The notes beneath the pieces were generated by a model. The model had not been told where the DNA came from. It saw nothing but the letters and a program-made list of their open reading frames with translations, and made no database searches. DNA of 64,000 nt from positions 496,001-560,000 of the forward strand of contig NZ_JAVLVU010000001.1 in the NCBI RefSeq assembly GCF_031951985.1, given 5' to 3'. Every line of letters starts with the position of its first letter. Position 1 is the stretch's first letter. Origin of the DNA: Mucilaginibacter terrae. Its GTDB lineage: Bacteria > Bacteroidota > Bacteroidia > Sphingobacteriales > Sphingobacteriaceae. Positions 1 through 64,000 of this stretch are shown here, in pieces. The position numbers and the translations under genes were made by a program.

Positions 1-503
1 GTAATAAGCAACAATAAAGTTCTGTCATCTTTGGCTTCATCGTAGTTTTCTTTGATGAGTTGCTTTATTTGTTTGTTTTTGAACTTAACTGCAGCCATTT
101 CCAACACCTGGAACGATGCCATTTCTATACTTTCAATGTTTTGAAGATAGAAGGCGATGGATAGGTCACGTAATTCAGGGTCGTTACCATGGAGTTTAAT
201 GTCTTCAAAAGCATCATCAACCAAACCGGCCAGTCCGCTAAAATTACCTTCCGATCGCTCAGCATCTAACATCGAATAAATGATTTCCATGCGGGCTATT
301 TGTTTTTCTACGTCTTCCAGTGTTTCTAAAATAGCCGATCTGAGATCAGAAAAATGTGCTTCTTCAGCAATTTCCGGGAGGTGTTTAACCAAATGGGTTT
401 TGGCCGCATAGATTTTATCCAGATTATTAATGAAATAAGTTCTTAATTTTTCGGGGCCAACGGCCATTTTACGGGATTTTGATTGATTCGATCTTTTATC
501 CAT
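1..503 (-). CDS. DUF892 / YciE-YciF-type ferritin-like protein (partial)
   Basis: The gene runs off the left edge; 167 complete codons are visible from an ATG at 503. The product begins MDKRSNQSKSRKMAVGPEKL and then shows the amphipathic four-helix pattern of the DUF892 (YciE/YciF) family: a first helix LRTYFINNLDKIYAAK, acidic residues EIAEEAHFSDL, and a second helical pair containing LEDVEKQIARMEIIYSML. Members are small, mostly stress-induced ferritin-like proteins of about 165-190 residues, so only the last few residues are probably missing. Metal binding is inferred from the family; the metal ligands were not assigned individually. It lies just upstream of a receiver-domain gene on the same strand, but the 74-bp gap gives no proof of an operon. 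Confidence 0.75.
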   Translation of the reverse strand, partial: MDKRSNQSKSRKMAVGPEKLRTYFINNLDKIYAAKTHLVKHLPEIAEEAHFSDLRSAILETLEDVEKQIARMEIIYSMLDAERSEGNFSGLAGLVDDAFEDIKLHGNDPELRDLSIAFYLQNIESIEMASFQVLEMAAVKFKNKQIKQLIKENYDEAKDDRTLLLLI

Positions 504-577
504 GAGGTTGAGCAAAGATCAAATATAACTGATTAACCGTAGAAATGACGGTACAGTCACTCTTTTATTCAAGGCAC

Positions 578-937
578 TTATTCAAGGCACTCTTTTACTT
601 TTAGTAATAGATCATAAATATCAAACGGCTTTTGAATATAAAGATCGGCCCCGCACTCATTTGCAAGCATGGCAAGGTCAGTTTCGGCAGACACTAATAC
701 GATAGGTAATTTTTTAGGATAGTTGGCCTTTATTTCCGCACAAATCTGGTCGCCTCTTTTAGGGTATCCATCAATGCGGACATCCAATAAAATCAGATCA
801 GGATTAACCATATGGATGTTTTCTGCGGCCTCACCTGTATTGGAGATTACCACATTAAAGCCTGCATCCCTGAATATGATGTGCAGAATATCCAGAATGT
901 CTTCATCATCATCTATGATAAGTACCCGCTTGTTCAT
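578..937 (-). CDS. Single-domain response regulator (receiver only)
   Basis: This is a 119-residue stand-alone CheY-like receiver domain with no output domain. The acidic pocket (D9, D10), the predicted phosphorylation site D52 in LILLDVR, the conserved S83 and the conserved lysine K103 in the KPF motif are all present, so it should accept a phosphoryl group. Its neighbours are a second receiver-only gene and a LOV histidine kinase on the same strand, and a phytochrome/CheB-CheR kinase pair divergently, so one of those kinases is a likely partner. The 171-bp gap separating it from the next receiver gene suggests its own promoter. It could act as a phosphate sink or shuttle; the partner cannot be told from sequence. 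Confidence 0.9.
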   Translation of the reverse strand: MNKRVLIIDDDEDILDILHIIFRDAGFNVVISNTGEAAENIHMVNPDLILLDVRIDGYPKRGDQICAEIKANYPKKLPIVLVSAETDLAMLANECGADLYIQKPFDIYDLLLKVKECLE

Positions 938-1108
938 ATAAGCGGAATTGCAAGTTTCATACCTAATAGTTAAAATTTACAACTCAAATGTTAAATTAAA
1001 CATACAGTGTTTGTAATTAACCGCCGGTGCACTTAAAAATCCGGAATGTAAGCGTTTACAATTATTATAAGTTTGTTCACAAATAAATACTTCGTGTCCT
1101 AAAATCTA

Positions 1109-1486
1109 TCAGGATGCAACATCTACCTGCATTGGTAAATATTTGTTCACTTTATTCACCAAATCATCAATATCGTATGGTTTTTCAATAAAGTCATTTG
1201 CTCCCGCGGTAAGGGCTATTTCACGACCATCTGTACTTGCCGAAATTACAATAACAGGTAGATTAACAAACGCAGGATTTTGCCTCATTTGTTTTACGAT
1301 CTGGTCGCCCGATATTCCCGGCATCCATAAATCAATTAATACAAGGTCAGGTTTTTCAAGCGCTATGGTGGATATAGCTGTCAAGCTGTTTAACACCGTA
1401 ATTACATTAAATCCTTCGGTTTCAAGTATTGTTGCGGTAATATCAAGTATATCCTGCTCGTCGTCGCAAATAATTATTTTAGGCAT
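1109..1486 (-). CDS. Single-domain response regulator coupled to the LOV kinase
   Basis: This 125-residue receiver domain has D8 and D9 for metal binding, the phospho-acceptor D52 in LVLIDLWMP, S82 and K102 in the EKPY motif. There is no DNA-binding or enzymatic output. Its ATG (1486-1484) shares one base with the TAA stop of the upstream LOV histidine kinase (TAATG arrangement), which implies translational coupling and makes it the likely cognate receiver of that kinase. The kinase itself lacks a receiver, which fits. A 7-residue tail after the last helix is not conserved in the family. Signalling by protein contact is inference. Confidence 0.92.
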   Translation of the reverse strand: MPKIIICDDEQDILDITATILETEGFNVITVLNSLTAISTIALEKPDLVLIDLWMPGISGDQIVKQMRQNPAFVNLPVIVISASTDGREIALTAGANDFIEKPYDIDDLVNKVNKYLPMQVDVAS

Positions 1487-3018
1487 TACAAGGGCTTGTT
1501 AATAGGTATGGTAAAATTGAACACTGAACCTTTTCCTTCATCACTCTCTACCCACAATGTGCCCTTATGCTCTTTAACTATTTGGTTGCTTACATACAGG
1601 CCAACGCCCACGCCCGGAAACTTTTCGGTAGTGTGCTCTGCACGGTAAAACCTTTCAAAAATTTTCTTCTGATCATCGGCATTAATACCAATGCCTTTAT
1701 CAGTTATGGAAACCTTAATATATTCGCCGGTTTTGCCTACATAAATCATTACCTCGTTAGCAGCAGGGGAGTATTTAACGGCATTACTTAATAAATTAAT
1801 CAGTACCTGCTCTAACCGGCCAAAATCGGCATTAACAAAGGTGTGGCATTTACTTGCAATATTTAATTGGTGAGTTTTGGTAGTTACCTGAACGCCTTTT
1901 ACAGCATCTTCTACCAATTCATCAAAATTAAATGAGGTATAATGAAATTCTACTTTCCCTGATTGTATTTTGGAAACGTCAAGCAGGTCATTAATCAATC
2001 TTTCGAGTCTTCCTATTGATTTGGTAGCTGTTGCAAAGCCATTAAAATAATCAGTATCGTTTTTCTTCTGGGCCATACGTTCAAGCAGTTGAATGTTGCC
2101 TTTGATACTGGTAAGGGGAGTTTTCATTTCATGGCTTGCAATGCTTATAAAGTCTTCCTTGCGTTGTTCAACCTCACGTCTTTCGGTAATATCTTCAATG
2201 GCCAGTAATATGCGGCTTTGATACTTTCCCTTTAATACGATCTGCCTGGCGTTAAGTACCAGCAGCTTCCTGCCAATGTTCGGGAACTCGATTTCTAATT
2301 CAAAGTCTTCAAAAGGATTGTTATGTGGTAATACGTTAATGAGCAGGTTTTTTAACTCCGGAATATCCCACTGGCCGTTGCCGAAGCTCAATAAATCCTT
2401 GTCAATAATGTCGCGGTTGCTTACCTGAAAAAATTTACAGAAATGCTCATTTACGCCTAATACTTTGAGGTTATCGTCTAAAACAACCAAACTTTCCCTT
2501 ATTGTTTCGATAATGCTGGCCAGGTACGCTTCACTTTCCTGAAGATCCAGGGTGCGTTCAGATACGCGCTCTTCTAAATTTGCTTTTTCATCCGCAAGGG
2601 CCGATTCGGCATCTTTACGCGCGGTAATGTCATTTTGTATACCAATAAAATGAGTAATGTTTCCTTCCTTATCTCTTACGGGAGAAATCATCAATTCATT
2701 CCATATCATTTGCCCGTTCTTTTTATAATTCCGAAGCTCAACCTTGCTATGTTCGCCTTTTATAATGGCTTGCCTTAAAGTTTCGCGGCCTTCCTGGGTG
2801 CGATCACGGCCTTGCAAAAAACGGCAGTTTCGCCCTATAATTTCATCTTTGGTGTAACCTGTTATTTTTTGAAAAGCATCATTGCAATAAATAATAGGTT
2901 GATCGGGCTGTAAATTATCAGTAATAACTACACCATTGCTCGATGCACTAACAGCTGCTGCAAATATTCTAAAGTCGGCATGTTCAATATTCGGGAACTG
3001 GTCAAGAAAGGCATCCAT
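1486..3018 (-). CDS. LOV-PAS histidine kinase (blue-light sensor)
   Basis: This is a soluble 510-residue kinase. Residues about 15-135 form a LOV domain with the diagnostic GRNCRFLQG motif. C65 is the expected flavin-adduct cysteine, N97 and N107 the flavin-binding asparagines, and Q128 in FIGIQ the flipping glutamine, so photochemistry should be intact. A coiled-coil linker (about 136-165) leads to a second PAS domain (about 165-280), then HisKA with H296 in IASHEMKTPL, then an HATPase domain with N-box NLLSNAVKYSP, DKGIGI, RFYR and GVGVGLY. No membrane segment is visible. It is coupled to the downstream receiver gene by a one-base overlap and lies divergent from a phytochrome gene. A blue-light role is inferred from known LOV kinases; no target gene is visible. 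Confidence 0.93.
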   Translation of the reverse strand: MDAFLDQFPNIEHADFRIFAAAVSASSNGVVITDNLQPDQPIIYCNDAFQKITGYTKDEIIGRNCRFLQGRDRTQEGRETLRQAIIKGEHSKVELRNYKKNGQMIWNELMISPVRDKEGNITHFIGIQNDITARKDAESALADEKANLEERVSERTLDLQESEAYLASIIETIRESLVVLDDNLKVLGVNEHFCKFFQVSNRDIIDKDLLSFGNGQWDIPELKNLLINVLPHNNPFEDFELEIEFPNIGRKLLVLNARQIVLKGKYQSRILLAIEDITERREVEQRKEDFISIASHEMKTPLTSIKGNIQLLERMAQKKNDTDYFNGFATATKSIGRLERLINDLLDVSKIQSGKVEFHYTSFNFDELVEDAVKGVQVTTKTHQLNIASKCHTFVNADFGRLEQVLINLLSNAVKYSPAANEVMIYVGKTGEYIKVSITDKGIGINADDQKKIFERFYRAEHTTEKFPGVGVGLYVSNQIVKEHKGTLWVESDEGKGSVFNFTIPINKPL

Positions 3019-3361
3019 TAAAATAGTATCGGGCTAAATTTATGTTACAACATCAAACACTTTTAAAAGTTTTGCTTATTTACTTATAATCAACCATTCT
3101 ATTGGTAGTAATGCGCGGAGTTGGATATATGATTGTCAAAAAGGCCATGGCTTTGGAATTATAGAATACCTGTATGCTTGATCGGGTGTTTAACAGAAAA
3201 GTTTAATGCCCCGCTGGTAGCTAATTCATAGTTTTCTTGTTTAAATGCTCCATAATTATTGTTTTCAACTATCTTAGCACCACATCTGCTGCTGATCGCT
3301 ATTTGCCGATATTCTGATACTTATAACTTTTTAGGTCACAGCTTTATTTTTTTTAATTTAT
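3019..3361. other. Intergenic region between the divergent LOV and phytochrome genes
   Basis: This 343-bp gene-free stretch must carry both divergent promoters. It is AT-rich, has a short perfect palindrome CTTTTAAAAG near 3062 and a T-rich run just before the ATG at 3362. I found no full TAnnTTTG box on either strand and no reading frame with coding character. Confidence 0.5.
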
Positions 3362-4876
3362 ATGGCTGAGAAAAAGAACTATGATTCGGATTTCTGCGGT
3401 AGCTTACCCCTAAATCAAATCAATGTTGTACAAGATCATGGGTATTTACTGGCAATAAAAAACGAAACCCTAAACGTAATTCAGTTCAGTGAAAATCTGG
3501 CCGGCATTATATTGCTTGAGCTTAATGACTTGCTGAATAAGCAATTAAGCGACCTGTTTAAACCCGATGATTTACATAAAATAACCGATAGGTTGCAGTT
3601 TGGGCTTCAGCTCAAGGCGCCATTGGTTATCGAGTTGATGGGGCATCAAATGGAGGCGCTCATTCATCAAAAAGAAGGTTTCTTCATTTTAGAGATGGAG
3701 CGGAAGCAATATACCGACCGATTTTTTACCGAGGCATTTGAAGGTGTAAAATTAGCAATAGCGCGCCTGGAAGCTTGCCGTACTGTTGAAGAGGTAAGTG
3801 CGGTTGGTATTGCCGAAATTCAAAAAATTACAGGTTTTAATGGTGTAATGATGTACCGGTTTGATGAAGACTGGAACGGTACTGTTATTGCTGAGGAAAA
3901 ATCGGGCGAGTTGGAACGTTATTTGGGGCATACCTTTCCTGCTTCTGATATACCCAGGCAGGCACGCCAGCTGTATTTAAAAAACCCATACAGGCTTATA
4001 TCTAACCGTGAGTATAAACCAGTACGCCTTTACCCTGTATTAAACCCTCTTACCAAATCATTTACCGACCTTTCAGATCTCAATATAAGAGGAGTTGCAG
4101 CCGTGCATCTCGAGTATTTAAAAAATATGAATGTTACGGCTTCCATGTCAATAAGGGTAATATATCATGGTGAGCTTTGGGGGCTTATAGCCTGTCATCA
4201 TACCACAACCAAATATTTAAGTTTAGAAGTTTGTTCGGTTTGCGAATTGCTGTCCACCATCATTTCTGCCCGTATCGAGTCGTTATCACACAGGCAGATG
4301 GCCGATGCCGAAACTTATTTGCAAAAAGAGCAAACTAAGCTCATGGCACAGGTTTATGCTACAAACGATTTGTTTGAAGGTTTACTTAACGAGGGCGGTA
4401 TAAATTTAGCCGGTGTTTTAAATGCTGATGGCGTTGTGGCGGTAATTAATGGAGAAACAGCAGGTTTAAAAAACATTCCTCCGCCAGAATTTGTTGAAGA
4501 CCTGATTTTATGGCTGCAAACCCGCAATATTGAACGGGTTTACGCAACAGACCGTTTACCCGATGCTTTTGAAGATGCAGGCGAGGTTAGCGGGCTTGCC
4601 AGCGGCATACTTGCATTACCCATTAATTTGGAGCGCGGCGATGTTATTATTTGCTTCAAAGGTGAGGTAAAACGCGAAATAAAATGGGGAGGCAACCCCA
4701 ATGAGGCCATAAATTTTGAATTGGATGGGAAAAATTACCATCCCCGAAACTCCTTTAAGCTATGGCAGCAAACTGTGCACCATACCTCACTGCCCTGGAC
4801 CGACCAGGAAGTGGCTGCTGCCGAGGTGCTAAGGAGTTTCATTTATGAGTTTTATACAAAGAACAACAGGTTTTGA
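3362..4876 (+). CDS. Bacteriophytochrome photosensory core without kinase (PAS-GAF-PHY)
   Basis: This 504-residue protein matches the photosensory half of a bacterial phytochrome. The N-terminal PAS region carries C12 in DFCGSLPLNQINVVQDHG, the position where bacteriophytochromes attach biliverdin. The GAF domain (about 130-310) has YRFDEDWNG, the FPASDIPRQAR signature with D196, H249 in AVHLEYLKNM and H280 in ACHH. The PHY domain (about 330-500) has a tongue with WGG (442-444) and the PRNSF motif (461-465). There is no kinase or other output domain; the protein stops after the PHY helix. The stop overlaps the start of the next gene, a kinase lacking a light-sensing domain, so the pair looks like a split phytochrome kinase. 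No heme oxygenase is present in the window. Red/far-red sensing is inferred from the family. Confidence 0.93.
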   Translation: MAEKKNYDSDFCGSLPLNQINVVQDHGYLLAIKNETLNVIQFSENLAGIILLELNDLLNKQLSDLFKPDDLHKITDRLQFGLQLKAPLVIELMGHQMEALIHQKEGFFILEMERKQYTDRFFTEAFEGVKLAIARLEACRTVEEVSAVGIAEIQKITGFNGVMMYRFDEDWNGTVIAEEKSGELERYLGHTFPASDIPRQARQLYLKNPYRLISNREYKPVRLYPVLNPLTKSFTDLSDLNIRGVAAVHLEYLKNMNVTASMSIRVIYHGELWGLIACHHTTTKYLSLEVCSVCELLSTIISARIESLSHRQMADAETYLQKEQTKLMAQVYATNDLFEGLLNEGGINLAGVLNADGVVAVINGETAGLKNIPPPEFVEDLILWLQTRNIERVYATDRLPDAFEDAGEVSGLASGILALPINLERGDVIICFKGEVKREIKWGGNPNEAINFELDGKNYHPRNSFKLWQQTVHHTSLPWTDQEVAAAEVLRSFIYEFYTKNNRF

Positions 4877-7800
4877 GTGTTTTAGTAAAAAATAGTAATA
4901 CAAGCAACGCGATAAACGATCGCTATATTATTACCATCGGTGCATCAGCCGGGGGGTTAGAGGCTATTCATGAGTTTTTTGACCACATGCCGCCCAACTC
5001 GGGCTTTACCTTTGTAGTAATACAGCATTTATCGCCCGATTATAAAAGCCTCCTGGTTGAACTGGTGAGCAAGCACACCCATATGAAGGTGCGTGAGGCC
5101 GGTAATGACATGTTACTGGAACAAAACTGTGTTTATATAATTCCCAGCAAAAAAACTATGACCATTAGGCACCGTAAATTACGGCTTGCCGACAAGGTGA
5201 AAGATAGAACACCCAATAATGCCATTGATACCTTTTTGCTGACACTTGCCAATGATGTAAAAGAAAAGGCAATTGCCATCATTTTATCGGGCACAGGAAC
5301 GGATGGCAGTAAGGGAATTGATGCCATAAAAGAATGCGGCGGAATGGTGATTGCGCAAGACCCCACCACCGCTAAATTTGATGGCATGCCCAACAGTGCC
5401 ATAGCAACCGGTAATACCGATTTTGTTTTGCCGCCAGCTAAAATGCATACCGAGATATATAATTATGTAAACCATAGTTATGTACCCGATTTAGAAAAAG
5501 AACTGCGCGACGATGAGCATTTAACGGAGATATTTGATATAGTTTCGCAGCAAACCGGCCAGGATTTTAACTTATACAAAACGCCCACTATACTGCGGCG
5601 TATTGCCCGCCGGCTTGCAGCAGCCGATGTGCATAATCTGAATGATTATCTGCAATATATACAGGATAAACCGGCCGAGGCCAAAATTTTAGCAAAAGAG
5701 TTTCTAATCGGTGTTACCAAGTTTTTTAGGGATAAAGCCGCTTTTGAAAAACTGCAACAGCATGTTATTCCCGAAATTGTTGCCTCAAAAACTGAGGGTC
5801 AAACCATAAAGGTATGGATATGTGCCTGCAGTACAGGCGAGGAGGCTTATTCCATAGCCATACTTTTCCACGAGGTGCTAAAAAATAATGACCTCGACCT
5901 GGAACTTAAAATATTTGCTACCGACCTTGATGAGGAAAGCATACGTATAGCTTCAAAAAATTGCTACCCTGCTTCGAGTGTAAAAGAGGTGGAGAGCGGT
6001 ATCTTGAAAAAATACTTTACTAAAAACTCCGATGGTACATTTTCTATAATTCCTGAGGTGCGTAAAAGGGTGGTGTTTGCCGCTCACAATGTAATTAAAT
6101 CGCCGCCGTTCATCAAAAACGACTTGATCTCATGCCGTAACATGCTGATTTACATGAACAGCATTTTGCAGCAAAAAATATTAACCACCTTTCATTATTC
6201 ACTTGTGCCCAACGGTTATTTGTTCCTTGGGTCGAGCGAAAATGCAACCAGCATTATGGAAGGTTTGAGAGAGGTAAGCGGTAAGCTAAAAATATACCAA
6301 CGCACCGGCAATATCAAATTTAACCTGCACCATACTTATACAACCGCTGCGCTGCCTGTTCCGGCTGCACCTAAAAAATTACCCGTTAAAGATGCCGATC
6401 CTAAGCGTACAACCGCTGAGGAGTTCCAGGCGCTAATGACAGGGCAGATGGGCTACGTTGGCGTGTTTATTGACAAGGGCTTTGTAATTAAAGAAACGCT
6501 GGGAGAATTCAGTAAATATCTTGCCTTGCCTAAAAAGAAATTGGAATTAAACTTGCTCAATATGGTGAACAAGGACATTTCTATTTTATTAAGTACATCT
6601 ATTCGTAGGGCATGGAAAGATAACGAGGTAATGGCCGTTACCGGGACATTGGATGGTAATCGCATTTTGCAAATGACTATAAAACCACCCGACGACCTTT
6701 CTCCAAATGATTATACACTGGTTTTACTGAATGAGTTGCTGGTAGATGCGCCGGTTAAAAGTGTTGAAGCCGCCGATATTGACCATTTGAGTTCGCAAGA
6801 CGAGTACCTTATGGAAATGGAAAACGCCTTGACCGAAACGCGTTCCAATTTGCAATTGGCGGTTGAGGAAATGGAGACCACCAACGAAGAGTTACAGTCT
6901 TCAAACGAAGAGCTGATGTCGGCCAATGAAGAATTGCAATCAGGTAACGAAGAGTTACAATCGCTAAACGAAGAGTTGCATACCCTGAATACAGAGCATC
7001 AGCAAAAAATACGCGAACTAACCGAGTTGAATGAGGACCTGGACAATTATTTCAGGAGCACCTCTATCGGGCAAATTTTTATCGACTCGAACCTGTTAAT
7101 CAGGAAGTTTAACCCGGCTGCCATAAATATGGTAAATATGATAGAGAGCGATATTGGCCGTCCTATCAACCATCTGTCAAACAACATAAAATATAATAAC
7201 CTCGATCATGATATTCATACGGTATTAGCTAATGATACTGTTATAGAAAAAGAAGTAACCCTTAATAACGGCACCAATAACCTGATGCGGATCATGCCTT
7301 ACTTAAAAAAGGGAGGTAAGATAGATGGCGTAGTTATAACCTTTATTGATATAACCGATATTACGCGGTTAAACAATATGATTGCCGGGGTGTACAACGC
7401 CAGTTCGGCAGCTATACTGGCTTTTGGGGCAGTAACAGATAAGAATGGAACGGTAATAAGTTATAGTTGTATAAGCCATAACCATGCGGCCCAGGAGCTG
7501 TTTCAAAAAACTGCCGAGTATTTTTTAAAGCAGCCCGGCCTCGATGAATTTGGCCAGCTATCAAAAGTGATTAACTCGGGTAATATTCAAAGAATTTTAG
7601 ATGCCGATCAGCCGTATCAAACTGAACTGCAGGTTACAGAAGGCCAATGGCATCAGTTAGTTGTTGGTAAAATGATTGATGGCTTTGTGTTGAGCTTTAA
7701 TGATATTACCAAGCGTAAAATTGCCGAGCAAAAATTAAAAAATAATTATGGCGAACTGGTAAAAGCCCGCGAGAGTTTAAGGTTATTAAATACTGGCCTC

Positions 7801-9702
7801 GAAGAAAAGGTAAGGGAGCGTACCAAAGAACTAAGCCAAAGTGAGGAGAGATTTAAATTTATATCTCAAGCCACAAACGATACCATATGGGATTGGAACC
7901 TGTTTACCAATACGATGTGGCGTAGCGACAATTTTAAAAATATGTTTGGCTATGAAATTTCTGACGACATCACCTCAATAGATCACTGGTTTAATAGCAT
8001 TCATCCTGATGACCGTCAGCGGGTTGAAAACGGCATATTTGAAGCTATAAATGGTCACCAGCCAAACTGGTCGGCAGAGTACCGTTTTCGCCGGGCAGAT
8101 GGTAGCTATGCCATAGTGCTCGATCGTGGCAGCATATTGCAGGATGAGCTTGAAACGCCTTACCGTTTGGTGGGTTCTATAATTGATATTAGCAAGCTTG
8201 TTGAAACAGAAAAACGCTTGAACAGCAGTGAGCGTAAGTTTCAGAAAGTGTTTGAATCGAACATGATCGGTATGATCTTCGCCGGTTTAGACGGTCATAT
8301 CATTGAGGCTAATGATGCTTTCCTTAATATGTTAGGCTACAGCCGCCAGGAGTTGGAATTGGGTGAACTTGATTGGAAAAAGCTTACCCCTGAAAAGTAT
8401 TTTGAGGTTAGTGACAAAGCTGTACAACAGCTTAAACAGGAAAAAGTATGCCCACCTTTTGAAAAACAATATATAAAAAGGGATGGAACCCTGGTTTCGG
8501 TATTGATGGGTTCAATTTTGCTCGAAGAGGAAGATCAGTCGACAGCTGTGAGCTATATAATTGACATTACCAATCAAAAAGAGGCAGAGCAAAAACGCGC
8601 CGAACTGCAAACCCGTCTTAACAGGCAACAGGAGGAGTTTACCAATATATTCAGTAATGCCCCGGCGCTTATAGCTATTAAACGTGGCCCTAACCTGGCG
8701 TATGATTTTGTTAACGAAGCCTATTCATCGTTTTTTGGCCCTGAGCATCATATTGGTAATACAACATCGTTAGCTCTTACAACCTCAAAAATGCCGTTTG
8801 GTAACCTGGAGCGTGAAGTGTTTAGCACAGGCAAAATATACCAGGGCAAGCAAATAGAAGTAAGCCGCGACAAGAACGCGGGCCATAACCCGGGCAAATG
8901 TTGGATTGATATAACCATTACGCCTGTATACAGTTATGATGGCGAGCATATTGATGGCGTAGCATTTTTTGGATATGAAGTAACCGATATAGTTTTAGGT
9001 AAATTGGCAACCGAAGAATTAATGAATCGTAAGGACGAGTTTATGAGCATTGCCAGCCATGAGCTTAAAACGCCAATTACCAGTATGAAAGGCTCATTGC
9101 AAATTGTACAGCGCATGATTGCCAAAATGGAAACCAACGAAACATTAAGCCGTTTTATTGATAAGGCTACACATCAAACCCAAAAGCTAACCACACTAAT
9201 TGATGACCTGTTAAATGTAACCCGAATACAAGAAGGTAAGGTGGTACTTAATTACCAGGAATTTAATGCAGTGGAAATGCTGAAAGATTGCATTGATGAT
9301 GTAAAAGCGCCTGGCATCAACCATAAATTAATTTTACATGCCAAGGATGACGTTATAATCAATGCCGACAGGCCGCGGATAGAGCAGGTAGTACATAACT
9401 TTTTAACCAATGCCATCAAATATTCGCCCGGTGCCGATACGGTTGTGGTTTATTGCAGCGTGGATGAAAATATGTTCAAAGTTGAGGTTAAAGATTTCGG
9501 CATTGGTATTCCTGAAGAAAAACTACCATACATATTCGATCGCTTTTACCGCGTACAGGAGTCATCGGCCCAGTTTTCGGGATTGGGGTTGGGGTTGTAT
9601 ATATCTTCAGAAATTGTTAAAAGACACCATGGCGAGGTAGGAGTTGACAGCGTTGCTGGCGAAGGCAGTACTTTTTGGTTTAAACTACCACTGAAAAAGT
9701 AA
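4873..9702 (+). CDS. CheB-CheR fusion PAS histidine kinase
   Basis: This 1609-residue multidomain protein starts with a CheB methylesterase domain (about 18-200) with the triad S25 (GASAGG), H52 (IQHLSP) and D144 (GTGTDGSKG). A CheR methyltransferase domain follows (about 215-480) with the SAM motif ICACSTGEE (316-324) and CRNMLIYM. A coiled coil of repeated NEELQS units (about 650-720), several PAS domains, HisKA (IASHELKTPITSM) and HATPase (NFLTNAIKYSP, DFGIGI, DRFYR, GLGLGLY) complete it. No receiver or membrane segment is present. The start is taken as TTG at 4873, overlapping the stop of the phytochrome gene; no in-frame ATG exists before the CheB core. Translational coupling suggests it is the kinase partner of that photosensor. 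No chemoreceptor is present, so methylation is unlikely to serve chemotaxis here. Confidence 0.9.
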   Translation: MSVLVKNSNTSNAINDRYIITIGASAGGLEAIHEFFDHMPPNSGFTFVVIQHLSPDYKSLLVELVSKHTHMKVREAGNDMLLEQNCVYIIPSKKTMTIRHRKLRLADKVKDRTPNNAIDTFLLTLANDVKEKAIAIILSGTGTDGSKGIDAIKECGGMVIAQDPTTAKFDGMPNSAIATGNTDFVLPPAKMHTEIYNYVNHSYVPDLEKELRDDEHLTEIFDIVSQQTGQDFNLYKTPTILRRIARRLAAADVHNLNDYLQYIQDKPAEAKILAKEFLIGVTKFFRDKAAFEKLQQHVIPEIVASKTEGQTIKVWICACSTGEEAYSIAILFHEVLKNNDLDLELKIFATDLDEESIRIASKNCYPASSVKEVESGILKKYFTKNSDGTFSIIPEVRKRVVFAAHNVIKSPPFIKNDLISCRNMLIYMNSILQQKILTTFHYSLVPNGYLFLGSSENATSIMEGLREVSGKLKIYQRTGNIKFNLHHTYTTAALPVPAAPKKLPVKDADPKRTTAEEFQALMTGQMGYVGVFIDKGFVIKETLGEFSKYLALPKKKLELNLLNMVNKDISILLSTSIRRAWKDNEVMAVTGTLDGNRILQMTIKPPDDLSPNDYTLVLLNELLVDAPVKSVEAADIDHLSSQDEYLMEMENALTETRSNLQLAVEEMETTNEELQSSNEELMSANEELQSGNEELQSLNEELHTLNTEHQQKIRELTELNEDLDNYFRSTSIGQIFIDSNLLIRKFNPAAINMVNMIESDIGRPINHLSNNIKYNNLDHDIHTVLANDTVIEKEVTLNNGTNNLMRIMPYLKKGGKIDGVVITFIDITDITRLNNMIAGVYNASSAAILAFGAVTDKNGTVISYSCISHNHAAQELFQKTAEYFLKQPGLDEFGQLSKVINSGNIQRILDADQPYQTELQVTEGQWHQLVVGKMIDGFVLSFNDITKRKIAEQKLKNNYGELVKARESLRLLNTGLEEKVRERTKELSQSEERFKFISQATNDTIWDWNLFTNTMWRSDNFKNMFGYEISDDITSIDHWFNSIHPDDRQRVENGIFEAINGHQPNWSAEYRFRRADGSYAIVLDRGSILQDELETPYRLVGSIIDISKLVETEKRLNSSERKFQKVFESNMIGMIFAGLDGHIIEANDAFLNMLGYSRQELELGELDWKKLTPEKYFEVSDKAVQQLKQEKVCPPFEKQYIKRDGTLVSVLMGSILLEEEDQSTAVSYIIDITNQKEAEQKRAELQTRLNRQQEEFTNIFSNAPALIAIKRGPNLAYDFVNEAYSSFFGPEHHIGNTTSLALTTSKMPFGNLEREVFSTGKIYQGKQIEVSRDKNAGHNPGKCWIDITITPVYSYDGEHIDGVAFFGYEVTDIVLGKLATEELMNRKDEFMSIASHELKTPITSMKGSLQIVQRMIAKMETNETLSRFIDKATHQTQKLTTLIDDLLNVTRIQEGKVVLNYQEFNAVEMLKDCIDDVKAPGINHKLILHAKDDVIINADRPRIEQVVHNFLTNAIKYSPGADTVVVYCSVDENMFKVEVKDFGIGIPEEKLPYIFDRFYRVQESSAQFSGLGLGLYISSEIVKRHHGEVGVDSVAGEGSTFWFKLPLKK

Positions 9703-9743
9703 CCTGTCGGTTTAAATACCCTATATTGAAAACCACTCGTAGT

Positions 9744-9778
9744 ATAATCCCATAACATATACCATGTTATGGGATTAT
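9744..9778. terminator. Perfect 15-bp hairpin after the CheB-CheR kinase gene
   Basis: Arms 9744-9758 and 9764-9778 (ATAATCCCATAACAT and its exact complement) enclose a 5-base loop 41 bp after the stop codon. There is no strong T-run, so a transcription end is likely but a protein-binding palindrome is possible. Confidence 0.55.
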
Positions 9779-9888
9779 CTATATTACAGCACTCCTTATA
9801 TCATTTCTTATGCAGCAGCATAATAACGGCTGTGGAGTTCTCCCCAAATTTCTTTTCTATTAATTCATATTGCGTAGGTGAGTTTTAA

Positions 9889-9896
9889 TATATTTG
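9889..9896 (+). promoter_or_regulatory. Candidate -7 promoter box of the pectin sensor gene
   Basis: TATATTTG matches the Bacteroidota -7 consensus TAnnTTTG 48 bp before the ATG at 9944. No good TTTG -33 element is present at the usual spacing; the nearest is a TTG 17 bp upstream. Confidence 0.4.
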
Positions 9897-9943
9897 AAAT
9901 TATAAACCCAATTTCCTGCTAACGCTTAATTTATTGTTGCTGC

Positions 9944-12900
9944 ATGCCCAAATGCATTATTACATGTATCGTAGTTCTGATGTCGTTGGGTATATATGCC
10001 AGTGATGTTAAGGCGCAGCCTAACTGTAAAATTGAGCATTACTCTACCGAAGACGGCTTGTCGCACAACCGTATCATGTGCATGATGAAAGACCGTGATG
10101 GTTTTATGTGGTTTGGTACATGGGATGGTTTGAACAGGTTTGACGGGCATAACTTTCTCGCTTATAAATCCCGCCCTGGCGATACCTCAAGTTTGAAAAA
10201 CAGCCGTATCCAGGATATTGTAGAAGACCAGTCGGGCAACCTTTGGCTAAAGGCTTATGATGACCGTATTTACCGGTTCAATAAAAAAAACGAACAATTT
10301 TTCCTGATACAAATACGCGGGGTTAAGGCTAAAAGCAATACGCCTGCGTACGATAAAATTAAGTTATCCCGTTCGGGCGAAATATGGCTAACTACGGTTA
10401 ATAACGGTATTCATTGTTTTACAAACCCTGGCGCTAAAAAGCCAGCTTACGTTTCCTTTGGTACCGATTATGATAACAACCATAAACTACCATCATGTAA
10501 AATAAATTTCTTAAATGAAGATAATTCCGGTAAATTTTGGGTTGGCACATCAAACGGTGTGGTGGTAATCAGTAAAATTTCAAAAACAAAGCAGTACAAA
10601 GCTGTGCGTGTAATTTTACCTAAAACAGCAAGTGCCAATTTTACTGCAATTGCCGAAAATAATACCCGGGTTTGGTTAGGTACATCATCAGGTGAGATTA
10701 TTGGCTATGAAAAATCCTCCGGCAAATGCAAATTGATAAGGCCATCAAAAGAGGCGGTTACTACTATAATTATATCGCGTAATAGTAACTATATATATGC
10801 TACTACTGCTAAAGGGCAGCTTATAAAAATAGCTGCCGATGATGCCCAAAACAAAATTTACGAAATGCCTTCTGCCGGAAAATTTTTTGCCGCCTCGGAG
10901 GATAGCCAGGGCCTGATATGGTTGTGCCCTGAGTATCATGGAGCCATAAAGTTTGATCCTAATACAGGCCTGTTCAAAGTTTTTGATCAAAAGGCTGATA
11001 CCTATCATGACCCGCAATTGAGGTATTTTAAAGTGTTTGAAGACAAAAGCGGTTTGGTATGGGTAAGTATGCGCAACGGCGGTTTTGGTTATTATAACAG
11101 GCAAAAAGATGCCATTGAGTATTTTTATGATAAACCCGGCAGCCCCGATTATCACTTTTCAAACGTTATTGTTTCTTCTTATATCGACCCTTCGGGAATA
11201 CTGTGGTTAAACGCCGAAGACAAAGGCCTGAGCAAAATAGTGTTTTTGCATAACGACTTTACTCGTAAGCTGCTTGTCGAAAATTCAACACTGCGGTCGG
11301 ATAATGAAATACGTGGCATTGGATATGATAACCGCAAACGGTTATGGCTGGCTAATAAATCATGGCAAATATATGTAAACCAGGATGGTATACTGTCTAA
11401 AATTAAGTTTACCAATTCGCCGCCCGAAGGTATTGGTGCTGTTTATTCCATTATACAGGATGCAACAGGATCAATGTGGCTGGGAACTAAAAATAATGGT
11501 TTGTTTAAAGCCGAAGCTGTTGACGAAGCGGCTACTACTTTTAAACTTACACATTACAAGCATGATGCCGCCGATAAGTTCAGCATAAGCGGCAATTCGG
11601 TTTATTCGTTACTTAAAGACAGTAAGGGCCGTATTTGGGCTGGCACATATGATAACGGCCTTAACCTTGTACAAACCGAAGGCAACAAGATTAAATTTTT
11701 AAATGCCAGGAATGTATTTGCAGATTTGCCCGAGGAGAGTTTTCGGCGGGTTAGGTATGTGCAACAGGATGCTGCAGGCCGCATTTGGGTTGCCACAACC
11801 GATGGCTTATTAGTGGTAAAGATGCTGGGTAAAGGATATAATCATCAGCTGATAACTTACAGTAAAATACCGGGCGATATTACAAGCTTGGGTAAAAATG
11901 ATATTCAATTCATCTATCGCGATTCTAAAAACAATATGTGGCTGGCTACCTCGGGTGGTGGCCTTAACAAGGTTATTGGGAATGATCCTTTTAAAAAGCT
12001 AACGTTCAGATCATACACCACCGAAGATGGCTTGAACAGTGATTACATATTAAGTTGTGTTGAAGATAATGAGCATAAACTTTGGCTGGCCACCGAAAAC
12101 GGTTTATCAAGATTTGATCCTAAAACCGGGCAGGTACAAAATTATGATTCATCAGATGGTTTACCCAAGGCAGGATTTTCTGAAGCCGCGAGCCTTAAGC
12201 TTAGTTCGGGGCATCTAATTTTTGGAGGATTGAATGGATATGTATCATTTAACCCGGCCGAAATTGTTGAACACAAGGTTAAAGCCAATATGGTTTTAAC
12301 CAACCTCCAGGTAAACAATGCCGATATTGTTACGAATGATAAAAGTAGGATATTAAAGCAAAATATAAACCAGGTTCCGGAGTTAAAACTCAAATGGAAC
12401 CAAAACACCATCAGCATCGATTATTCGGTGCTTGATTTCCGGCTTAACAAAAAACAATCATACGCCTATCGTTTAGTAGGTTTTGATAATGAATGGCGGT
12501 CAAACAAATCGCAGCGCCGTGCAACATACACTGATCTGCGTCCTGGAACCTATAAGTTCGAAGTTACCAGTTCAAACTTGGGGGCATATTCCAATAGACC
12601 CTACAAAAGCTTAATTATCAAAATTGCTCAACCGCCATGGCTAAGCTGGTGGGCATTTATTATATATATCATTTTGGCTGCGGTGATTATTGAAACGGTA
12701 CGGCGTACGTTGGTAACCCTTATTAAACTAAGACATCGTATTGCATTAGAAAAGCATCTGGCCGAGTTAAAAACTAATTTCTTTACTAATGTTTCGCATG
12801 AATTGCGGACACCGTTAACCCTCATATTAAACCCAATTGAAGAATTAAAAAGTGATGAAAGCCTAAGCCATAGGGGTAGGGCTCATGTGGAGATGGTGAG

Positions 12901-14329
12901 CCGCAATGCCCAGCGTATGGAGCGGTTTATAAACCAGTTGCTTGATTTACGTAAAGCCGAAAGTGGTAAAGCCGTATTAAACATAGCCAATGTTGAACTG
13001 GTAAAACTGTTAACCGATATTGCCGGTTATTTTACAGAGGCTGCGCGCGATAAAAATATCCAGCTGCTATTTAATTTACCCAAACATCCAGCTATGGTGT
13101 GGCTCGATGTAGAGAAGTTCGACATTATTATATATAATATTCTTGCAAATGCTATAAAGTTTACGCCCTTAAACAAAGTAATCAGCCTATCACTTCAAAT
13201 CAATGAAGCGCAGTCAACTTATCAAATTGAAATTGCAGATCAGGGTGTAGGAGTACTGGAAAAGGATCTGGAGAATATTTTTAAACTTTATTATACCACC
13301 GCAAACAGTGTAGGTGGTACTGGCATAGGATTGGCCTTTGCTAAAGAGCTGGTAGAATTACATAGCGGAAAAATTTCGGCCTGCAATAATACCGAAGGCG
13401 GTTTAACCGTATCCTTAACCATACCGTTGGGAAGCAGCTATTTAACCGGACGTAAGATTACCTATGCTGATAATCCTGAAATACCTAAAAACTTTGAAGA
13501 AGGTATAAATGAGCTTCTTTTACATCACAATGTACAACAGGCTAATACCTCTGCAAATTTACCGTTGCTTTTAATTGTTGAAGATAATCCTGACCTGCGT
13601 AGCTTCCTGCAGTTACAGCTAAGTGATATATACCGTATCCTACTGGCTGATAACGGCGTACAGGGCTTTAATAAAGCCACAGAACTACTGCCCGATATAA
13701 TTTTAAGTGATGTAATGATGCCTGAAATGAACGGCATACAAATGTTGGATAAATTAAAGAACAACGCTGTTACCAGCCACATACCGGTAATACTTTTGAC
13801 CGCCAGGTTTGCCGTTGAACATCAGATCGAGGGCTTACAATACGGTGCCGATTATTACATCACCAAGCCCTTCCATAAAAACCTACTGCTATCAGCCATT
13901 CAAAACGTGCTTGAGCAGCGTAAGCGCATCTTCGAGAAACTCAGTTTGGGGAAAAATGTAGTACTGGAGCCGGCCCAAATTCAGATTACATCGGGCGATG
14001 AGATTTTTTTGAAGAAAGTAATTGATGTGGTAGATGAGCAAATGGCCAACATTGATTTTAATATTGATGATATGGCCGGATTATTAAACCTCGGTCGTTC
14101 TACATTTAACAAAAAAATAAAGGCTCTTACCAATTTAACACCTGTTGAGCTTGTTCGCGAAATGAGATTGAAAAGAGGGAAACAGTATCTTAATGGAGGA
14201 GAGCACACCATATCTGAAATTGCCTATCTCATAGGCTTCGGAAGCTCAAAATATTTTAGCACCTGCTTTAAAGAACAATTTGGTTTAAGCCCGTCCGATT
14301 ATCAACGAAATAATATCAAAAGCCGTTAA
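9944..14329 (+). CDS. Hybrid two-component sensor/regulator (HTCS) of the pectin locus
   Basis: This 1461-residue one-protein signalling system has a signal peptide (ends near VKAQ, about 24-26) and a long periplasmic double beta-propeller made of repeats such as GLSHNRIMCMMKDRDGFMWFGT and NLWLKAYDD. A Y_Y_Y domain (about 820-890), a membrane helix (WWAFIIYIILAAVIIE), HisKA (NVSHELRTPLTLI), HATPase (NILANAIKFTP, DQGVGV, GGTGIGLAF), a receiver (LSDVMMPEMNG) and a C-terminal AraC-type helix-turn-helix follow. Such proteins sense oligosaccharides in the periplasm and activate adjacent SusC/SusD genes. Here the genes immediately downstream encode pectin enzymes, so the likely ligand is a pectin fragment. 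The N-terminal ATG is preferred because it gives a clean signal peptide. Confidence 0.95.
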   Translation: MPKCIITCIVVLMSLGIYASDVKAQPNCKIEHYSTEDGLSHNRIMCMMKDRDGFMWFGTWDGLNRFDGHNFLAYKSRPGDTSSLKNSRIQDIVEDQSGNLWLKAYDDRIYRFNKKNEQFFLIQIRGVKAKSNTPAYDKIKLSRSGEIWLTTVNNGIHCFTNPGAKKPAYVSFGTDYDNNHKLPSCKINFLNEDNSGKFWVGTSNGVVVISKISKTKQYKAVRVILPKTASANFTAIAENNTRVWLGTSSGEIIGYEKSSGKCKLIRPSKEAVTTIIISRNSNYIYATTAKGQLIKIAADDAQNKIYEMPSAGKFFAASEDSQGLIWLCPEYHGAIKFDPNTGLFKVFDQKADTYHDPQLRYFKVFEDKSGLVWVSMRNGGFGYYNRQKDAIEYFYDKPGSPDYHFSNVIVSSYIDPSGILWLNAEDKGLSKIVFLHNDFTRKLLVENSTLRSDNEIRGIGYDNRKRLWLANKSWQIYVNQDGILSKIKFTNSPPEGIGAVYSIIQDATGSMWLGTKNNGLFKAEAVDEAATTFKLTHYKHDAADKFSISGNSVYSLLKDSKGRIWAGTYDNGLNLVQTEGNKIKFLNARNVFADLPEESFRRVRYVQQDAAGRIWVATTDGLLVVKMLGKGYNHQLITYSKIPGDITSLGKNDIQFIYRDSKNNMWLATSGGGLNKVIGNDPFKKLTFRSYTTEDGLNSDYILSCVEDNEHKLWLATENGLSRFDPKTGQVQNYDSSDGLPKAGFSEAASLKLSSGHLIFGGLNGYVSFNPAEIVEHKVKANMVLTNLQVNNADIVTNDKSRILKQNINQVPELKLKWNQNTISIDYSVLDFRLNKKQSYAYRLVGFDNEWRSNKSQRRATYTDLRPGTYKFEVTSSNLGAYSNRPYKSLIIKIAQPPWLSWWAFIIYIILAAVIIETVRRTLVTLIKLRHRIALEKHLAELKTNFFTNVSHELRTPLTLILNPIEELKSDESLSHRGRAHVEMVSRNAQRMERFINQLLDLRKAESGKAVLNIANVELVKLLTDIAGYFTEAARDKNIQLLFNLPKHPAMVWLDVEKFDIIIYNILANAIKFTPLNKVISLSLQINEAQSTYQIEIADQGVGVLEKDLENIFKLYYTTANSVGGTGIGLAFAKELVELHSGKISACNNTEGGLTVSLTIPLGSSYLTGRKITYADNPEIPKNFEEGINELLLHHNVQQANTSANLPLLLIVEDNPDLRSFLQLQLSDIYRILLADNGVQGFNKATELLPDIILSDVMMPEMNGIQMLDKLKNNAVTSHIPVILLTARFAVEHQIEGLQYGADYYITKPFHKNLLLSAIQNVLEQRKRIFEKLSLGKNVVLEPAQIQITSGDEIFLKKVIDVVDEQMANIDFNIDDMAGLLNLGRSTFNKKIKALTNLTPVELVREMRLKRGKQYLNGGEHTISEIAYLIGFGSSKYFSTCFKEQFGLSPSDYQRNNIKSR

Positions 14330-14357
14330 TTAACTTTAAAACAAGCTTTATTACGAA

Positions 14358-14390
14358 TTTCTGAACCCTTTTTACAGGTTTTTGAACCCT
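14358..14390 (+). promoter_or_regulatory. Direct-repeat operator candidate upstream of susC
   Basis: TTTCTGAACCCT (14358-14369) and TTTTTGAACCCT (14379-14390) match at 11 of 12 bases with a 21-bp period, two helical turns. They end 19 bp before a TAAGTTTG box. The layout is typical of AraC-family activator half-sites overlapping the -33 region, so this is the probable binding site of the upstream HTCS protein. Confidence 0.55.
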
Positions 14391-14409
14391 CTTGCCACAA
14401 CTTTCATCA

Positions 14410-14417
14410 TAAGTTTG
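14410..14417 (+). promoter_or_regulatory. Candidate -7 box of the susC promoter
   Basis: TAAGTTTG fits TAnnTTTG exactly. No TTTG lies at the standard distance upstream; the position is taken by the direct repeat, as expected for an activator-dependent promoter. The leader to the susC ATG would be about 100 nt. Confidence 0.5.
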
Positions 14418-14524
14418 CTGCTATGATCGCCGTCTCGAACCGATCATTTTAACCAATTATTAATTGACCGGTCTTGTTTGCAACTAAACCAAATTGCATC
14501 AGGATAACCAAGCAAACTTAATTT

Positions 14525-17500
14525 ATGAAGAAAGTTTTACTTCTTTCGTTCATGCTGTTTTTCCTCTGTTCGGCATGGGCACAAACCAAAACAGTAAATG
14601 GTAAGGTAACCGATGAACATGGCGACCCGCTTCCTAACTCTACTGTAAAAGTACAGGGAACATCAACAACAACAGTTACATCTGTAGATGGTGTATTTAA
14701 GATCACCATACCCGGGCCGCAATCGGTGCTTGTGATCACTTATTTGGGTTATAAGAACAAGGAAATAAGGATTGGCAATCAAACACAAATTACTGTTTCT
14801 TTAGAGCCCGATTTTAAAGCATTGAACGAGGTTGTGGCTATTGGCTACCAAACAGTAAGAAGACGCGACCTGGTTGGAGCTGTTTCATCATTAACTGATA
14901 AAGATCTGCGCGATAACCCCACGCTATCGGCAGCCGAGGCTATACAGGGTAAACTGGCCGGTGTACAGGTAACTATTGCCGATGGCCAACCCGGTGCTTC
15001 TGCAGATATTTATGTACGCGGACGAAACTCTATTACGCAAAGTGGAAGTCCTCTTTATATAGTAGATGGCGTGCAGATCGACAATGCCCTTAATGTCCTA
15101 TCTCCGCAGGATATAGCAAGTATAGATGTGTTAAAAGATGCGGCATCAACCTCTATATATGGTGCACGGGGTGCAAACGGGGTAATAATTATTACTACCA
15201 AGGGCGGTAAAAACACCAACGGAAAAACCTCGGTTAATTACAACAACAGCATGGCCATTCAAAAGATGCCTAAAGAGTTGGATGTAATGAAGCCTTTTGA
15301 TTATGTGCAATTTCAGTACGAGAGAGCTAAAATAACCGGCGATACGACATTTGTAACCCGTTTCGTACGTAACAGCGACCCTTATAGCAAGGTATTAGGC
15401 TATCAAAACTCAGATTTTCTTAACTGGCAGGATATTATGTTTGGGCGCAGTGCCTTGCAGCAAACACATAATTTAACAATTAACGGCGGCACCAAACAAA
15501 CCCAGTACAACCTAAGCGCAACTTACAACGATCAGCAGGGCATACTGCTTTTTACACGCTATAAGCGCGGGTTGATCAATTTTAGGTTCGACCATCAGGC
15601 CAGCCAGAAATTAAAAGTAGGCTTTAACGTTAGGTATAATAACAATGTTCTTTTAGGCCAGGGCACTACCGATCCGGGTAGTGCGAGCAATAGCAATTTA
15701 AGGCAAATTGTACGTTATATTCCGCTGCAAATTGCTAACCAGCCTATTGATTATTATGATGCTGCCGAGGCAACCGCAACAAGTGGCAACGGACTATCGC
15801 TCATTAACCCCTTACAGGAGTTTCAGCAGGAATACCGCAAGCGCTCAAACAATGCCATGAACCTGAACGCGTACCTTAATTTCAACGTGGTAAAAAATGT
15901 AACCGCCCGTACCGTTGCGGCTATTGATTACAACAACACCAATAGCCGGTCTTTCGACGACACGGTTACCTATAACTCGCGTACCACAGGCGCTAAGCAA
16001 CCCCTAATTTTGGTGGGTAACAATAACATTCGTACCATTAATCATTCCACAACGCTCAATTACAATAATCAATCGCTGTTTAAAAGCAAACACGCTATTG
16101 ATATATTGTTGGGAGAGGAGTTGTACCAAACTTTCACCTGGATCAACGGTTTAGACCTGCGTAATTTCCCGATAGGTACCTCGCCCGACCAGGCATTTGC
16201 AAACTACAGCCTTGCGCAAACGGTACAGCCGCCAACGGTTTCCGAAGTTCCTGTGCGTAACTTTTCGGTGTTTAGCCGTTTGAGCTACAATTATGCAGGC
16301 AAGTACTTTGCAACCTTTAACCTCAGGGCAGACGGAAGTTCGGTTTTCGGCCCGCTAAACAAATGGGGGTACTTTCCATCAGGTTCTGTTGCCTGGCGGG
16401 TATCTGATGAAGAGTTCATGAAGTCGCAGAATATAGTTTCTGACTTAAAGTTTAGGGCCAGCTACGGTACGGTAGGTAATAACCGTATTACGCCGTATTC
16501 GTTCGGCAACTTTTTTGCCCCGGGCCGTTCCTATTTCTTAAACGATCAGTTTAACTTCGGGGCAGCCACGGCGGCACTTGGTAACCCTAATTTAAAATGG
16601 GAATCGCAAATATCGCGTAACATAGGTTTGGATATAGCCTTTTTTAAAGGACGTTTCCAGTTAACCGTAGATGCTTACCGTAACACCACCAGTAACCTGC
16701 TGCTTAACAATGTTATCCCGGTTAACTCGGGTTACGGCAGCCAGTTTCAAAACGTTGGTGCCACCCAAAATAAAGGCCTCGAAATACAGTTCAATGGTAC
16801 CATTATTCAAAATAAAGATTTTAGATGGGGAGCAAGCTTTAACATCTCGTGGAATAAAAATATTATTAAAAGCCTGGGTGATCAGCAATTTTTTACGGTT
16901 AACTCCGGGTTCTTTAACACCGCCCAGCAACCAGCCGATTACCTGGTTAAAGTGGGCGAGGAAGTTGGAACCTTTTATGGCTTAGTAAATGATGGATATT
17001 ACCAAATATCTGATTTCAATACTGCACCATACAGCAACACGGCTTATCCGTTTGCTACAACCCGTTACACGCTTAAACCCGGCATACCGGTATCGGGCAT
17101 TACCTCAACAACCCTTCAACCAGGTACACAAAAGTTTAAAGACATCAATAACGATGGCCGCGTTACCACTGCCGATTTTACCGTGCTTGGCCATGCATTG
17201 CCAAGGGGTATAGGCGGTTTTGGTCAAAACTTTGCATGGAAAGGTTTTGATGCCAGCATCTTTTTAAACTTTTCGTACGGTGGTAAAATTGCCAATTACA
17301 ATAAACTGGAGTTTACCAGCACCTATTCAAACGGTGCTAACTTGCTAAGTGATTTTAACGACCGTTACCGTACCGTTGACCCCGCTACCGGCGCACAGGT
17401 GCAGTATGCAAGTGCCGCCACAGGGGCCATTGGTGCATCGCCCGAGGTTTTGCAGGCGCTTAACGCCAATGCCAGGTACTGGATACCGGTTCAAAGTGTG

Positions 17501-17782
17501 GAGTGGAATAATAACCAAAGCTACGCTCTTGAGAATGCGTCGTTTATTCGTGTAAACACTGTAACTATAGGATATACCTTACCGGCCAAATTAACTCAAA
17601 AGTATTCAATAACTAATTTGAGGGTATTTATTACCGGCAACAATCTCGGGACAATTACCGGTTACAGTGGCTACGACCCTGATGTGAGCACACGGCGTTC
17701 ATCACCTGTAACGGCAGGCGCCGATTATTCAGCCTTCCCAAGGGCACGTGTATTTGTAGCTGGTTTAAATCTTACATTCTAA
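14525..17782 (+). CDS. SusC-family TonB-dependent outer membrane transporter
   Basis: The 1085-residue protein has a signal peptide MKKVLLLSFMLFFLCSAWAQ, a carboxypeptidase-regulatory-like domain (about 22-100, VNGKVTDEHGDPLPNSTVKV), a plug domain with YVRGRNSITQSGSPLYIVDG and VIIITTKGG, and a beta-barrel ending in an aromatic-terminated strand (VFVAGLNLTF). Length and domain order are standard for SusC/RagA proteins that import oligosaccharides across the outer membrane using TonB energy. It is followed 13 bp later by the SusD partner and then by pectin-degrading enzymes, which points to pectic oligosaccharides as substrate. Substrate is inferred from context only. Confidence 0.96.
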   Translation: MKKVLLLSFMLFFLCSAWAQTKTVNGKVTDEHGDPLPNSTVKVQGTSTTTVTSVDGVFKITIPGPQSVLVITYLGYKNKEIRIGNQTQITVSLEPDFKALNEVVAIGYQTVRRRDLVGAVSSLTDKDLRDNPTLSAAEAIQGKLAGVQVTIADGQPGASADIYVRGRNSITQSGSPLYIVDGVQIDNALNVLSPQDIASIDVLKDAASTSIYGARGANGVIIITTKGGKNTNGKTSVNYNNSMAIQKMPKELDVMKPFDYVQFQYERAKITGDTTFVTRFVRNSDPYSKVLGYQNSDFLNWQDIMFGRSALQQTHNLTINGGTKQTQYNLSATYNDQQGILLFTRYKRGLINFRFDHQASQKLKVGFNVRYNNNVLLGQGTTDPGSASNSNLRQIVRYIPLQIANQPIDYYDAAEATATSGNGLSLINPLQEFQQEYRKRSNNAMNLNAYLNFNVVKNVTARTVAAIDYNNTNSRSFDDTVTYNSRTTGAKQPLILVGNNNIRTINHSTTLNYNNQSLFKSKHAIDILLGEELYQTFTWINGLDLRNFPIGTSPDQAFANYSLAQTVQPPTVSEVPVRNFSVFSRLSYNYAGKYFATFNLRADGSSVFGPLNKWGYFPSGSVAWRVSDEEFMKSQNIVSDLKFRASYGTVGNNRITPYSFGNFFAPGRSYFLNDQFNFGAATAALGNPNLKWESQISRNIGLDIAFFKGRFQLTVDAYRNTTSNLLLNNVIPVNSGYGSQFQNVGATQNKGLEIQFNGTIIQNKDFRWGASFNISWNKNIIKSLGDQQFFTVNSGFFNTAQQPADYLVKVGEEVGTFYGLVNDGYYQISDFNTAPYSNTAYPFATTRYTLKPGIPVSGITSTTLQPGTQKFKDINNDGRVTTADFTVLGHALPRGIGGFGQNFAWKGFDASIFLNFSYGGKIANYNKLEFTSTYSNGANLLSDFNDRYRTVDPATGAQVQYASAATGAIGASPEVLQALNANARYWIPVQSVEWNNNQSYALENASFIRVNTVTIGYTLPAKLTQKYSITNLRVFITGNNLGTITGYSGYDPDVSTRRSSPVTAGADYSAFPRARVFVAGLNLTF

Positions 17783-17795
17783 AAATAATTACGAT

Positions 17796-19676
17796 ATGAA
17801 GTTTCATATATATCATAAGTTAGCTGCGGTTTGCATACTCGCAATGGGCATGGCAGCTTCCTCATCCTGTAAAAAATATCTGTCACCCGAGCCTTTATCA
17901 TCATTTAGCCAGGACTATGTATTCAGCAATCTTCCTTATGCCAAGGCAACGGTAATCGGTATCTACAACAACCTTTCGGGGCAAAACTCTTACGGCTTGT
18001 ATTTCAGCGGTTATTATCCGTATGATACCGATGAAATGATGGGAGCCAGTGGTACTGCCGATGGCGAGCGCCGCGATTTGGCACATTATAACTTGTTAAG
18101 CACCAACGGGGGGATTGCTTCAGCTTTTTCCAATCAGTATTCCGGCATCGAGCGGGCTAATATTTGCATAGCCCAAATTCCTAAAATGGCGCTTTACAAC
18201 AATGGTACAGCTAACGAACAAGCGCAGCTTAAACGGCTGTATGGCGAAGCTTTAACGCTAAGGGCGCAATTTTACTTTGACCTTGTTAAAATTTGGGGCG
18301 ATGTGCCGGCACAATGGGAGCCATCGGCCGAGCAATCGAACCTGTTTTTGCCTAAAACGGATCGTGATACGATCTACAATCATATCCTGAACGATCTTAA
18401 AACCGCAACCGACCTTGTGCCCTGGCGTACCGAATTGAGCCGCATAGGGGATGCTGCCGATGAGCGTATTACAAAGGGGGCTGTAAAGGCGCTCAGGGCA
18501 AGAATTGCATTGTTTAGAGGAGGATACTCGTTAAGACGCGCCAGCAAGCAAATGGAACGTCGTCCCGACTATTTAACTTATTACAAAATTGCCCGCGATG
18601 AATGTGCCGACATTATGGCCCGCCGTGACCAGCATACCTTAAATGCAAGCTATAAAGCACTTTGGCAAACTTATGTGTGTGGCCGCAATGCAAATGAACC
18701 CAACGGCGAGTTCTTATTTCAAATTGCCGAAGGAGGTAATACCGGTACAACAGATGGCCGTATAGGTGTTTACAACGGTACCCGTTTTGCCGGTGTGGGA
18801 GGCGGCTCGCTTAGTATTTTGCCAAACTACTATTACTATTTTGATTCAACAGATGTAAGGCGCGATGTAACCGTTGCCCCATATGAGATCAGGAACGATG
18901 GCAGGAGTGTTCAGGCTCACAATATTAATGTGGTGTACGATGGTAAGTTTCGCCGCGATTGGTGGTCTAACCCTGTTAACCCAACTCTGGCCACGCTTAA
19001 TTCGAGTATTAATTGGGTATTGATTCGTTTTTCGGATGTGTTACTCATGTTTGCCGAGGCAGAAAACGAGTTGAACAATGGTCCAACCCCCGCTGCTATT
19101 GCTGCAATTACCGAAGTATCAAGACGTGGGCATGGCAATAACGCCAGCCTGGTACCCGCAATACCTGCTGATTACGACGGCTTTTTTAAATTCTTGGTAA
19201 AAGAGCGCTATTTGGAGTTTGGTAACGAAGGCATACGTAAGTACGACCTCATCAGGTGGAATTTGCTTGCCAAAGCAATTAACGAAACCAAGGTAAATTT
19301 AGCTAACCTGGGTGCCACAACTCAGCTACCCATTGTTGCGCCTACCTACATGGCTCCGCCACCGGCGTATTGTATGACGGGAACCTTACCAAAATCAATG
19401 TATTACTGGACAACCTTGCCAACTGTATTCAATGGAAGTAATATTAACACCTATGATGATTCGCGCATGTTTGCAAACTCGCTTTACAAACCTTCGCCGG
19501 CAACTACTCCTGCCAATACATCAATGGTAAACTGGGTTGGTTTTAATGGTATTAATACCACATTTACAACGGTATTTGCAAGTTCGTTTAAACCTAATCA
19601 AAATGAGCTTTATCCTATTTATATTAACCAAATTACTGCAAGTAAAGGGGTACTAACACAAGATTACGGATATTAG
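17796..19676 (+). CDS. SusD/RagB-family surface glycan-binding lipoprotein
   Basis: The 626-residue product starts with a lipoprotein signal peptide ending ASSSC, with C25 as the lipidated residue and KK following. The body shows the SusD pattern: RAQFYFDLVKIWGDVP, repeated TPR-like helices, FAEAENELN and a C-terminal RYLEFGNEGIRKYDLIRW motif. SusD proteins sit on the surface lid of the SusC barrel and capture glycans. The 13-bp gap after susC and a hairpin after its stop suggest susC-susD are made at a higher level than the enzymes downstream. The specific ligand cannot be read from sequence; neighbours suggest pectin. Confidence 0.95.
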   Translation: MKFHIYHKLAAVCILAMGMAASSSCKKYLSPEPLSSFSQDYVFSNLPYAKATVIGIYNNLSGQNSYGLYFSGYYPYDTDEMMGASGTADGERRDLAHYNLLSTNGGIASAFSNQYSGIERANICIAQIPKMALYNNGTANEQAQLKRLYGEALTLRAQFYFDLVKIWGDVPAQWEPSAEQSNLFLPKTDRDTIYNHILNDLKTATDLVPWRTELSRIGDAADERITKGAVKALRARIALFRGGYSLRRASKQMERRPDYLTYYKIARDECADIMARRDQHTLNASYKALWQTYVCGRNANEPNGEFLFQIAEGGNTGTTDGRIGVYNGTRFAGVGGGSLSILPNYYYYFDSTDVRRDVTVAPYEIRNDGRSVQAHNINVVYDGKFRRDWWSNPVNPTLATLNSSINWVLIRFSDVLLMFAEAENELNNGPTPAAIAAITEVSRRGHGNNASLVPAIPADYDGFFKFLVKERYLEFGNEGIRKYDLIRWNLLAKAINETKVNLANLGATTQLPIVAPTYMAPPPAYCMTGTLPKSMYYWTTLPTVFNGSNINTYDDSRMFANSLYKPSPATTPANTSMVNWVGFNGINTTFTTVFASSFKPNQNELYPIYINQITASKGVLTQDYGY

Positions 19677-19685
19677 ACCTAAACC

Positions 19686-19716
19686 TTAAACGGCCGGATT
19701 ATTTCCGGTCGTTTAA
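19686..19716 (+). terminator. Intercistronic hairpin between susD and the esterase genes
   Basis: Arms 19686-19698 (TTAAACGGCCGGA) and 19704-19716 pair over 13 bp with one G-U. A run of T is missing. It probably acts as partial terminator or mRNA stabiliser, lowering expression of the enzymes relative to susCD. Confidence 0.6.
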
Positions 19717-19740
19717 ATCACAAGGTATTTAAAAGCATAT

Positions 19741-20514
19741 ATGAAAATTATTCAGTTAACCGGCTATAAGCTTACCCTGATTGGGGTTGTGGTTTTAGCT
19801 TCAGCATTTTGGCTGCCTCCGAGCAAAGTGACGGTTTATTTGGCCGGCGATTCAACCATGGCCAATAAGGAGGCCAAAGCGCACCCCGAAACCGGCTGGG
19901 GAATGCCTTTCATCGCGTTTTTTGATTCAACAGTTCGTGTTGATAACAAGGCAAAAAATGGCCGCAGCACAAGCTCGTTCATTTCCGAAGGCTTATGGAA
20001 ATCAATAACAGATAGTTTGCAAGCCGGTGATTATGTTTTGATACAGTTTGGCCATAACGATGAAGTGGCCTCAAAATCAACATTCACCTCACAGCCCGAT
20101 TTTGAGAAAAACCTGTTACGTATGGTTAACGAAACCCGCGCTAAAGGGGCTATTCCGGTATTAATTACGCCGGTGGCCAGGCGCAAGTTTGATGCATCTG
20201 GCATAGTAAAGGAAACTCATGAGGATTACGCGCCAATAGTAAGAGCTGTTGCCGCAAGCCAAAACGTACCATTGATCGATCTGGATAAAGAAAGCATTGA
20301 GCTACTACAAAACTTTGGTGTTGAAGATTCTAAAATGTTGTTCAATTATTTATCGCCCGGCCAAAATCCTAATTATCCTCAAGGACGTACAGATGATACT
20401 CATTTTAGCGAGTTGGGTGCGCGCAAAGTTGCCGAAATAGTTTTGAAAGACATCCGCAGTTTGCGGCTAAGCCTGGCCGATCGTATTGTGATATCAAACT
20501 TAGGTATAAAATAA
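19741..20514 (+). CDS. CE12-type pectin/rhamnogalacturonan acetylesterase, copy 1
   Basis: This 257-residue SGNH/GDSL hydrolase has an N-terminal hydrophobic export segment (about 9-25). Conserved blocks are visible: GDST with nucleophile S38, G74 in NGRSTSSF, GHND with N106, and the D218-xx-H221 pair in DDTHF. These match the carbohydrate esterase 12 group (rhamnogalacturonan or pectin acetylesterases such as YesT), which remove acetyl groups from the pectin backbone and expose it to lyases. Three bases separate its stop from a second copy of the same family. Location in the periplasm or at the surface is inferred from the N-terminal segment. Exact acetyl-ester preference is unknown. Confidence 0.88.
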   Translation: MKIIQLTGYKLTLIGVVVLASAFWLPPSKVTVYLAGDSTMANKEAKAHPETGWGMPFIAFFDSTVRVDNKAKNGRSTSSFISEGLWKSITDSLQAGDYVLIQFGHNDEVASKSTFTSQPDFEKNLLRMVNETRAKGAIPVLITPVARRKFDASGIVKETHEDYAPIVRAVAASQNVPLIDLDKESIELLQNFGVEDSKMLFNYLSPGQNPNYPQGRTDDTHFSELGARKVAEIVLKDIRSLRLSLADRIVISNLGIK

Positions 20515-20517
20515 AAG

Positions 20518-21297
20518 ATGAAATACAGATACTATTGTTTGTCCTTCGCCCTGATGCTTTTTGCGCTGCTTGCCTTTAAAAAGCCCGATAAAGTTAAGGT
20601 TTACCTCATTGGCGATTCTACTGTGTGCCTTTACCCGGTAAGGCAGTTCCCGGTGTGCGGGTGGGGGATGCCTTTTGCCGATTACTTTGATTCGCGTGTG
20701 GCAATTGACAACCGCGCTAAAGGCGGAAGAAGCACCCGTACATTTATTGCCGAAAACAGGTGGCAACCCATTGCCGATAGTTTAAAAGCAGGTGATTATG
20801 TGATAATACAGTTTGGGCATAATGATGAAGCTAAAGAACCACAATATGCAAATCGGTACACCCCTGTACCCGATTATAAGTTAAACTTGTTTAAGTTTAT
20901 CACCGAAACCCGAGCCAAAGGTGCTTCTCCAATATTGGTAACCCCTGTAAGTCGCCATAATTTTGACCAGGCTGGCAATGCCCGCGAAACGCACACCGAA
21001 TACACAAAAGCTGTTTTTGAAGTAGGTACTCAAACACAAACCCCGGTTATAGATCTGGATAAGCAGAGTCGTGAGTGTTACCAAAAGCTCGGACCATTAA
21101 GCTCGAAATTACTGTTTATGGAGCTGGATTCGGCCGAGCACCCTAACTACCCGCATGGCAGGCATGATAACACGCACTTTAATGAATATGGAGCCAGGCT
21201 GATGGCCGAGATAGTATTGAATGATATAAAAGCCAAGCGCCTCAACCTGTCAAATTATATAGTTAAAGCTAAAGAAGAGGGCGCGGCCACACATTAA
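20518..21297 (+). CDS. CE12-type pectin/rhamnogalacturonan acetylesterase, copy 2
   Basis: This 259-residue paralogue of the preceding gene has the same SGNH layout: nucleophile S34 in GDST, G in GGRSTRTF, GHNDE with N102, and the D217/H220 pair in HDNTHF. The N-terminus MKYRYYCLSFALMLFALLAF is a signal peptide or anchor. The sequences are clearly homologous along their full length but diverged, so the duplication is old and the two enzymes may act on different acetyl positions. It is co-transcribed with copy 1 and, 4 bp downstream, the pectin methylesterase gene. Confidence 0.88.
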   Translation: MKYRYYCLSFALMLFALLAFKKPDKVKVYLIGDSTVCLYPVRQFPVCGWGMPFADYFDSRVAIDNRAKGGRSTRTFIAENRWQPIADSLKAGDYVIIQFGHNDEAKEPQYANRYTPVPDYKLNLFKFITETRAKGASPILVTPVSRHNFDQAGNARETHTEYTKAVFEVGTQTQTPVIDLDKQSRECYQKLGPLSSKLLFMELDSAEHPNYPHGRHDNTHFNEYGARLMAEIVLNDIKAKRLNLSNYIVKAKEEGAATH

Positions 21298-21301
21298 ACA
21301 T

Positions 21302-22264
21302 ATGACAAAACTGAAATACATACTATTTGCAATGCTGCTTTTAGGCGGTGTAAAAGTTGCCGAAGCCAAAAAGAGATGGGTAGTTGCCCAAGATGGCAGC
21401 GGCGATTTTAAAACCGTGCAAGAGGCCATAAACGCATCTCCGGAAAACAGCGCCGAAACTACAGAAGTATTCATAAAAAAAGGCAAATACAAAGAGCGGA
21501 TTGAAGTTAAGGAAACTAAGATCAACCTTACATTAATAGGGGAAGATGTGATGAACACCATAATCACCTATGATAATTATGCCAGTAAACTTGATAGCGC
21601 CGGCAAGCCGCTGGGTACCCGAAGAACGGCGAGTTTTTATGTGTATGCTAAAGGGTTAACCGCAAAAAATATCTCTTTCGAAAACTCATCGGGGCCGGTA
21701 GGGCAGGCTGTTGCCGTTTTTGTTACGGGTGATCATGCCGCGTTTTTTAATTGCCGGTTTTTAGGTTTTCAGGATACGTTATACACACATGGTCCTGGTA
21801 GTACCCAATACTATTATAAATGCTACATAGAGGGAACTACCGATTTTATTTTTGGTGCGGCTACGGCACTTTTCGAAGACTGCAAACTATTTGGAAAAAA
21901 AGGAGGCTTTTACTTTACCGCCGCTTCAACCGAAGAAACTGCTAAATACGGCTATATATTTCTCAATTGTGATATATCGGGCGATGCTCCGGCTAACTCT
22001 TATGCGCTTGGCCGTCCGTGGCGACCTCATGCTAAAGTGGTTTTTAAAGAGTGCAACCTGAGCAATATCATCTCGCCCTCGGGATGGGATAACTGGCGTA
22101 ATCCTGAAAATGAAAAGACAGCTTACTATGCAGAGTACAAAAACACAGGACCGGGTTTTCAACCGGAGAGTAGAGTCTCTTGGTCACATCAGTTAACTGA
22201 TGAAGAAGCTAAGCTATACACTAAAAAGCTGGTTTTGGCAGGTTGGGAGCCACAGCAACCTTAA
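21302..22264 (+). CDS. Pectin methylesterase (CE8)
   Basis: The 320-residue enzyme removes methyl esters from homogalacturonan. A signal peptide (MTKLKYILFAMLLLGGVKVAEA) precedes a right-handed beta-helix. The CE8 active site is complete: D158 in GFQDTLY, D181 in TTDFIFG and R238 in ALGRPWRP, with GQAVAVF upstream contributing the conserved Gln. Length is normal for a bacterial CE8 enzyme. Demethylation prepares substrate for the pectate lyases encoded next. The gene sits 4 bp after the acetylesterase and 11 bp before the PL10 start, as part of one operon. Confidence 0.95.
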   Translation: MTKLKYILFAMLLLGGVKVAEAKKRWVVAQDGSGDFKTVQEAINASPENSAETTEVFIKKGKYKERIEVKETKINLTLIGEDVMNTIITYDNYASKLDSAGKPLGTRRTASFYVYAKGLTAKNISFENSSGPVGQAVAVFVTGDHAAFFNCRFLGFQDTLYTHGPGSTQYYYKCYIEGTTDFIFGAATALFEDCKLFGKKGGFYFTAASTEETAKYGYIFLNCDISGDAPANSYALGRPWRPHAKVVFKECNLSNIISPSGWDNWRNPENEKTAYYAEYKNTGPGFQPESRVSWSHQLTDEEAKLYTKKLVLAGWEPQQP

Positions 22265-22275
22265 AACATTTGCAT

Positions 22276-23433
22276 ATGAAGTACTTTAAATATCTTTTGC
22301 TTTTTGTATTAAGCATATCACCAGCCGCCGCTTTAATAGCGCAGTCAATGGAGCTTAGCATCGATCCAAAACCTTTTGCCGAGAGTGCAAATCATTGGTA
22401 TGGCATTGCCGATAAACACAATGTTATAAATCCGTTACCGGGCAAGCCTCAGTACAAACCAACTGATATAACGGGCATAGGAGACAACATTCTTTTATTC
22501 CAGAAAACCAACGGTGGCTGGCCTAAAAACTATGATGTGTTTGCTATTTTGAACACAGCCCAGCAAGATAGCCTTAAAGCTGTAAAAAGCACACTAAACA
22601 CCACGTTTGATAACAATACCACATTCACTCACATATATGCACTCGCCCAGATTTTTGAAGTAACTCGTGACGAAAAATATAAAAAAGCGATTTTAAAGGG
22701 ATTGGATTATATACTATCGGCTCAGTATTTAAACGGGGGGTGGCCGCAGTACTATCCATTAGAGAACAACTACAGCAGGCATATTACCTTTAACGACGGT
22801 GTTTTTACGGGCATAATGGAGGTTTTGCAAAAAGCCGCTACCCGGAAAAAGCCATTTGATTTTTTGGATGATAAGTATCAGCATAAAGTAAGCGAGGCAT
22901 TCGCGAAAGCATTAGCGTGTATTGAAAAATGCCAGATTAAAGATAACGGCATCCCTACAGCCTGGTGCCAGCAGCATGATGAGGTAACCTTTTTGCCGGT
23001 TTGGGGCAGAAAATTTGAACCGCCTGCCATTTGCAATAAAGAAAGCGCCGACCTGGTGCTCTTCCTGATGCAAATTGATAACCCGGATTCAACCCTTATC
23101 AACGTTATAAAAAATGCGGTACAATGGTTTCGCGAGTCGGCCATAGGTAATACCATCGTAAAGGAAATACCTGCACCGCCTCTTCAAACCGCTGTGCGGG
23201 TATCTACCACTGATAAAATTGTGGTTAATGATGCCACAGCACCACTTATATGGACCCGGTATTATGAGTTGAAAACACATAAGCCACTGTTTTGCAATCG
23301 CGACAGCAAGTTTGTTTATACGCTGGCCGAAGTTGACCGTGAAAGGCGTGATGGGTACGCCTGGTACACTTATAATCCGCAAAAGGTATTAAACAAATAT
23401 GCCGCGTGGCAAAAAAAGAATAACATCAATTAA
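22276..23433 (+). CDS. Pectate lyase, PL10 family
   Basis: The 385-residue enzyme has a signal peptide (MKYFKYLLLFVLSISPAA, cleaved near LIAQ). The start at 22276 is chosen over an ATG at 22243 because the latter would overlap the upstream gene and put 11 residues before the signal peptide. PL10 family signatures include NGGWPKNYD, LNGGWPQYYP, HITFNDGVFTGIM, GIPTAWCQQHD, WGRKFEPPAI and the C-terminal FCNRDSKFVYTLAEVDRERRDGYAWY. The family folds as an (alpha/alpha)3 barrel and cuts polygalacturonate by beta-elimination with calcium. It is encoded in the same operon as the methylesterase that makes its substrate. Confidence 0.93.
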   Translation: MKYFKYLLLFVLSISPAAALIAQSMELSIDPKPFAESANHWYGIADKHNVINPLPGKPQYKPTDITGIGDNILLFQKTNGGWPKNYDVFAILNTAQQDSLKAVKSTLNTTFDNNTTFTHIYALAQIFEVTRDEKYKKAILKGLDYILSAQYLNGGWPQYYPLENNYSRHITFNDGVFTGIMEVLQKAATRKKPFDFLDDKYQHKVSEAFAKALACIEKCQIKDNGIPTAWCQQHDEVTFLPVWGRKFEPPAICNKESADLVLFLMQIDNPDSTLINVIKNAVQWFRESAIGNTIVKEIPAPPLQTAVRVSTTDKIVVNDATAPLIWTRYYELKTHKPLFCNRDSKFVYTLAEVDRERRDGYAWYTYNPQKVLNKYAAWQKKNNIN

Positions 23434-23546
23434 GCTTTTTACACTGTCTTTTACTAACAGATCTATTGTTGGGCAGTGGTACCGTCCAGAGTAGCATAAC
23501 ACTAATCAGCAACCAATTAGAAAACCAATATTTAATTATCGAAAAG

Positions 23547-24431
23547 ATGAAAAAAACACTAATTATGATGGTGCTTACGGGCGCCTTATTCAGCTGTCAA
23601 AAAAATAGCAATGAAAGTCCGGCTCAACCAGAGGCTGTTGCAACCACAACAGGCGGTAATTACCAAACGCTTGCAAGCACAACGGTAACTACCGAGGCTG
23701 CCTTGCGCACAGCAGTAGCAAATGCCAGGCCTGGCGATGTTATAACCATCATTGGCACCATCAACTTAACCCGTACTTTAGAGTTAATTGCCAGTGGTAC
23801 AGCAAGCGCTAAAATCAATTTATCGGGCGGCACACTAAACTGCTCGGGTATTGCATCGGGCTGGGGAGTAAAGGTGAATGGCAGCTATTGGAACATCCAA
23901 AACATCACCATAAAAAATGCTCCTGATTGTGGCATTGTATTCCAGATAGGAGGGTACAATTATGCCTACAAGATAACCGCTACCGGTAATAAAGATTCGG
24001 GTATACAGGTATACAACGGTGCGCATGATTGCAATATTACGTATTGTACCTCTACCGAAAATTACGACGTGGCTAATGGCGGCGAAAATGCAGACGGATT
24101 TGCCTGCAAATTATCGGCCGGTAAAAACAACAAGTTTGACCACTGCGTGGCCAACCATAATTCTGATGACGGCTGGGATCTATACGGTCAGCCCTATACG
24201 GTTACCATTACCAATTGTACTGCAACCAACAATGGTTACGGCAGCGCGGGCGACGGTAACGGGTTTAAACTGGGAAGTGCAGGTCAAACGGTGGCACATA
24301 CGGTAACCAATTGTACCTCAAATAACAATATTGGTGCAGGGTATGACGGTAATGGTAATACAGGACATATTACTAGAACTGGCAGCGGCGGCTCGGGCAA
24401 CGGTTTGGCATTATTTTACCGCATTTATTAA
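23547..24431 (+). CDS. Pectate lyase-like lipoprotein, PL9-type beta-helix
   Basis: The start at 23547 gives MKKTLIMMVLTGALFSCQK, a lipoprotein signal with C18; a longer frame from 23466 has no signal and is rejected. The 294-residue product is a right-handed parallel beta-helix. It carries PL9-like motifs: WNIQNITIKNAPDCGI, NGGENADGFACK, NNKFDHCVANHNSDDGWDLY, GDGNGFKLG and GYDGNGNTG. PL9 enzymes cut polygalacturonate and use a lysine base with calcium-binding aspartates; the DGFACK and SDDGWD motifs fit these. It is shorter than many PL9 proteins and ends right after the helix. It is probably surface-tethered and co-expressed with the PL10 gene (113-bp gap). Confidence 0.85.
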   Translation: MKKTLIMMVLTGALFSCQKNSNESPAQPEAVATTTGGNYQTLASTTVTTEAALRTAVANARPGDVITIIGTINLTRTLELIASGTASAKINLSGGTLNCSGIASGWGVKVNGSYWNIQNITIKNAPDCGIVFQIGGYNYAYKITATGNKDSGIQVYNGAHDCNITYCTSTENYDVANGGENADGFACKLSAGKNNKFDHCVANHNSDDGWDLYGQPYTVTITNCTATNNGYGSAGDGNGFKLGSAGQTVAHTVTNCTSNNNIGAGYDGNGNTGHITRTGSGGSGNGLALFYRIY

Positions 24432-24466
24432 TTAATTTATAACCAAAAGTCTAATTGGTTAAGCAT

Positions 24467-24505
24467 AGAGGCTGTTTTAAAAAGGCAGCCTCTGTTTATG
24501 TTTAT
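24467..24505 (+). terminator. Terminator of the pectin operon
   Basis: AGAGGCTG (24467-24474) pairs exactly with CAGCCTCT (24486-24493), followed by a T-rich tail. It lies 36 bp after the lyase stop. Confidence 0.75.
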
Positions 24506-24584
24506 AGGCAGGCTGCATTTTAGTATACTATAACAGCACACCTTTTATAAGTTGCACTGTTATGGTATGAGCTAATTTGTAACG

Positions 24585-25136
24585 ATGAATATAAAACGAA
24601 CATCCTTTGTTATTGCCATGATGGGTGCTGCTGCTGCAACAGCGGCTTTGGCTTTGTCGGCGTGTGTGGCTATACCAAAAGGAGCATATGCGGTTAAGCC
24701 ATTTAACAAAGACAAATACCTTGGCACCTGGTACGAAGTTGCCCGCATGGACTTTAAGTTTGAAAAAGGCCTCAGCCAGGTAACAGCAACATATTCAATA
24801 CAGGATACTGATAAAATACGTGTTGATAATAAAGGCTTTAACAAGAAAGAGGGTAAGTGGAAGCAAAGTATAGGCAAAGCTAAATTTGTAGAAGGACCTG
24901 AAACCGGCAGACTTAAAGTTTCTTTCTTCGGTCCGTTTTACTCTGGTTACAATGTAATTGCCATTGACCCTGATTACAAATATGCCTTAATAGCCGGAAA
25001 TAATTTAAAGTACCTCTGGTTACTATCACGCACCCCTGATATGCCTGCCGAAGTTAAAGAAAAGTACCTTGCCCAGGCCAAAGCATTGGGCTATAAAACC
25101 GAAGATCTGGTTTGGACAGATCATTCGGCTTTATAG
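24585..25136 (+). CDS. Lipocalin family lipoprotein (Blc-like)
   Basis: The 183-residue protein has a lipobox LSAC with C27. The lipocalin signature GTWYEVARMDFKFEKGL follows at about residue 46, then eight-strand barrel segments, and FGPFYSGYNVIAIDPDYKYALIAG and YLWLLSRTPDMPAE, all typical of bacterial Blc. Blc lipocalins bind lysophospholipids or other small hydrophobic molecules at the outer membrane and respond to envelope stress. The gene stands alone between the pectin operon terminator and a bestrophin gene. Length matches the family. Confidence 0.93.
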   Translation: MNIKRTSFVIAMMGAAAATAALALSACVAIPKGAYAVKPFNKDKYLGTWYEVARMDFKFEKGLSQVTATYSIQDTDKIRVDNKGFNKKEGKWKQSIGKAKFVEGPETGRLKVSFFGPFYSGYNVIAIDPDYKYALIAGNNLKYLWLLSRTPDMPAEVKEKYLAQAKALGYKTEDLVWTDHSAL

Positions 25137-25241
25137 TAGATATTTAGTGATGAGATGTAATGGTGGCTTTGTGAGTTAAATGATTATTTTTAAGGGCTTC
25201 GAGCCAACACATATGAGTGTTTGTTGTTTAAGCACATTACT

Positions 25242-26129
25242 ATGCTCATCAAAAAACGAATTTCTATAAGTTATTTCCTAAGATTTATAAGGTGGGATTT
25301 ATTGGCCATTGCCTGTTACGCACTGCTGGCCGGCACTTTTGATCATTACGGTATACTGGCCGATGTTAAGATACCTTTGGCGGTTACCGCATTTACAGGC
25401 ACTGTTTTGTCGTTGTTGCTTGCATTTCGTACCTCGCAATCATACGAGCGGTGGTGGGAAGCACGGGTGGTTTGGGGCGCCATTGTGAATGATAGCCGTA
25501 GCTTGATAAGGCAGGTAAAAAACTTTATGCCAAATACTCCCGAAGGCTTGGCCGTAACCATAGATTTTGCCCGCAGGCAGGGCATATGGTGTTTTACCCT
25601 ATCCGAAAGTTTACGTAAGTGCGAGCATAGTACTAAAGTGAAAGACTATTTTGCCGCCAAAGGAGAAGACAGTGCCAATAAACCCAACCGCATACTCGAC
25701 CACCATGCCGAAGCCTTGGCCCAGGCTGCTGAAAGGTTTGGTTTGAACCCCAACAAGCAGGTACAAATTGACAATACCATTGTAAAGCTATGCGACTCCA
25801 TGGGGAAGTGCGAGCGCATTAAAAATACCGTGTTCCCTAATGCATATAGTGTGTTGATACACTGCTTAATATACGTGCTGATGACCATGCTGCCCTTTGG
25901 CCTCGAAGACCAAAGCAAACTGGTAGAAATATCGCTCACCATTATAGTGCCCGCATTGTTTATTGCCATAGAGCAAACCGCCATTTTAATGCAGGACCCA
26001 TTTGAAAACCGCCCTACCGATACCCCAATGACCACCCTGTCTAAGTCGATTGAAAATACGTTGCTGGAGATGGTGGGCCAACCACCGGCCAATAAAATTG
26101 AGCCGCCTACCAAATATTACGTAATGTAG
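25242..26129 (+). CDS. Bestrophin-like (UPF0187) anion channel
   Basis: The 295-residue membrane protein starts with RISISYFLRFIRWDLLAIACY and carries the bestrophin motif RTSQSYERWWEARVVWGAIVNDSR (about 65-90). Further membrane helices are at about 20-45, 50-70, 205-225 and 235-255, followed by EQTAILMQDPFENRPTDTPM near the end. Bacterial bestrophins are pentameric ion channels of the inner membrane. ATG at 25242 is preferred over an upstream in-frame TTG at 25221. No clear functional link to neighbours. Confidence 0.9.
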   Translation: MLIKKRISISYFLRFIRWDLLAIACYALLAGTFDHYGILADVKIPLAVTAFTGTVLSLLLAFRTSQSYERWWEARVVWGAIVNDSRSLIRQVKNFMPNTPEGLAVTIDFARRQGIWCFTLSESLRKCEHSTKVKDYFAAKGEDSANKPNRILDHHAEALAQAAERFGLNPNKQVQIDNTIVKLCDSMGKCERIKNTVFPNAYSVLIHCLIYVLMTMLPFGLEDQSKLVEISLTIIVPALFIAIEQTAILMQDPFENRPTDTPMTTLSKSIENTLLEMVGQPPANKIEPPTKYYVM

Positions 26130-26194
26130 GAGCGGGGATGGGGGCGTTGAGAGCGAGGATATTTATCAAAAATATTTTCTTCGCTCCCCGCTCC
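26129..26194. repeat. Inverted repeat at the end of the bestrophin gene
   Basis: GGAGCGGGGA (26129-26138, starting in the stop codon) is complementary to TCCCCGCTCC (26185-26194), and an inner GAGCGA/TCGCTC pair extends it. It may end transcription or be a dispersed palindromic repeat. Confidence 0.55.
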
Positions 26195-26487
26195 GCAACC
26201 CTCACTATCCTTTGTTTTTTTCTCCTGAAAACCGCGAAATTGCCCGATTTTACCCCACTGTTTCACAAAGTGTTTCATGAAATATGTTGAGCACTTGAAC
26301 GCAGTTGAACACCTTGAACACTGACAGGATCATGTCAGTAGTTAGGGTGATTTTTGGGTTGGTAATTTAAAGTTTGAGGGGATCGCCGTACGGCGTTCAT
26401 AACCATAAACTAACAACCTGCACTTCCAATGTTGCTGCTTGAAATTATAAAATCAATTACTAAGTTTACTTATCAATTTATCACCGC
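26195..26487. promoter_or_regulatory. Gene-free stretch with phased TTGAAC repeats and a palindrome
   Basis: TTGAAC occurs at 26295, 26305 and 26314, nearly one helical turn apart. It is followed at once by a perfect 7-bp inverted repeat, ACTGACA (26320-26326) and TGTCAGT (26333-26339). The rest of the region shows no coding signal. TTGAAC is also the core of the elements between rtcB and the WYL gene (30942-31065). An operator is suspected, not shown. Confidence 0.35.
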
Positions 26488-26667
26488 ATGAAAACCGATT
26501 TACCCATCCGTTTGCTTATGCCCGCAGGCTTATTCATAATATCGGCCAGCTTTATTGTTGGGCATTACACCGCACTGCCCGATTTTGCAAACGGGCTATT
26601 GCTTGGCGTTGGTATCGGGTTAATCTTTCTTTCGGTTATGGGTAATTTTAGAGGGAAGCAGGTTTAA
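26488..26667 (+). CDS. Small two-helix membrane protein (59 aa)
   Basis: A short reading frame from ATG 26488 encodes MKTDLPIRLLMPAGLFIISA, continues through two hydrophobic segments (about 8-25 and 34-50) joined by GHYTALPDFAN, and ends GNFRGKQV. Glycine-rich LLLGVGIGLIFLSV supports a membrane helix. No family is recognised. Small proteins of this shape are common in Sphingobacteriaceae, but function is unknown. It faces the RNA-repair operon, with a terminator between them. Confidence 0.6.
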   Translation: MKTDLPIRLLMPAGLFIISASFIVGHYTALPDFANGLLLGVGIGLIFLSVMGNFRGKQV

Positions 26668-26673
26668 GTTTTA

Positions 26674-26704
26674 ATAAAAAAAGCCGCAAGGGGGGCTTGC
26701 GGCT
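26674..26704 (-). terminator. Intrinsic terminator of the RNA-repair operon
   Basis: AGCCGCAAG (26682-26690) and CTTGCGGCT (26696-26704) form a perfect 9-bp stem with a 5-base loop. Read on the minus strand it is followed by seven T (26675-26681). It lies 13 bp after the stop of the last minus-strand gene. Confidence 0.9.
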
Positions 26705-26716
26705 GGGGAATTTGGG

Positions 26717-27787
26717 TTAACTCTTATAAAACTCTGTCCTAATCTCAATCAAAATATTTTCGGCTAATTGGATATCGGGTTTGTCGGGTAGTGCCGATTT
26801 TTGGTAGAGAGCTGTTATGTGTTCCATTTTTTCTTCTACCATTAACAACAGTTCTTCAAACTCAAATTCGCCGTTTCTGATTTTTAATAAAAATTCGCGG
26901 TCGGCACGTTTTACAATTACTTGTTGATGTAATGCAATTTCTTCGGCCATATTAAGGAGGCGGAAGGTATGCATCATGTTTTTGGCATCGTAGCTTTTAC
27001 CGTGCGAAAGTGTGCTTTGATACCTTAAGTCATTCCGCTTATTTTCCCACTCCTTATATTCTCTGTACTCTTTGCAATAAACCGAATAAGCATCTTGATT
27101 GAACGACATAACGGCCATATACTCTAATGCCTTAGGTACAGGGCTTAGTTGCACATCATCTGCATCAACGCCCGATACGATACCTTTAAAGTAAAGCCCG
27201 TTGTTTAACTGAGTTTGGTGATACAACAAGTATACATTCCTGAAATGCTCTACTGTTGCCAAGCCACATTCCTCTTGCATGTAGTTGGTATCACTTAGCC
27301 ATTGGGTTAGCTTAACGCTGCCATTATTATAAATCACATAACAAAAATCAAGTACCGATTTACGTTCACCTTCAAGCGGCCTGTTAATTTTCTTGTTTAA
27401 CCCATTTGCCTTTTTTATTTGCGTTTGTGCATAACCGGCAAAGGTTTGTAAACAAAGTTTTGATAAAAAGTCCTCCGACTTAATTAAGTTCATTAGAGGG
27501 TGCCGAAACAAGACAAACTCGGGCGGTGTGGCCAACAATTCGAGTATATTAGGATTGTTTTTTTCGAGCAAATCCAAAAAACGGCTAATCTCAAAATACA
27601 CTTCATCATTGGTGACATTAGCTATTTGCTCGTTTTGGGTAAAACTGTATAGCTGTTGCCTGGGCATAATAAATATGCCTTTTTTATCCACGTCAGAACC
27701 CTTGATGTTCAGGTTATAAGCCGTGCTACCGCTGATACAATCCAGTAGTATTAACTCCTTATGATTTTTCAGTTCATCAAACGTCAT
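26717..27787 (-). CDS. RlaP-type nucleotidyltransferase (RNA repair pathway), gene B
   Basis: The 356-residue protein belongs to the DNA polymerase-beta superfamily group called RlaP, linked to RNA repair. The N-terminal nucleotidyltransferase core has ISGSTAYNLNIKGSDVDKKG, with G20-S21 and metal ligands D32 and D34; EVYFEISRFLDLLEKNNPNILELL follows, another family mark. The C-terminal half is helical. Its ATG overlaps the upstream paralogue's stop by 4 bases (ATGA), so both are translationally coupled. It is the last gene of the rtcB operon and ends at a strong terminator. A role in priming or modifying RNA ends for RtcB, or in modifying the HEPN-like protein, is inference. Not an aminoglycoside enzyme: that family lacks the long helical C-terminus. 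Confidence 0.85.
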   Translation of the reverse strand: MTFDELKNHKELILLDCISGSTAYNLNIKGSDVDKKGIFIMPRQQLYSFTQNEQIANVTNDEVYFEISRFLDLLEKNNPNILELLATPPEFVLFRHPLMNLIKSEDFLSKLCLQTFAGYAQTQIKKANGLNKKINRPLEGERKSVLDFCYVIYNNGSVKLTQWLSDTNYMQEECGLATVEHFRNVYLLYHQTQLNNGLYFKGIVSGVDADDVQLSPVPKALEYMAVMSFNQDAYSVYCKEYREYKEWENKRNDLRYQSTLSHGKSYDAKNMMHTFRLLNMAEEIALHQQVIVKRADREFLLKIRNGEFEFEELLLMVEEKMEHITALYQKSALPDKPDIQLAENILIEIRTEFYKS

Positions 27788-28539
27788 GGCAGCAGGTATT
27801 TTCTAAAAACGGCATCTAATTCCAAGGTATCTTTTCGTTCCGACGGTAACAGTGTTAATTTTTCTCTGCAATACTCTAATGTTTCGGCCAGCCAATTATT
27901 TAATGGTAATACAGGTTCAATAAGCGCTTTTTCGACAGCATCCTTTTTGCGTTCTAACAAATCGTCAATGTGCTGCTGTACCGTCATATCAGCTATTAAT
28001 GCCCTCAGCGGCTCAAATTCCATAGGCGGAACGGTTTGATTATCCACAACCCATAAACAGGCCAACGCCGGGCGTAAGGCATAAAAATAACGTTTTAGTT
28101 TTACCTGCTCGTTTTGCAAATCATCGCGCAGCGTATTGTAAGCCATTGATAAATAATGGTTAGCGGCCGACCGCGCCAAGAAATACGACGGCATCAAGCC
28201 TTTCAATTCGGCAGCAAAGGCATCATTTTGTTGATACACAATGGGCGATTGCAGCCATTCATACAACGGGGCGTTCGATTTTAAAAACAGCTTTAGCGTT
28301 TTTTTAATGTCCCAACCGCTTATATCCAATACCTCGTTAACCGGCAAACCAACTACATCGGTTGTGTCAGCTATACTCAAATAATGATTAGTATGACGTG
28401 TATATATAAACCTCACATCAAAATCGCTATCGGGCGAGGCAAAGCCCCACGCCCGGCTACCCGATTCGCAGGCATACAGTATTTTTATGTTTTCTGCCTG
28501 CTCTAATTCAACGAGCTTTTGCAGGATGGTATTTTTCAT
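27784..28539 (-). CDS. RlaP-type nucleotidyltransferase (RNA repair pathway), gene A
   Basis: The 251-residue protein has the minimal nucleotidyltransferase motif CESGSRAWGFASPDSDFDVR, with G27-S28 and catalytic D39 and D41, followed by DISGWDIKKTLKLFLKSNAPLYEWLQSP, a hallmark of the YcgL/RlaP group. The C-terminal half (about 130-250) is helical with KRYFYALRPALACLW. It is a distant paralogue of the next gene and overlaps it by 4 bp. Two different nucleotidyltransferases next to RtcB suggests they act on different substrates or as a heteromer; that is inference. A 45-bp gap separates it from the HEPN-like gene. Confidence 0.87.
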   Translation of the reverse strand: MKNTILQKLVELEQAENIKILYACESGSRAWGFASPDSDFDVRFIYTRHTNHYLSIADTTDVVGLPVNEVLDISGWDIKKTLKLFLKSNAPLYEWLQSPIVYQQNDAFAAELKGLMPSYFLARSAANHYLSMAYNTLRDDLQNEQVKLKRYFYALRPALACLWVVDNQTVPPMEFEPLRALIADMTVQQHIDDLLERKKDAVEKALIEPVLPLNNWLAETLEYCREKLTLLPSERKDTLELDAVFRKYLLP

Positions 28540-28584
28540 TACAGCTTTTAATTTTTATTACTCATCGAATGATTGTTTAGCATT

Positions 28585-29337
28585 TCACTCAGTGATTATT
28601 GGAACAGCATCTTTACTGTTAGGTAAATTGTCAGGTAGTTCGGAAACTAATTTTAGTGCTAATGTAAATCCATTAAACATATAATTCAACTGTTCTCTAA
28701 ATAATGATGGATATGAATCTTTCTCTTTTTGGAGGGCTTCCAGCTTTTCATAGTTTCTCCCGCCATGTTCTATTACTCCCCAATAAAATTTAGCTTTCAA
28801 CGTAAAAGTATGAACTGTTAAATGTCGTTCTGTTACTACTGGCAATACTTTGACTTTGTATAAATCTAATAACTCATCATAAGTAGTCGAACGAAAGTTT
28901 TGTGGAAAACGATCCAAGACCCTCGACAAATACACATCCCCTTTTTGCTTCGTATCAAAAAAGAAATCTAAAAAATCCCCAATCCGATCCCAAAAGCTGT
29001 AAATTGTTTGTAGGCTATAACTTGCGTAACGAAGGTACATATGGTCTTCTAAGTTTTGATGATAGGTACCATTTTCTTTTAAAGCATTGTTGATTTTAGG
29101 ATGCAATAGCTCCAATATGGAGATTGAGTAAATGAGGTCTTGTGAAATAAAATTAAAATCATCTGCATGTTTAAAGTCAGAACAATCAAATTCTTTTAAA
29201 CTTCTTTTACTTCTTGTTATATCTGTGAAAGTGATGAAAATAGAAGTGCCATTATTTTTATACTCTGATAAATTTATCAGACCGCTTCCTTTCATGTGAG
29301 CCATTATTTCAGAGTGCCAACTTTCTAATGATTTCAT
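28585..29337 (-). CDS. HEPN-like (Cthe_2314-type) helical protein with RHxxxH motif
   Basis: This 250-residue protein has no confident family match by eye. It is mostly helical, with SLQTIYSFWDRIGDFLDFFF (about 108-127), a pattern seen in Cthe_2314-like HEPN proteins. The segment ERHLTVH gives R171-H172-x3-H176, the HEPN ribonuclease motif RxxxxH with a polar residue after the Arg. HEPN proteins are RNA-cutting toxins often paired with nucleotidyltransferase antitoxins, and two nucleotidyltransferase genes lie directly downstream and an RNA ligase gene 39 bp upstream. By eye it is more AT-rich and uses more AGA codons than its neighbours, hinting at a separate origin. Function is inference. 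Confidence 0.5.
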   Translation of the reverse strand: MKSLESWHSEIMAHMKGSGLINLSEYKNNGTSIFITFTDITRSKRSLKEFDCSDFKHADDFNFISQDLIYSISILELLHPKINNALKENGTYHQNLEDHMYLRYASYSLQTIYSFWDRIGDFLDFFFDTKQKGDVYLSRVLDRFPQNFRSTTYDELLDLYKVKVLPVVTERHLTVHTFTLKAKFYWGVIEHGGRNYEKLEALQKEKDSYPSLFREQLNYMFNGFTLALKLVSELPDNLPNSKDAVPIITE

Positions 29338-29376
29338 ATTTTAATATTATAAGGTTTATAGTTATGTAAATGTATT

Positions 29377-30873
29377 TCAATCCTCCGGCCTCTCCCTCGC
29401 ATCCGCCATCCTCACAATCCGCGGTTCAAACTTGGCCAATACATCCACTAAATCATTTTGCGCGGCCATAACGGCGTGGATGTCCTTGTAGGCCATGGGG
29501 GCTTCGTCCATGTCGCTGCCCAAGAGGGTGATGCGCTTGTCTACGAGGTTGGCGGCAATGGCGGCTTTGTCCAGCGTTTTAAAGGCGGCGCTTCGGCTCA
29601 TCAAACGGCCCGCGCCGTGGCTGGCCGAATTGATGCTTTCGGCGTTACCCTTACCGCGAACCACAAAACCGGGCGTACTCATGCTACCTGGAATAATCCC
29701 CAACACGCCTTCGCCCGCCGGGGTAGCACCCTTACGGTGCACCATAACCTCGGTACCATCGGCCAGTTGCTCTTTCCAGGCAAAATTGTGGTGGTTCTCG
29801 ATCATCATTAAAGGTTGCAAATCTAAGGCACGCGCAATTTTGTTATGTATTTCGTGGTGGTTGGCACTGGCATATTCGCCGGCCAGGTTCATGGCAATCC
29901 AGTATTCCTGTCCCTCATCTTTATCCAAATCTAACCAGGCCAGGTGTTTGGCTTCGGGCGGTAGCTTGGTTTTGGTCATGGCTATTTTGCTATAATAATC
30001 GGCAATGCTACCCCCAAACCCGCGCGACCCCGAGTGCGACAACAAGGCCAGGTAATTACCCGCTGGTATACCTGCCAAAGCATCGTCGACCAATGTAAGC
30101 TCGCCCCATTCTACAAAGTGGTTGCCGGTACCGCTGGTACCTAACTGGGCGTAAGCTTTATCTTTAAGTCCGCGTATTACCTTGGTTTCGTTCCAGGTAG
30201 CGCTATCAAACAACGAGCTATCGAAGTGCGTTTTGGTGGTTCCGCCAATACCAAAATTTGTATTTTCAACCAGTATGTTTTTCAGCATATCGGTTTTGGT
30301 ATCTACAGTTTGGGCAGGCAATTCATAAATGCTCAGGCACATGCGGCAGGCAATATCAACCCCCACCGCAAACGGAATAATGGTGTTAGCCGTGGTAGCC
30401 AGCACGCCGCCAATAGGCAGGCCGTAGCCTTGGTGGGCATCGGGCATAAGCGCCCCGGCCACCGCTATGGGCAATTGTATAGCGGTGCGCATCTGTGCCA
30501 GGGCGCCAACCTCAATATGTTCCATCCCCCAAACCGGGAAATCGGCTATCTCTTCTTTCAGCTTAAAATTGCTGCGTTCTTGTTTTATAAACTTGCCTTC
30601 TTTACGCAGGGCAATGACATCGTCGGCCAGGTTTTTAAACTTGCCGCCTTTTTTAAGCGCGTAGGGCATAGGGTCGTTAATCAGCGCTTCGAGGTTAGCC
30701 AGTATTTCGGCCTTTTGCATTACGTTATATTTAAGCAAGCCATTAGCCACGCGACTAAAGTTGGCCAGTATGTCGTTATCGTTTATACCCAAAGCTTTCA
30801 GTTCGCTGTTGCTTACTTTTATCCCCACGTTTGCCTCGGCAGGGAGGCTGTTGGTGTTATTTTGCTTTCTCAT
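29377..30873 (-). CDS. rtcB: RtcB-type RNA ligase
   Basis: The 498-residue ligase joins RNA 2',3'-cyclic phosphate or 3'-phosphate ends to 5'-OH ends using GTP and manganese. All signature motifs are present: PDAHQGYGLPIGGVLA, GVDIACRM with D173 and C176, GTGNHFVE with H252, LSHSGSRGFG with H280, ENHHNFAWKE with H361, and SASHGAGR with H419, the expected GMP-accepting histidine. Length fits the family. It is the first gene of the minus-strand operon with the HEPN-like and RlaP genes and is divergent from a WYL regulator, an arrangement different from the rtcBA/RtcR system of enterobacteria. No rtcA or archease gene is in view. Confidence 0.97.
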   Translation of the reverse strand: MRKQNNTNSLPAEANVGIKVSNSELKALGINDNDILANFSRVANGLLKYNVMQKAEILANLEALINDPMPYALKKGGKFKNLADDVIALRKEGKFIKQERSNFKLKEEIADFPVWGMEHIEVGALAQMRTAIQLPIAVAGALMPDAHQGYGLPIGGVLATTANTIIPFAVGVDIACRMCLSIYELPAQTVDTKTDMLKNILVENTNFGIGGTTKTHFDSSLFDSATWNETKVIRGLKDKAYAQLGTSGTGNHFVEWGELTLVDDALAGIPAGNYLALLSHSGSRGFGGSIADYYSKIAMTKTKLPPEAKHLAWLDLDKDEGQEYWIAMNLAGEYASANHHEIHNKIARALDLQPLMMIENHHNFAWKEQLADGTEVMVHRKGATPAGEGVLGIIPGSMSTPGFVVRGKGNAESINSASHGAGRLMSRSAAFKTLDKAAIAANLVDKRITLLGSDMDEAPMAYKDIHAVMAAQNDLVDVLAKFEPRIVRMADARERPED

Positions 30874-30941
30874 GCTACAAAGGAATATACCAAGTGCGCA
30901 ATGTATTTGCGTAGTTGAAAATATTTTTAATAAATTCGTTT

Positions 30942-31065
30942 TTGAACACGAATTTTAAGAATTGTCTTGAACTCGAATTTCAAGAATTAATTGAATTGAC
31001 AGAATTTATTAAGGTTGAAAAGAATTCTGTGAATCCTAAAAATTCATAAAATTCCTGTTCAAGAC
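30942..31065. promoter_or_regulatory. Triple repeat element between rtcB and the WYL gene
   Basis: A 22-bp element (core TTGAACnCGAATTT, then AAGAATT) occurs at 30942-30963 and 30967-30988, differing at 2 positions and spaced 25 bp. A third, inverted copy lies at 31041-31065 and matches the second over 25 bp with 4 differences. The second copy is itself palindromic (CTTGAA at 30966-30971 and TTCAAG at 30979-30984). Lying in the only spacer between the divergent genes, it is the likely operator of the WYL regulator. Confidence 0.65.
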
Positions 31066-31078
31066 AAATTCTGATCAC

Positions 31079-32137
31079 ATGCCCGTTAACCGCAACGCCC
31101 TCATCCGCTACCGCACTATTGACAGCTGCCTGCAAAACCGCCGCCGCAAGTGGACGCTCGATGATTTAATTGAGGCTTGCTCCGAAGCTATATACGAGTA
31201 CCAGGGTATAACCAGCGGGGTAAGCCGGCGCACCATACAAGCCGATATAGAGATGATGCGCAGCAACAAGCTGGGCTACGAAGCGCCCATTGTAGTTACC
31301 GATAAAAAGTATTACACCTACGCCGATAAAAATTACAGCATTACCAACATCCCGCTCAACCAGCAGGATTTACAGGTACTAACCGAGGTATCCGACCTGT
31401 TGAAGCAGTTTAAAGGTTTTGGCCATTTTAGTGATGTAAGCGAAATGGTGAGCAAATTGGAAGACAAAATTTACACCCAAAAAACGCAGAGCACCCCGGT
31501 GATAGATTTTGAGAAGAACGACAACCTGAAAGGCCTGGAGTGGATTGAGGTTATACGCAAAGCCATTGTGGCTAAGCGTACGCTGTGTGTAACCTACCAA
31601 TCGTTTAAGGCGCGCGAGGCCAGCACGTTTTGCCTGAGCGGCTATTTGCTTAAAGAATACCGCAACCGTTGGTTTGTGCTGGGCCGCTCGCACCAACGTA
31701 ACGGTCCGCTGCTTACGCTGGCGTTAGACCGTATACAAGCCATAGAAGAACACGCCGAAGACTACCGCCCCAATACTCAAATAGATTTAGCCACGTACTA
31801 TGATGATGTACTGGGCGTAACCAAAAGCTCCAATCAGCCCACCTGCGAGGTAGTGTTTTGGGTTGACAAACAAAACGCCCCCTATGTAATAACCAAACCC
31901 CTGCACCATACCCAAAAGCAATTACACGAAGACGAAACCGGCAAGATTTTCAGCATCCGTGTCATCCTCAACTTTGAGCTGGAGCGTGAGTTGCTTGGCT
32001 TTGGGTCAAAGATGCGTGTGTTGGGTCCGCGGGTGTTAGTTAAGCAAATTAAGGCCCAGTTACTTAAAGCTTTGAATGGGTATGAGCAGAGTGACGAGGA
32101 TAAGGAGAGAAAGAAGATAATTGAGGATTGGGAGTGA
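31079..32137 (+). CDS. WYL-domain transcriptional regulator
   Basis: The 352-residue regulator has an N-terminal winged-helix-like region (about 1-70) with TLDDLIEACSEAI and SRRTIQADIEMMR. A WYL domain (about 150-240) follows with RKAIVAKRTLCVTYQSF and YLLKEYRNRWFVLGRS, then the C-terminal WCX-like part ending RVLGPRVLVKQIKAQLLKAL. WYL proteins bind nucleic-acid-like ligands and often control defence or DNA/RNA-damage genes. It is divergent from rtcB across a 205-bp spacer that holds three copies of a palindromic element, so it probably controls that operon and itself. Ligand unknown. Confidence 0.9.
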   Translation: MPVNRNALIRYRTIDSCLQNRRRKWTLDDLIEACSEAIYEYQGITSGVSRRTIQADIEMMRSNKLGYEAPIVVTDKKYYTYADKNYSITNIPLNQQDLQVLTEVSDLLKQFKGFGHFSDVSEMVSKLEDKIYTQKTQSTPVIDFEKNDNLKGLEWIEVIRKAIVAKRTLCVTYQSFKAREASTFCLSGYLLKEYRNRWFVLGRSHQRNGPLLTLALDRIQAIEEHAEDYRPNTQIDLATYYDDVLGVTKSSNQPTCEVVFWVDKQNAPYVITKPLHHTQKQLHEDETGKIFSIRVILNFELERELLGFGSKMRVLGPRVLVKQIKAQLLKALNGYEQSDEDKERKKIIEDWE

Positions 32138-32165
32138 GTGGGGGGAGTGATGGGTAATAAACGCC

Positions 32166-32247
32166 TGTCATTTCGAGCGATAGCGAGAAATCTTTTCGAA
32201 TTTATAAGCTAATCGCCTCGAAAAGATTTCTCCTAACGTCAATGATA
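32166..32247. repeat. Imperfect palindromic repeat, TGTCATTTCGA family, copy 1
   Basis: The unit begins TGTCATTTCGAGCGATAGCG, and AAATCTTTTCGA near the centre pairs with TCGAAAAGATTT. The right end is degenerate (AACGTCAATGAT). A second copy follows 28 bp later. Confidence 0.7.
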
Positions 32248-32275
32248 GGGGGAAGAGTTAGTGAAATAAAAGAAT

Positions 32276-32361
32276 TGTCATTTCGAACGACAGAGAGAAA
32301 TCCTGTTCAAACTGCAAAGTTCATCCGCTCTAACAAGACTTCTCCTGATGTCGAAATGACG
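32276..32361. repeat. Imperfect palindromic repeat, TGTCATTTCGA family, copy 2
   Basis: TGTCATTTCGAACGACAGAG at the left pairs with the right end TGATGTCGAAATGAC. Same type and orientation as the preceding copy. This kind of element is scattered in Bacteroidota intergenic DNA and folds into a long hairpin. Confidence 0.75.
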
Positions 32362-32377
32362 GTGGGCAGAGGGTTTT

Positions 32378-33281
32378 CTAAAACTCCACATCCCAAGCAA
32401 TAATCCGCTTATCGTCACCGGTTGAAAGCAGCTGATTGCCATTCCAGGCCAATTTATTTACCGATAACACGTGCGAAGCGTAACCCTTTTCGCGACTAAT
32501 AATTTTTATAAAGTTTAAAATCATCGGCTCCCCAAATTTTAATGCTTTTGTCCATACTGGCGGTTGCAAAGTAAGGCTCGGTAGGGTGAAAGACGATATG
32601 GTTTACCGCAAACATATGTGCCTGGATGCTTTGTTTGAGTGACAAGGTTGCCACGTCCCAAATTTTGATTTGTGCATCGCGGGCACCTGATAACAGGTAT
32701 TGCCCATCGGGCGAATACTGCACCGTAAACACGGCCATGTTGTGGTCTTTCAGACTGCCTAAATGGCCATAATCGTCAAGGTTATATATTTGTACCGAAT
32801 TATCGCGGCAACCAAAGGCCAACTGCTTTTCATCAGGCGAAATGCTGATACTGCGGATGGTATCGTGCGAAACCTTTACCGAATGCAATAACCCGAACGT
32901 ATTCAGGTTCCAAACGCTCACGTTGCCATCTTCTGATGCCACCAATAACTCCTGCTTGCCCTTAACCGATTTAATATCGAATATAGGTTTGCTATGCTGC
33001 TTAAGCGTATGAGTGATCTTCTGCTCAATAAAGTTAAAAACCAGCACATCACCATTACGCAAACCGGCAAACATCAAAGGAAAGCCTTCGGGGCAATGAA
33101 TAGCATAAACCGATGCCGCCACGGGGAACATCACCTTTATAAAAGCCTGTTTCTCGAGGCCCCATTCCACTAATCCCTTATCATTACCGGCACTAAACAA
33201 TATACCGGGCTTTTGCGATAGTTCGAGCGCAAAGATTGGGTTGCCGTGGCCGGTTAGTTCGAATGATTTATTAACGACCAT
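32378..33281 (-). pseudogene. WD40-repeat protein with an apparent frameshift
   Basis: From ATG 33281 the frame encodes WD40 repeats (for example SISPDEKQLAFGCRDNSVQIYNL, then YLLSGARDAQIKIWDV). It stops at 32496 after KIWGADDFKLYKNY. The next frame resumes exactly there as IISREKGYASHVLSVNKLAW and completes the last repeat, STGDDKRIIAWDVEF, to 32378. Removing one A from the run of five at 32503-32507 restores one continuous protein of about 300 residues with seven repeats. The break is either a recent mutation or a homopolymer sequencing error. WD40 propellers act as protein-binding scaffolds; partner unknown. The ATG abuts a C-rich palindromic repeat, and hisIE lies upstream. Confidence 0.8.
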
Positions 33282-33309
33282 AAGCCCCCCAGCCCCCTAA
33301 AGGGGGAGT
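33282..33309. repeat. Short C/G palindromic repeat, copy 1
   Basis: AGCCCCCCAGCCCCCTAAAG leads into GGGGGAGT; CTCCCCCTTTAGGGGG on the other strand forms a small hairpin with a C-rich tail. Similar copies lie at 33370 and 40062. Confidence 0.75.
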
Positions 33310-33347
33310 AAAAGTTTCTATATGGATTATAAACGATTGCATAATAG

Positions 33348-33980
33348 TTAGTTGCCGTATTTATGAGCAACTCCCCCTTCGGGGGGTTGGGGGGTATGCC
33401 TTCCTTCCAAATTCTTCGCTATCGTTTCCAGGCTTAAGCCCTTTTCTTTAAGTAGCACCAGCAAGTGAAAAACCAAATCAGATGCTTCGCCAATCAGGTC
33501 AGCCTCTGTTTCGGCTAAGGCAGCAATTACTACTTCAACGCCTTCTTCGCCAACTTTCTGGGCTATTTTGTTGAGGCCTTTTTTGCGGAGTTTGTTAATG
33601 TACGAGCCTTCCTGTGGATTGGTGTAACGGTCATCAATAATGTTCTCTAACTCGAGGATAAAGTTTTGATTATAAGTGGTTTTAAAACAGCTACGTTCAC
33701 CGGTATGGCAGGTAGGGCCGTCGGGCTTAGCTTTAATTAAAATGGTATCGTTATCGCAATCAATATGAATACTTTTTACATGCAGGAAGTTGTTGCTGGT
33801 TTCGCCCTTGGTCCACAAGCGGTTTTTAGAGCGTGAGTAAAAGGTAACTACATTATCCTGAACGGTTTTATCGTACGCCTCCTGGTTCATGTAACCGAGC
33901 ATGAGCACTTCCAGGGTTTGCTCATCCTGTATAACTACGGGTACTAATCCGTCGGGCGATTTGGTGAAATCTATTTGCAT
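33348..33980 (-). CDS. hisIE: Bifunctional phosphoribosyl-AMP cyclohydrolase / phosphoribosyl-ATP pyrophosphatase
   Basis: This 210-residue enzyme carries out histidine steps 2 and 3. The HisI half (about 1-110) shows VLMLGYMN, FYSRSKNRLWTKGETS and the metal site HIDCDNDTILI with GPTCHTGERSCF. The HisE half (about 115-195) shows GSYINKLRKKGLNKIAQKVGEEGVEVVIAA and EASDLVFHLLVLL. The normal end would be near LEGRH at 195; the last 15 residues TPQPPEGGVAHKYGN are unusual, and the TPQPPEGGV part is encoded by a dispersed C-rich repeat (33370-33395). It is the last gene of the his operon. Confidence 0.95.
   Translation of the reverse strand: MQIDFTKSPDGLVPVVIQDEQTLEVLMLGYMNQEAYDKTVQDNVVTFYSRSKNRLWTKGETSNNFLHVKSIHIDCDNDTILIKAKPDGPTCHTGERSCFKTTYNQNFILELENIIDDRYTNPQEGSYINKLRKKGLNKIAQKVGEEGVEVVIAALAETEADLIGEASDLVFHLLVLLKEKGLSLETIAKNLEGRHTPQPPEGGVAHKYGN
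33370..33395. repeat. Short C/G palindromic repeat, copy 2, inside the hisIE 3' end
   Basis: ACTCCCCCTTCGGGGGGTTG then GGGGGT is the same type as copies at 33282 and 40062. It lies within the reading frame and supplies the terminal residues of HisIE. Confidence 0.7.
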
Positions 33981-34047
33981 TTCGGGTATATTTTTAATTA
34001 TGTCACAGACACGTGGCTATGGCATTTTAACTATTTTAACTAATAAT

Positions 34048-34140
34048 ATGGGCGTTGCCTTCGGCCCGGGCTATACGCTACAAGTCCTCACTCCGCTATG
34101 CTTCGTTCCGGGCTTTCCGCTTCTATCCCTAACGCAAACT
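34048..34140. repeat. Probable dispersed repeat in the hisF-hisIE spacer
   Basis: A GC-rich block, GGGCGTTGCCTTCGGCCCGG through CTATCCCTAACGC, differs in composition from the flanking spacer and contains repeated CGGGCTnTnCGCT units. I judge it a dispersed intergenic repeat; only one copy is seen in the window. Confidence 0.4.
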
Positions 34141-34153
34141 GCGAAAGGTTTAA

Positions 34154-34906
34154 TTATCTAACCTCTATCTTGTTAGCCCGCAACACATCCTTTAAATCCG
34201 GGATCAATATCTCCCCATAATGAAACACTGAAGCAGCCAGAGCCGCATCAACATTGGTTTGCTCAAACACATCCACAATATGCTGAACGCTACCTGCACC
34301 GCCCGATGCAATTACCGGGATATGCACGGCATCGTTCACTATTTTAAGCAATTTATTATCGAAGCCAGCTTTAGTACCATCATGGTCCATCGAGGTAAGC
34401 AATATTTCGCCTGCGCCGCGGCTTTCGGCTTCTTTTATCCAGCTTAAGGTTTCTTTATCGGTAGCTATGCGGCCGCCGTTGAGGTGAACGATGTTGGTAT
34501 TTTCAACCAAACGTGTATCAACCGCAACAATGACAAACTGTACGCCAAAGGCTTTGGCCAGCTCGTCTATCAAGGCCGGATTACGCACCGCTGCGGAGTT
34601 TATCGAAATCTTATCGGCACCTGCATTTAATAATGCATCGGCATCGGCAATTTCGTTAATACCGCCTCCAATGGTAAAAGGTATGTTGATTTGACGAGCG
34701 ACTGATTTAACCAGCTCCACCATGGTTTTACGACGCTCGTGTGTGGCGGTAATATCCAGGAATACCAGTTCGTCGGCGCCTTGCTGCGAGTAGTTCCAGG
34801 CCAGTTCAACCGGGTCGCCGGCATCGCGCAGGTCAACAAAGTTCACACCTTTAACCGTGCGACCGTCTTTAACGTCGAGGCAGGGGACGATTCTTTTTGC
34901 GAGCAT
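34154..34906 (-). CDS. hisF: Imidazole glycerol phosphate synthase, cyclase subunit
   Basis: The (beta/alpha)8-barrel subunit turns PRFAR plus ammonia from HisH into IGP and AICAR. The start at 34906 ([16 protein letters not shown]) is the family's usual start and puts the catalytic residues at D11 and D130. An ATG at 34921 would lie in a palindromic repeat and is rejected. The 250-residue length is standard, with phosphate-binding FTIGGGI and [11 protein letters not shown]. It lies in the his operon between hisA and hisIE. Confidence 0.97.
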
Positions 34907-34919
34907 ATTATAAAGCTTC

Positions 34920-35005
34920 ATTGCGAAGAACGAAACAATCTCTGAACTATGCTTGAACCTGTGATTGTCTACGCAGAGATTGCTTCGTTCCTCGCAATGA
35001 CGGGG
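34920..35005. repeat. Palindromic repeat, ATTGCGAGGAACGAAG family, copy 1
   Basis: Left arm ATTGCGAAGAACGAAACAAT (34920 on) pairs imperfectly with right arm ATTGCTTCGTTCCTCGCAAT (to 34998), ending TGACGGGG. It fills most of the hisA-hisF spacer. Same family as 38661-38746. Confidence 0.85.
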
Positions 35006-35012
35006 TTTTGTA

Positions 35013-35762
35013 TTATATAGAGATCAACGACTTCAAATTCCAGTTCTTTACATCCTCAATAGTAATGCGCTCTTCGTAAATGGCTTTACCCACTACGCAG
35101 CTTTCCACCTTGATCTTGCATAACTCTTCAATGTCATTCATCGAGCTTACACCGCCAGAGGCAATCAGCTTAATGAAAGGGGAGTGGTCGAGCAGTTTTT
35201 GATAAAGTTCTATGCCTGCGCCGCCCAATTTGCCGTCTTTATTAATGTCGGTGCACAGGAAACGGTAGAATCCTAAATGCAAACAACGGTCAACGTAGTC
35301 GATGAGTTTGATTGGCGAGCTTTCCATCCAGCCAGAATATTTGATAACCTCGTCTAAAACGTCAATAGCTACCACAATTTTGTCGGCGCATTTGGTGCTG
35401 CCGCACATGGCTTTGCTCAGTTCATCCAAAAAAGTAGGATTGCTGATGGCTTGCGTACCTACAATAACACGGGCGATGCCGGCATCGGTTAATTCCTGAA
35501 CCTTTTCGATACTGCGGATACCACCGCCGTACTGAATTTTCATGTCGGTTTTTTTGATCACATCAAACAGGTACTGCTGGTTGCTGAAATCGCCTTTGGC
35601 GCCGTTCAGGTCAATGATATGAATCAGTTCGGTACCTATCGACTGGTACTTATCGATCATTTCTTCTAAGCTTACCTCGTAGTTGGTAACCTGGTTATAA
35701 TCGCCCTCGCGAAGACGGACAACCTTTTTGTTCAGTATGTCGATAGCAGGAATAATGTACAT
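35013..35762 (-). CDS. hisA: ProFAR isomerase (phosphoribosylformimino-AICAR ribotide isomerase)
   Basis: The 249-residue barrel enzyme catalyses the fourth step of histidine synthesis. Catalytic aspartates D8 (IPAID) and D134 (VVAIDV) and the phosphate-binding YGGGIRS and LIASGGVSS loops are present, as is [12 protein letters not shown]. It starts 3 bp after the hisH stop, so the two are co-translated. A palindromic repeat follows before hisF. Confidence 0.97.
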
Positions 35763-35765
35763 GCT

Positions 35766-36356
35766 TTAAATTTTTGAAAAATTAGCTAAAAGTGTCTCAC
35801 CGTAAACACCCGATTTTTCGGGGTGGAACTGAACACCGTAAAAGTTATTATGCCAAATTGATGCCGAATATGGCAAACTGTAATTTGTTGAGGCTAAAGT
35901 ATATAAATCGTTGTATTCTATGTAATAAGAATGCACAAAATAAAAGTGAGCATCATCAGGTATACCTTCAAACAGCGGGTTTGTTTTGTCCTGATGAACG
36001 CGATTCCAGCCGGTGTGTGGTACTTTATAGTGGTCACTATCTTTAAAACGCAAAGTTTTGTTTGGGAAAATGTTCAGCAAACTGGCGTCGCCCTCTTCCG
36101 AGTATGCCGTCATTAATTGCATACCCACACAAATACCCAGCGTTGGTTTTTGCAACGCTTTAATAGCAGGTACCAAGCCTGTTTGTTCCAACTTATTCAT
36201 GGCAGCACCAGCATGCCCCACACCCGGAATAATATAACGGTCGTACTGGGCCAGGTCTTCTTCAGTATGCACCATGCCATAAGCAATTCCCAACCTGTCT
36301 AAAGCCGAAGTAAGCGAGAATATATTGCCTGCACCGTAACGGATAATTCCTATCAT
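35766..36356 (-). CDS. hisH: Imidazole glycerol phosphate synthase, glutamine amidotransferase subunit
   Basis: The 196-residue class I glutaminase provides ammonia to HisF. The catalytic triad is complete: C76 in GICVGMQL, H178 and E180 in GVQFHPEKSG. The oxyanion motif PGVG is at 44-47. It lies 3 bp before hisA; a repeat fills the 98-bp gap to hisB. Length is normal. Confidence 0.97.
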   Translation of the reverse strand: MIGIIRYGAGNIFSLTSALDRLGIAYGMVHTEEDLAQYDRYIIPGVGHAGAAMNKLEQTGLVPAIKALQKPTLGICVGMQLMTAYSEEGDASLLNIFPNKTLRFKDSDHYKVPHTGWNRVHQDKTNPLFEGIPDDAHFYFVHSYYIEYNDLYTLASTNYSLPYSASIWHNNFYGVQFHPEKSGVYGETLLANFSKI

Positions 36357-36367
36357 GTTTTTTATTT

Positions 36368-36453
36368 AGAGACAAGAGTACAGAGTCAAGAATACAGATA
36401 CGAAGCTAAGCATGTTACTGTCTTGATTCCTGACTCTATATTCTTGATTCTCT
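36368..36453. repeat. Palindromic repeat in the hisB-hisH spacer
   Basis: Left half AGAGACAAGAGTACAGAGTC and right half GACTCTATATTCTTGATTCT are imperfect reverse complements and fold into a long hairpin. It occupies almost the whole 98-bp spacer. Confidence 0.7.
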
Positions 36454-36454
36454 T

Positions 36455-37600
36455 TTAAAGTACTCCCTTCGTACTTGGTAAAACCATATTGTTCACATCG
36501 CGCCTTACGGCCATTTTTATGGCTTTGGCAAAGGCTTTAAATATAGCTTCTATTTTGTGATGTTCGTTATAGCCTTCGGCTTTTATGTTGAGGTTGCTTT
36601 TCGAGGCATCGGTAAACGACTTAAAGAAGTGGTAAAACATTTCTGTCGGCATGTCGCCCACCTTTTCGCGTTTAAAATCGGCTTCCCAAACTATCCAGTT
36701 GCGGCCGCCAAAGTCGATGGCTGCCTGCGCCAGGCAATCGTCCATAGGCAAACAGAAACCGTAACGCTCAATGCCGCGCTTGTTGCCCAAGGCCGTGGCC
36801 ATGGCTTCGCCCAGTGCAATGCCGGTATCTTCAATGGTGTGATGTTCGTCGATATGTAAATCGCCTTTAGCTACCACTTCCAAATCAATGCTACCGTGAC
36901 GGGCAATTTGGTCTAACATGTGATCGAAAAAGTGTAAGCCCGTATTTACCTTAGCCTCACCCGTTCCATCCAAGTCAATTTTGATAAAAATATCGGTTTC
37001 TTTAGTAGTGCGGCGGTGCTCAATAACACGCTTGCCTACTTTTAAGTATTCGTAAATCTTTTCCCACTCTAAAGTTTTGATAGCTACGGTGGCATTTATG
37101 GCCTCAATTTGTTCAACGGTAAACTCGCCGGCTCCCATGCCTAAGCCGCTGTTAAGCCAGATTGATTTGGTACCTAAATTTTTAGCCAGCAGCACATCGT
37201 TCAGGCGGTCGCCTATTACAAACGAGTTTTCGAGGTCGTATTTTTCGGCGTCAAAGTATTCGGTTAACATGGCTGTGCCTGGCTTGCGGGTGGGGGCACC
37301 GTCTATGGCAAAAGTGCGGTCGATAAATGAGGCGGCAAAGTTTACACCCTCGCCGGCAAAGGTTTTCATCACCAGTTCGTGCACCGGGAAAAAGTTTTCG
37401 TCGGGGTGGGAGATGGTGCCTAAACCATCCTGGTTGGTTACCAGCACCAGTTCGTAATCCAGTTCTTTGGCAATACGGGGCAGGTAGGTAAGCGCACCGG
37501 GGTAAAACTCCAGTTTGTTAAATGAGTCTATCTGTTCGTCGGCACATTCTTTAATCATGGTGCCGTCGCGATCTATAAATAAAATTTTTTTTGCGCTCAT
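36455..37600 (-). CDS. hisB: Bifunctional histidinol-phosphatase / IGP dehydratase
   Basis: This 381-residue fusion has an N-terminal HAD phosphatase (about 1-165) with FIDRDGT (D10 nucleophile, D12), LVTNQDG and GDRLNDV. A C-terminal imidazoleglycerol-phosphate dehydratase (about 190-381) has HFFDHMLDQIARHG, DEHHTIEDTGIALG and NEHHKIEAIFKAFAKA. The phosphatase lacks the cysteine cluster that binds zinc in E. coli HisB; APTRKPGT stands in its place, which I believe is common in this phylum. Its ATG overlaps the hisC stop by 4 bases. It supplies two steps of the pathway. Confidence 0.97.
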   Translation of the reverse strand: MSAKKILFIDRDGTMIKECADEQIDSFNKLEFYPGALTYLPRIAKELDYELVLVTNQDGLGTISHPDENFFPVHELVMKTFAGEGVNFAASFIDRTFAIDGAPTRKPGTAMLTEYFDAEKYDLENSFVIGDRLNDVLLAKNLGTKSIWLNSGLGMGAGEFTVEQIEAINATVAIKTLEWEKIYEYLKVGKRVIEHRRTTKETDIFIKIDLDGTGEAKVNTGLHFFDHMLDQIARHGSIDLEVVAKGDLHIDEHHTIEDTGIALGEAMATALGNKRGIERYGFCLPMDDCLAQAAIDFGGRNWIVWEADFKREKVGDMPTEMFYHFFKSFTDASKSNLNIKAEGYNEHHKIEAIFKAFAKAIKMAVRRDVNNMVLPSTKGVL

Positions 37601-38643
37601 TTAAAGTTAGTTAACGTATTAATGAGGGTGATATTTTCTTGTGGCGTGCCAATAGTTATGCGTAAAGCACCTTCACACAGCTCAACCTTGCTACGGTCGC
37701 GTACAATAATACCATGCTCAACCAAATACTTGTAAATACCCTTGGCATCGGTAGTTTTTGCTAATATAAAGTTAGCGTCCGACGGGTAAATGTCAACTAC
37801 AAAATCAAATTCCTTAAGTTTAAGTACCAAATTATCGCGCTCAGCAAGTGTTTCTTTTATCCAGTTGTTCACCTGCTCTACGTTTTGCAATGCTTCCAGT
37901 GCCAGTTGTTGCGAGGCTTCGTTGATGTTATATGGCGGCTTAACCTTATTCATCACGCCGATGATCTCTTCGCTGGCAAAGGCCATGCCTACACGTAAGG
38001 CCGCCAATCCCCATGCTTTAGAAAGGGTTTGCAGTACTACCAAATTGGCGTATTCGGTAAGTTCCTGAATGAAGCTCTTTTGACGACTATAATTAATATA
38101 CGCCTCATCAATCACTACCAAACCATTAAAGTTGGCCAGCAAAGTTTCAATATCGTCGCGTTTGATAGAGTTACCGGTAGGGTTATTAGGCGAGCAAACG
38201 AAGATAAGTTTCGTGTTTTTATCGATGGCCTCAGCAATGCCTTCCAGGTTAAGCTGATATTCCTCGGTAAGGTTTACCCTTTTAATGGCAATATCGTTAA
38301 TATTAGCCGATACTTCGTACATGCCGTACGTAGGCGGCACCAGTATTACATTGTCTACTCCCGGATTACAAAAGCTGCGAAACAAAATGTCTATAGCTTC
38401 ATCGCTGCCGTTACCCAAAAATATGTTGCGCGCAGGTACGCCTTTAATTTCGCTCAAACGCATTTTAACTGCGTATTGCAGCGGATCGGGGTAGCGATTG
38501 TAGGCTTTTTCCAAGGGAGAGCCAAAAGCGTTTTCATTAGCATCGAGGTACACGCTGGCCTCGCCCTTAAACTCATCACGTGCGGATGAGTAGGGTTTTA
38601 AGTTTTTTATGTTTTCCCGAAGGATGTTATTGATATCGAACAT
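37597..38643 (-). CDS. hisC: Histidinol-phosphate aminotransferase
   Basis: The 348-residue class I/II PLP aminotransferase converts imidazole acetol phosphate to histidinol phosphate. The PLP lysine is K209 in TLSKAWGLAALRVG; LDANENAFGSP, SPNNPTGN and VIDEAYINY are also typical. It overlaps hisB (ATGA) and follows hisD after a 112-bp spacer filled by a palindromic repeat. Confidence 0.97.
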   Translation of the reverse strand: MFDINNILRENIKNLKPYSSARDEFKGEASVYLDANENAFGSPLEKAYNRYPDPLQYAVKMRLSEIKGVPARNIFLGNGSDEAIDILFRSFCNPGVDNVILVPPTYGMYEVSANINDIAIKRVNLTEEYQLNLEGIAEAIDKNTKLIFVCSPNNPTGNSIKRDDIETLLANFNGLVVIDEAYINYSRQKSFIQELTEYANLVVLQTLSKAWGLAALRVGMAFASEEIIGVMNKVKPPYNINEASQQLALEALQNVEQVNNWIKETLAERDNLVLKLKEFDFVVDIYPSDANFILAKTTDAKGIYKYLVEHGIIVRDRSKVELCEGALRITIGTPQENITLINTLTNFK

Positions 38644-38660
38644 TATTCTTTCGTTAGGCT

Positions 38661-38746
38661 CGTCATTGCGAGGTACGAAGCAATCTCTGCGAATGCAAAG
38701 CGTTTAATGCATAGTCCAGAGATTGCTTCGTTCCTCGCAATGACGG
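38661..38746. repeat. Palindromic repeat, CGTCATTGCGAGG family, copy 2
   Basis: Arms of 29 bases (38661-38689 and 38717-38745) pair with one mismatch; the outer ends are CGTCATTGCGAGG and CCTCGCAATGACG. It fills the hisD-hisC spacer and would form a very stable mRNA hairpin. Confidence 0.9.
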
Positions 38747-38755
38747 TGTAAATAA

Positions 38756-40054
38756 TTATTGTTGGGTTCTCACACTTACCGCATTCCTATGCGCATGCAG
38801 TCCCTCCAAATCGGCCAATATTTCTACATGCGGGCCAATATTCTGAATACCCTGCTGCGTTAAATGCTGAAACGTGATCTTCTTCACAAACGAATCGACC
38901 GATACGCCCGAATAAGCCTTGGCATAAGCGCTGGTTGGCAGGGTATGGTTGGTGCCCGATGCATAGTCGCCCACGCTCTCCGGGGTTTGGTTGCCCAAAA
39001 ATACCGAACCTGCGTTGATGATGTCTACGGTGATCTGCTCCCAATTTTCGGTAGCCAGTATTAAATGCTCGGGCGCGTACTGGTTGCTGAACTGCATGGC
39101 TTCACCCAAATTGTTCACCACAACGGCGTACGAATTGGCAATGGCCTGTGCGGCTATTTCGGCACGCGGAAGTACGGGTAACTGCTTCTCTAACTGACTG
39201 ATGGTTTGTTCAACCATTTCGGCAGAGGTAGCTACTAATACCGCCTGACTATCAATGCCATGCTCAGCCTGTGCCAGCAGATCGGCAGCTATATAAGCCG
39301 GGTTGGCAGTTTCATCGGCAATCACCAATACTTCTGATGGTCCGGCGGGCATATCAATAGCCGTAATGGTGGTGCTTTGAATAATGGTTTTGGCCTTGGT
39401 TACAAATTGGTTGCCGGGGCCAAATATTTTATCAACCTTGGTTATGCTCTCAGTACCATAAGCCATAGCAGCTATGGCTTGTGCACCTCCTGCCAAATAA
39501 ACACGGTCAATATCCAGCATTTGTGCCACGTAGGCTATAAAAGCGTTCACTTTACCATTTTTACCAGGAGGAGAGCAAACCACAACTTCTTTGCAACCGG
39601 CAATGCGGGCAGGTATACCCAGCATTAAAAATGTGCTGGGCAACACGGCCGAACCACCCGGAATATACAGGCCAACCTTTTCAATAGGCCGCAACTCGCG
39701 CCAGCAGGTAACGCCGGGCATGGTTTCTACCTTATCTTCGGTTTTGAGCTGGCCTTCGTGAAACTTCCATATATTTTTATAGGCTACCTCAAGCGCGGTT
39801 TTTTGTTCGGGTAACAGGGCGGTGGCAATTTCGGCAAGTTCGGCTTTATCTAAATAAAGCTTATCTAAATGTACCTTATCAAACCTTTGTGCAAAATCAA
39901 ACAGGGCACGGTCGCCTTGTTGTTGCACGGTGTCAATAATGGTTTCAACAACCGAGCGTATCTCATTGGCCGCATCAATATTACGCTGTACCAGAGTTTT
40001 AACCTCTGCAGCGCTTAAATCGGCATAATTATAAACCTTAAGCATATTAAACAT
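38756..40054 (-). CDS. hisD: Histidinol dehydrogenase
   Basis: The 432-residue zinc enzyme makes histidine from histidinol in two NAD-dependent oxidations. Catalytic E329-H330 (YAPEHLIL), zinc ligands Q262, H265 and D363, and the family signature VDMPAG-like IDMPAGPSEVLVIAD are all visible. ATG 40054 is used; a second in-frame ATG lies three codons in. The C-rich repeat at 40062-40088 supplies a purine-rich GGGGGAG stretch just before this start. Confidence 0.97.
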   Translation of the reverse strand: MFNMLKVYNYADLSAAEVKTLVQRNIDAANEIRSVVETIIDTVQQQGDRALFDFAQRFDKVHLDKLYLDKAELAEIATALLPEQKTALEVAYKNIWKFHEGQLKTEDKVETMPGVTCWRELRPIEKVGLYIPGGSAVLPSTFLMLGIPARIAGCKEVVVCSPPGKNGKVNAFIAYVAQMLDIDRVYLAGGAQAIAAMAYGTESITKVDKIFGPGNQFVTKAKTIIQSTTITAIDMPAGPSEVLVIADETANPAYIAADLLAQAEHGIDSQAVLVATSAEMVEQTISQLEKQLPVLPRAEIAAQAIANSYAVVVNNLGEAMQFSNQYAPEHLILATENWEQITVDIINAGSVFLGNQTPESVGDYASGTNHTLPTSAYAKAYSGVSVDSFVKKITFQHLTQQGIQNIGPHVEILADLEGLHAHRNAVSVRTQQ

Positions 40055-40061
40055 TTTTAAT

Positions 40062-40088
40062 AGCTCCCCCTTTAGGGGGCTGGGGGGT
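40062..40088. repeat. Short C/G palindromic repeat, copy 3
   Basis: AGCTCCCCCTTTAGGGGGCT then GGGGGGT lies in the 35-bp hisG-hisD spacer. It is the reverse orientation of copy 1 at 33282. Confidence 0.75.
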
Positions 40089-40089
40089 T

Positions 40090-40941
40090 TTACAATATAA
40101 TTTTCTCTATCGGCATTACCACAATACCTTGCGCGCCGGCTTGTTTAAGCTGGCTTATGCGGCTCCAAAAGTCGCGCTCGGGTATTACGGTGTGTACAGC
40201 TACCCAGTTTTCCTCGGCCAGTGGCACTACTGATGGGCTTTTTACGCCTGGTAACAATTCCAGTATTTTAGGCAGGTTAGCACGCTCAGCATTCAATACT
40301 ACATACTTAGTTTCTTTAGCACGTAATACCGACTGTATGCGTTGTATCAGTTCCTGTATCAAATCATCGTTTTCCGAACCCGGGCGACCAATCATGACCG
40401 CCTCGCTCGACATTACATCGGCAAAAGGTTTTAATCCGTTGCTTTTTAGCGTACCACCTGTTGATACCAAATCGCAAATGGCATCACTCAAACCCAAACC
40501 CGGCGAAATTTCAACCGAACCAGATATGGTGCGTATTTCGGCGTTAATGTTTAGGTTGTCTAAGTATTTACGAAGGATGGCGGGGTAGGTGGTGGCAATG
40601 GAGCGGCCGTTTAGGTCGGCAACGGTTTCGATATTGGTATTGTTGGGTACTGCTATTTTAAGCGAGCATTTACCAAAGCCGAGACGTTGCAGGTAACTTA
40701 CTTCAACTTCGGTTTCCTGTATTACGTTTTCGCCTACAATGCCCAGGTCGGCAATGCCATCTTGTACGTATTCGGGTATATCATCGTCGCGCAAAAAAAG
40801 TATTTCTAACGGAAAGTTAGAGACCGGCGATATTAATGAGCTTTTGTAGTTTTCGAAATTAAGGCCGCAATTTTTGAGCAGCTCTACAGATTTTTCATTG
40901 AGCCTTCCAGATTTCTGGATAGCAATTTTAAGTGTTTTCAC
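40090..40941 (-). CDS. hisG: ATP phosphoribosyltransferase, long form
   Basis: The 283-residue enzyme catalyses the committed step (ATP + PRPP). It is the long, hexameric form: catalytic region with IAIQKSGRLNEKS, DLGIVGENV and SGSVEISPGLGLSDAICDLVSTGGTL, plus a C-terminal ACT-like domain (about 210-283) that binds histidine for feedback inhibition. The start is GTG at 40941. It is the first structural gene of the his operon, preceded by a leader peptide and a promoter on the same strand. Confidence 0.96.
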   Translation of the reverse strand: MKTLKIAIQKSGRLNEKSVELLKNCGLNFENYKSSLISPVSNFPLEILFLRDDDIPEYVQDGIADLGIVGENVIQETEVEVSYLQRLGFGKCSLKIAVPNNTNIETVADLNGRSIATTYPAILRKYLDNLNINAEIRTISGSVEISPGLGLSDAICDLVSTGGTLKSNGLKPFADVMSSEAVMIGRPGSENDDLIQELIQRIQSVLRAKETKYVVLNAERANLPKILELLPGVKSPSVVPLAEENWVAVHTVIPERDFWSRISQLKQAGAQGIVVMPIEKIIL

Positions 40942-41009
40942 AAAGTTGGGGGTATTAAACTATAAAATAAACGGAGGTTTGTTATTTCACGTAGAAACAT
41001 ACATCAATA

Positions 41010-41063
41010 TTATCGCCACAAGGGGCGATGGATATGCAGATGATGTAAGTTGAAACCGTTCAT
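41010..41063 (-). CDS. hisL: Histidine operon leader peptide
   Basis: An ATG at 41063 opens a 17-codon frame, MNGFNLHHLHIHRPLWR, ending in TAA at 41010, 68 bp before the hisG start. Four of six successive codons are CAT (HHLHIH), and it sits between a good promoter and hisG, the layout of an attenuator leader whose ribosome stalls when charged tRNA-His is short. The leader is not one long His run as in enterobacteria, but the location and composition are hard to explain by chance. Confidence 0.8.
   Translation of the reverse strand: MNGFNLHHLHIHRPLWR
41012..41029 (-). promoter_or_regulatory. Hairpin overlapping the his leader stop (attenuator part)
   Basis: ATCGCC and GGCGAT (41024-41029 and 41012-41017) form a 6-bp stem spanning the last leader codons. 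Bases further downstream can pair with the CAT-rich codons instead (GGCGATAATATTGATG), allowing a switch. A clear U-tract terminator before hisG was not found. Confidence 0.5.
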
Positions 41064-41094
41064 TTTTAATAGCTAACGTTTTGATGAGCTGCGG

Positions 41095-41124
41095 CAAATA
41101 TAAAGAGTTATTTATAAAATCAAA
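41095..41124 (-). promoter_or_regulatory. Promoter of the his operon
   Basis: On the minus strand TTTG (41124-41121), an 18-base spacer and TATATTTG (41102-41095) match the Bacteroidota housekeeping promoter. The leader peptide ATG is 31 bp downstream. Confidence 0.75.
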
Positions 41125-41311
41125 ATTTTAACAAAAAGTAATCTATCTTGCTTATAGACTTATCTTAAACATCAGCGTTGTAAGTAAAGTAGTGAAATAT
41201 TAAACAAAATATTGTTTACCCTGAAACTTTTGAGAGTTTTGGTATATTAGTTTATAACTTACTTATTATTGTTACATATATGCCGTTACTTTTAATATTA
41301 AAGGAGGACTC

Positions 41312-43641
41312 ATGAGGTTAGGCGCAATTCGTATTGCAATTATTTATGTAGTACTCGGTATATTATGGATTACACTGAGCGATAAATTGCTGTCTTACTT
41401 CTATGATAGTATCAATACCTCATTATATCATGTAATAAACGTATCAAAAGGTATATTTTATGTTTTAATAACAGGCTGCTTGTTATGGAAACTAATAAAA
41501 GACGATGATGTACGCTTAACCGAAAGCGAAAAGCAATACCGTGATATGTATGCGGGCAGCCCATTGCCCATGTGGATATATGATACGGAAACTTTGAAGT
41601 TTGTATCGGTAAATGATTCGGCCGTGCAAAACTACGGTTACAGTAAAGACGAATTTCTTAGCATGAGTATTCTGGATATACGTCCGCCGGAGGATCGTGA
41701 AAAAGTCATACAATCAATTAAAACAGTTTCAAAACGGATAAAGCATTCGGGTACCTGGATACATAAGAAAGCTGATGGTACATTAATTTATGTAAACATT
41801 AGCGCACAGCAAGTTAAATTTAATAACAAGCTGCATGTAATGGTAATTGCCCAGGACGTTAACGATCATATTATTTTTGAACAGCGATTAAAAAGCCTGA
41901 ATAATGAACTGCTTGAAAAGCAGGGAAAATTGATTCAAACACAAAAGATAGCCAAAGTGGCCGGCTGGGAGCTTTACGTAAGCAACAGAAACATGATGTG
42001 GTCGGACGAAATGCACATACTGACCGAAACCCATCCCGACAATCACCAAAATCTATGGCACCGGTATCTGAAAATTGTTCATGATGATGATAGGGACAAA
42101 ACTGAGAAAGCTCTTGAATGCCTGATTAAAAGTAATCAGGAGGTTAATTTGGTAATACGGTTAGTATTAAACAATAACAAAATCTGTTATGTAAGGCAAC
42201 AAGCCAAACTCGAAATGCTTAATGGCGAGCCTTATAAAATAACAGGCATCATGCAAGATATAACCGCGTATAAGAGGCTCGAATTAGAGCGCAATAAATA
42301 CCAGATTAATCTCGAAGATACCTTAAACTCTATGAGTGAAAGCTTTTTTGCTTTGGATAACGAGCTTAAATTTATAAAAGTAAATTCGAAGTTTGAAGAG
42401 GAGACCGGCTTTTGGGCTAAAGATGTATTGGGGCGCTATTTGCTCGATGTTTTCCATGAAGATAAAGAAGACAGTGCTTGCAAACAGTTTAGAGAGGTAT
42501 TGACCGATCGCCGGTCTCGCAGGTTTGAAAATTATGCGCAAAGTTTAGAAAAGTGGCTACTGTATTCTGTTTATCCAACGGATGAGGGTTTAGCTATATA
42601 TTTTCAGGATATAACCGGGCAAAAAAATAAAGATATTCAACTCAAGCAAGCGCTCGAACGCTACCACATCGTACTTAAAGCTACCAATGATGTTATTTAT
42701 GATTACGATATGGTGCATAATAACATCATTTACAACACAAGCCTAACTCAGTTACTAAATTGCGATTTGCGGAATATAAACTATGATTTACACTGGTGGC
42801 GTTCTTTAATTCATCCTGATGACGTTGCAAGTGTGGTAAAAAGCCAGGCTAAAGTGTTACAAAATAAAGGAACTAACTGGTGGTGTGAATATCGTATTGA
42901 CTGCGGGCAGCAGGAATATAAATATGTTTACGATCAGGGATATTTTATTTATGATGATGCTGGTACACCTGTAAGGCTTATTGGAGCTGTAAAAAACATT
43001 GATGAATACTTAAGCGCTACGACGAGGAAAATAAGCGCCTTGCCGAAATTATTACCAAGGTTAACAACATGGTGGTGGTTATGGACAAGCAAGACAATAT
43101 TACCTGGGTTAACAAAGCTTTTGAAGATTACTCGCAATTAGGTATAGAAAACTTAATAGGTAACCATTTTAATGATGTGCTTGCCGACCTTGAAGTGCCT
43201 GCCCAAATGCTCGATATTATTAATGAGCGCAAAGCCCGGATCGAAACATTTGCCATTGAAGTAACCCACTACTTACCGTATTGCGGTCGTCAATGGCTCG
43301 AAATTGAATATACCCCGCTGTTTGATAGCTTAAGTAAACACACAGGTTACATAGCCGTTCATCAAAAAATTACCAGCCGTAAAGAGAAGGAAGAACGGGT
43401 AAACCAGCAAAATAAAACCTTGCAGGAAATTGCCTGGCTTAGTTCGCACGAGGTACGGCGGCCTGTGGCATCCATACTCGGGTTGGTTTATCTGGCTAAA
43501 GATGTACAAACCGAGCATGAACGCGAAGAAATTTTTGAAATGATCAACCACTGCGCACAGGAGCTCGACAGTATTGTTCATGTAATATCTGAACGGGTAA
43601 ATGAAAATTTAGACTTAACCTCTGCCGCTCATGGAGGGTGA
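41312..43641 (+). pseudogene. Multi-PAS membrane sensor with an apparent frameshift, no ATPase domain
   Basis: The first frame (41312-43141) has two membrane helices (about 5-27 and 42-62) and four PAS domains. After AVKNIDEYL it runs into a non-homologous tail. The third frame continues naturally as RYDEENKRLAEIITKVNNMV into a fifth PAS domain and an H-box, WLSSHEVRRPVASILGLV, ending at 43641. One missing A in TTAAGCGC at about 43010-43014 explains the break (Leu-Lys-Arg expected). Restored length is about 776 residues. The protein stops after the dimerisation/phosphoacceptor helices and has no HATPase domain, so even repaired it could not self-phosphorylate. A GGAGG site precedes the ATG. 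Confidence 0.8.
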
Positions 43642-43662
43642 CATCATTCGTTAAATTGAAGC

Positions 43663-44154
43663 TTACTTTATAAGGTGCAGTATCTCGCTTATGGGCTGGT
43701 CGCTGTTTATTAATATACCGGTAACACCAGCAGAAGTGCCAGCTTCTACATCTCGCTCGCGGTCGCCAATAAAGTAAGATAGGGCAGGGTCGAGGTTGTA
43801 CTGCTCAATACCACGTAACAACATACCGGGTTGTGGCTTACGGCAATTGCATGTACCGGTAAAGTTAGGGTGATGCGGGCAGTAATAAATATCGGTAAAA
43901 GTTACACCATGCTGTGCATAAGTGTCTTTTAAGTGTTGGTGCATTTGGGCCAGGGTTTCTTCGGTATACCAGCCTTTTGCCAAACCTCCCTGATTGGTTG
44001 CTACAATTAATAAAAAACCTCTATCTTGCAGTTCCTTTAAAGCGGCAAAGTTATCAAGCACTTTAAAGTCTTCAACCCGGCATACATAGTCGCCAAGTTC
44101 CTTGTTCAAAACGCCGTCGCGGTCTAAAAATACCGCTTTGTTCTTATTAGTCAT
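43663..44154 (-). CDS. gmhB: D-glycero-D-manno-heptose 1,7-bisphosphate 7-phosphatase (HAD family)
   Basis: The 163-residue HAD phosphatase acts in ADP-heptose synthesis for lipopolysaccharide. It shows FLDRDGVLN (D11, D13), VATNQGGLAKG, the zinc loop CPHHPNFTGTCNCRKP and GDRERDVEAG. ATG 44154 is chosen over an upstream TTG at 44178. It resembles the HisB phosphatase half but keeps the zinc cysteines that HisB lacks. Other heptose genes are not in the window, so a histidinol-phosphate side role cannot be excluded. Confidence 0.88.
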   Translation of the reverse strand: MTNKNKAVFLDRDGVLNKELGDYVCRVEDFKVLDNFAALKELQDRGFLLIVATNQGGLAKGWYTEETLAQMHQHLKDTYAQHGVTFTDIYYCPHHPNFTGTCNCRKPQPGMLLRGIEQYNLDPALSYFIGDRERDVEAGTSAGVTGILINSDQPISEILHLIK

Positions 44155-44324
44155 GTTATATTGTGTAATCAATACCAAATATAAGGCTTAGGTACCGGTT
44201 TGGTGTATGCAATATTAAATTGGCAATAATTTAGCGTTATATTTTAAATTGTTGTTATGAAATTGAAAATTAGTAGCGCGTTTAAGCTATAAAATTTTGA
44301 AAATTCATAAAAAAGCAATTTAAA

Positions 44325-44355
44325 TTTCGTCTAAACAACAAAAACAGTATATTCG
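44325..44355 (+). promoter_or_regulatory. Weak candidate promoter of gltB
   Basis: TTTCG, 18 bases, then TATATTCG is one mismatch per box from the TTTG/TAnnTTTG consensus and ends 38 bp before the gltB ATG. Confidence 0.3.
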
Positions 44356-44393
44356 TACTAATAGCCCCGCTTTACAATATATTATTTTAAACA

Positions 44394-47300
44394 ATGGATC
44401 AAACAGAAAGTGAACAGCAAGGCCTTTACCGGTCTGAATTTGAGCACGACTCCTGCGGTACAGGATTTATTGCAAATATAAACGGCATTAAGTCCAACCA
44501 AAACATTTCTGATGCGCTTACTATGCTCGAAAACATGGAGCATAGGGGAGCCTGTGGCTGCGACCCCGATTCGGGTGATGGTGCAGGTATCTTAATACAG
44601 TTGCCTCATGAGTTTTTAATGGAAGAGTGCTCGGATATTGAGGTGAGTCTGCCTCAGTTAGGTGAGTATGGTGTAGGTATGATCTTTTTTCCTAAAGACT
44701 CAACACTTAAAAAAGCATGTCGTAATGTAATAGTAGCCGCTACCGAAAAGTTAGGAATTAACCTTCTTGGTTTCCGTAAAGTACCGGTTAATTCTTCGGT
44801 TATAGGCGAAACCGCCCGCAGTGCCGAACCTGATGTAGAGCAGGTTTTTGTATCACGCCCATCAAACGTTACCAACGTTGATGATTTTGAGCGTAAACTA
44901 TATGTATTGCGTCGTTATATTAATAAAACCGTAAACGAAACGCTGCCTGCAGTTGGCGATGAAAATTTCTATTTTACATCGTTCTCATGCAAAACCATTA
45001 TTTATAAAGGACAGGTTACTACCTTCCAGTTACGCCAGTACTATTCAGACCTGGCCGATCAGCGTTTGGTATCTTGCTTTGCGCTTATCCACTCACGTTT
45101 CTCAACCAATACATTTCCGTCGTGGAAACTGGCTCAGCCGTTCCGCTTAATTGCGCATAATGGTGAGATCAATACCTTAACCGGTAACTTAAACTGGTTC
45201 TTTGCTGGTGTTAAATCATTGGCTTCAAGCTATTTCAGCAGCGAAGAAATGGAGATGCTATTGCCGGTTATCGACAATAACCAGTCTGACTCGGCTTGTC
45301 TGGATAACATCATCGAGATACTACAACACTCTGGTCGTTCATTACCTCACGTAATGATGATGCTGGTACCCGAAGCATGGGATGGTAACGAGCAAATGGA
45401 CCCGATCAAAAAGGCGTTCTACGAGTATCATGCCACTATTATGCAGCCTTGGGATGGGCCGGCCGCCATTAGCTTTACCGATGGTAAACTGGTAGGTGCC
45501 GTGTTAGACCGTAATGGCCTGCGTCCGCTTCGTTACACCGTAACTACCGACGGTCGTGTTATTGCTGCATCAGAAACCGGTGTATTGCAAATAGACGAAA
45601 AACTGGTATTAAGTAAAGGGCGTTTGCAACCCGGTAAAATGCTGTTGATAGATACCGAGAAGCATAAAATTATTACCGACGAAGAAATCAAACAACAAAT
45701 TACCTCTCAGCAGCCTTATGACCGCTGGTTGGAAAATTATAAAATTAAGTTAGAAGACCTGGCCGAGCCCCGCGTGGCCTTTACCAGCCTGGCGCCCGAG
45801 TCGGTTTTCCGTTACCAGCAGGTGTTTGGTTACACCCGTGAGGATGTTGACGGTATTATAAAACCAATGGCTACCGATGCCATGGAGCCAATCGGTTCCA
45901 TGGGTACCGATGTGCCTTTGGCTATATTGTCTGACAAGCCTCAGCACCTGTCGAGCTACTTTAAACAATTTTTTGCCCAGGTTACCAACCCGCCAATCGA
46001 TCCCATTCGTGAGCGTTTGGTAATGAGTTTGGCTACCTTCATAGGCAGCAACGGTAACCTGCTTGACGAGGATAAAATGCATTGTCATTGCGTGGCCTTA
46101 AAGCACCCAATATTGCGCAATCATCAGTTAGAAAAACTGCGCAGTATTGATACCGGCTTGTTCCATGCCAAAACCCTGCAAACTTACTTTAAGGCCGATG
46201 GCCAGCCCGGTTCGTTACAAAAAGGTATCGAAAGGTTGTGCCGTTACGCCGAGGATGCTGTTGATGATGGTTTCGAAGTACTTATCCTGAGCGATCGTGC
46301 GCTGGATTCGGAACATGCTGCTATACCTTCATTACTGGCTGTTTCGGCAGTACACCACCATTTGGTTCAAAGAGGCCGTCGTGGTTCGGTAGGATTAGTA
46401 GTTGAAGCCGGCGATGTTTGGGAAGTACACCATTTTGCCTGTTTGCTTGGCTTTGGTGCAACTGCCATTAACCCATACCTGGCGCTTTCAACCATCGAAA
46501 CGTTGAAGAATGCAGGTAGCATTGATAGTGCTTTAGATATTAAGTCGCTTCAAAAAAACTACGTTAAAGCCGTTAACTACGGTTTATTAAAGATATTCTC
46601 TAAAATGGGTATCTCTACGCTGCAATCTTACCATGGTTCGCAGCAGTTTGAGATACTGGGTCTTAATAAGAGTGTTGTAGATCGCTATTTTGCTGGCGCA
46701 GTAACTCGTATTGGTGGCTTAGGTTTAGATGAAATTGCCCGCGAAGCCTTAACCAAGCATAATTTTGGTTTTGCCACTTCCAAAGGCGAAGTTAAACTGT
46801 TACCCGAAGGAGGTATTTACCAGTGGAAACGCCGCGGCGAAGCCCACTTGTTTAACCCGCAAACCGTGCACTTGCTGCAACATGCAACCAGCACCAATAA
46901 CTTCGAGGTTTACAAAAGTTACGCTAAGCTTATTAACGAGCAAACCGAAAAGCATTTCACTATACGTGGCTTGTTAGATTTTACCCATCACCGTGAGGCT
47001 ATCTCTATTGATGAGGTTGAACCTATCGAAAGCATTATGAAGCGCTTTGCTACCGGTGCTATGTCGTTCGGGTCTATATCGCACGAGGCGCACAGCACGC
47101 TGGCCATTGCCATGAACCGCATTGGTGCCAAGAGCAATACCGGCGAAGGTGGCGAAGACGAAATGCGTTACGAGCGTTTGCCCAACGGCGATTCCATGCG
47201 TTCGGCTATCAAGCAAATCGCATCGGCACGTTTTGGGGTTACGTCAAATTACCTGACTAATGCCGATGAATTGCAGATAAAAATGGCGCAGGGTGCAAAA

Positions 47301-48917
47301 CCAGGCGAGGGTGGTCAGCTGCCCGGTCATAAGGTTGATGCCTGGATTGCCAAAACCCGTCACTCAACGCCGGGTGTGGGCTTAATTTCGCCTCCTCCCC
47401 ACCATGATATTTACTCTATTGAGGATTTGGCTCAGCTGATTTTCGACTTAAAAAATGCTAACCGTGCCGCGCGTATTAACGTTAAGCTGGTATCAAAAGC
47501 TGGTGTAGGTACCATTGCCGCAGGTGTGGCCAAAGCCCACGCCGATGTGGTACTGATAGCCGGTTACGATGGAGGTACAGGTGCATCACCAATAAGCTCG
47601 ATAAAACACGCCGGTTTACCATGGGAACTTGGTTTGGCCGAGGCGCATCAAACACTTGTACGCAGCAAACTGCGCAGCCGTGTAGTGGTACAGGCCGACG
47701 GACAAATGAAAACCGGTCGTGACTTAGTTATAGCCGCCCTTTTGGGTGCCGAGGAGTGGGGCGTTGCCACTGCTGCCCTGGTAGCCAGCGGATGTATTAT
47801 GATGCGTAAATGCCACTTAAACACCTGCCCGGTGGGTGTGGCTACGCAAGACCCTGATCTGCGCAAACTCTTCAGCGGCAAGCCCGAGCATGTGGTTAAC
47901 CTGTTCCGCTTCCTGGCCGAGGATATGCGCGAGATCATGGCCGAATTAGGCTTCCGTACCATACAGGAAATGGTTGGCCGTGTGCAGTTCCTGCGTGTTA
48001 AGGATAGTATCGAGAACTGGAAAGCTAAAAAGGTTGACCTTTCGGGCATCCTTCACCCGGTAACTAACGCCAAAGGCAACACGCTTTACAACAGCGAGCA
48101 GCAAGATCATGGTATGGATGCCATTATCGACTGGAAATTACTGGAAGCAGCACAGCCAGCACTTGCCGATAAAACCCCGGTATTTGCCTCTTTCGATCTG
48201 AAGAACACCGACCGTACTGTTGGTACGCTATTATCGAACGAGATCTCTAAAAAATATGGTTCGGCAGGTTTGCCCGAAAATACCATTAATTACAAATTCA
48301 CTGGTTCGGCAGGTCAAAGCTTTGGTGCATTTGCTACCAAAGGCATTGCTTTCGAGCTGGAAGGCGAGGCTAATGACTATGTAGGCAAGGGTTTGTCGGG
48401 TGCGCAACTGGCCATCTATCCAAAACCGGATGCCGCATTTGTACCCGAAGACAACATCATTATAGGTAACGTGGCCATGTATGGTGCTACCTCGGGCGAG
48501 TTGTTTGTACGCGGTATGGCCGGCGAACGTTTTGCTGTGCGTAACTCTGGCGCAACCGTTGTGGTTGAAGGTATTGGCGACCATGGTTGCGAATACATGA
48601 CCGGCGGCCGTGCGCTTATATTGGGTAAAACAGGCCGCAACTTTGCAGCCGGTATGAGCGGTGGTATTGCCTGGGTGTACAACCCGGAGCAAAACTTTGC
48701 TACCAATTGCAATGTGGAAATGGTTGATCTTGATCCGCTAAGTGAGCAAGACGAGCAAGATATCATTAGCCTGCTTAAAAAGCATGTGCATTTAACTAAC
48801 AGTAAGGTGGCTCAGCAACTACTCAACAACTGGAGTTCAGAATCAGTGAACTTTGTTAAGGTATTCCCTAAGGAGTACAAAAAAGTGTTGTTAAAAGCCG
48901 AGTATCAAACCATCTAA
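44394..48917 (+). CDS. gltB: Glutamate synthase, large (alpha) subunit
   Basis: The 1507-residue enzyme transfers the amide of glutamine to 2-oxoglutarate. A 20-residue propeptide precedes C21 (HDSCGTGF), the N-terminal nucleophile of the glutaminase domain. The central and FMN-binding synthase domains follow, including STGEGGEDEMRYERLPNGD-like and GYDGGTGASP motifs. The 3Fe-4S cysteines are in CIMMRKCHLNTCPVGVA, and a C-terminal GXGXG beta-helix domain (about 1240-1480) contains GANDYVGKG-like EANDYVGKGLSG. Length is normal for a bacterial subunit. The gltD gene follows after 12 bp. Confidence 0.97.
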   Translation: MDQTESEQQGLYRSEFEHDSCGTGFIANINGIKSNQNISDALTMLENMEHRGACGCDPDSGDGAGILIQLPHEFLMEECSDIEVSLPQLGEYGVGMIFFPKDSTLKKACRNVIVAATEKLGINLLGFRKVPVNSSVIGETARSAEPDVEQVFVSRPSNVTNVDDFERKLYVLRRYINKTVNETLPAVGDENFYFTSFSCKTIIYKGQVTTFQLRQYYSDLADQRLVSCFALIHSRFSTNTFPSWKLAQPFRLIAHNGEINTLTGNLNWFFAGVKSLASSYFSSEEMEMLLPVIDNNQSDSACLDNIIEILQHSGRSLPHVMMMLVPEAWDGNEQMDPIKKAFYEYHATIMQPWDGPAAISFTDGKLVGAVLDRNGLRPLRYTVTTDGRVIAASETGVLQIDEKLVLSKGRLQPGKMLLIDTEKHKIITDEEIKQQITSQQPYDRWLENYKIKLEDLAEPRVAFTSLAPESVFRYQQVFGYTREDVDGIIKPMATDAMEPIGSMGTDVPLAILSDKPQHLSSYFKQFFAQVTNPPIDPIRERLVMSLATFIGSNGNLLDEDKMHCHCVALKHPILRNHQLEKLRSIDTGLFHAKTLQTYFKADGQPGSLQKGIERLCRYAEDAVDDGFEVLILSDRALDSEHAAIPSLLAVSAVHHHLVQRGRRGSVGLVVEAGDVWEVHHFACLLGFGATAINPYLALSTIETLKNAGSIDSALDIKSLQKNYVKAVNYGLLKIFSKMGISTLQSYHGSQQFEILGLNKSVVDRYFAGAVTRIGGLGLDEIAREALTKHNFGFATSKGEVKLLPEGGIYQWKRRGEAHLFNPQTVHLLQHATSTNNFEVYKSYAKLINEQTEKHFTIRGLLDFTHHREAISIDEVEPIESIMKRFATGAMSFGSISHEAHSTLAIAMNRIGAKSNTGEGGEDEMRYERLPNGDSMRSAIKQIASARFGVTSNYLTNADELQIKMAQGAKPGEGGQLPGHKVDAWIAKTRHSTPGVGLISPPPHHDIYSIEDLAQLIFDLKNANRAARINVKLVSKAGVGTIAAGVAKAHADVVLIAGYDGGTGASPISSIKHAGLPWELGLAEAHQTLVRSKLRSRVVVQADGQMKTGRDLVIAALLGAEEWGVATAALVASGCIMMRKCHLNTCPVGVATQDPDLRKLFSGKPEHVVNLFRFLAEDMREIMAELGFRTIQEMVGRVQFLRVKDSIENWKAKKVDLSGILHPVTNAKGNTLYNSEQQDHGMDAIIDWKLLEAAQPALADKTPVFASFDLKNTDRTVGTLLSNEISKKYGSAGLPENTINYKFTGSAGQSFGAFATKGIAFELEGEANDYVGKGLSGAQLAIYPKPDAAFVPEDNIIIGNVAMYGATSGELFVRGMAGERFAVRNSGATVVVEGIGDHGCEYMTGGRALILGKTGRNFAAGMSGGIAWVYNPEQNFATNCNVEMVDLDPLSEQDEQDIISLLKKHVHLTNSKVAQQLLNNWSSESVNFVKVFPKEYKKVLLKAEYQTI

Positions 48918-48929
48918 TTGATTTAAGAA

Positions 48930-50402
48930 ATGGGAAAACCTACCGGATTTCAGGAGTTTGACAGAGAACTCCCATCTAAAATAGCGCCCGAAGAAAGGGT
49001 GCAGAATTATAATGAGTTTGTTGGTTTATACAATGAGGATAAACTGAACCAGCAATCGGCCCGGTGTATGAACTGTGGTATACCTTTCTGTCATTCGGGC
49101 TGTCCGCTTGGCAACGTAATACCCGAGTTTAATGATGCCGTGTACCGTAAAAGCTGGGAAGAAGCCTACGAAATACTATCAACCACTAACAATTTCCCTG
49201 AATTTACAGGGCGCATTTGCCCGGCTCCGTGCGAGTCGGCCTGTGTGCTGGGCATTAACAAGCCGCCTGTAGCTATCGAAGAAATTGAGAAGCATATTAT
49301 CGAAATAGCGTACGCCAAAAATTTGGTTAAACCAAGTGCACCGTTCATCAAAACCGGTAAAAAAGTTGCCGTGGTGGGTTCGGGTCCTGCGGGTATGGCT
49401 GCTGCTGCGCAATTGAGCAAAGCAGGTCACTCGGTAACCGTTTACGAACGTGATGATCGCCCAGGAGGTTTGTTACGTTACGGTATCCCCGATTTCAAGT
49501 TAGAGAAATGGGTCATCGATCGTCGTGTAAAGGTGATGGAAGAAGACGGCGTGGTATTTCAATGCAACACAGAGATAGGTAAAGACATCACCCTTGATGA
49601 GGTATCGAAAAACAACGATGCCATAGTTTTGGCTGGTGGTTCAACCATTCCGCGTAACTTGCCTATACCGGGCCGCGAGTTCAAAGGCGTTTACTACGCC
49701 ATGGAATTCCTGAAACAGCAGAACAAACGCGTAGGCAACAGCCCCATAAATACCGAAGATATTTTAGTTACCGGTAAAGATGTGGTAGTAATTGGTGGTG
49801 GCGATACCGGTTCAGATTGTGTGGGTACATCAAACCGCCAGGGTGCAAAATCAATTCGCCAGTTTGAGGTAATGGTGCAACCGCCACAGGCGCGTACTGC
49901 AAGTATGCCTTGGCCAAGCTATCCAATGGTATTAAAAACAACCAGCTCGCACGAGGAAGGTTGTGAACGCCACTGGGGTGTTAACACCAAAGAGTTTTTA
50001 GGTGACGAAAACGGAAACCTGCGTGCCCTCAGGGTAACCGATGTAAGCTGGGAAACTGATGTTATGGGGCGCCCGATGAAATTTACCGAGGTAGAAGGTT
50101 CGGAGCGTGAATTACCTTGCCAGGCAGTTTTCTTAGCTATGGGCTTTGTGCATCCGCAGCATACCGGTATGATTGAACAAGGTGGCATTGAGCTTGACGA
50201 ACGCAAGAATGTAAAAGCGAAAGAAGGCCTTTACCGTACCAACGTAAGCAAAGTATTTGCCTGCGGCGATATGCGCAGAGGACAATCATTGGTGGTTTGG
50301 GCTATATCCGAAGGTCGCGAAGCTGCCCGCAAAGTAGATGAGTTTTTAATGGGCCATTCTTTGCTGGAAAGTAAAGATGCGGTTAGTGCCTTTGCGTACT
50401 AA
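48930..50402 (+). CDS. gltD: Glutamate synthase, small (beta) subunit
   Basis: The 490-residue FAD/NADPH protein delivers electrons to GltB. N-terminal cysteines (CMNCGIPFCHSGCPLGN and CPAPCESACVLGI) hold two 4Fe-4S clusters. The FAD motif VAVVGSGPAGMAAAAQLSKA and the NADPH motif VVVIGGGDTGSDC are intact, and CGDMRRGQSLVVWAI closes the FAD site. It is co-transcribed with gltB. Confidence 0.97.
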   Translation: MGKPTGFQEFDRELPSKIAPEERVQNYNEFVGLYNEDKLNQQSARCMNCGIPFCHSGCPLGNVIPEFNDAVYRKSWEEAYEILSTTNNFPEFTGRICPAPCESACVLGINKPPVAIEEIEKHIIEIAYAKNLVKPSAPFIKTGKKVAVVGSGPAGMAAAAQLSKAGHSVTVYERDDRPGGLLRYGIPDFKLEKWVIDRRVKVMEEDGVVFQCNTEIGKDITLDEVSKNNDAIVLAGGSTIPRNLPIPGREFKGVYYAMEFLKQQNKRVGNSPINTEDILVTGKDVVVIGGGDTGSDCVGTSNRQGAKSIRQFEVMVQPPQARTASMPWPSYPMVLKTTSSHEEGCERHWGVNTKEFLGDENGNLRALRVTDVSWETDVMGRPMKFTEVEGSERELPCQAVFLAMGFVHPQHTGMIEQGGIELDERKNVKAKEGLYRTNVSKVFACGDMRRGQSLVVWAISEGREAARKVDEFLMGHSLLESKDAVSAFAY

Positions 50403-50424
50403 TAATAGGGTTTTAAATAGGTTA

Positions 50425-50547
50425 GTCAGGTTGATTTGTGCAGGCTTTTAGCTCGGGGCAGCAGTTGGTTAAGAATTTGGGTTTAGAAAGAATAGTTTTC
50501 AAAAAATTCAAGATGCTCTTTAAAAGCTACAGTACATTCAACCTGAC
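50425..50547. other. Long-range inverted repeat after gltD
   Basis: GTCAGGTTGA (50425-50434) is an exact complement of TCAACCTGAC (50538-50547), enclosing 103 bases without coding signal. It might bound a structured 3' UTR or small RNA; nothing further supports this. Confidence 0.25.
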
Positions 50548-50631
50548 AAATTTACGAAACAAGAATTTTCCTCCACACATGGGGCTTTTTGCTAACCAGT
50601 TTAATTAATAGTAGTAGTTTTTTAAACCAAC

Positions 50632-50664
50632 AACGCAGGTATTTGCACTCGCAAATCCTGCGTT
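50632..50664. terminator. Bidirectional terminator between gltD and ctlX
   Basis: AACGCAGG-T-ATTTGC (50632-50646) pairs with GCAAATCCTGCGTT (50651-50664) with one bulged base; T-rich tracts lie on both sides. It separates convergent gltD and the minus-strand gene ending at 50671. Confidence 0.75.
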
Positions 50665-50670
50665 TGTTAT

Positions 50671-51600
50671 TTATGGGACATGAGGCAAATGTATCTCTGC
50701 CAACATACACCGTGCACTTCCCCCGCCAATAGTTTCAATAGTAGTTATATCAGCCGATAAGATCTCCGTATACTTTTCTAAAGCCGAAATTTGTTCATTA
50801 GTTAGTGACTGATGTGCACTTTGCGACATCACCAGCAAACTTTCCCCTTCAGTGTTCTGTACTTCGAGCATATTGCCGGCAAAGCGGTTCATTTGCTCAT
50901 AGCTTATGTTTAAGATTTCTTTCCCGGTTTTTTCTAAAGAAAAAATAACCGCTTCTTTTTCATCATCATTACTAATGCTATCCAGGCAAATTACGGCAAA
51001 ATGGCTGCCCACGCACATCATCACATTGGTGTGGTATATTGCTATGCCGTCTGCATCATAAGCATTGAAAGCAACAGGAGTATAGCCAACCTGATGACAA
51101 AATGCAAGCAATATTTCGGCATTGGTGCGCGGCGACAGGCAGGCGTACGCCAGTGTGTTTTCACGGTCTAACACCATACTGCCGGTTCCTTCTAAAAACT
51201 TATTTTCCTGCTCAAAGCGGCTGAGGTCTATAATATGATTTACCTTAAACTTGTCTTCAAGCTGGCGAACAATATCTTCGTTTCTTTCAATCCGGCGGTT
51301 AGGAGCCTGCATCGGATACATAAACACATCGCCATTATCATGAAATGATACCCAATTGTTAGGGAAGATAGCATCTGGCTTATGTGGCTCAGCGGTATCG
51401 TTTACTACGGTTACGTCAACACCTTTAGCTCTCAGTATTTCTACAAAATCATCAAATTCCTGTAATGCCTTTTGCTGTACTTGTAATAAACCCGCATCTT
51501 TTTGCTGAAAGGCATTGCTTTCGGCGGTTTGCTCGTTAAAGCCAAAACTGGCCGGGCGTATCATAAGGAGGGCAGAGGTAGTTTGAGGCGATGTGTTCAT
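50671..51600 (-). CDS. ctlX: Citrulline utilization hydrolase CtlX (amidinotransferase/arginine deiminase fold)
   Basis: The 309-residue pentein-fold enzyme has family motifs PDAIFPNNWVSFH (about 75-87), LEGTGSMVLDR (about 136-146), YHTNVMMCVG with H190, and GGSARCMLAEIHLP with C298 as the catalytic cysteine. CtlX-type proteins of Bacteroidota act on guanidino or ureido compounds. It lies just downstream of glutamine synthetase on the same strand, separated by a terminator, within a nitrogen-metabolism neighbourhood. The exact substrate cannot be derived from sequence. Confidence 0.88.
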   Translation of the reverse strand: MNTSPQTTSALLMIRPASFGFNEQTAESNAFQQKDAGLLQVQQKALQEFDDFVEILRAKGVDVTVVNDTAEPHKPDAIFPNNWVSFHDNGDVFMYPMQAPNRRIERNEDIVRQLEDKFKVNHIIDLSRFEQENKFLEGTGSMVLDRENTLAYACLSPRTNAEILLAFCHQVGYTPVAFNAYDADGIAIYHTNVMMCVGSHFAVICLDSISNDDEKEAVIFSLEKTGKEILNISYEQMNRFAGNMLEVQNTEGESLLVMSQSAHQSLTNEQISALEKYTEILSADITTIETIGGGSARCMLAEIHLPHVP

Positions 51601-51636
51601 AACACAATATTAATTATAAAACAGCAATGGTTATAA

Positions 51637-51667
51637 ACATAAAACCCCCGCCTTGCGGCGAGGGTTT
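51637..51667 (-). terminator. Intrinsic terminator of glnN
   Basis: AAACCCTCGCC (51667-51657) pairs with GGCGGGGGTTT (51652-51642) around a short GCAA loop on the minus strand, followed by T-rich sequence. It is 7 bp after the glnN stop. Confidence 0.88.
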
Positions 51668-51673
51668 ACATAA

Positions 51674-53845
51674 TTATTTAATAAATAACATTTCTCTGAA
51701 TTTTGGAAGCGGCCAAAGCTGGTCGTCAACCAATTGCTCCAGCTTGTCAACATGGTAGCGTATTGGGTCGAAGAAAGTTTTTACTTTTTCATCATAGGCA
51801 ATAGCTTTGTCGCGTGTATCCTCAATCACATTGGCTTTTTTGCGCTCTTCAACCATTTGGTCTACATTGGTTTTAATGAAGTTGATATGCTCAGCCAGTT
51901 TTTTTATAATATCTATCTGTGTGCTGTAAATGCCTTCATCTAAACCGATTTCTTTCAACCCACGCACGTTTTCAACCAGTTTGCTTTGATAGTTTATAGC
52001 TGCGGGTAATATGCTGGTATTAACCAAATCGCCTATAACACGGGCTTCGATCTGTAATTTCTTATAGAAATCTTCGAGCAAAATATCATGACGGGCATGG
52101 GCCTCACGTTTGCTGAAAACGCCGGTACTTTCAAAAATATTCTCAGCTTTCTCGGTTACTAAAGCATCAAGTGCCCTTGGTGTGGTTTTAATGTTTGCTA
52201 AACCACGGCTCGCTGCTTCTTTTTCCCATTCATCGCTATAACCATTACCCTCAAAACGTATTGATTTGGTTTCCTTGATATACCGTTTAATAATGGTAAG
52301 CAGGGCAACGTCTTTCTTTTCGCCTTTTTTAAGTAATTTATCTACATCAACCTTGAATTTTTTAAGCTGATCGGCCACAATGAGGTTTAAAATTGTCATT
52401 GGGTTGGCCGAGTTGGCTGATGATCCCACAGCGCGAAGCTCAAACTTGTTACCGGTAAAAGCAAAAGGAGAGGTGCGGTTACGGTCGGTATTATCCTGCA
52501 AAATTTGCGGTATTTTAGGAATACCTTGCCATAGCATCGAATCTTCTTTAGCTTTTTTGCTGATACGTGAGGTTTCGATCTCATCAAGTACCTCGCTCAA
52601 TTGGCTTCCCAGGAAAATAGAAATGATAGCCGGAGGAGCTTCATTCGCACCTAAGCGATGGTCGTTATTTACCGAAGCAATCGAAGCACGAAGCATATCG
52701 GCATGATCATACACCGCTTTAATGGTGTTTACAAAAAAGGTTAAGAACATTAAATTGCTCTTAGGCGTTTTACCCGGAGATAACAGGTTTTTACCCGTAT
52801 TGGTAATCATCGACCAGTTATTGTGTTTGCCTGATCCGTTTACACCTGCAAATGGTTTTTCGTGCAATAATACTTTCAAGTTATGGCGTTTGCCCACGCG
52901 GTCCATAATGTCCATCAACAATTGGTTATGGTCAATGGCCAGGTTTATTTCTTCATAAATAGGCGCGCACTCAAATTGCGAAGGGGCAACCTCGTTATGA
53001 CGGGTTTTAAGGGGAATACCTAATAATAAGGCCTCGGCCTCAAAATCTTGCATAAAGGCATAAACACGAGATGGAATAGAACCAAAGTAGTGGTCTTCCA
53101 ACTGCTGGTTTTTGGCCGATTCGTGACCGAAAAGCGTGCGTCCGGTTAAATAAAGATCTGGACGTGCGTTATATAAGGCTAAATCAACCAGGAAATACTC
53201 CTGCTCAATACCTAAAGAGGCGTTAACTTTTTCTACACTTTTATCAAAATACTGGCAAACATCAACGGCAGCTTTATCTAAAGCATGTAATGCTTTTAAT
53301 AAAGGCACCTTATAATCTAATGCTTCGCCGGTGTATGAAACAAATACAGTAGGGATACACAGGGTGCGGCCCATGATAAAGGCCGGAGATGATGGGTCCC
53401 AGGCGGTATAGCCACGGGCCTCAAATGTGTTACGTATACCACCATTAGGGAAGCTTGAGGCATCGGGTTCTTGCTGGGCAAGGGCATCGCCACTAAACTT
53501 TTCTATGGCACCATCGGCAGTAGGCTCAAAAAAAGCATCATGTTTTTCGGCTGTTGTACCTGTAAGTGGTTGAAACCAGTGGGTATAATGAGTAGCTTCT
53601 TTACTTAATGCCCAAGCTTTCATGGCTGATGCCACTTGGTCGGCCATTTCGCGTTCAACTGTTTCACCTTTATCAATCGAATCGATAATGCTTTGATACG
53701 CTTCTTTTGAAAGGTATTCTCTCATTTTCTTTTTATCGAAAACATTAGCACCGTAATAATCAGAAATTTTTACCGCAGGGGCTTTTATTTCAGGAATTGT
53801 ACGGGTTAGTACAGTTTGCAGGGCTTGAAAACGAATATTTGACAT
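51674..53845 (-). CDS. glnN: Glutamine synthetase, type III
   Basis: The 723-residue GSIII enzyme makes glutamine from glutamate and ammonia with ATP. Length is far above types I and II and fits type III. Visible marks include HWFQPLTGTTAEKHDAFF near residue 85, GIEQEYFLVD (about 213), the ammonia/glutamate region RHNEVAPSQFECAPIYEE, and GVNGSGKHNNWSM. The C-terminal extension is helical. It is transcribed away from amt across a 369-bp AT-rich spacer, and together with amt and gltBD forms an ammonium assimilation set. Confidence 0.96.
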   Translation of the reverse strand: MSNIRFQALQTVLTRTIPEIKAPAVKISDYYGANVFDKKKMREYLSKEAYQSIIDSIDKGETVEREMADQVASAMKAWALSKEATHYTHWFQPLTGTTAEKHDAFFEPTADGAIEKFSGDALAQQEPDASSFPNGGIRNTFEARGYTAWDPSSPAFIMGRTLCIPTVFVSYTGEALDYKVPLLKALHALDKAAVDVCQYFDKSVEKVNASLGIEQEYFLVDLALYNARPDLYLTGRTLFGHESAKNQQLEDHYFGSIPSRVYAFMQDFEAEALLLGIPLKTRHNEVAPSQFECAPIYEEINLAIDHNQLLMDIMDRVGKRHNLKVLLHEKPFAGVNGSGKHNNWSMITNTGKNLLSPGKTPKSNLMFLTFFVNTIKAVYDHADMLRASIASVNNDHRLGANEAPPAIISIFLGSQLSEVLDEIETSRISKKAKEDSMLWQGIPKIPQILQDNTDRNRTSPFAFTGNKFELRAVGSSANSANPMTILNLIVADQLKKFKVDVDKLLKKGEKKDVALLTIIKRYIKETKSIRFEGNGYSDEWEKEAASRGLANIKTTPRALDALVTEKAENIFESTGVFSKREAHARHDILLEDFYKKLQIEARVIGDLVNTSILPAAINYQSKLVENVRGLKEIGLDEGIYSTQIDIIKKLAEHINFIKTNVDQMVEERKKANVIEDTRDKAIAYDEKVKTFFDPIRYHVDKLEQLVDDQLWPLPKFREMLFIK

Positions 53846-54214
53846 TATTTTTTAATTGTTTTTGGCTATTTGGGTCAAATATAGAGGTATGTATATATAT
53901 ATAAGGGTGTTTAATGTAAAAATGTATAAAAAAAAATTAATGCCGATGAATATATGACCTGAGATATGTTTTAGAAAGATATTTTGTTTGAAATGATATT
54001 TAACTTATTGTCTACTAATGAAATAGTTATTGTAGAGATTGTAAAACATAATTATCTATCAACTGAAAACAGAATATAAAATTGTGTAAAATGTATCTTT
54101 TACAAAATTTTATTAAAAATGTTTATGTTTTTATGAATATTTATTGATAATTTTAGAAAAACTTAATTAAATATTCACTTAATGACCAAAATCTAACCCA
54201 AAAAAAGAAAAAGC
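53846..54214. promoter_or_regulatory. Divergent glnN/amt promoter region
   Basis: This is 369 bp of very AT-rich DNA without genes. On the minus strand TATATTTG (53883-53876) is a good -7 box 31 bp before the glnN ATG, though no TTTG lies at the right distance. On the amt side only partial matches occur. An alternating TATA run lies near 53892-53903. No operator for a nitrogen regulator was recognised. Confidence 0.5.
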
Positions 54215-55567
54215 ATGGAAAATTCGTTTAAAAGGTATCTCCCTTTCATTATTTTACTGGCAATTGCAATAGTGTCTGTATTTATACCTGCACTTCCAGA
54301 CTTTGCCGATACTTCAAAATACGACAAAGCTGACATAGCTTGGTTGTTAATTTCTTCGGCACTGGTATTTTTGATGACTCCGGGTCTGGCATTCTTCTAC
54401 GGAGGTATGGTTACCCGCAAAAACGTTCTCTCTACTATGATTAAAAGTGTGGTAGCTGCAGGCGTAGTTACTGTATTATGGATCGTAGTAGGTTTCAGCC
54501 TTTGCTTTGGCGAAGATGTTGGCGGAAAAGGCTTAATTGGCGATCCATCTACTTTCTTCTTTTTCCAAGGTGTAAATTCAGGTGCGCCATGGGCTGCTGC
54601 TCCAACTATTCCTAAATCATTATTTGCAGTGTTCCAGTTAATGTTTGCAATTATTACCCCAGGTTTAGTTGTTGGCGCAATTGCCGAGCGTATTCGCTTT
54701 ACTTCTTATATCCTGTTTACTGTATTGTTCAGCTTATTTGTATATGCACCTCTTGCACACTGGAGCTGGCATCCAAACGGCTTATTAACCCATACTATTG
54801 GTGCCTGGGATTTTGCCGGTGGTACTGTTGTTCACATTTCGGCCGGTTGTGCTGCCTTAGCTGGTGCAATTGTTTTAAAACGTCGTAAAGCACACATCGA
54901 AGGTTTGGCCATTCCTCCGGCTAACATACCTTATGTATTAATTGGTACTGGTTTACTTTGGTTTGGCTGGTTTGGCTTTAACGCAGGTTCGGCTGTTGCA
55001 GCCAGTGCCAATGCTGTTTCGGCTTTCTTAACCACTAACACTGCTGCCGGTGCTGCCGGTTTATCATGGATGTTCTTTGATGTTATCCGCGGTAAAAAAC
55101 CATCAGTATTAGGTTTTTGTATTGGTGCAGTAGTTGGCCTTGTAGCAATTACTCCGGGTGCAGGTTATGTAGCTATTCCTCAAAGTATATTTATCGGTTT
55201 TATTTCGGCCATTATATCAAACCTTGTGGCACATTGGAAAACCACTACCAGCTTAGATGATATGCTTGACGTATTCCCTTGCCACGGTGTGGGCGGTATT
55301 GTTGGTATGATTTTAACCGGTGTATTTGCAACCGATACCGTATACCCTGGTGGTCCGGTTGGCTTACTTTACGGTAAATCAGAATTCTTTATCTCTCAGT
55401 TAGAAGGTGTAGCCATTGTGGTTCCTTTCAGCTTTATCGTATCATTCCTTATTTTCAAACTGGTAAACTTAATCGAGCCACTTCGTGTAACTTCAGAAGA
55501 AGAAGAAGTTGGTTTGGATTACAGCCAGCACGACGAGCGTTATACTTCGCAACGCCTTACTGTGTAA
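54215..55567 (+). CDS. amt: Ammonium transporter
   Basis: The 450-residue Amt/Mep/Rh channel has an N-terminal hydrophobic segment (about 8-26) and eleven further membrane helices. The twin pore histidines are H207 (GGTVVHISAG) and H357 (PCHGVGGIVGM), with FYGGMVTRKN and GFNAGSA motifs. The tail EEEEVGLDYSQHDERY is the typical cytoplasmic end that interacts with PII-type proteins; no glnK is present in the window. It is followed by a strong terminator and then a porin gene. Confidence 0.97.
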   Translation: MENSFKRYLPFIILLAIAIVSVFIPALPDFADTSKYDKADIAWLLISSALVFLMTPGLAFFYGGMVTRKNVLSTMIKSVVAAGVVTVLWIVVGFSLCFGEDVGGKGLIGDPSTFFFFQGVNSGAPWAAAPTIPKSLFAVFQLMFAIITPGLVVGAIAERIRFTSYILFTVLFSLFVYAPLAHWSWHPNGLLTHTIGAWDFAGGTVVHISAGCAALAGAIVLKRRKAHIEGLAIPPANIPYVLIGTGLLWFGWFGFNAGSAVAASANAVSAFLTTNTAAGAAGLSWMFFDVIRGKKPSVLGFCIGAVVGLVAITPGAGYVAIPQSIFIGFISAIISNLVAHWKTTTSLDDMLDVFPCHGVGGIVGMILTGVFATDTVYPGGPVGLLYGKSEFFISQLEGVAIVVPFSFIVSFLIFKLVNLIEPLRVTSEEEEVGLDYSQHDERYTSQRLTV

Positions 55568-55572
55568 TTATA

Positions 55573-55613
55573 AAAAGTGTTGTATGGAGATATATGATCC
55601 ATACAACACTTTT
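55573..55613 (+). terminator. Terminator of amt
   Basis: A perfect 16-bp stem (55573-55588 with 55598-55613; AAAAGTGTTGTATGGA and complement) with 9-base loop and T-rich tail, 6 bp after the stop codon. Confidence 0.92.
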
Positions 55614-55765
55614 ATTTAGTACTCTTTCAATATATTTTATTGACATCATAAGGCCCGGAATACTGTTAAAAACAGCCCGGTTAGCCAATGTTATGTTTCA
55701 ACAATACATAGTTTAACTAAACTTAATTTATTCAACAACAAACTGTTAATCTCAAATTATCACAC

Positions 55766-56836
55766 ATGAAAAAAAGATTTTTACTTGCAGGTGCTTTATT
55801 GGCTGCTACTACCACGTTTGTAAAAGCGCAAGACTCAACAAAGACGGCCGATCCGGGGCTTACTTTTTTTGGCTCGGTTGACACTTATTACAAATATGAT
55901 TTTGCCGGTCGCAAAAACGCTAACATTGCTACCAGCTTTGCCAACGAATCAAACTCTGTATCAATTGGTATGATTGATTTAGGCGTAAAAAAGAAATACA
56001 GCAAAGCTTTATTTGTAGGTGAGTTATCATTTGGTCCGCGCGGCCAGGCACAATCATTGCCTAATGCTGATGGAGTTTACGATGAGCAAACCAACAGCTT
56101 CCATATTCAGAATTTGTATGTAGGTTATGACCTGACCGATAAGTTGAACGTTACCGCAGGTTATATGAGCACCTTTGTTGGTTACGAAGTTATTTCGCCG
56201 GTTGGTAACTTTAACTACTCAACTTCATACCTGTTCACTAATGGTCCTTTCCAAAATGCAGGTATTAAATTTACTTATGCATTTAGCGATAAAGTGAGCT
56301 TAATGGCTGGCATTTTTAATGATTATTGGAATATATATCAATCAAGCCGTGAGGTATCAACCTTTGGCGGCCAGTTAATGGTTAGTCCGGTTAAAGGTTG
56401 GACGGCATATTTAAACGTTTTAAGCGGTAAATTTTCAGGTACAGAGTTAGATTTAACAACAGCTTACCAAGTTACTGATGCCTTTAAGTTAGGCCTTAAT
56501 GCTGCCAGTTATTCGGCTCCTGGCAAAAATACCGGAGGTTTTGCCGGTGCTGCATTGTATCCACAGTATGCTGTATCAAGCGCGGTAACTTTAGGTTTGC
56601 GTGCGGAATATTTTAAAAACAAATCTAAAACCGATCCAACCGTATTTTATTCAAAAATTGGTGCGGGTGAAAATGTAAAAGCATTTACTTTGACTGCCAA
56701 TGTTAAAGCCGGTGGTTTAACCTTTATTCCGGAAGTGCGTTTAGATAATGCAAAAAACAACTCATTTATAAAAAGCAATGGTGCCGCAACTAAATCGGCC
56801 GGACAGTTTGCTTTAGCTGCTGTTTATGCATTCTAA
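55766..56836 (+). CDS. Outer membrane beta-barrel porin (BBP2/OmpL-like)
   Basis: The 356-residue protein has a signal peptide (MKKRFLLAGALLAATTTFVKAQ) followed by alternating-hydrophobic beta-strands, FFGSVDTYYKYDF at the start and a final aromatic strand FALAAVYAF. It fits the putative beta-barrel porin-2 family. Its position after amt and near glnN and gltBD suggests a role in uptake of small nitrogen compounds; that is inference from context. It has its own upstream spacer after the amt terminator, so separate transcription is likely. Confidence 0.85.
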   Translation: MKKRFLLAGALLAATTTFVKAQDSTKTADPGLTFFGSVDTYYKYDFAGRKNANIATSFANESNSVSIGMIDLGVKKKYSKALFVGELSFGPRGQAQSLPNADGVYDEQTNSFHIQNLYVGYDLTDKLNVTAGYMSTFVGYEVISPVGNFNYSTSYLFTNGPFQNAGIKFTYAFSDKVSLMAGIFNDYWNIYQSSREVSTFGGQLMVSPVKGWTAYLNVLSGKFSGTELDLTTAYQVTDAFKLGLNAASYSAPGKNTGGFAGAALYPQYAVSSAVTLGLRAEYFKNKSKTDPTVFYSKIGAGENVKAFTLTANVKAGGLTFIPEVRLDNAKNNSFIKSNGAATKSAGQFALAAVYAF

Positions 56837-56860
56837 GTAAAAAACTAATTTAACTTTGAG

Positions 56861-56897
56861 GGCCGTCGTTTATATAAAAACCGACGGCCTTTTTTTT
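56861..56897 (+). terminator. Terminator of the porin gene
   Basis: GGCCGTCG (56861-56868) pairs with CGACGGCC (56882-56889), followed by eight T (56890-56897) that touch the ATG of the next gene. Confidence 0.92.
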
Positions 56898-57479
56898 ATG
56901 ATGAAAAAGATATTAATTATATTACTGGTTGCCCTCACTTGTTCAGCAGCCTGTTTTGCCCAAAAAGATTCATTATCATTAAATGAGCAAAATAAGTACA
57001 CCTATTTTAAAGTAGGCAGTGCCCTTCCCGATGTTAGTGCCGAAAGCTTGGCCGATTATTTGAAAAAAAACCTGGCTGGGCTGCAAAGTGCATCGGCAAC
57101 AAAAAACAACATGGTAACTGCTAAAGGCGGAATGCTGGTTTATAAAAAAGGATTGATAACGGGGCAGGAGGAAGGTCGTATAGACTATAGTTTTACTATT
57201 GATTTCAAGGAAAACAAGTATCGTTTAATTATGGGCGATTATAATTTTGTGCCTTATCAGCGTAATCGTTATGGTGTGTTTGCACAGGTTGATGGCGTGA
57301 ATATACCGCTCGAAAAAACTGATGTTCGTATAACGGCTAAACAGCTTGCAGTATACCTGGATAAGCTGGGGGCTTTTGGCATTAAAACCAATAAAATTGT
57401 AAGTGATTTTGTAAATAAAAAGACTTCGGTAAAAGCCCCTAAAGAAGCCTTAAAAAAAGTTGATACACAAAAATGGTAA
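56898..57479 (+). CDS. Secreted DUF4468-like protein
   Basis: The 193-residue product starts with a signal peptide MMKKILIILLVALTCSAACFAQ. ATG 56898 is chosen because a longer frame from 56856 would run through the porin terminator. The body has GRIDYSFTIDFKENKYRLIMGDYNFVPYQRN, the pattern of DUF4468 (TBP-like fold) proteins of Bacteroidota, whose function is unknown. The lysine-rich C-terminus (KKTSVKAPKEALKKVD) is uncharacterised. The T-tract of the previous terminator directly abuts its start, so it either has a promoter inside the porin 3' end or depends on read-through. Confidence 0.7.
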   Translation: MMKKILIILLVALTCSAACFAQKDSLSLNEQNKYTYFKVGSALPDVSAESLADYLKKNLAGLQSASATKNNMVTAKGGMLVYKKGLITGQEEGRIDYSFTIDFKENKYRLIMGDYNFVPYQRNRYGVFAQVDGVNIPLEKTDVRITAKQLAVYLDKLGAFGIKTNKIVSDFVNKKTSVKAPKEALKKVDTQKW

Positions 57480-57703
57480 TTTTTGCGCGTTTTAGACTTT
57501 ATTTTACTGATAAGTAATGCTTAAAGCGTTGATTTTTAATTGTTAAATAGTTGTTAAACGCTATTATACTTTGCAAAATTTGCAAACTAAATATTGTTGA
57601 AATGCTGTTGTAACAACTATTAAGTATTATAATACTAAAAGTTGTTAAATGCGGAATATTAGCTTGGTGTTGATGTTATATTAGAAATATAATTTCAAAC
57701 ACT

Positions 57704-58555
57704 ATGCTGAACCAAAAATTTGATTTGTACAAGAGCGAGTGGCTCGACCTTGTATTTACCGACCGCAACAAAAGTTATGGTGCCTATGACCTTAGGGTAC
57801 ATTACGGCGAAACCATGATGAAGGCTTTGGCCATTACTGTGCTGGGTTTTACACTTACTGCCGGTGTGCTAACCTACATCATTAAAAACCGTGATGTAGA
57901 AAGAGGGCCTATAGAGGTTGATTTATCACCTAAAAAATATACGCCTCCGCCCGTTATTGAAAAACCTAAAGACCCGGTTATAGAAAAACCGCACAAGGCA
58001 GCACAGGCAACAAAACCGGCCGCTGTACAACAAAATAATGTGGCAAGCCAGCGGTTTGTTGAGCCTGTACCTACTAATGATCCTGTGATAGATAATGTTA
58101 AGCCAATTGACCCGGGAAAAGTTATATCTACCATTGATAACAAAGGTGTAAATACACAGCCAATTACCAATACCACAACAACTGTAACCCCAGGTGGGGG
58201 GATAGGTCAGGGAAATACCCAAAATGATGGTGACGGCAGTAAAACATTCGACATTAATGGTGTTGAAGTAATGCCCGAGCCTTATGGTGGTAACGCAGCC
58301 TGGGCAAAATTTTTACAAAAAAACCTCCGTTATCCTGATACTGATGTGCAGGGCAGGGTTATGCTAAGCTTTATTATTGAAAAAGATGGCAAGCTGAGCG
58401 ATATTCAAATCTTAAAGGGCATATCGCCAGAGTTAGATAGAGAAGCGCTTCGTGTACTTAAACTTGCACCAGCCTGGAAGCCCGGTATGCAAAACGGTCA
58501 TGCAGTTAGGGTTAAATACACTATCCCTATTGTTTTCCAAATGGCCGATAATTAA
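57704..58555 (+). CDS. TonB-family energy transducer
   Basis: The 283-residue protein has a cytoplasmic N-terminus with DLVFTDRNKSYGAYDLR, a single membrane helix (about 39-60) and a Pro/Lys-rich periplasmic spacer (TPPPVIEKPKDPVIEKPHK). The C-terminal TonB domain (about 195-283) contains YPDTDVQGRVMLSFIIEKDG and ALRVLKLAPAWKPG. Such proteins pass proton-motive energy to SusC-type receptors. No exbB/exbD genes are adjacent. A terminator follows. Confidence 0.93.
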   Translation: MLNQKFDLYKSEWLDLVFTDRNKSYGAYDLRVHYGETMMKALAITVLGFTLTAGVLTYIIKNRDVERGPIEVDLSPKKYTPPPVIEKPKDPVIEKPHKAAQATKPAAVQQNNVASQRFVEPVPTNDPVIDNVKPIDPGKVISTIDNKGVNTQPITNTTTTVTPGGGIGQGNTQNDGDGSKTFDINGVEVMPEPYGGNAAWAKFLQKNLRYPDTDVQGRVMLSFIIEKDGKLSDIQILKGISPELDREALRVLKLAPAWKPGMQNGHAVRVKYTIPIVFQMADN

Positions 58556-58576
58556 TTGATAGAGTTTTAAGATCGT

Positions 58577-58605
58577 AAAAGCGCACCTCTCAAGGATGCG
58601 CTTTT
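58577..58605 (+). terminator. Terminator of the TonB gene
   Basis: AAAAGCGCA (58577-58585) and TGCGCTTTT (58597-58605) form a perfect stem with an 11-base loop, followed by ATTGTTT. Confidence 0.88.
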
Positions 58606-58642
58606 ATTGTTTAAATCAGTTTTATAAAGCCTTATTAGGTTT

Positions 58643-58672
58643 CCATATGCAAAATACCTGTTTTGCATATGG
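58643..58672. promoter_or_regulatory. Perfect 12-bp palindrome upstream of valS
   Basis: CCATATGCAAAA (58643-58654) and TTTTGCATATGG (58661-58672) flank a 6-base loop, 74 bp before the valS start. It could be an operator or a leader hairpin. No T-box features (specifier loop, conserved T-box sequence) were seen. Confidence 0.5.
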
Positions 58673-58746
58673 ATATTACTGAAAATCAATTTGGGTTTGT
58701 GCTTTATTATTACACTTATTGCTGCAAAAGATTATTTTTGTGGGCT

Positions 58747-61431
58747 ATGAGTATTTCAAAAACGTATCAGTTTAGTGAAGTTGAAGATAAATGGTACAGC
58801 TACTGGTTAGAGCATAAATTTTTCAAATCTGTTCCTGATGAACGCGAACCATATACAATAGTTATTCCTCCGCCCAATGTTACCGGTGTGCTGCACATGG
58901 GTCACATGCTAAATAACACCATTCAGGACGTATTAATACGTCGTGCCCGTATGAAAGGCAAAAATGCTTGCTGGGTACCCGGAACAGACCACGCCAGTAT
59001 TGCTACCGAAGCTAAAGTAGTAAACATGCTTAAAGAGCGAGGCATTGCCAAAACCGATCTAACCCGCGAAAAGTTTTTGGAATATGCCTGGGAATGGAAA
59101 GAAAAATACGGCGGCATCATCCTCGAGCAGCTTAAAAAATTAGGAGCATCGTGTGATTGGGATCGTACCCGCTTTACCATGGAGGATGATATGTCGGCCG
59201 CGGTTATTGATACTTTTATTCATCTTCATAAAAAAGGTTTGATTTACCGTGGTGTACGCATGGTAAACTGGGACCCCAAAGGTTTAACAGCTGTTTCAGA
59301 TGAAGAGGTTATACGAAAAGAGGTAAATCAGAAGCTATATTATTTACGCTACGCAGTTGTGAGTGGTGAGTTGTCTGTTGTGAGTGGTGAAAATCCGACA
59401 ACAGAAAACATAGAATCGACAACCTATATTACCATCGCCACCACTCGTCCTGAGACCATCATGGCCGATAGTGCCATTTGTATTAACCCTAATGATGAGC
59501 GCTACACGCATTTGCATGGTAAAAAGGTATTTGTACCGCTGATTAACCGCGAAATACCGGTTATATTGGATGAGTACGTGACCATGGATTTTGGTACAGG
59601 TTGTTTAAAAGTTACCCCGGCTCACGATCTAAACGATTATGAACTCGGCCAAAAACACAACCTGCCGGTTATTGATATTTTAAACGACGATGGCTCGCTG
59701 AATGAAAAAGCCGAAATACTGATAGGCGAAGACCGTTTTGCTGCGCGCAAAAAAATAGCTGTGCTTTTAGAGGAAGCCGGCGCATTAGATAAAGTAGAAG
59801 AATATCGCTCACAAGTAGGTTTTTCGGAACGTACTGATGCCGTGATAGAGCCTAAACTTTCGATGCAATGGTTCTGCAAAATGAAAGAAATGGCGCAGCC
59901 TGCCTTGGATTATGTATTAAATGGCGAGGTAAAACTTATCCCCGATAAATTCATTAATACCTACCGTCACTGGATGGAAAATGTGCGCGACTGGAACATT
60001 AGTCGCCAGTTATGGTGGGGACAGCAAATTCCGGCGTGGTACTTACCTAACGGGCAGTTCGTAGTAGCCAAAACTGTTGAAGAAGCGCTCGACGAAGCCA
60101 AAAAGCTTTTAACTGATAACTCAGAACTTACAACCAATGATCTGCGTCAGGACGAAGACGTGGTTGATACCTGGTTTTCATCATGGTTATGGCCAATATC
60201 GGTATTTGATGGTTTTAAAGATCCGGAGAATGCAGATATTAACTATTATTACCCAACTAATGACCTGGTTACCGCTCCTGAAATTTTATTCTTTTGGGTG
60301 GCACGTATGATTATGGCCGGGCATGAGTTTAAAGGACAGGCACCGTTTAAGAATGTTTACCTAACCGGTATCGTTCGCGATAAACTTGGGCGCAAAATGT
60401 CAAAATCATTGGGTAATTCGCCCGACCCAATTGATCTGATAGGTAAGTATGGCGCAGACGGTGTACGTGTGGGTATGTTACTATGTTCTCCTGCAGGTAA
60501 CGACTTAATATTTGATGAAAGCTATTGTGAGCAAGGCCGTAATTTTGCCAACAAAATTTGGAATGCTTTCCGCCTGGTAAAAGGTTGGGAGGTTGATGCA
60601 TATTTAGTAAATCCTAACACAACCGCCATTAAATGGTTTAAAAACAAGTTTCATGAAGCTCTTACCGAAATTGAGGATTTATTTACCCAATATCGTTTGT
60701 CTGAAGCGGTAATGGCCGTATATAAATTGGTATGGGATGACTTTTGTGCCTGGTATCTTGAAATGGTTAAGCCGGTATATCAACAGCCTATTGATGCTGA
60801 AAGTTACAATGCTACGGTTGGCTTTTTTCAAAATATTTTGAAACTATTACATCCGTTTATGCCGTTTATAACCGAAGAGCTTTGGCACGACGAATTATTT
60901 GGCGAACGCAGTGCTCAGGATTGTGTGATAGTTGCACAACTACCAGCAATCGAATCTGTTGATGCTATTTTGCTGGCCGATGTTGAAAAACTCAAACAGG
61001 TGGTAACCGAAATTCGCAACACACGTAACACCAAGCAAATATCGCCTAAAGAGGCTTTAGAATTGCATATTAAGCATAATTCGGCAGTTGATTATAATGC
61101 TTTTGTGCCGATAATAAGTAAGCTGGGTAATATAAGCACACTAAGTTTTACTGATGACAAAATTGCCGGGGCTGCAAACTTTATGGTTTCAACCGATGAG
61201 TTTTATATCCCTTTGAGCAATAATATTGATGCCGGGGCAGAGCGTGAACGCTTGCTTAAAGAGAAGGAATATTTAACCGGGTTTCTTAAATCTGTTAATG
61301 CTAAACTCTCCAATGAAAAATTTGTAAGCAACGCAAAACCCGAAATCATAGATAACGAACGCAAGAAGCAAGCGGATGCCGAAGCCAAGTTGAAAAGCAT
61401 AAATGATAATTTAGATTTTTTGGCAGATTAA
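58747..61431 (+). CDS. valS: Valyl-tRNA synthetase
   Basis: The 894-residue class I enzyme charges tRNA-Val. The start at 58747 ([20 protein letters not shown]) matches the family; an earlier in-frame ATG lies inside a palindrome and adds 28 unlikely residues. The HIGH motif is [15 protein letters not shown] and the KMSKS motif [14 protein letters not shown]; the editing domain contains [12 protein letters not shown]-terminal coiled coil ([19 protein letters not shown] on) is typical. An in-frame insertion [20 protein letters not shown] near residue 203 comes from a short tandem repeat and lies just before the editing core. Confidence 0.97.
59356..59397. repeat. 21-bp tandem repeat inside valS
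   Basis: GTTGTGAGTGGTGA occurs at 59356-59369 and 59377-59390, 21 bp apart, encoding VVSGE twice. It resembles a mobile intergenic repeat captured in frame. Confidence 0.65.
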
Positions 61432-61525
61432 TTGCAGATACAGAGTGGAACAATCAGTAATATTGGTTGTTTCCACACATCGGTTGTAAACCAACCAAAA
61501 ACAACTAAATAGTACCCATAATACA

Positions 61526-63355
61526 ATGAGCACCGAAGCAGGTTTTTTAAACCTCTCTATAAAGAATATCTTATCTGATGAGCAATCGATGCTTAGCCAG
61601 GCACGTATTCGTTTATTGTATTATGGCCTATTTTTAGTGTTTGTAGCTGTTTCTGCTATATTTTTCAGTGTTATATTCCAGCATCAGCCTCCTCTTATTA
61701 TAATAAGTGCCAGCGTAATGGTAATTACCGCGTGCCTATTTAAATACCTCACCTGGAAAGGCGAATGGAAGGTAGTATCGCATATGCTATTGGGCTTGGG
61801 TACTATCGTTAATATTTCTGATATTCTCGTAGTATTTCAAAAAGTTGACATACTATCCATTCAGTTAGTACTGTTGATCATCATTTTTAGCTTTTACATG
61901 CTTGGGCAAAATTGGGGATTATTGTACTCGCTTTTAAACTTACTGCCAGTAGTATTTTTCTTATTATATACTTACAATAGTATTTACATTATAGATATCA
62001 GGCCTGAAAAATTGGATCAATCCACGCTTTTTATAAGTGTGCTGGCCAATTTTGTGCTAATGGTTTATATTCATAACCATTTTTACAATGCCTTTCTTAA
62101 AAATATCATTAAGTTAAAGAAAACCAGCGAAGAGCAAATCCGCTTAAACATAAACCTTGAACAGGCAATTGATAAAGCGGAGAAATCATCGCACGCAAAA
62201 TCAGAGTTTTTGTCTACCATGTCGCATGAAATACGTACCCCGTTAAATGCGGTAATTGGAATGAGCAATTTGCTTATGATGGGTAATCCTCGGGCCGATC
62301 AGTTGGAGAATCTGGAAATTCTGAAGTTCTCGGCCAATAACCTGCTGGCTATTGTAAACGATGTGTTGGATTTTAACAAGATAGAGTCGGGCAAAGTAGT
62401 TTTCGAAAATATACGGTTTAACCTGGCCGAGTTGATGCATAATATTTGCGGCGGGCAAATTATCAAGGCTAACGAAAAAGGCCTCATATTTAAGCTAAAG
62501 GTTGACGACGTATTTAAAAGTAAAACCGTAATTGGCGATCCAACCCGCATCACGCAAATCATCTTTAACTTGGTAAGTAATGCCATCAAATTTACCCGGC
62601 AGGGTTATATTGAAGTAAAGGTAAGTTGCGTAGAAGACAGGCATAACCAAATGGTTGTGCGTTTCTCAGTGAAAGACTCAGGCATAGGTATTGAGCGCGA
62701 TAACCTGAACGCTATTTTCGAACCTTTTACACAAGAATCCATTACTACAACCCGTAAATACGGTGGTACCGGTTTAGGCTTGGCCATTGTAAAGCGCTTG
62801 CTTGAATTAAAGGGTGTGCAAATGGAGGTGAATAGCAAGCCAGGTCAGGGTTCGGAGTTTTTGTTTAGCCTGGAATTGCCTGTGGCTACCGAAAAGCCAG
62901 AAGGACCGGCAGATAAGCCTATTGTATTAAATAAAGTGGAGCCTGAGTTAAATCACCTGAATATATTGGTTGCCGAAGATAACATGGTAAATACCATGCT
63001 CATGAAAAAGTTCTTTAGCAAATGGCAGGTACAATCATCATTTGCCGAGAATGGCGAACGCGCCGTAGAAATGATGCAATACGGCAATTTTGATATTGTA
63101 TTAATGGATCTGCAGATGCCTGTAATGAACGGTTTTGATGCCGCCATAGAGATACGTAAACTGCCAGACAGCCAAAAGGCCTCGGTGCCCATTATAGCCT
63201 TAACGGCATCGGCACTTACCGATATACGTGAGAAAGTATTTAGTGCGGGTATGAATGATTATGTTTCAAAACCATTTAAACCCGAAGAGCTTAAAGCTAA
63301 AATTGTAGCTTTGGTAAGCCGTAAAGCACTTATAAATACTGCCTCAGCTAATTAA
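61526..63355 (+). CDS. Membrane hybrid histidine kinase with receiver domain
   Basis: The 609-residue protein has about six hydrophobic helices (about 30-185) as a membrane sensor, a linker coiled coil and HisKA with H234 in [17 protein letters not shown]. An HATPase domain has N352 ([10 protein letters not shown]), DSGIGI and GGTGLGLAI, and a C-terminal receiver (about 477-600) has D528 in [13 protein letters not shown]. No output domain follows, so it should pass the phosphate on or self-regulate. The membrane part has no recognised sensory family. Its stop codon overlaps the convergent gene by 4 bases. Confidence 0.93.
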
Positions 63356-63810
63356 ATTGCGCCGTATTCCGGTAGTTCTTCAATAAACCGGTAGCTTTTA
63401 TTTTCAAAATCAATTACACAATAAAAATGCTGTAAACCATTGCTAACGGCGAGCAGTCTTATTTGGTGAGTAATATTATACCGGGCAATTTGGTCAAAAA
63501 CCTTCTGATCGATATTAACTCCCGGAGCCTTGCATTCAACCATTAAAGTTTTTTCGCCGGCATTATTAAATACAATTATATCGCTGCGGCGTTGCATGCC
63601 ATGTAGTTTTAAACCTCCTTCTAACTTAATTAAACCTTTTGGATAGCCTTTTTGGTTAATTAAGTATTGTACAAAATGCTGGCGTACCCATTCTTCGGGG
63701 GTGAGCATAATTTTACGTTTGCGTATCTCATCAAAAATAAAAAGCTGCCCGTTTTCATCAGTAAGTTTAAAAGCATGCGGGGGCAGGGCCAAAGGCTGCA
63801 ATAAATCCAT
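63352..63810 (-). CDS. HSDR_N-type PD-(D/E)xK domain protein
   Basis: The 152-residue protein has the fold of the N-terminal domain of type I restriction R subunits (HSDR_N_2). ATG 63810 ([16 protein letters not shown]) is preferred over an in-frame TTG at 63840. Nuclease-like residues are D77 in RRSDIIVF and E92-x-K94 in MVECKAPG, with E64 upstream in [31 protein letters not shown] is family-typical. No restriction helicase or methylase is nearby, and it is divergent from holA, so a housekeeping nucleic-acid role is more likely than defence. Confidence 0.85.
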
Positions 63811-63878
63811 CGGCGCTAAATTCACCAATATATCTGCCAAATCCTAATGGGTAATTTGTAAATTCACCCCCTGTAATA

Positions 63879-64000
63879 ATGAGCGCTAACGACATCATAA
63901 AGGATATAAAAAACCGCAAATTCAAACCCTTGTATTTGCTGCACGGCGAAGAACCTTACTTTATTGATTTGGTGGGCAACTACATGGAAAATCATATCCT
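63879..64000 (+). CDS. holA: DNA polymerase III delta subunit (partial, N-terminus)
   Basis: The ATG at 63879 opens MSANDIIKDIKNRKFKPLYL followed by LHGEEPYFIDLVGNYMENHI up to the window edge. The pattern PLYLLHGEEPYFID is typical of the HolA N-terminal domain, where the G-x-E-x-Y/F-x-I-D segment begins the AAA+-like fold. HolA loads the sliding clamp as part of the clamp-loader complex. Only 40 codons are visible. Confidence 0.88.
   Translation, partial: MSANDIIKDIKNRKFKPLYLLHGEEPYFIDLVGNYMENHI

Follow-up and report, generated by a model that had tools for sequence, protein, structure and literature searches.

Models of phytochrome signalling are built on an unbroken helix that leads from the PHY domain into the kinase. 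The locus described here raises the question of how a light signal might reach a kinase when the sensor chain ends just past PHY and the kinase is encoded by the next gene. A preliminary description proposed that the signal passes between two proteins. We consider it probable (roughly three chances in four) that the gene pair is one two-protein, biliverdin-binding red/far-red two-component system, in which the core regulates the kinase in trans. It resembles a genuine light switch in two parts and not a broken gene, because the genes stay next to each other in dozens of related bacteria. In the following, "the window" means the whole 64,000-nt stretch that was analysed; coordinates are positions in the window, and both genes are on the + strand.

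Gene pair and junction

The first gene (3362..4876, ATG start) encodes a stand-alone phytochrome photosensory core of 504 residues with the order PAS-GAF-PHY, as judged from the ORF list, Pfam, an AF2 model and PDB fold matches. The second gene (4873..9702, TTG start) encodes a CheB-CheR-PAS-histidine kinase of 1609 residues (ORF list, Pfam), which is the proposed trans partner. The two open reading frames were exactly as the preliminary description had claimed: they share a 4-nt overlap, TTGA (4873..4876), which holds both the start of the kinase gene and the stop of the core gene. Among the loci compared, a TTG start at -4 was found only in the window and in five close relatives (L054-L058). 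In the promoter and terminator scan, promoter-like sites were not above shuffles (19 vs 19.2).

Domains of both proteins were called with Pfam at E 0.01. The core was said to have no output domain and the kinase no photosensor, and both statements hold. Only PAS_2, GAF and PHY were found in the core, the PHY domain ending at residue 500 of 504; the kinase showed CheB, CheR_N, CheR, several PAS, HisKA and HATPase_c, with neither GAF nor PHY.

Photosensory core

The bilin pocket is marked by an N-terminal Cys, the Asp of PASDIP, the His and Tyr of GAF, and the PRxSF motif of PHY. In the core, the codon of Cys12, proposed earlier as the candidate biliverdin-binding cysteine, is at 3395..3397. It is followed by the PAS_2 domain (3416..3700, Pfam), the GAF domain with Asp196 of PASDIP, His249, Tyr252 and His279 (3788..4261), and the PHY domain with the WGGNP and HPRxSF motifs (4325..4861); the latter two were assigned from Pfam and alignments. 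Cys12, Tyr165, Asp196, His249, Tyr252 and the PRxSF residues are invariant both in 35 cores of the split clade and in a mixed alignment of 19 rows, which includes ten cores from longer, full-length phytochromes. His279 is nearly invariant in the former and invariant in the latter. The pocket residues are thus invariant or nearly so, which agrees with the earlier choice of Cys12. The AF2 model of the core had a pLDDT of 82.6, and its best PDB matches in Foldseek were phytochrome cores with TM values of 0.73-0.90. Pfam, the AF2 model and Foldseek therefore agree on a PAS-GAF-PHY tridomain with the phytochrome fold.

The core is alike canonical bacteriophytochrome histidine kinases (DrBphP, Agp1, PsBphP) in the PAS-GAF-PHY fold, the N-terminal Cys, the Asp/His/Tyr pocket, the PRxSF motif and the presence of a heme oxygenase in the genome. 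Unlike in them, the kinase domains belong to a different and far larger protein, which also has CheB and CheR. The canonical BphP model NF041576 gave the core 268 bits against the NCBIfam cut-off of 1040, and the chain stops after PHY. In the tree, the split core clade was set apart from 23 canonical cores at SH-aLRT 100. Eleven clade-specific positions were found in the core, but no residue specific to the trans arrangement was found among them: no such position marks an interface, because re-fused cores retain 30/33.

CheB-CheR-PAS-histidine kinase

The kinase begins with a CheB methylesterase domain that has no receiver domain (4930..5457; Ser25, His52 and Asp144; Pfam, alignments), followed by the CheR_N and CheR methyltransferase domains (5521..6261, Pfam), in which presumed SAM-site residues are mostly conserved. 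A PAS-like fold, unmatched by Pfam here, may occupy 6451..6738, as read from the AF2 secondary structure in a stretch with pLDDT of 65-80; the corresponding region of the paralog L178 matches Pfam PAS. Next comes a single 87-residue helix with EE-rich heptads (6799..7059, heptads at about 6874-6990), predicted by AF2 at low confidence. Pfam further places PAS_10 at 7039..7356, PAS_3 at 7921..8178, PAS_9 at 8269..8571, PAS_4 at 8650..8988, the HisKA dimerisation/phospho-acceptor domain with SHELKTP (also seen in the ORF translation) at 9031..9237, and the HATPase_c catalytic domain at 9367..9696. All domains of a CheB-CheR-PAS histidine kinase, with the Ser-His-Asp of CheB, are thus in one chain. 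The AF2 model of the kinase was built from nine alignment rows and was read for secondary structure only, because its mean pLDDT was 62. When the kinase was divided into eight segments, that of the heptad helix was the most conserved, with a median identity of 80% to the window's.

Conservation of the pairing

The window's family has the same core before the same CheBR kinase in 75 of 75 loci, a second family (f2) in 15 of 20. The arrangement, recurring in 90/95 loci, is far from chance. Measured from the stop of the core gene, the nearest candidate kinase start is at -8 to +51 nt in 89 of these 90 loci, mostly a few nt downstream, and over the 90 loci the kinase gene occupies each of the three relative frames (36/30/24).

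These values bear on the possibility that a canonical phytochrome was broken, one long protein being split by a frameshift, programmed or not, or by an error in sequencing. The 4-nt overlap and the T-rich junction, which the window shares with its closest relatives, would fit such an origin. However, a frameshift artefact is rejected because the kinase gene uses all three relative frames across the 90 loci, mostly starting a few nt past the stop. In addition, no core fused to CheB-CheR was seen among the matches listed in searches of the genus (149 genomes), the family (399), the phylum (395) and f2 (294); the last three are genome samples, with the best three candidates at most per genome for family and phylum and five at most for f2. 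Among the matches listed for the phylum, no PHY frame exceeded 977 aa. A broken gene is therefore highly improbable.

Fused versions do exist in relatives, as the preliminary description had suggested looking for, and they are of a different kind. Five of the 95 loci have no CheBR kinase. In three of them the same core is fused to a kinase; these are nested members of the split core clade, and their chain ends in a kinase without CheB/CheR, which also argues against the broken-gene explanation. In L216 the core is paired with a separate kinase without CheB/CheR, and at L218, in f2, a heme oxygenase accompanies the core and no kinase adjoins it.

The two genes also seem to be inherited together. 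In the window's genus, the core and the partner kinase occur in an identical set of genomes (33/149), as counted from searches of which one scored the best six candidates at most per genome. In both the core and the kinase trees, L204 (f2) groups with L067/L071, which belong to the window's genus, and L212 (f2) with L124/L126, which belong to its family. This suggests that core and kinase moved together in two apparent cross-family transfers. In the preliminary proposal of a light signal between two proteins, the part that stands is the functional coupling, which is well supported by adjacency, co-occurrence in the genus, apparent co-transfer and natural fusions.

Conserved adjacency can also reflect co-regulation without contact. 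The core might signal to another protein or merely hold biliverdin, the genes being together only for co-expression. L218, with core and heme oxygenase and no adjoining kinase, would be in line with this, but the complete co-occurrence in the genus, the apparent co-transfer and the fusion of the same core clade to kinases speak against it. Moreover, where the CheBR kinase is missing, 4/5 loci offer another kinase by fusion or adjacency. We regard the absence of contact as unlikely.

A LOV kinase showed no sign of being a conserved neighbour in the 75 loci. Other ORFs best matching the LOV-kinase query were present only in L063, L082 and L132, with 26-38% identity, and two of these matches cover just the kinase part of the query.

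Heme oxygenase, receiver and proposed mechanism

The preliminary description had named the lack of a heme oxygenase as a finding that would speak against light signalling between the two proteins. A PF01126 match was found in the window's genome at 2964204, which provides a biliverdin source. Its presence alone is no proof of use by the split core, because the genome also encodes a canonical phytochrome kinase with a receiver of its own next downstream. The heme oxygenase is inside the fetched stretch in 39/95 loci, directly upstream in 31, and the gene order heme oxygenase, core, CheBR kinase, receiver is observed in 18/95. In the window's genome, the heme oxygenase and an orthologous receiver are together, 2.46 Mb from the gene pair. 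This receiver is 57-85% identical to the receivers right after the kinase in 15 loci, and is likely, from these sequences, to be the cognate receiver of the split-pair kinase. The receivers near the LOV kinase, rrA and rrB, are disfavoured as cognate (29-38% identity to the same 15 receivers, vs 57-85%).

In the two-protein system that we favour, the heme oxygenase encoded elsewhere in the genome would make biliverdin, which the PAS-GAF-PHY core would bind through Cys12 and then photoswitch. The core would alter the activity of the CheB-CheR-PAS-histidine kinase, most likely by binding to its conserved CheB/CheR/helix/PAS part, and the kinase would phosphorylate the single-domain receiver whose gene adjoins that of the heme oxygenase. 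We infer the photochemistry, the physical binding, the binding site, the direction of regulation and the phosphotransfer. A conserved pair whose sensor chain ends just past PHY allows a direct test of a light signal crossing a protein-protein interface, with the naturally fused relatives as controls. For optogenetics, the pair would offer a natural far-red part with two components. Beyond the preliminary description, the pairing is conserved across families, and the heme oxygenase gene adjoins that of the likely cognate receiver elsewhere in the genome.

CheB/CheR and possible adaptation

Ser25, His52 and Asp144 of CheB are invariant in 42/42 linked and 20/20 unlinked kinase rows. A further addition to the preliminary description is that the active-site residues of CheB/CheR are kept in a genome in which no chemoreceptor (PF00015) was matched; the partner expected for chemotaxis adaptation, an MCP in the same genome, was thus not found there. 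Among the 33 genus genomes with the pair, PF00015 was above the cut-off in just two (G033 and G086). The most conserved segment of the kinase contains the heptads NEELQSS and NEELMSA, whose spacing, EE-x-x-S-x-x-EE, we take to be like that of chemoreceptor methylation sites.

Built-in adaptation via CheB/CheR is thus possible. The pair might work as a two-component sensor and also adapt: CheR would methylate, and CheB demethylate, the glutamates in the kinase's own heptad helix, so that kinase activity is reset when the light stays constant. Two soluble proteins would then contain what a chemotaxis-like pathway needs: a receptor, the adaptation enzymes and a kinase. The invariant CheB triad (62/62 rows), the mostly kept SAM-site residues, the scarcity of chemoreceptors and the position and spacing of the heptads are consistent with this. 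However, similar EE heptads and the CheB residues also occur in unlinked paralogs, and they are not specific to light sensing because they are common to these. A long polar coiled coil could yield such repeats for purely structural reasons, and G033 and G086 have the pair plus chemoreceptors. We regard this extension as tentative and less likely than not.

In a slightly more doubtful variant, the phytochrome is a detachable receptor. The bilin photosensor, a soluble protein, would drive the kinase in trans, and the kinase's own methylation/demethylation module would act in cis on the EE-heptad helix. If true, a light-sensing two-component system would have taken over chemotaxis-type adaptation, in bacteria mostly without chemoreceptors. 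That CheB/CheR active-site residues are kept in such genomes makes adaptation a testable question for ordinary two-component kinases.

Comparison with known systems

Among the entries listed from the open-access PMC literature, none was seen to describe a CheBR kinase with a stand-alone PAS-GAF-PHY core as its partner, which is weak evidence that no such description exists; the PDB name FiDCB gave only unrelated matches in that literature. Two systems are comparable in part. According to PMC6798134, short LOV proteins are photosensors without a covalently attached effector and are presumed to signal in trans, and in SRII-HtrII a separate photoreceptor acts on a separate chemotaxis-type transducer. 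Short LOV proteins are flavin blue-light sensors, whereas the window's core is a sensor of the bilin type whose kinase partner gene is conserved. SRII-HtrII consists of a membrane retinal protein and a true chemoreceptor, whereas in the window's pair the kinase chain itself includes CheB and CheR.

The kinase itself resembles unlinked CheB-CheR-PAS histidine kinases of the genus, which have the same order of CheB, CheR, EE-rich helix and PAS, their CheBR part being 32-42% identical. These differ in that no phytochrome core was found nearby in the fetched stretches of 20 loci (best tblastn E 2.3). The phytochrome-linked kinases form a group of their own, split from the 20 unlinked paralogs, all from the window's genus, at SH-aLRT 100. 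Judged by ORF starts, the kinase is followed by a receiver-like ORF in two of the unlinked loci (L169 and L170).

Two overlapping reading frames

The genome of Mucilaginibacter terrae (G000) is one contig of 5.49 Mb, in which the window is G000:C1:496001-560000. The core ORF (3362-4876, + strand; 504 residues) contains the Pfam domains PAS_2, GAF, and PHY, and has nothing C-terminal of PHY. The kinase ORF (4873-9702, + strand; 1609 residues) overlaps the core ORF by TTGA and contains CheB, CheR_N, CheR, PAS_10, PAS_3, PAS_9, PAS_4, HisKA, and HATPase_c. The next in-frame start, an ATG, is 110 nt past the core stop. Because this later start would cut off Ser25 of CheB, the TTG start is credible. 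The ORFs and Pfam domains thus agree with the preliminary description of a separate core lacking an output domain, followed by a CheB-CheR-PAS kinase (CheBR kinase) starting at TTG in the stop region of the core.

Cys12, Tyr165, Asp196, His249, and Tyr252 are invariant in 35 cores of this type (split cores) and in 19 mixed cores, as are residues 461, 462, 464, and 465 of the PRxSF motif; Cys12 is the candidate biliverdin-binding residue proposed earlier. The AlphaFold2 model of the core (19-row alignment) had a mean pLDDT of 82.6, and its last helix spans residues 481-501, the chain ending at 504. The top PDB matches were phytochrome cores, namely FiDCB, PsBphP, Agp2 and its derivatives, and Cph1. 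Judged from sequence and model, the core appears to be a functional phytochrome sensor. Its assignment as a canonical BphP was ruled out by the NF041576 score (268 bits versus a cut-off of 1040).

Conservation of the split

The core was matched in 65 of 149 genomes of the genus, and the matches fall into two groups. The first comprises 35 loci in 33 genomes (the window and 34 others that are 47-71% identical to it), and its frames measure 434-568 residues. The second consists of canonical genes at 33% identity or less; their frames are mostly of 733-811 residues, with three shorter ones of 490, 605, and 655. G015 has two fragments at contig ends (41% over residues 1-152), which these counts omit. 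With 71% identity, Mucilaginibacter roseus and Mucilaginibacter strain UR6-1 (NCBI family Sphingobacteriaceae) are the closest named relatives, and the split clade is also found in named records of Pedobacter and of Daejeonella, the latter of the same NCBI family. Across the family, 74 of 399 genomes, from 11 of 25 genera, matched the core with an E-value no higher than 1e-90, every frame being shorter than 560 residues.

CheBR-kinase homology lies directly 3' of the core in all 75 loci examined (the window, the 34 other genus loci, and 40 of 49 family loci outside the genus), although it is cut by a contig end in some. A second family of the same class (f2; 294 genomes) gave 25 loci of the same score class. 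Among the 20 fetched, 15 have a CheBR kinase, three a fused kinase, one a kinase without CheB/CheR, and one no kinase. The frame of the kinase relative to the core was 36/30/24 among the 95 loci, and the nearest candidate kinase start was -8 to +51 nt from the core stop in 89 of 90. The outlier is L086 (genome G053), where the core is interrupted after 431 residues and resumes in another frame while the kinase frame stays open; this reflects either recent decay or an assembly error. The two-protein phytochrome system is real and conserved, a variation on known phytochrome two-component signalling in which sensor and kinase are two proteins.

When up to six candidates per genome were scored, matches to the CheBR part within the genus formed a group at 57-82% identity, followed by a gap down to 43% or less. 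Among these candidates, the upper group comes from precisely those 33 genomes that have the core (33 with both, 116 with neither; Fisher p 8e-34, or 3e-32 with G015 as a core genome, phylogeny being ignored). In a core tree made by a quick method (42 split, 5 special, and 23 canonical), the split clade was set apart at SH-aLRT 100, and in the kinase tree 42 kinases linked to a core were separated from 20 unlinked ones, also at 100. Two f2 loci group with members of the window's family: L204 with L067/L071, which belong to the window's genus (99 and 94 in the two trees), and L212 with L124/L126 (98 and 100). Since both trees place these loci alike, they point to a transfer of core and kinase as one unit, if the assemblies are clean.

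Partner arrangements and probable regulation in trans

Fused versions in relatives, for which a search had been suggested, were found at the three f2 loci L201 (896 residues), L202 (901), and L203 (752). HisKA and HATPase_c are present in L201 and L203; L202 has HATPase_c, with HisKA short of the limit used. An extra PAS domain is present in L201 and L202. The fused members fall inside the split clade, which makes re-fusion the simpler reading; support is moderate, at 96 for their own group and 82-94 for the next branches. At L216 a separate PAS-HisKA-HATPase kinase without CheB/CheR lies directly 3' of the core, and L218 has a split-clade core and a heme oxygenase with no adjoining kinase.

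In most species the core is a separate protein, and elsewhere it is part of a kinase chain; this argues strongly, though indirectly, that the two share one pathway. From the genomics, we put the probability that the core regulates the kinase in trans at about three in four. Short LOV proteins, which have no covalent effector, presumably act in trans, as stated in PMC6798134, which also covers the SRII:HtrII complex. In PMC4422448, Bacteroidetes phytochromes are reported as most ancient, and sensor/kinase rearrangements are described, with only fused proteins selected. In PMC6848086, a phytochrome that carries a kinase domain of its own is described in a putative operon together with heme oxygenase, a receiver, and a hybrid kinase. 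Passages of PMC1183210 gave nothing relevant to the pair, and no description of it was found in searches of the open-access PMC literature.

CheB, CheR, and the EE-heptad helix

Ser, His, and Asp of the CheB active site are the same in all 62 rows, as are, for the most part, the residues of the presumed SAM site in CheR. A PF00015 search of the own genome gave no chemoreceptor; at E 0.001, chemoreceptors were found in 8 of 149 genus genomes. Within the set of 33 split genomes, two (G033 and G086) were above the cut-off and one (G116) below it. Of eight kinase segments, the EE-heptad helix has the highest conservation (median 80%); it was modelled by AlphaFold2, at low confidence, as a single helix of 87 residues. 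Its spacing resembles that of chemoreceptor methylation sites. Adaptation of the kinase by methylation would be possible, though less likely than not. Because unlinked paralogs have similar heptads, the hypothesis that CheR and CheB act in cis on this helix would concern the whole kinase family, beyond the core-linked pair.

A CheBR clade of the genus is another split arrangement, divided at a different point: L178 (3896-8481) encodes a CheB-CheR-PAS protein (994 residues) without a kinase domain, and immediately after it a separate PAS-HisKA_3 kinase (530 residues), by Pfam. L179-L181 and L188 have a similar ORF layout.

Heme oxygenase and receiver

Of the 95 loci, 39 have a heme oxygenase gene within the stretch fetched. 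It lies immediately 5' of the core and in the same orientation in 31, is divergent in five, lies beyond the kinase in two, and follows a fused gene in one. Pfam confirmed the own gene and those of six relatives tested, and found a heme oxygenase in 32 of 33 split genomes of the genus. The exception, G098, is 70% complete; a heme oxygenase ORF is present at its locus, L085. The own gene, for which the preliminary description had suggested a search elsewhere in the genome, is 2.46 Mb from the core/kinase pair, with a receiver gene 95 nt past it.

A receiver gene lies directly 3' of the kinase in 22 loci. After a window-like kinase domain, 15 of 15 receivers are 57-85% identical to one own-genome receiver, that beside heme oxygenase; after a foreign kinase domain (25-27% identity), none of seven is of this type. 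The best own-genome match of the L204 receiver peptide is the receiver beside heme oxygenase (69% versus 42% for the next). In 18 of 95 loci all four genes stand in the order heme oxygenase, core, CheBR kinase, receiver, and the own receiver adjoins heme oxygenase; therefore these four genes were probably the ancestral set, of which the outer two are now paired at a distance from the others in this genome.

The f2 loci L205-L211, L213-L215, L217, L219, and L220 retain CheB-CheR-PAS with a kinase domain of another type (25-28% identity), and the receiver, where directly 3' (seven of these loci), is also of another type. By sequence comparison, this appears to be modular output swapping. Because kinase domain and receiver change jointly while CheBR-PAS stays, these phylogenetically non-independent loci suggest that CheBR-PAS may be the fixed partner of the core.

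Neighbouring genes

A LOV-PAS-histidine kinase (1486-3018, - strand) is the divergent neighbour of the core. It carries the LOV motif GRNCRFLQG, and its best PDB matches include LOV photoreceptors; hence a blue-light kinase adjoins the red-light pair. No clear counterpart was found at the other 74 loci of the family set. Two single-domain receivers by Pfam (578-937 and 1109-1486, both - strand) downstream of the LOV kinase are probably its partners. Beyond the pair lies a hybrid two-component protein (9944-14329, + strand) that combines a Reg_prop propeller and Y_Y_Y with HisKA, a receiver, and an AraC-type HTH; large ORFs at 14525-17782 and 17796-19676 come after it. Elsewhere in the genome, L001 (G000:C1:846601-848088) encodes a canonical phytochrome kinase of 746 residues (PAS_2, GAF, PHY, HisKA, and HATPase_c), with a receiver gene directly 3' of it.
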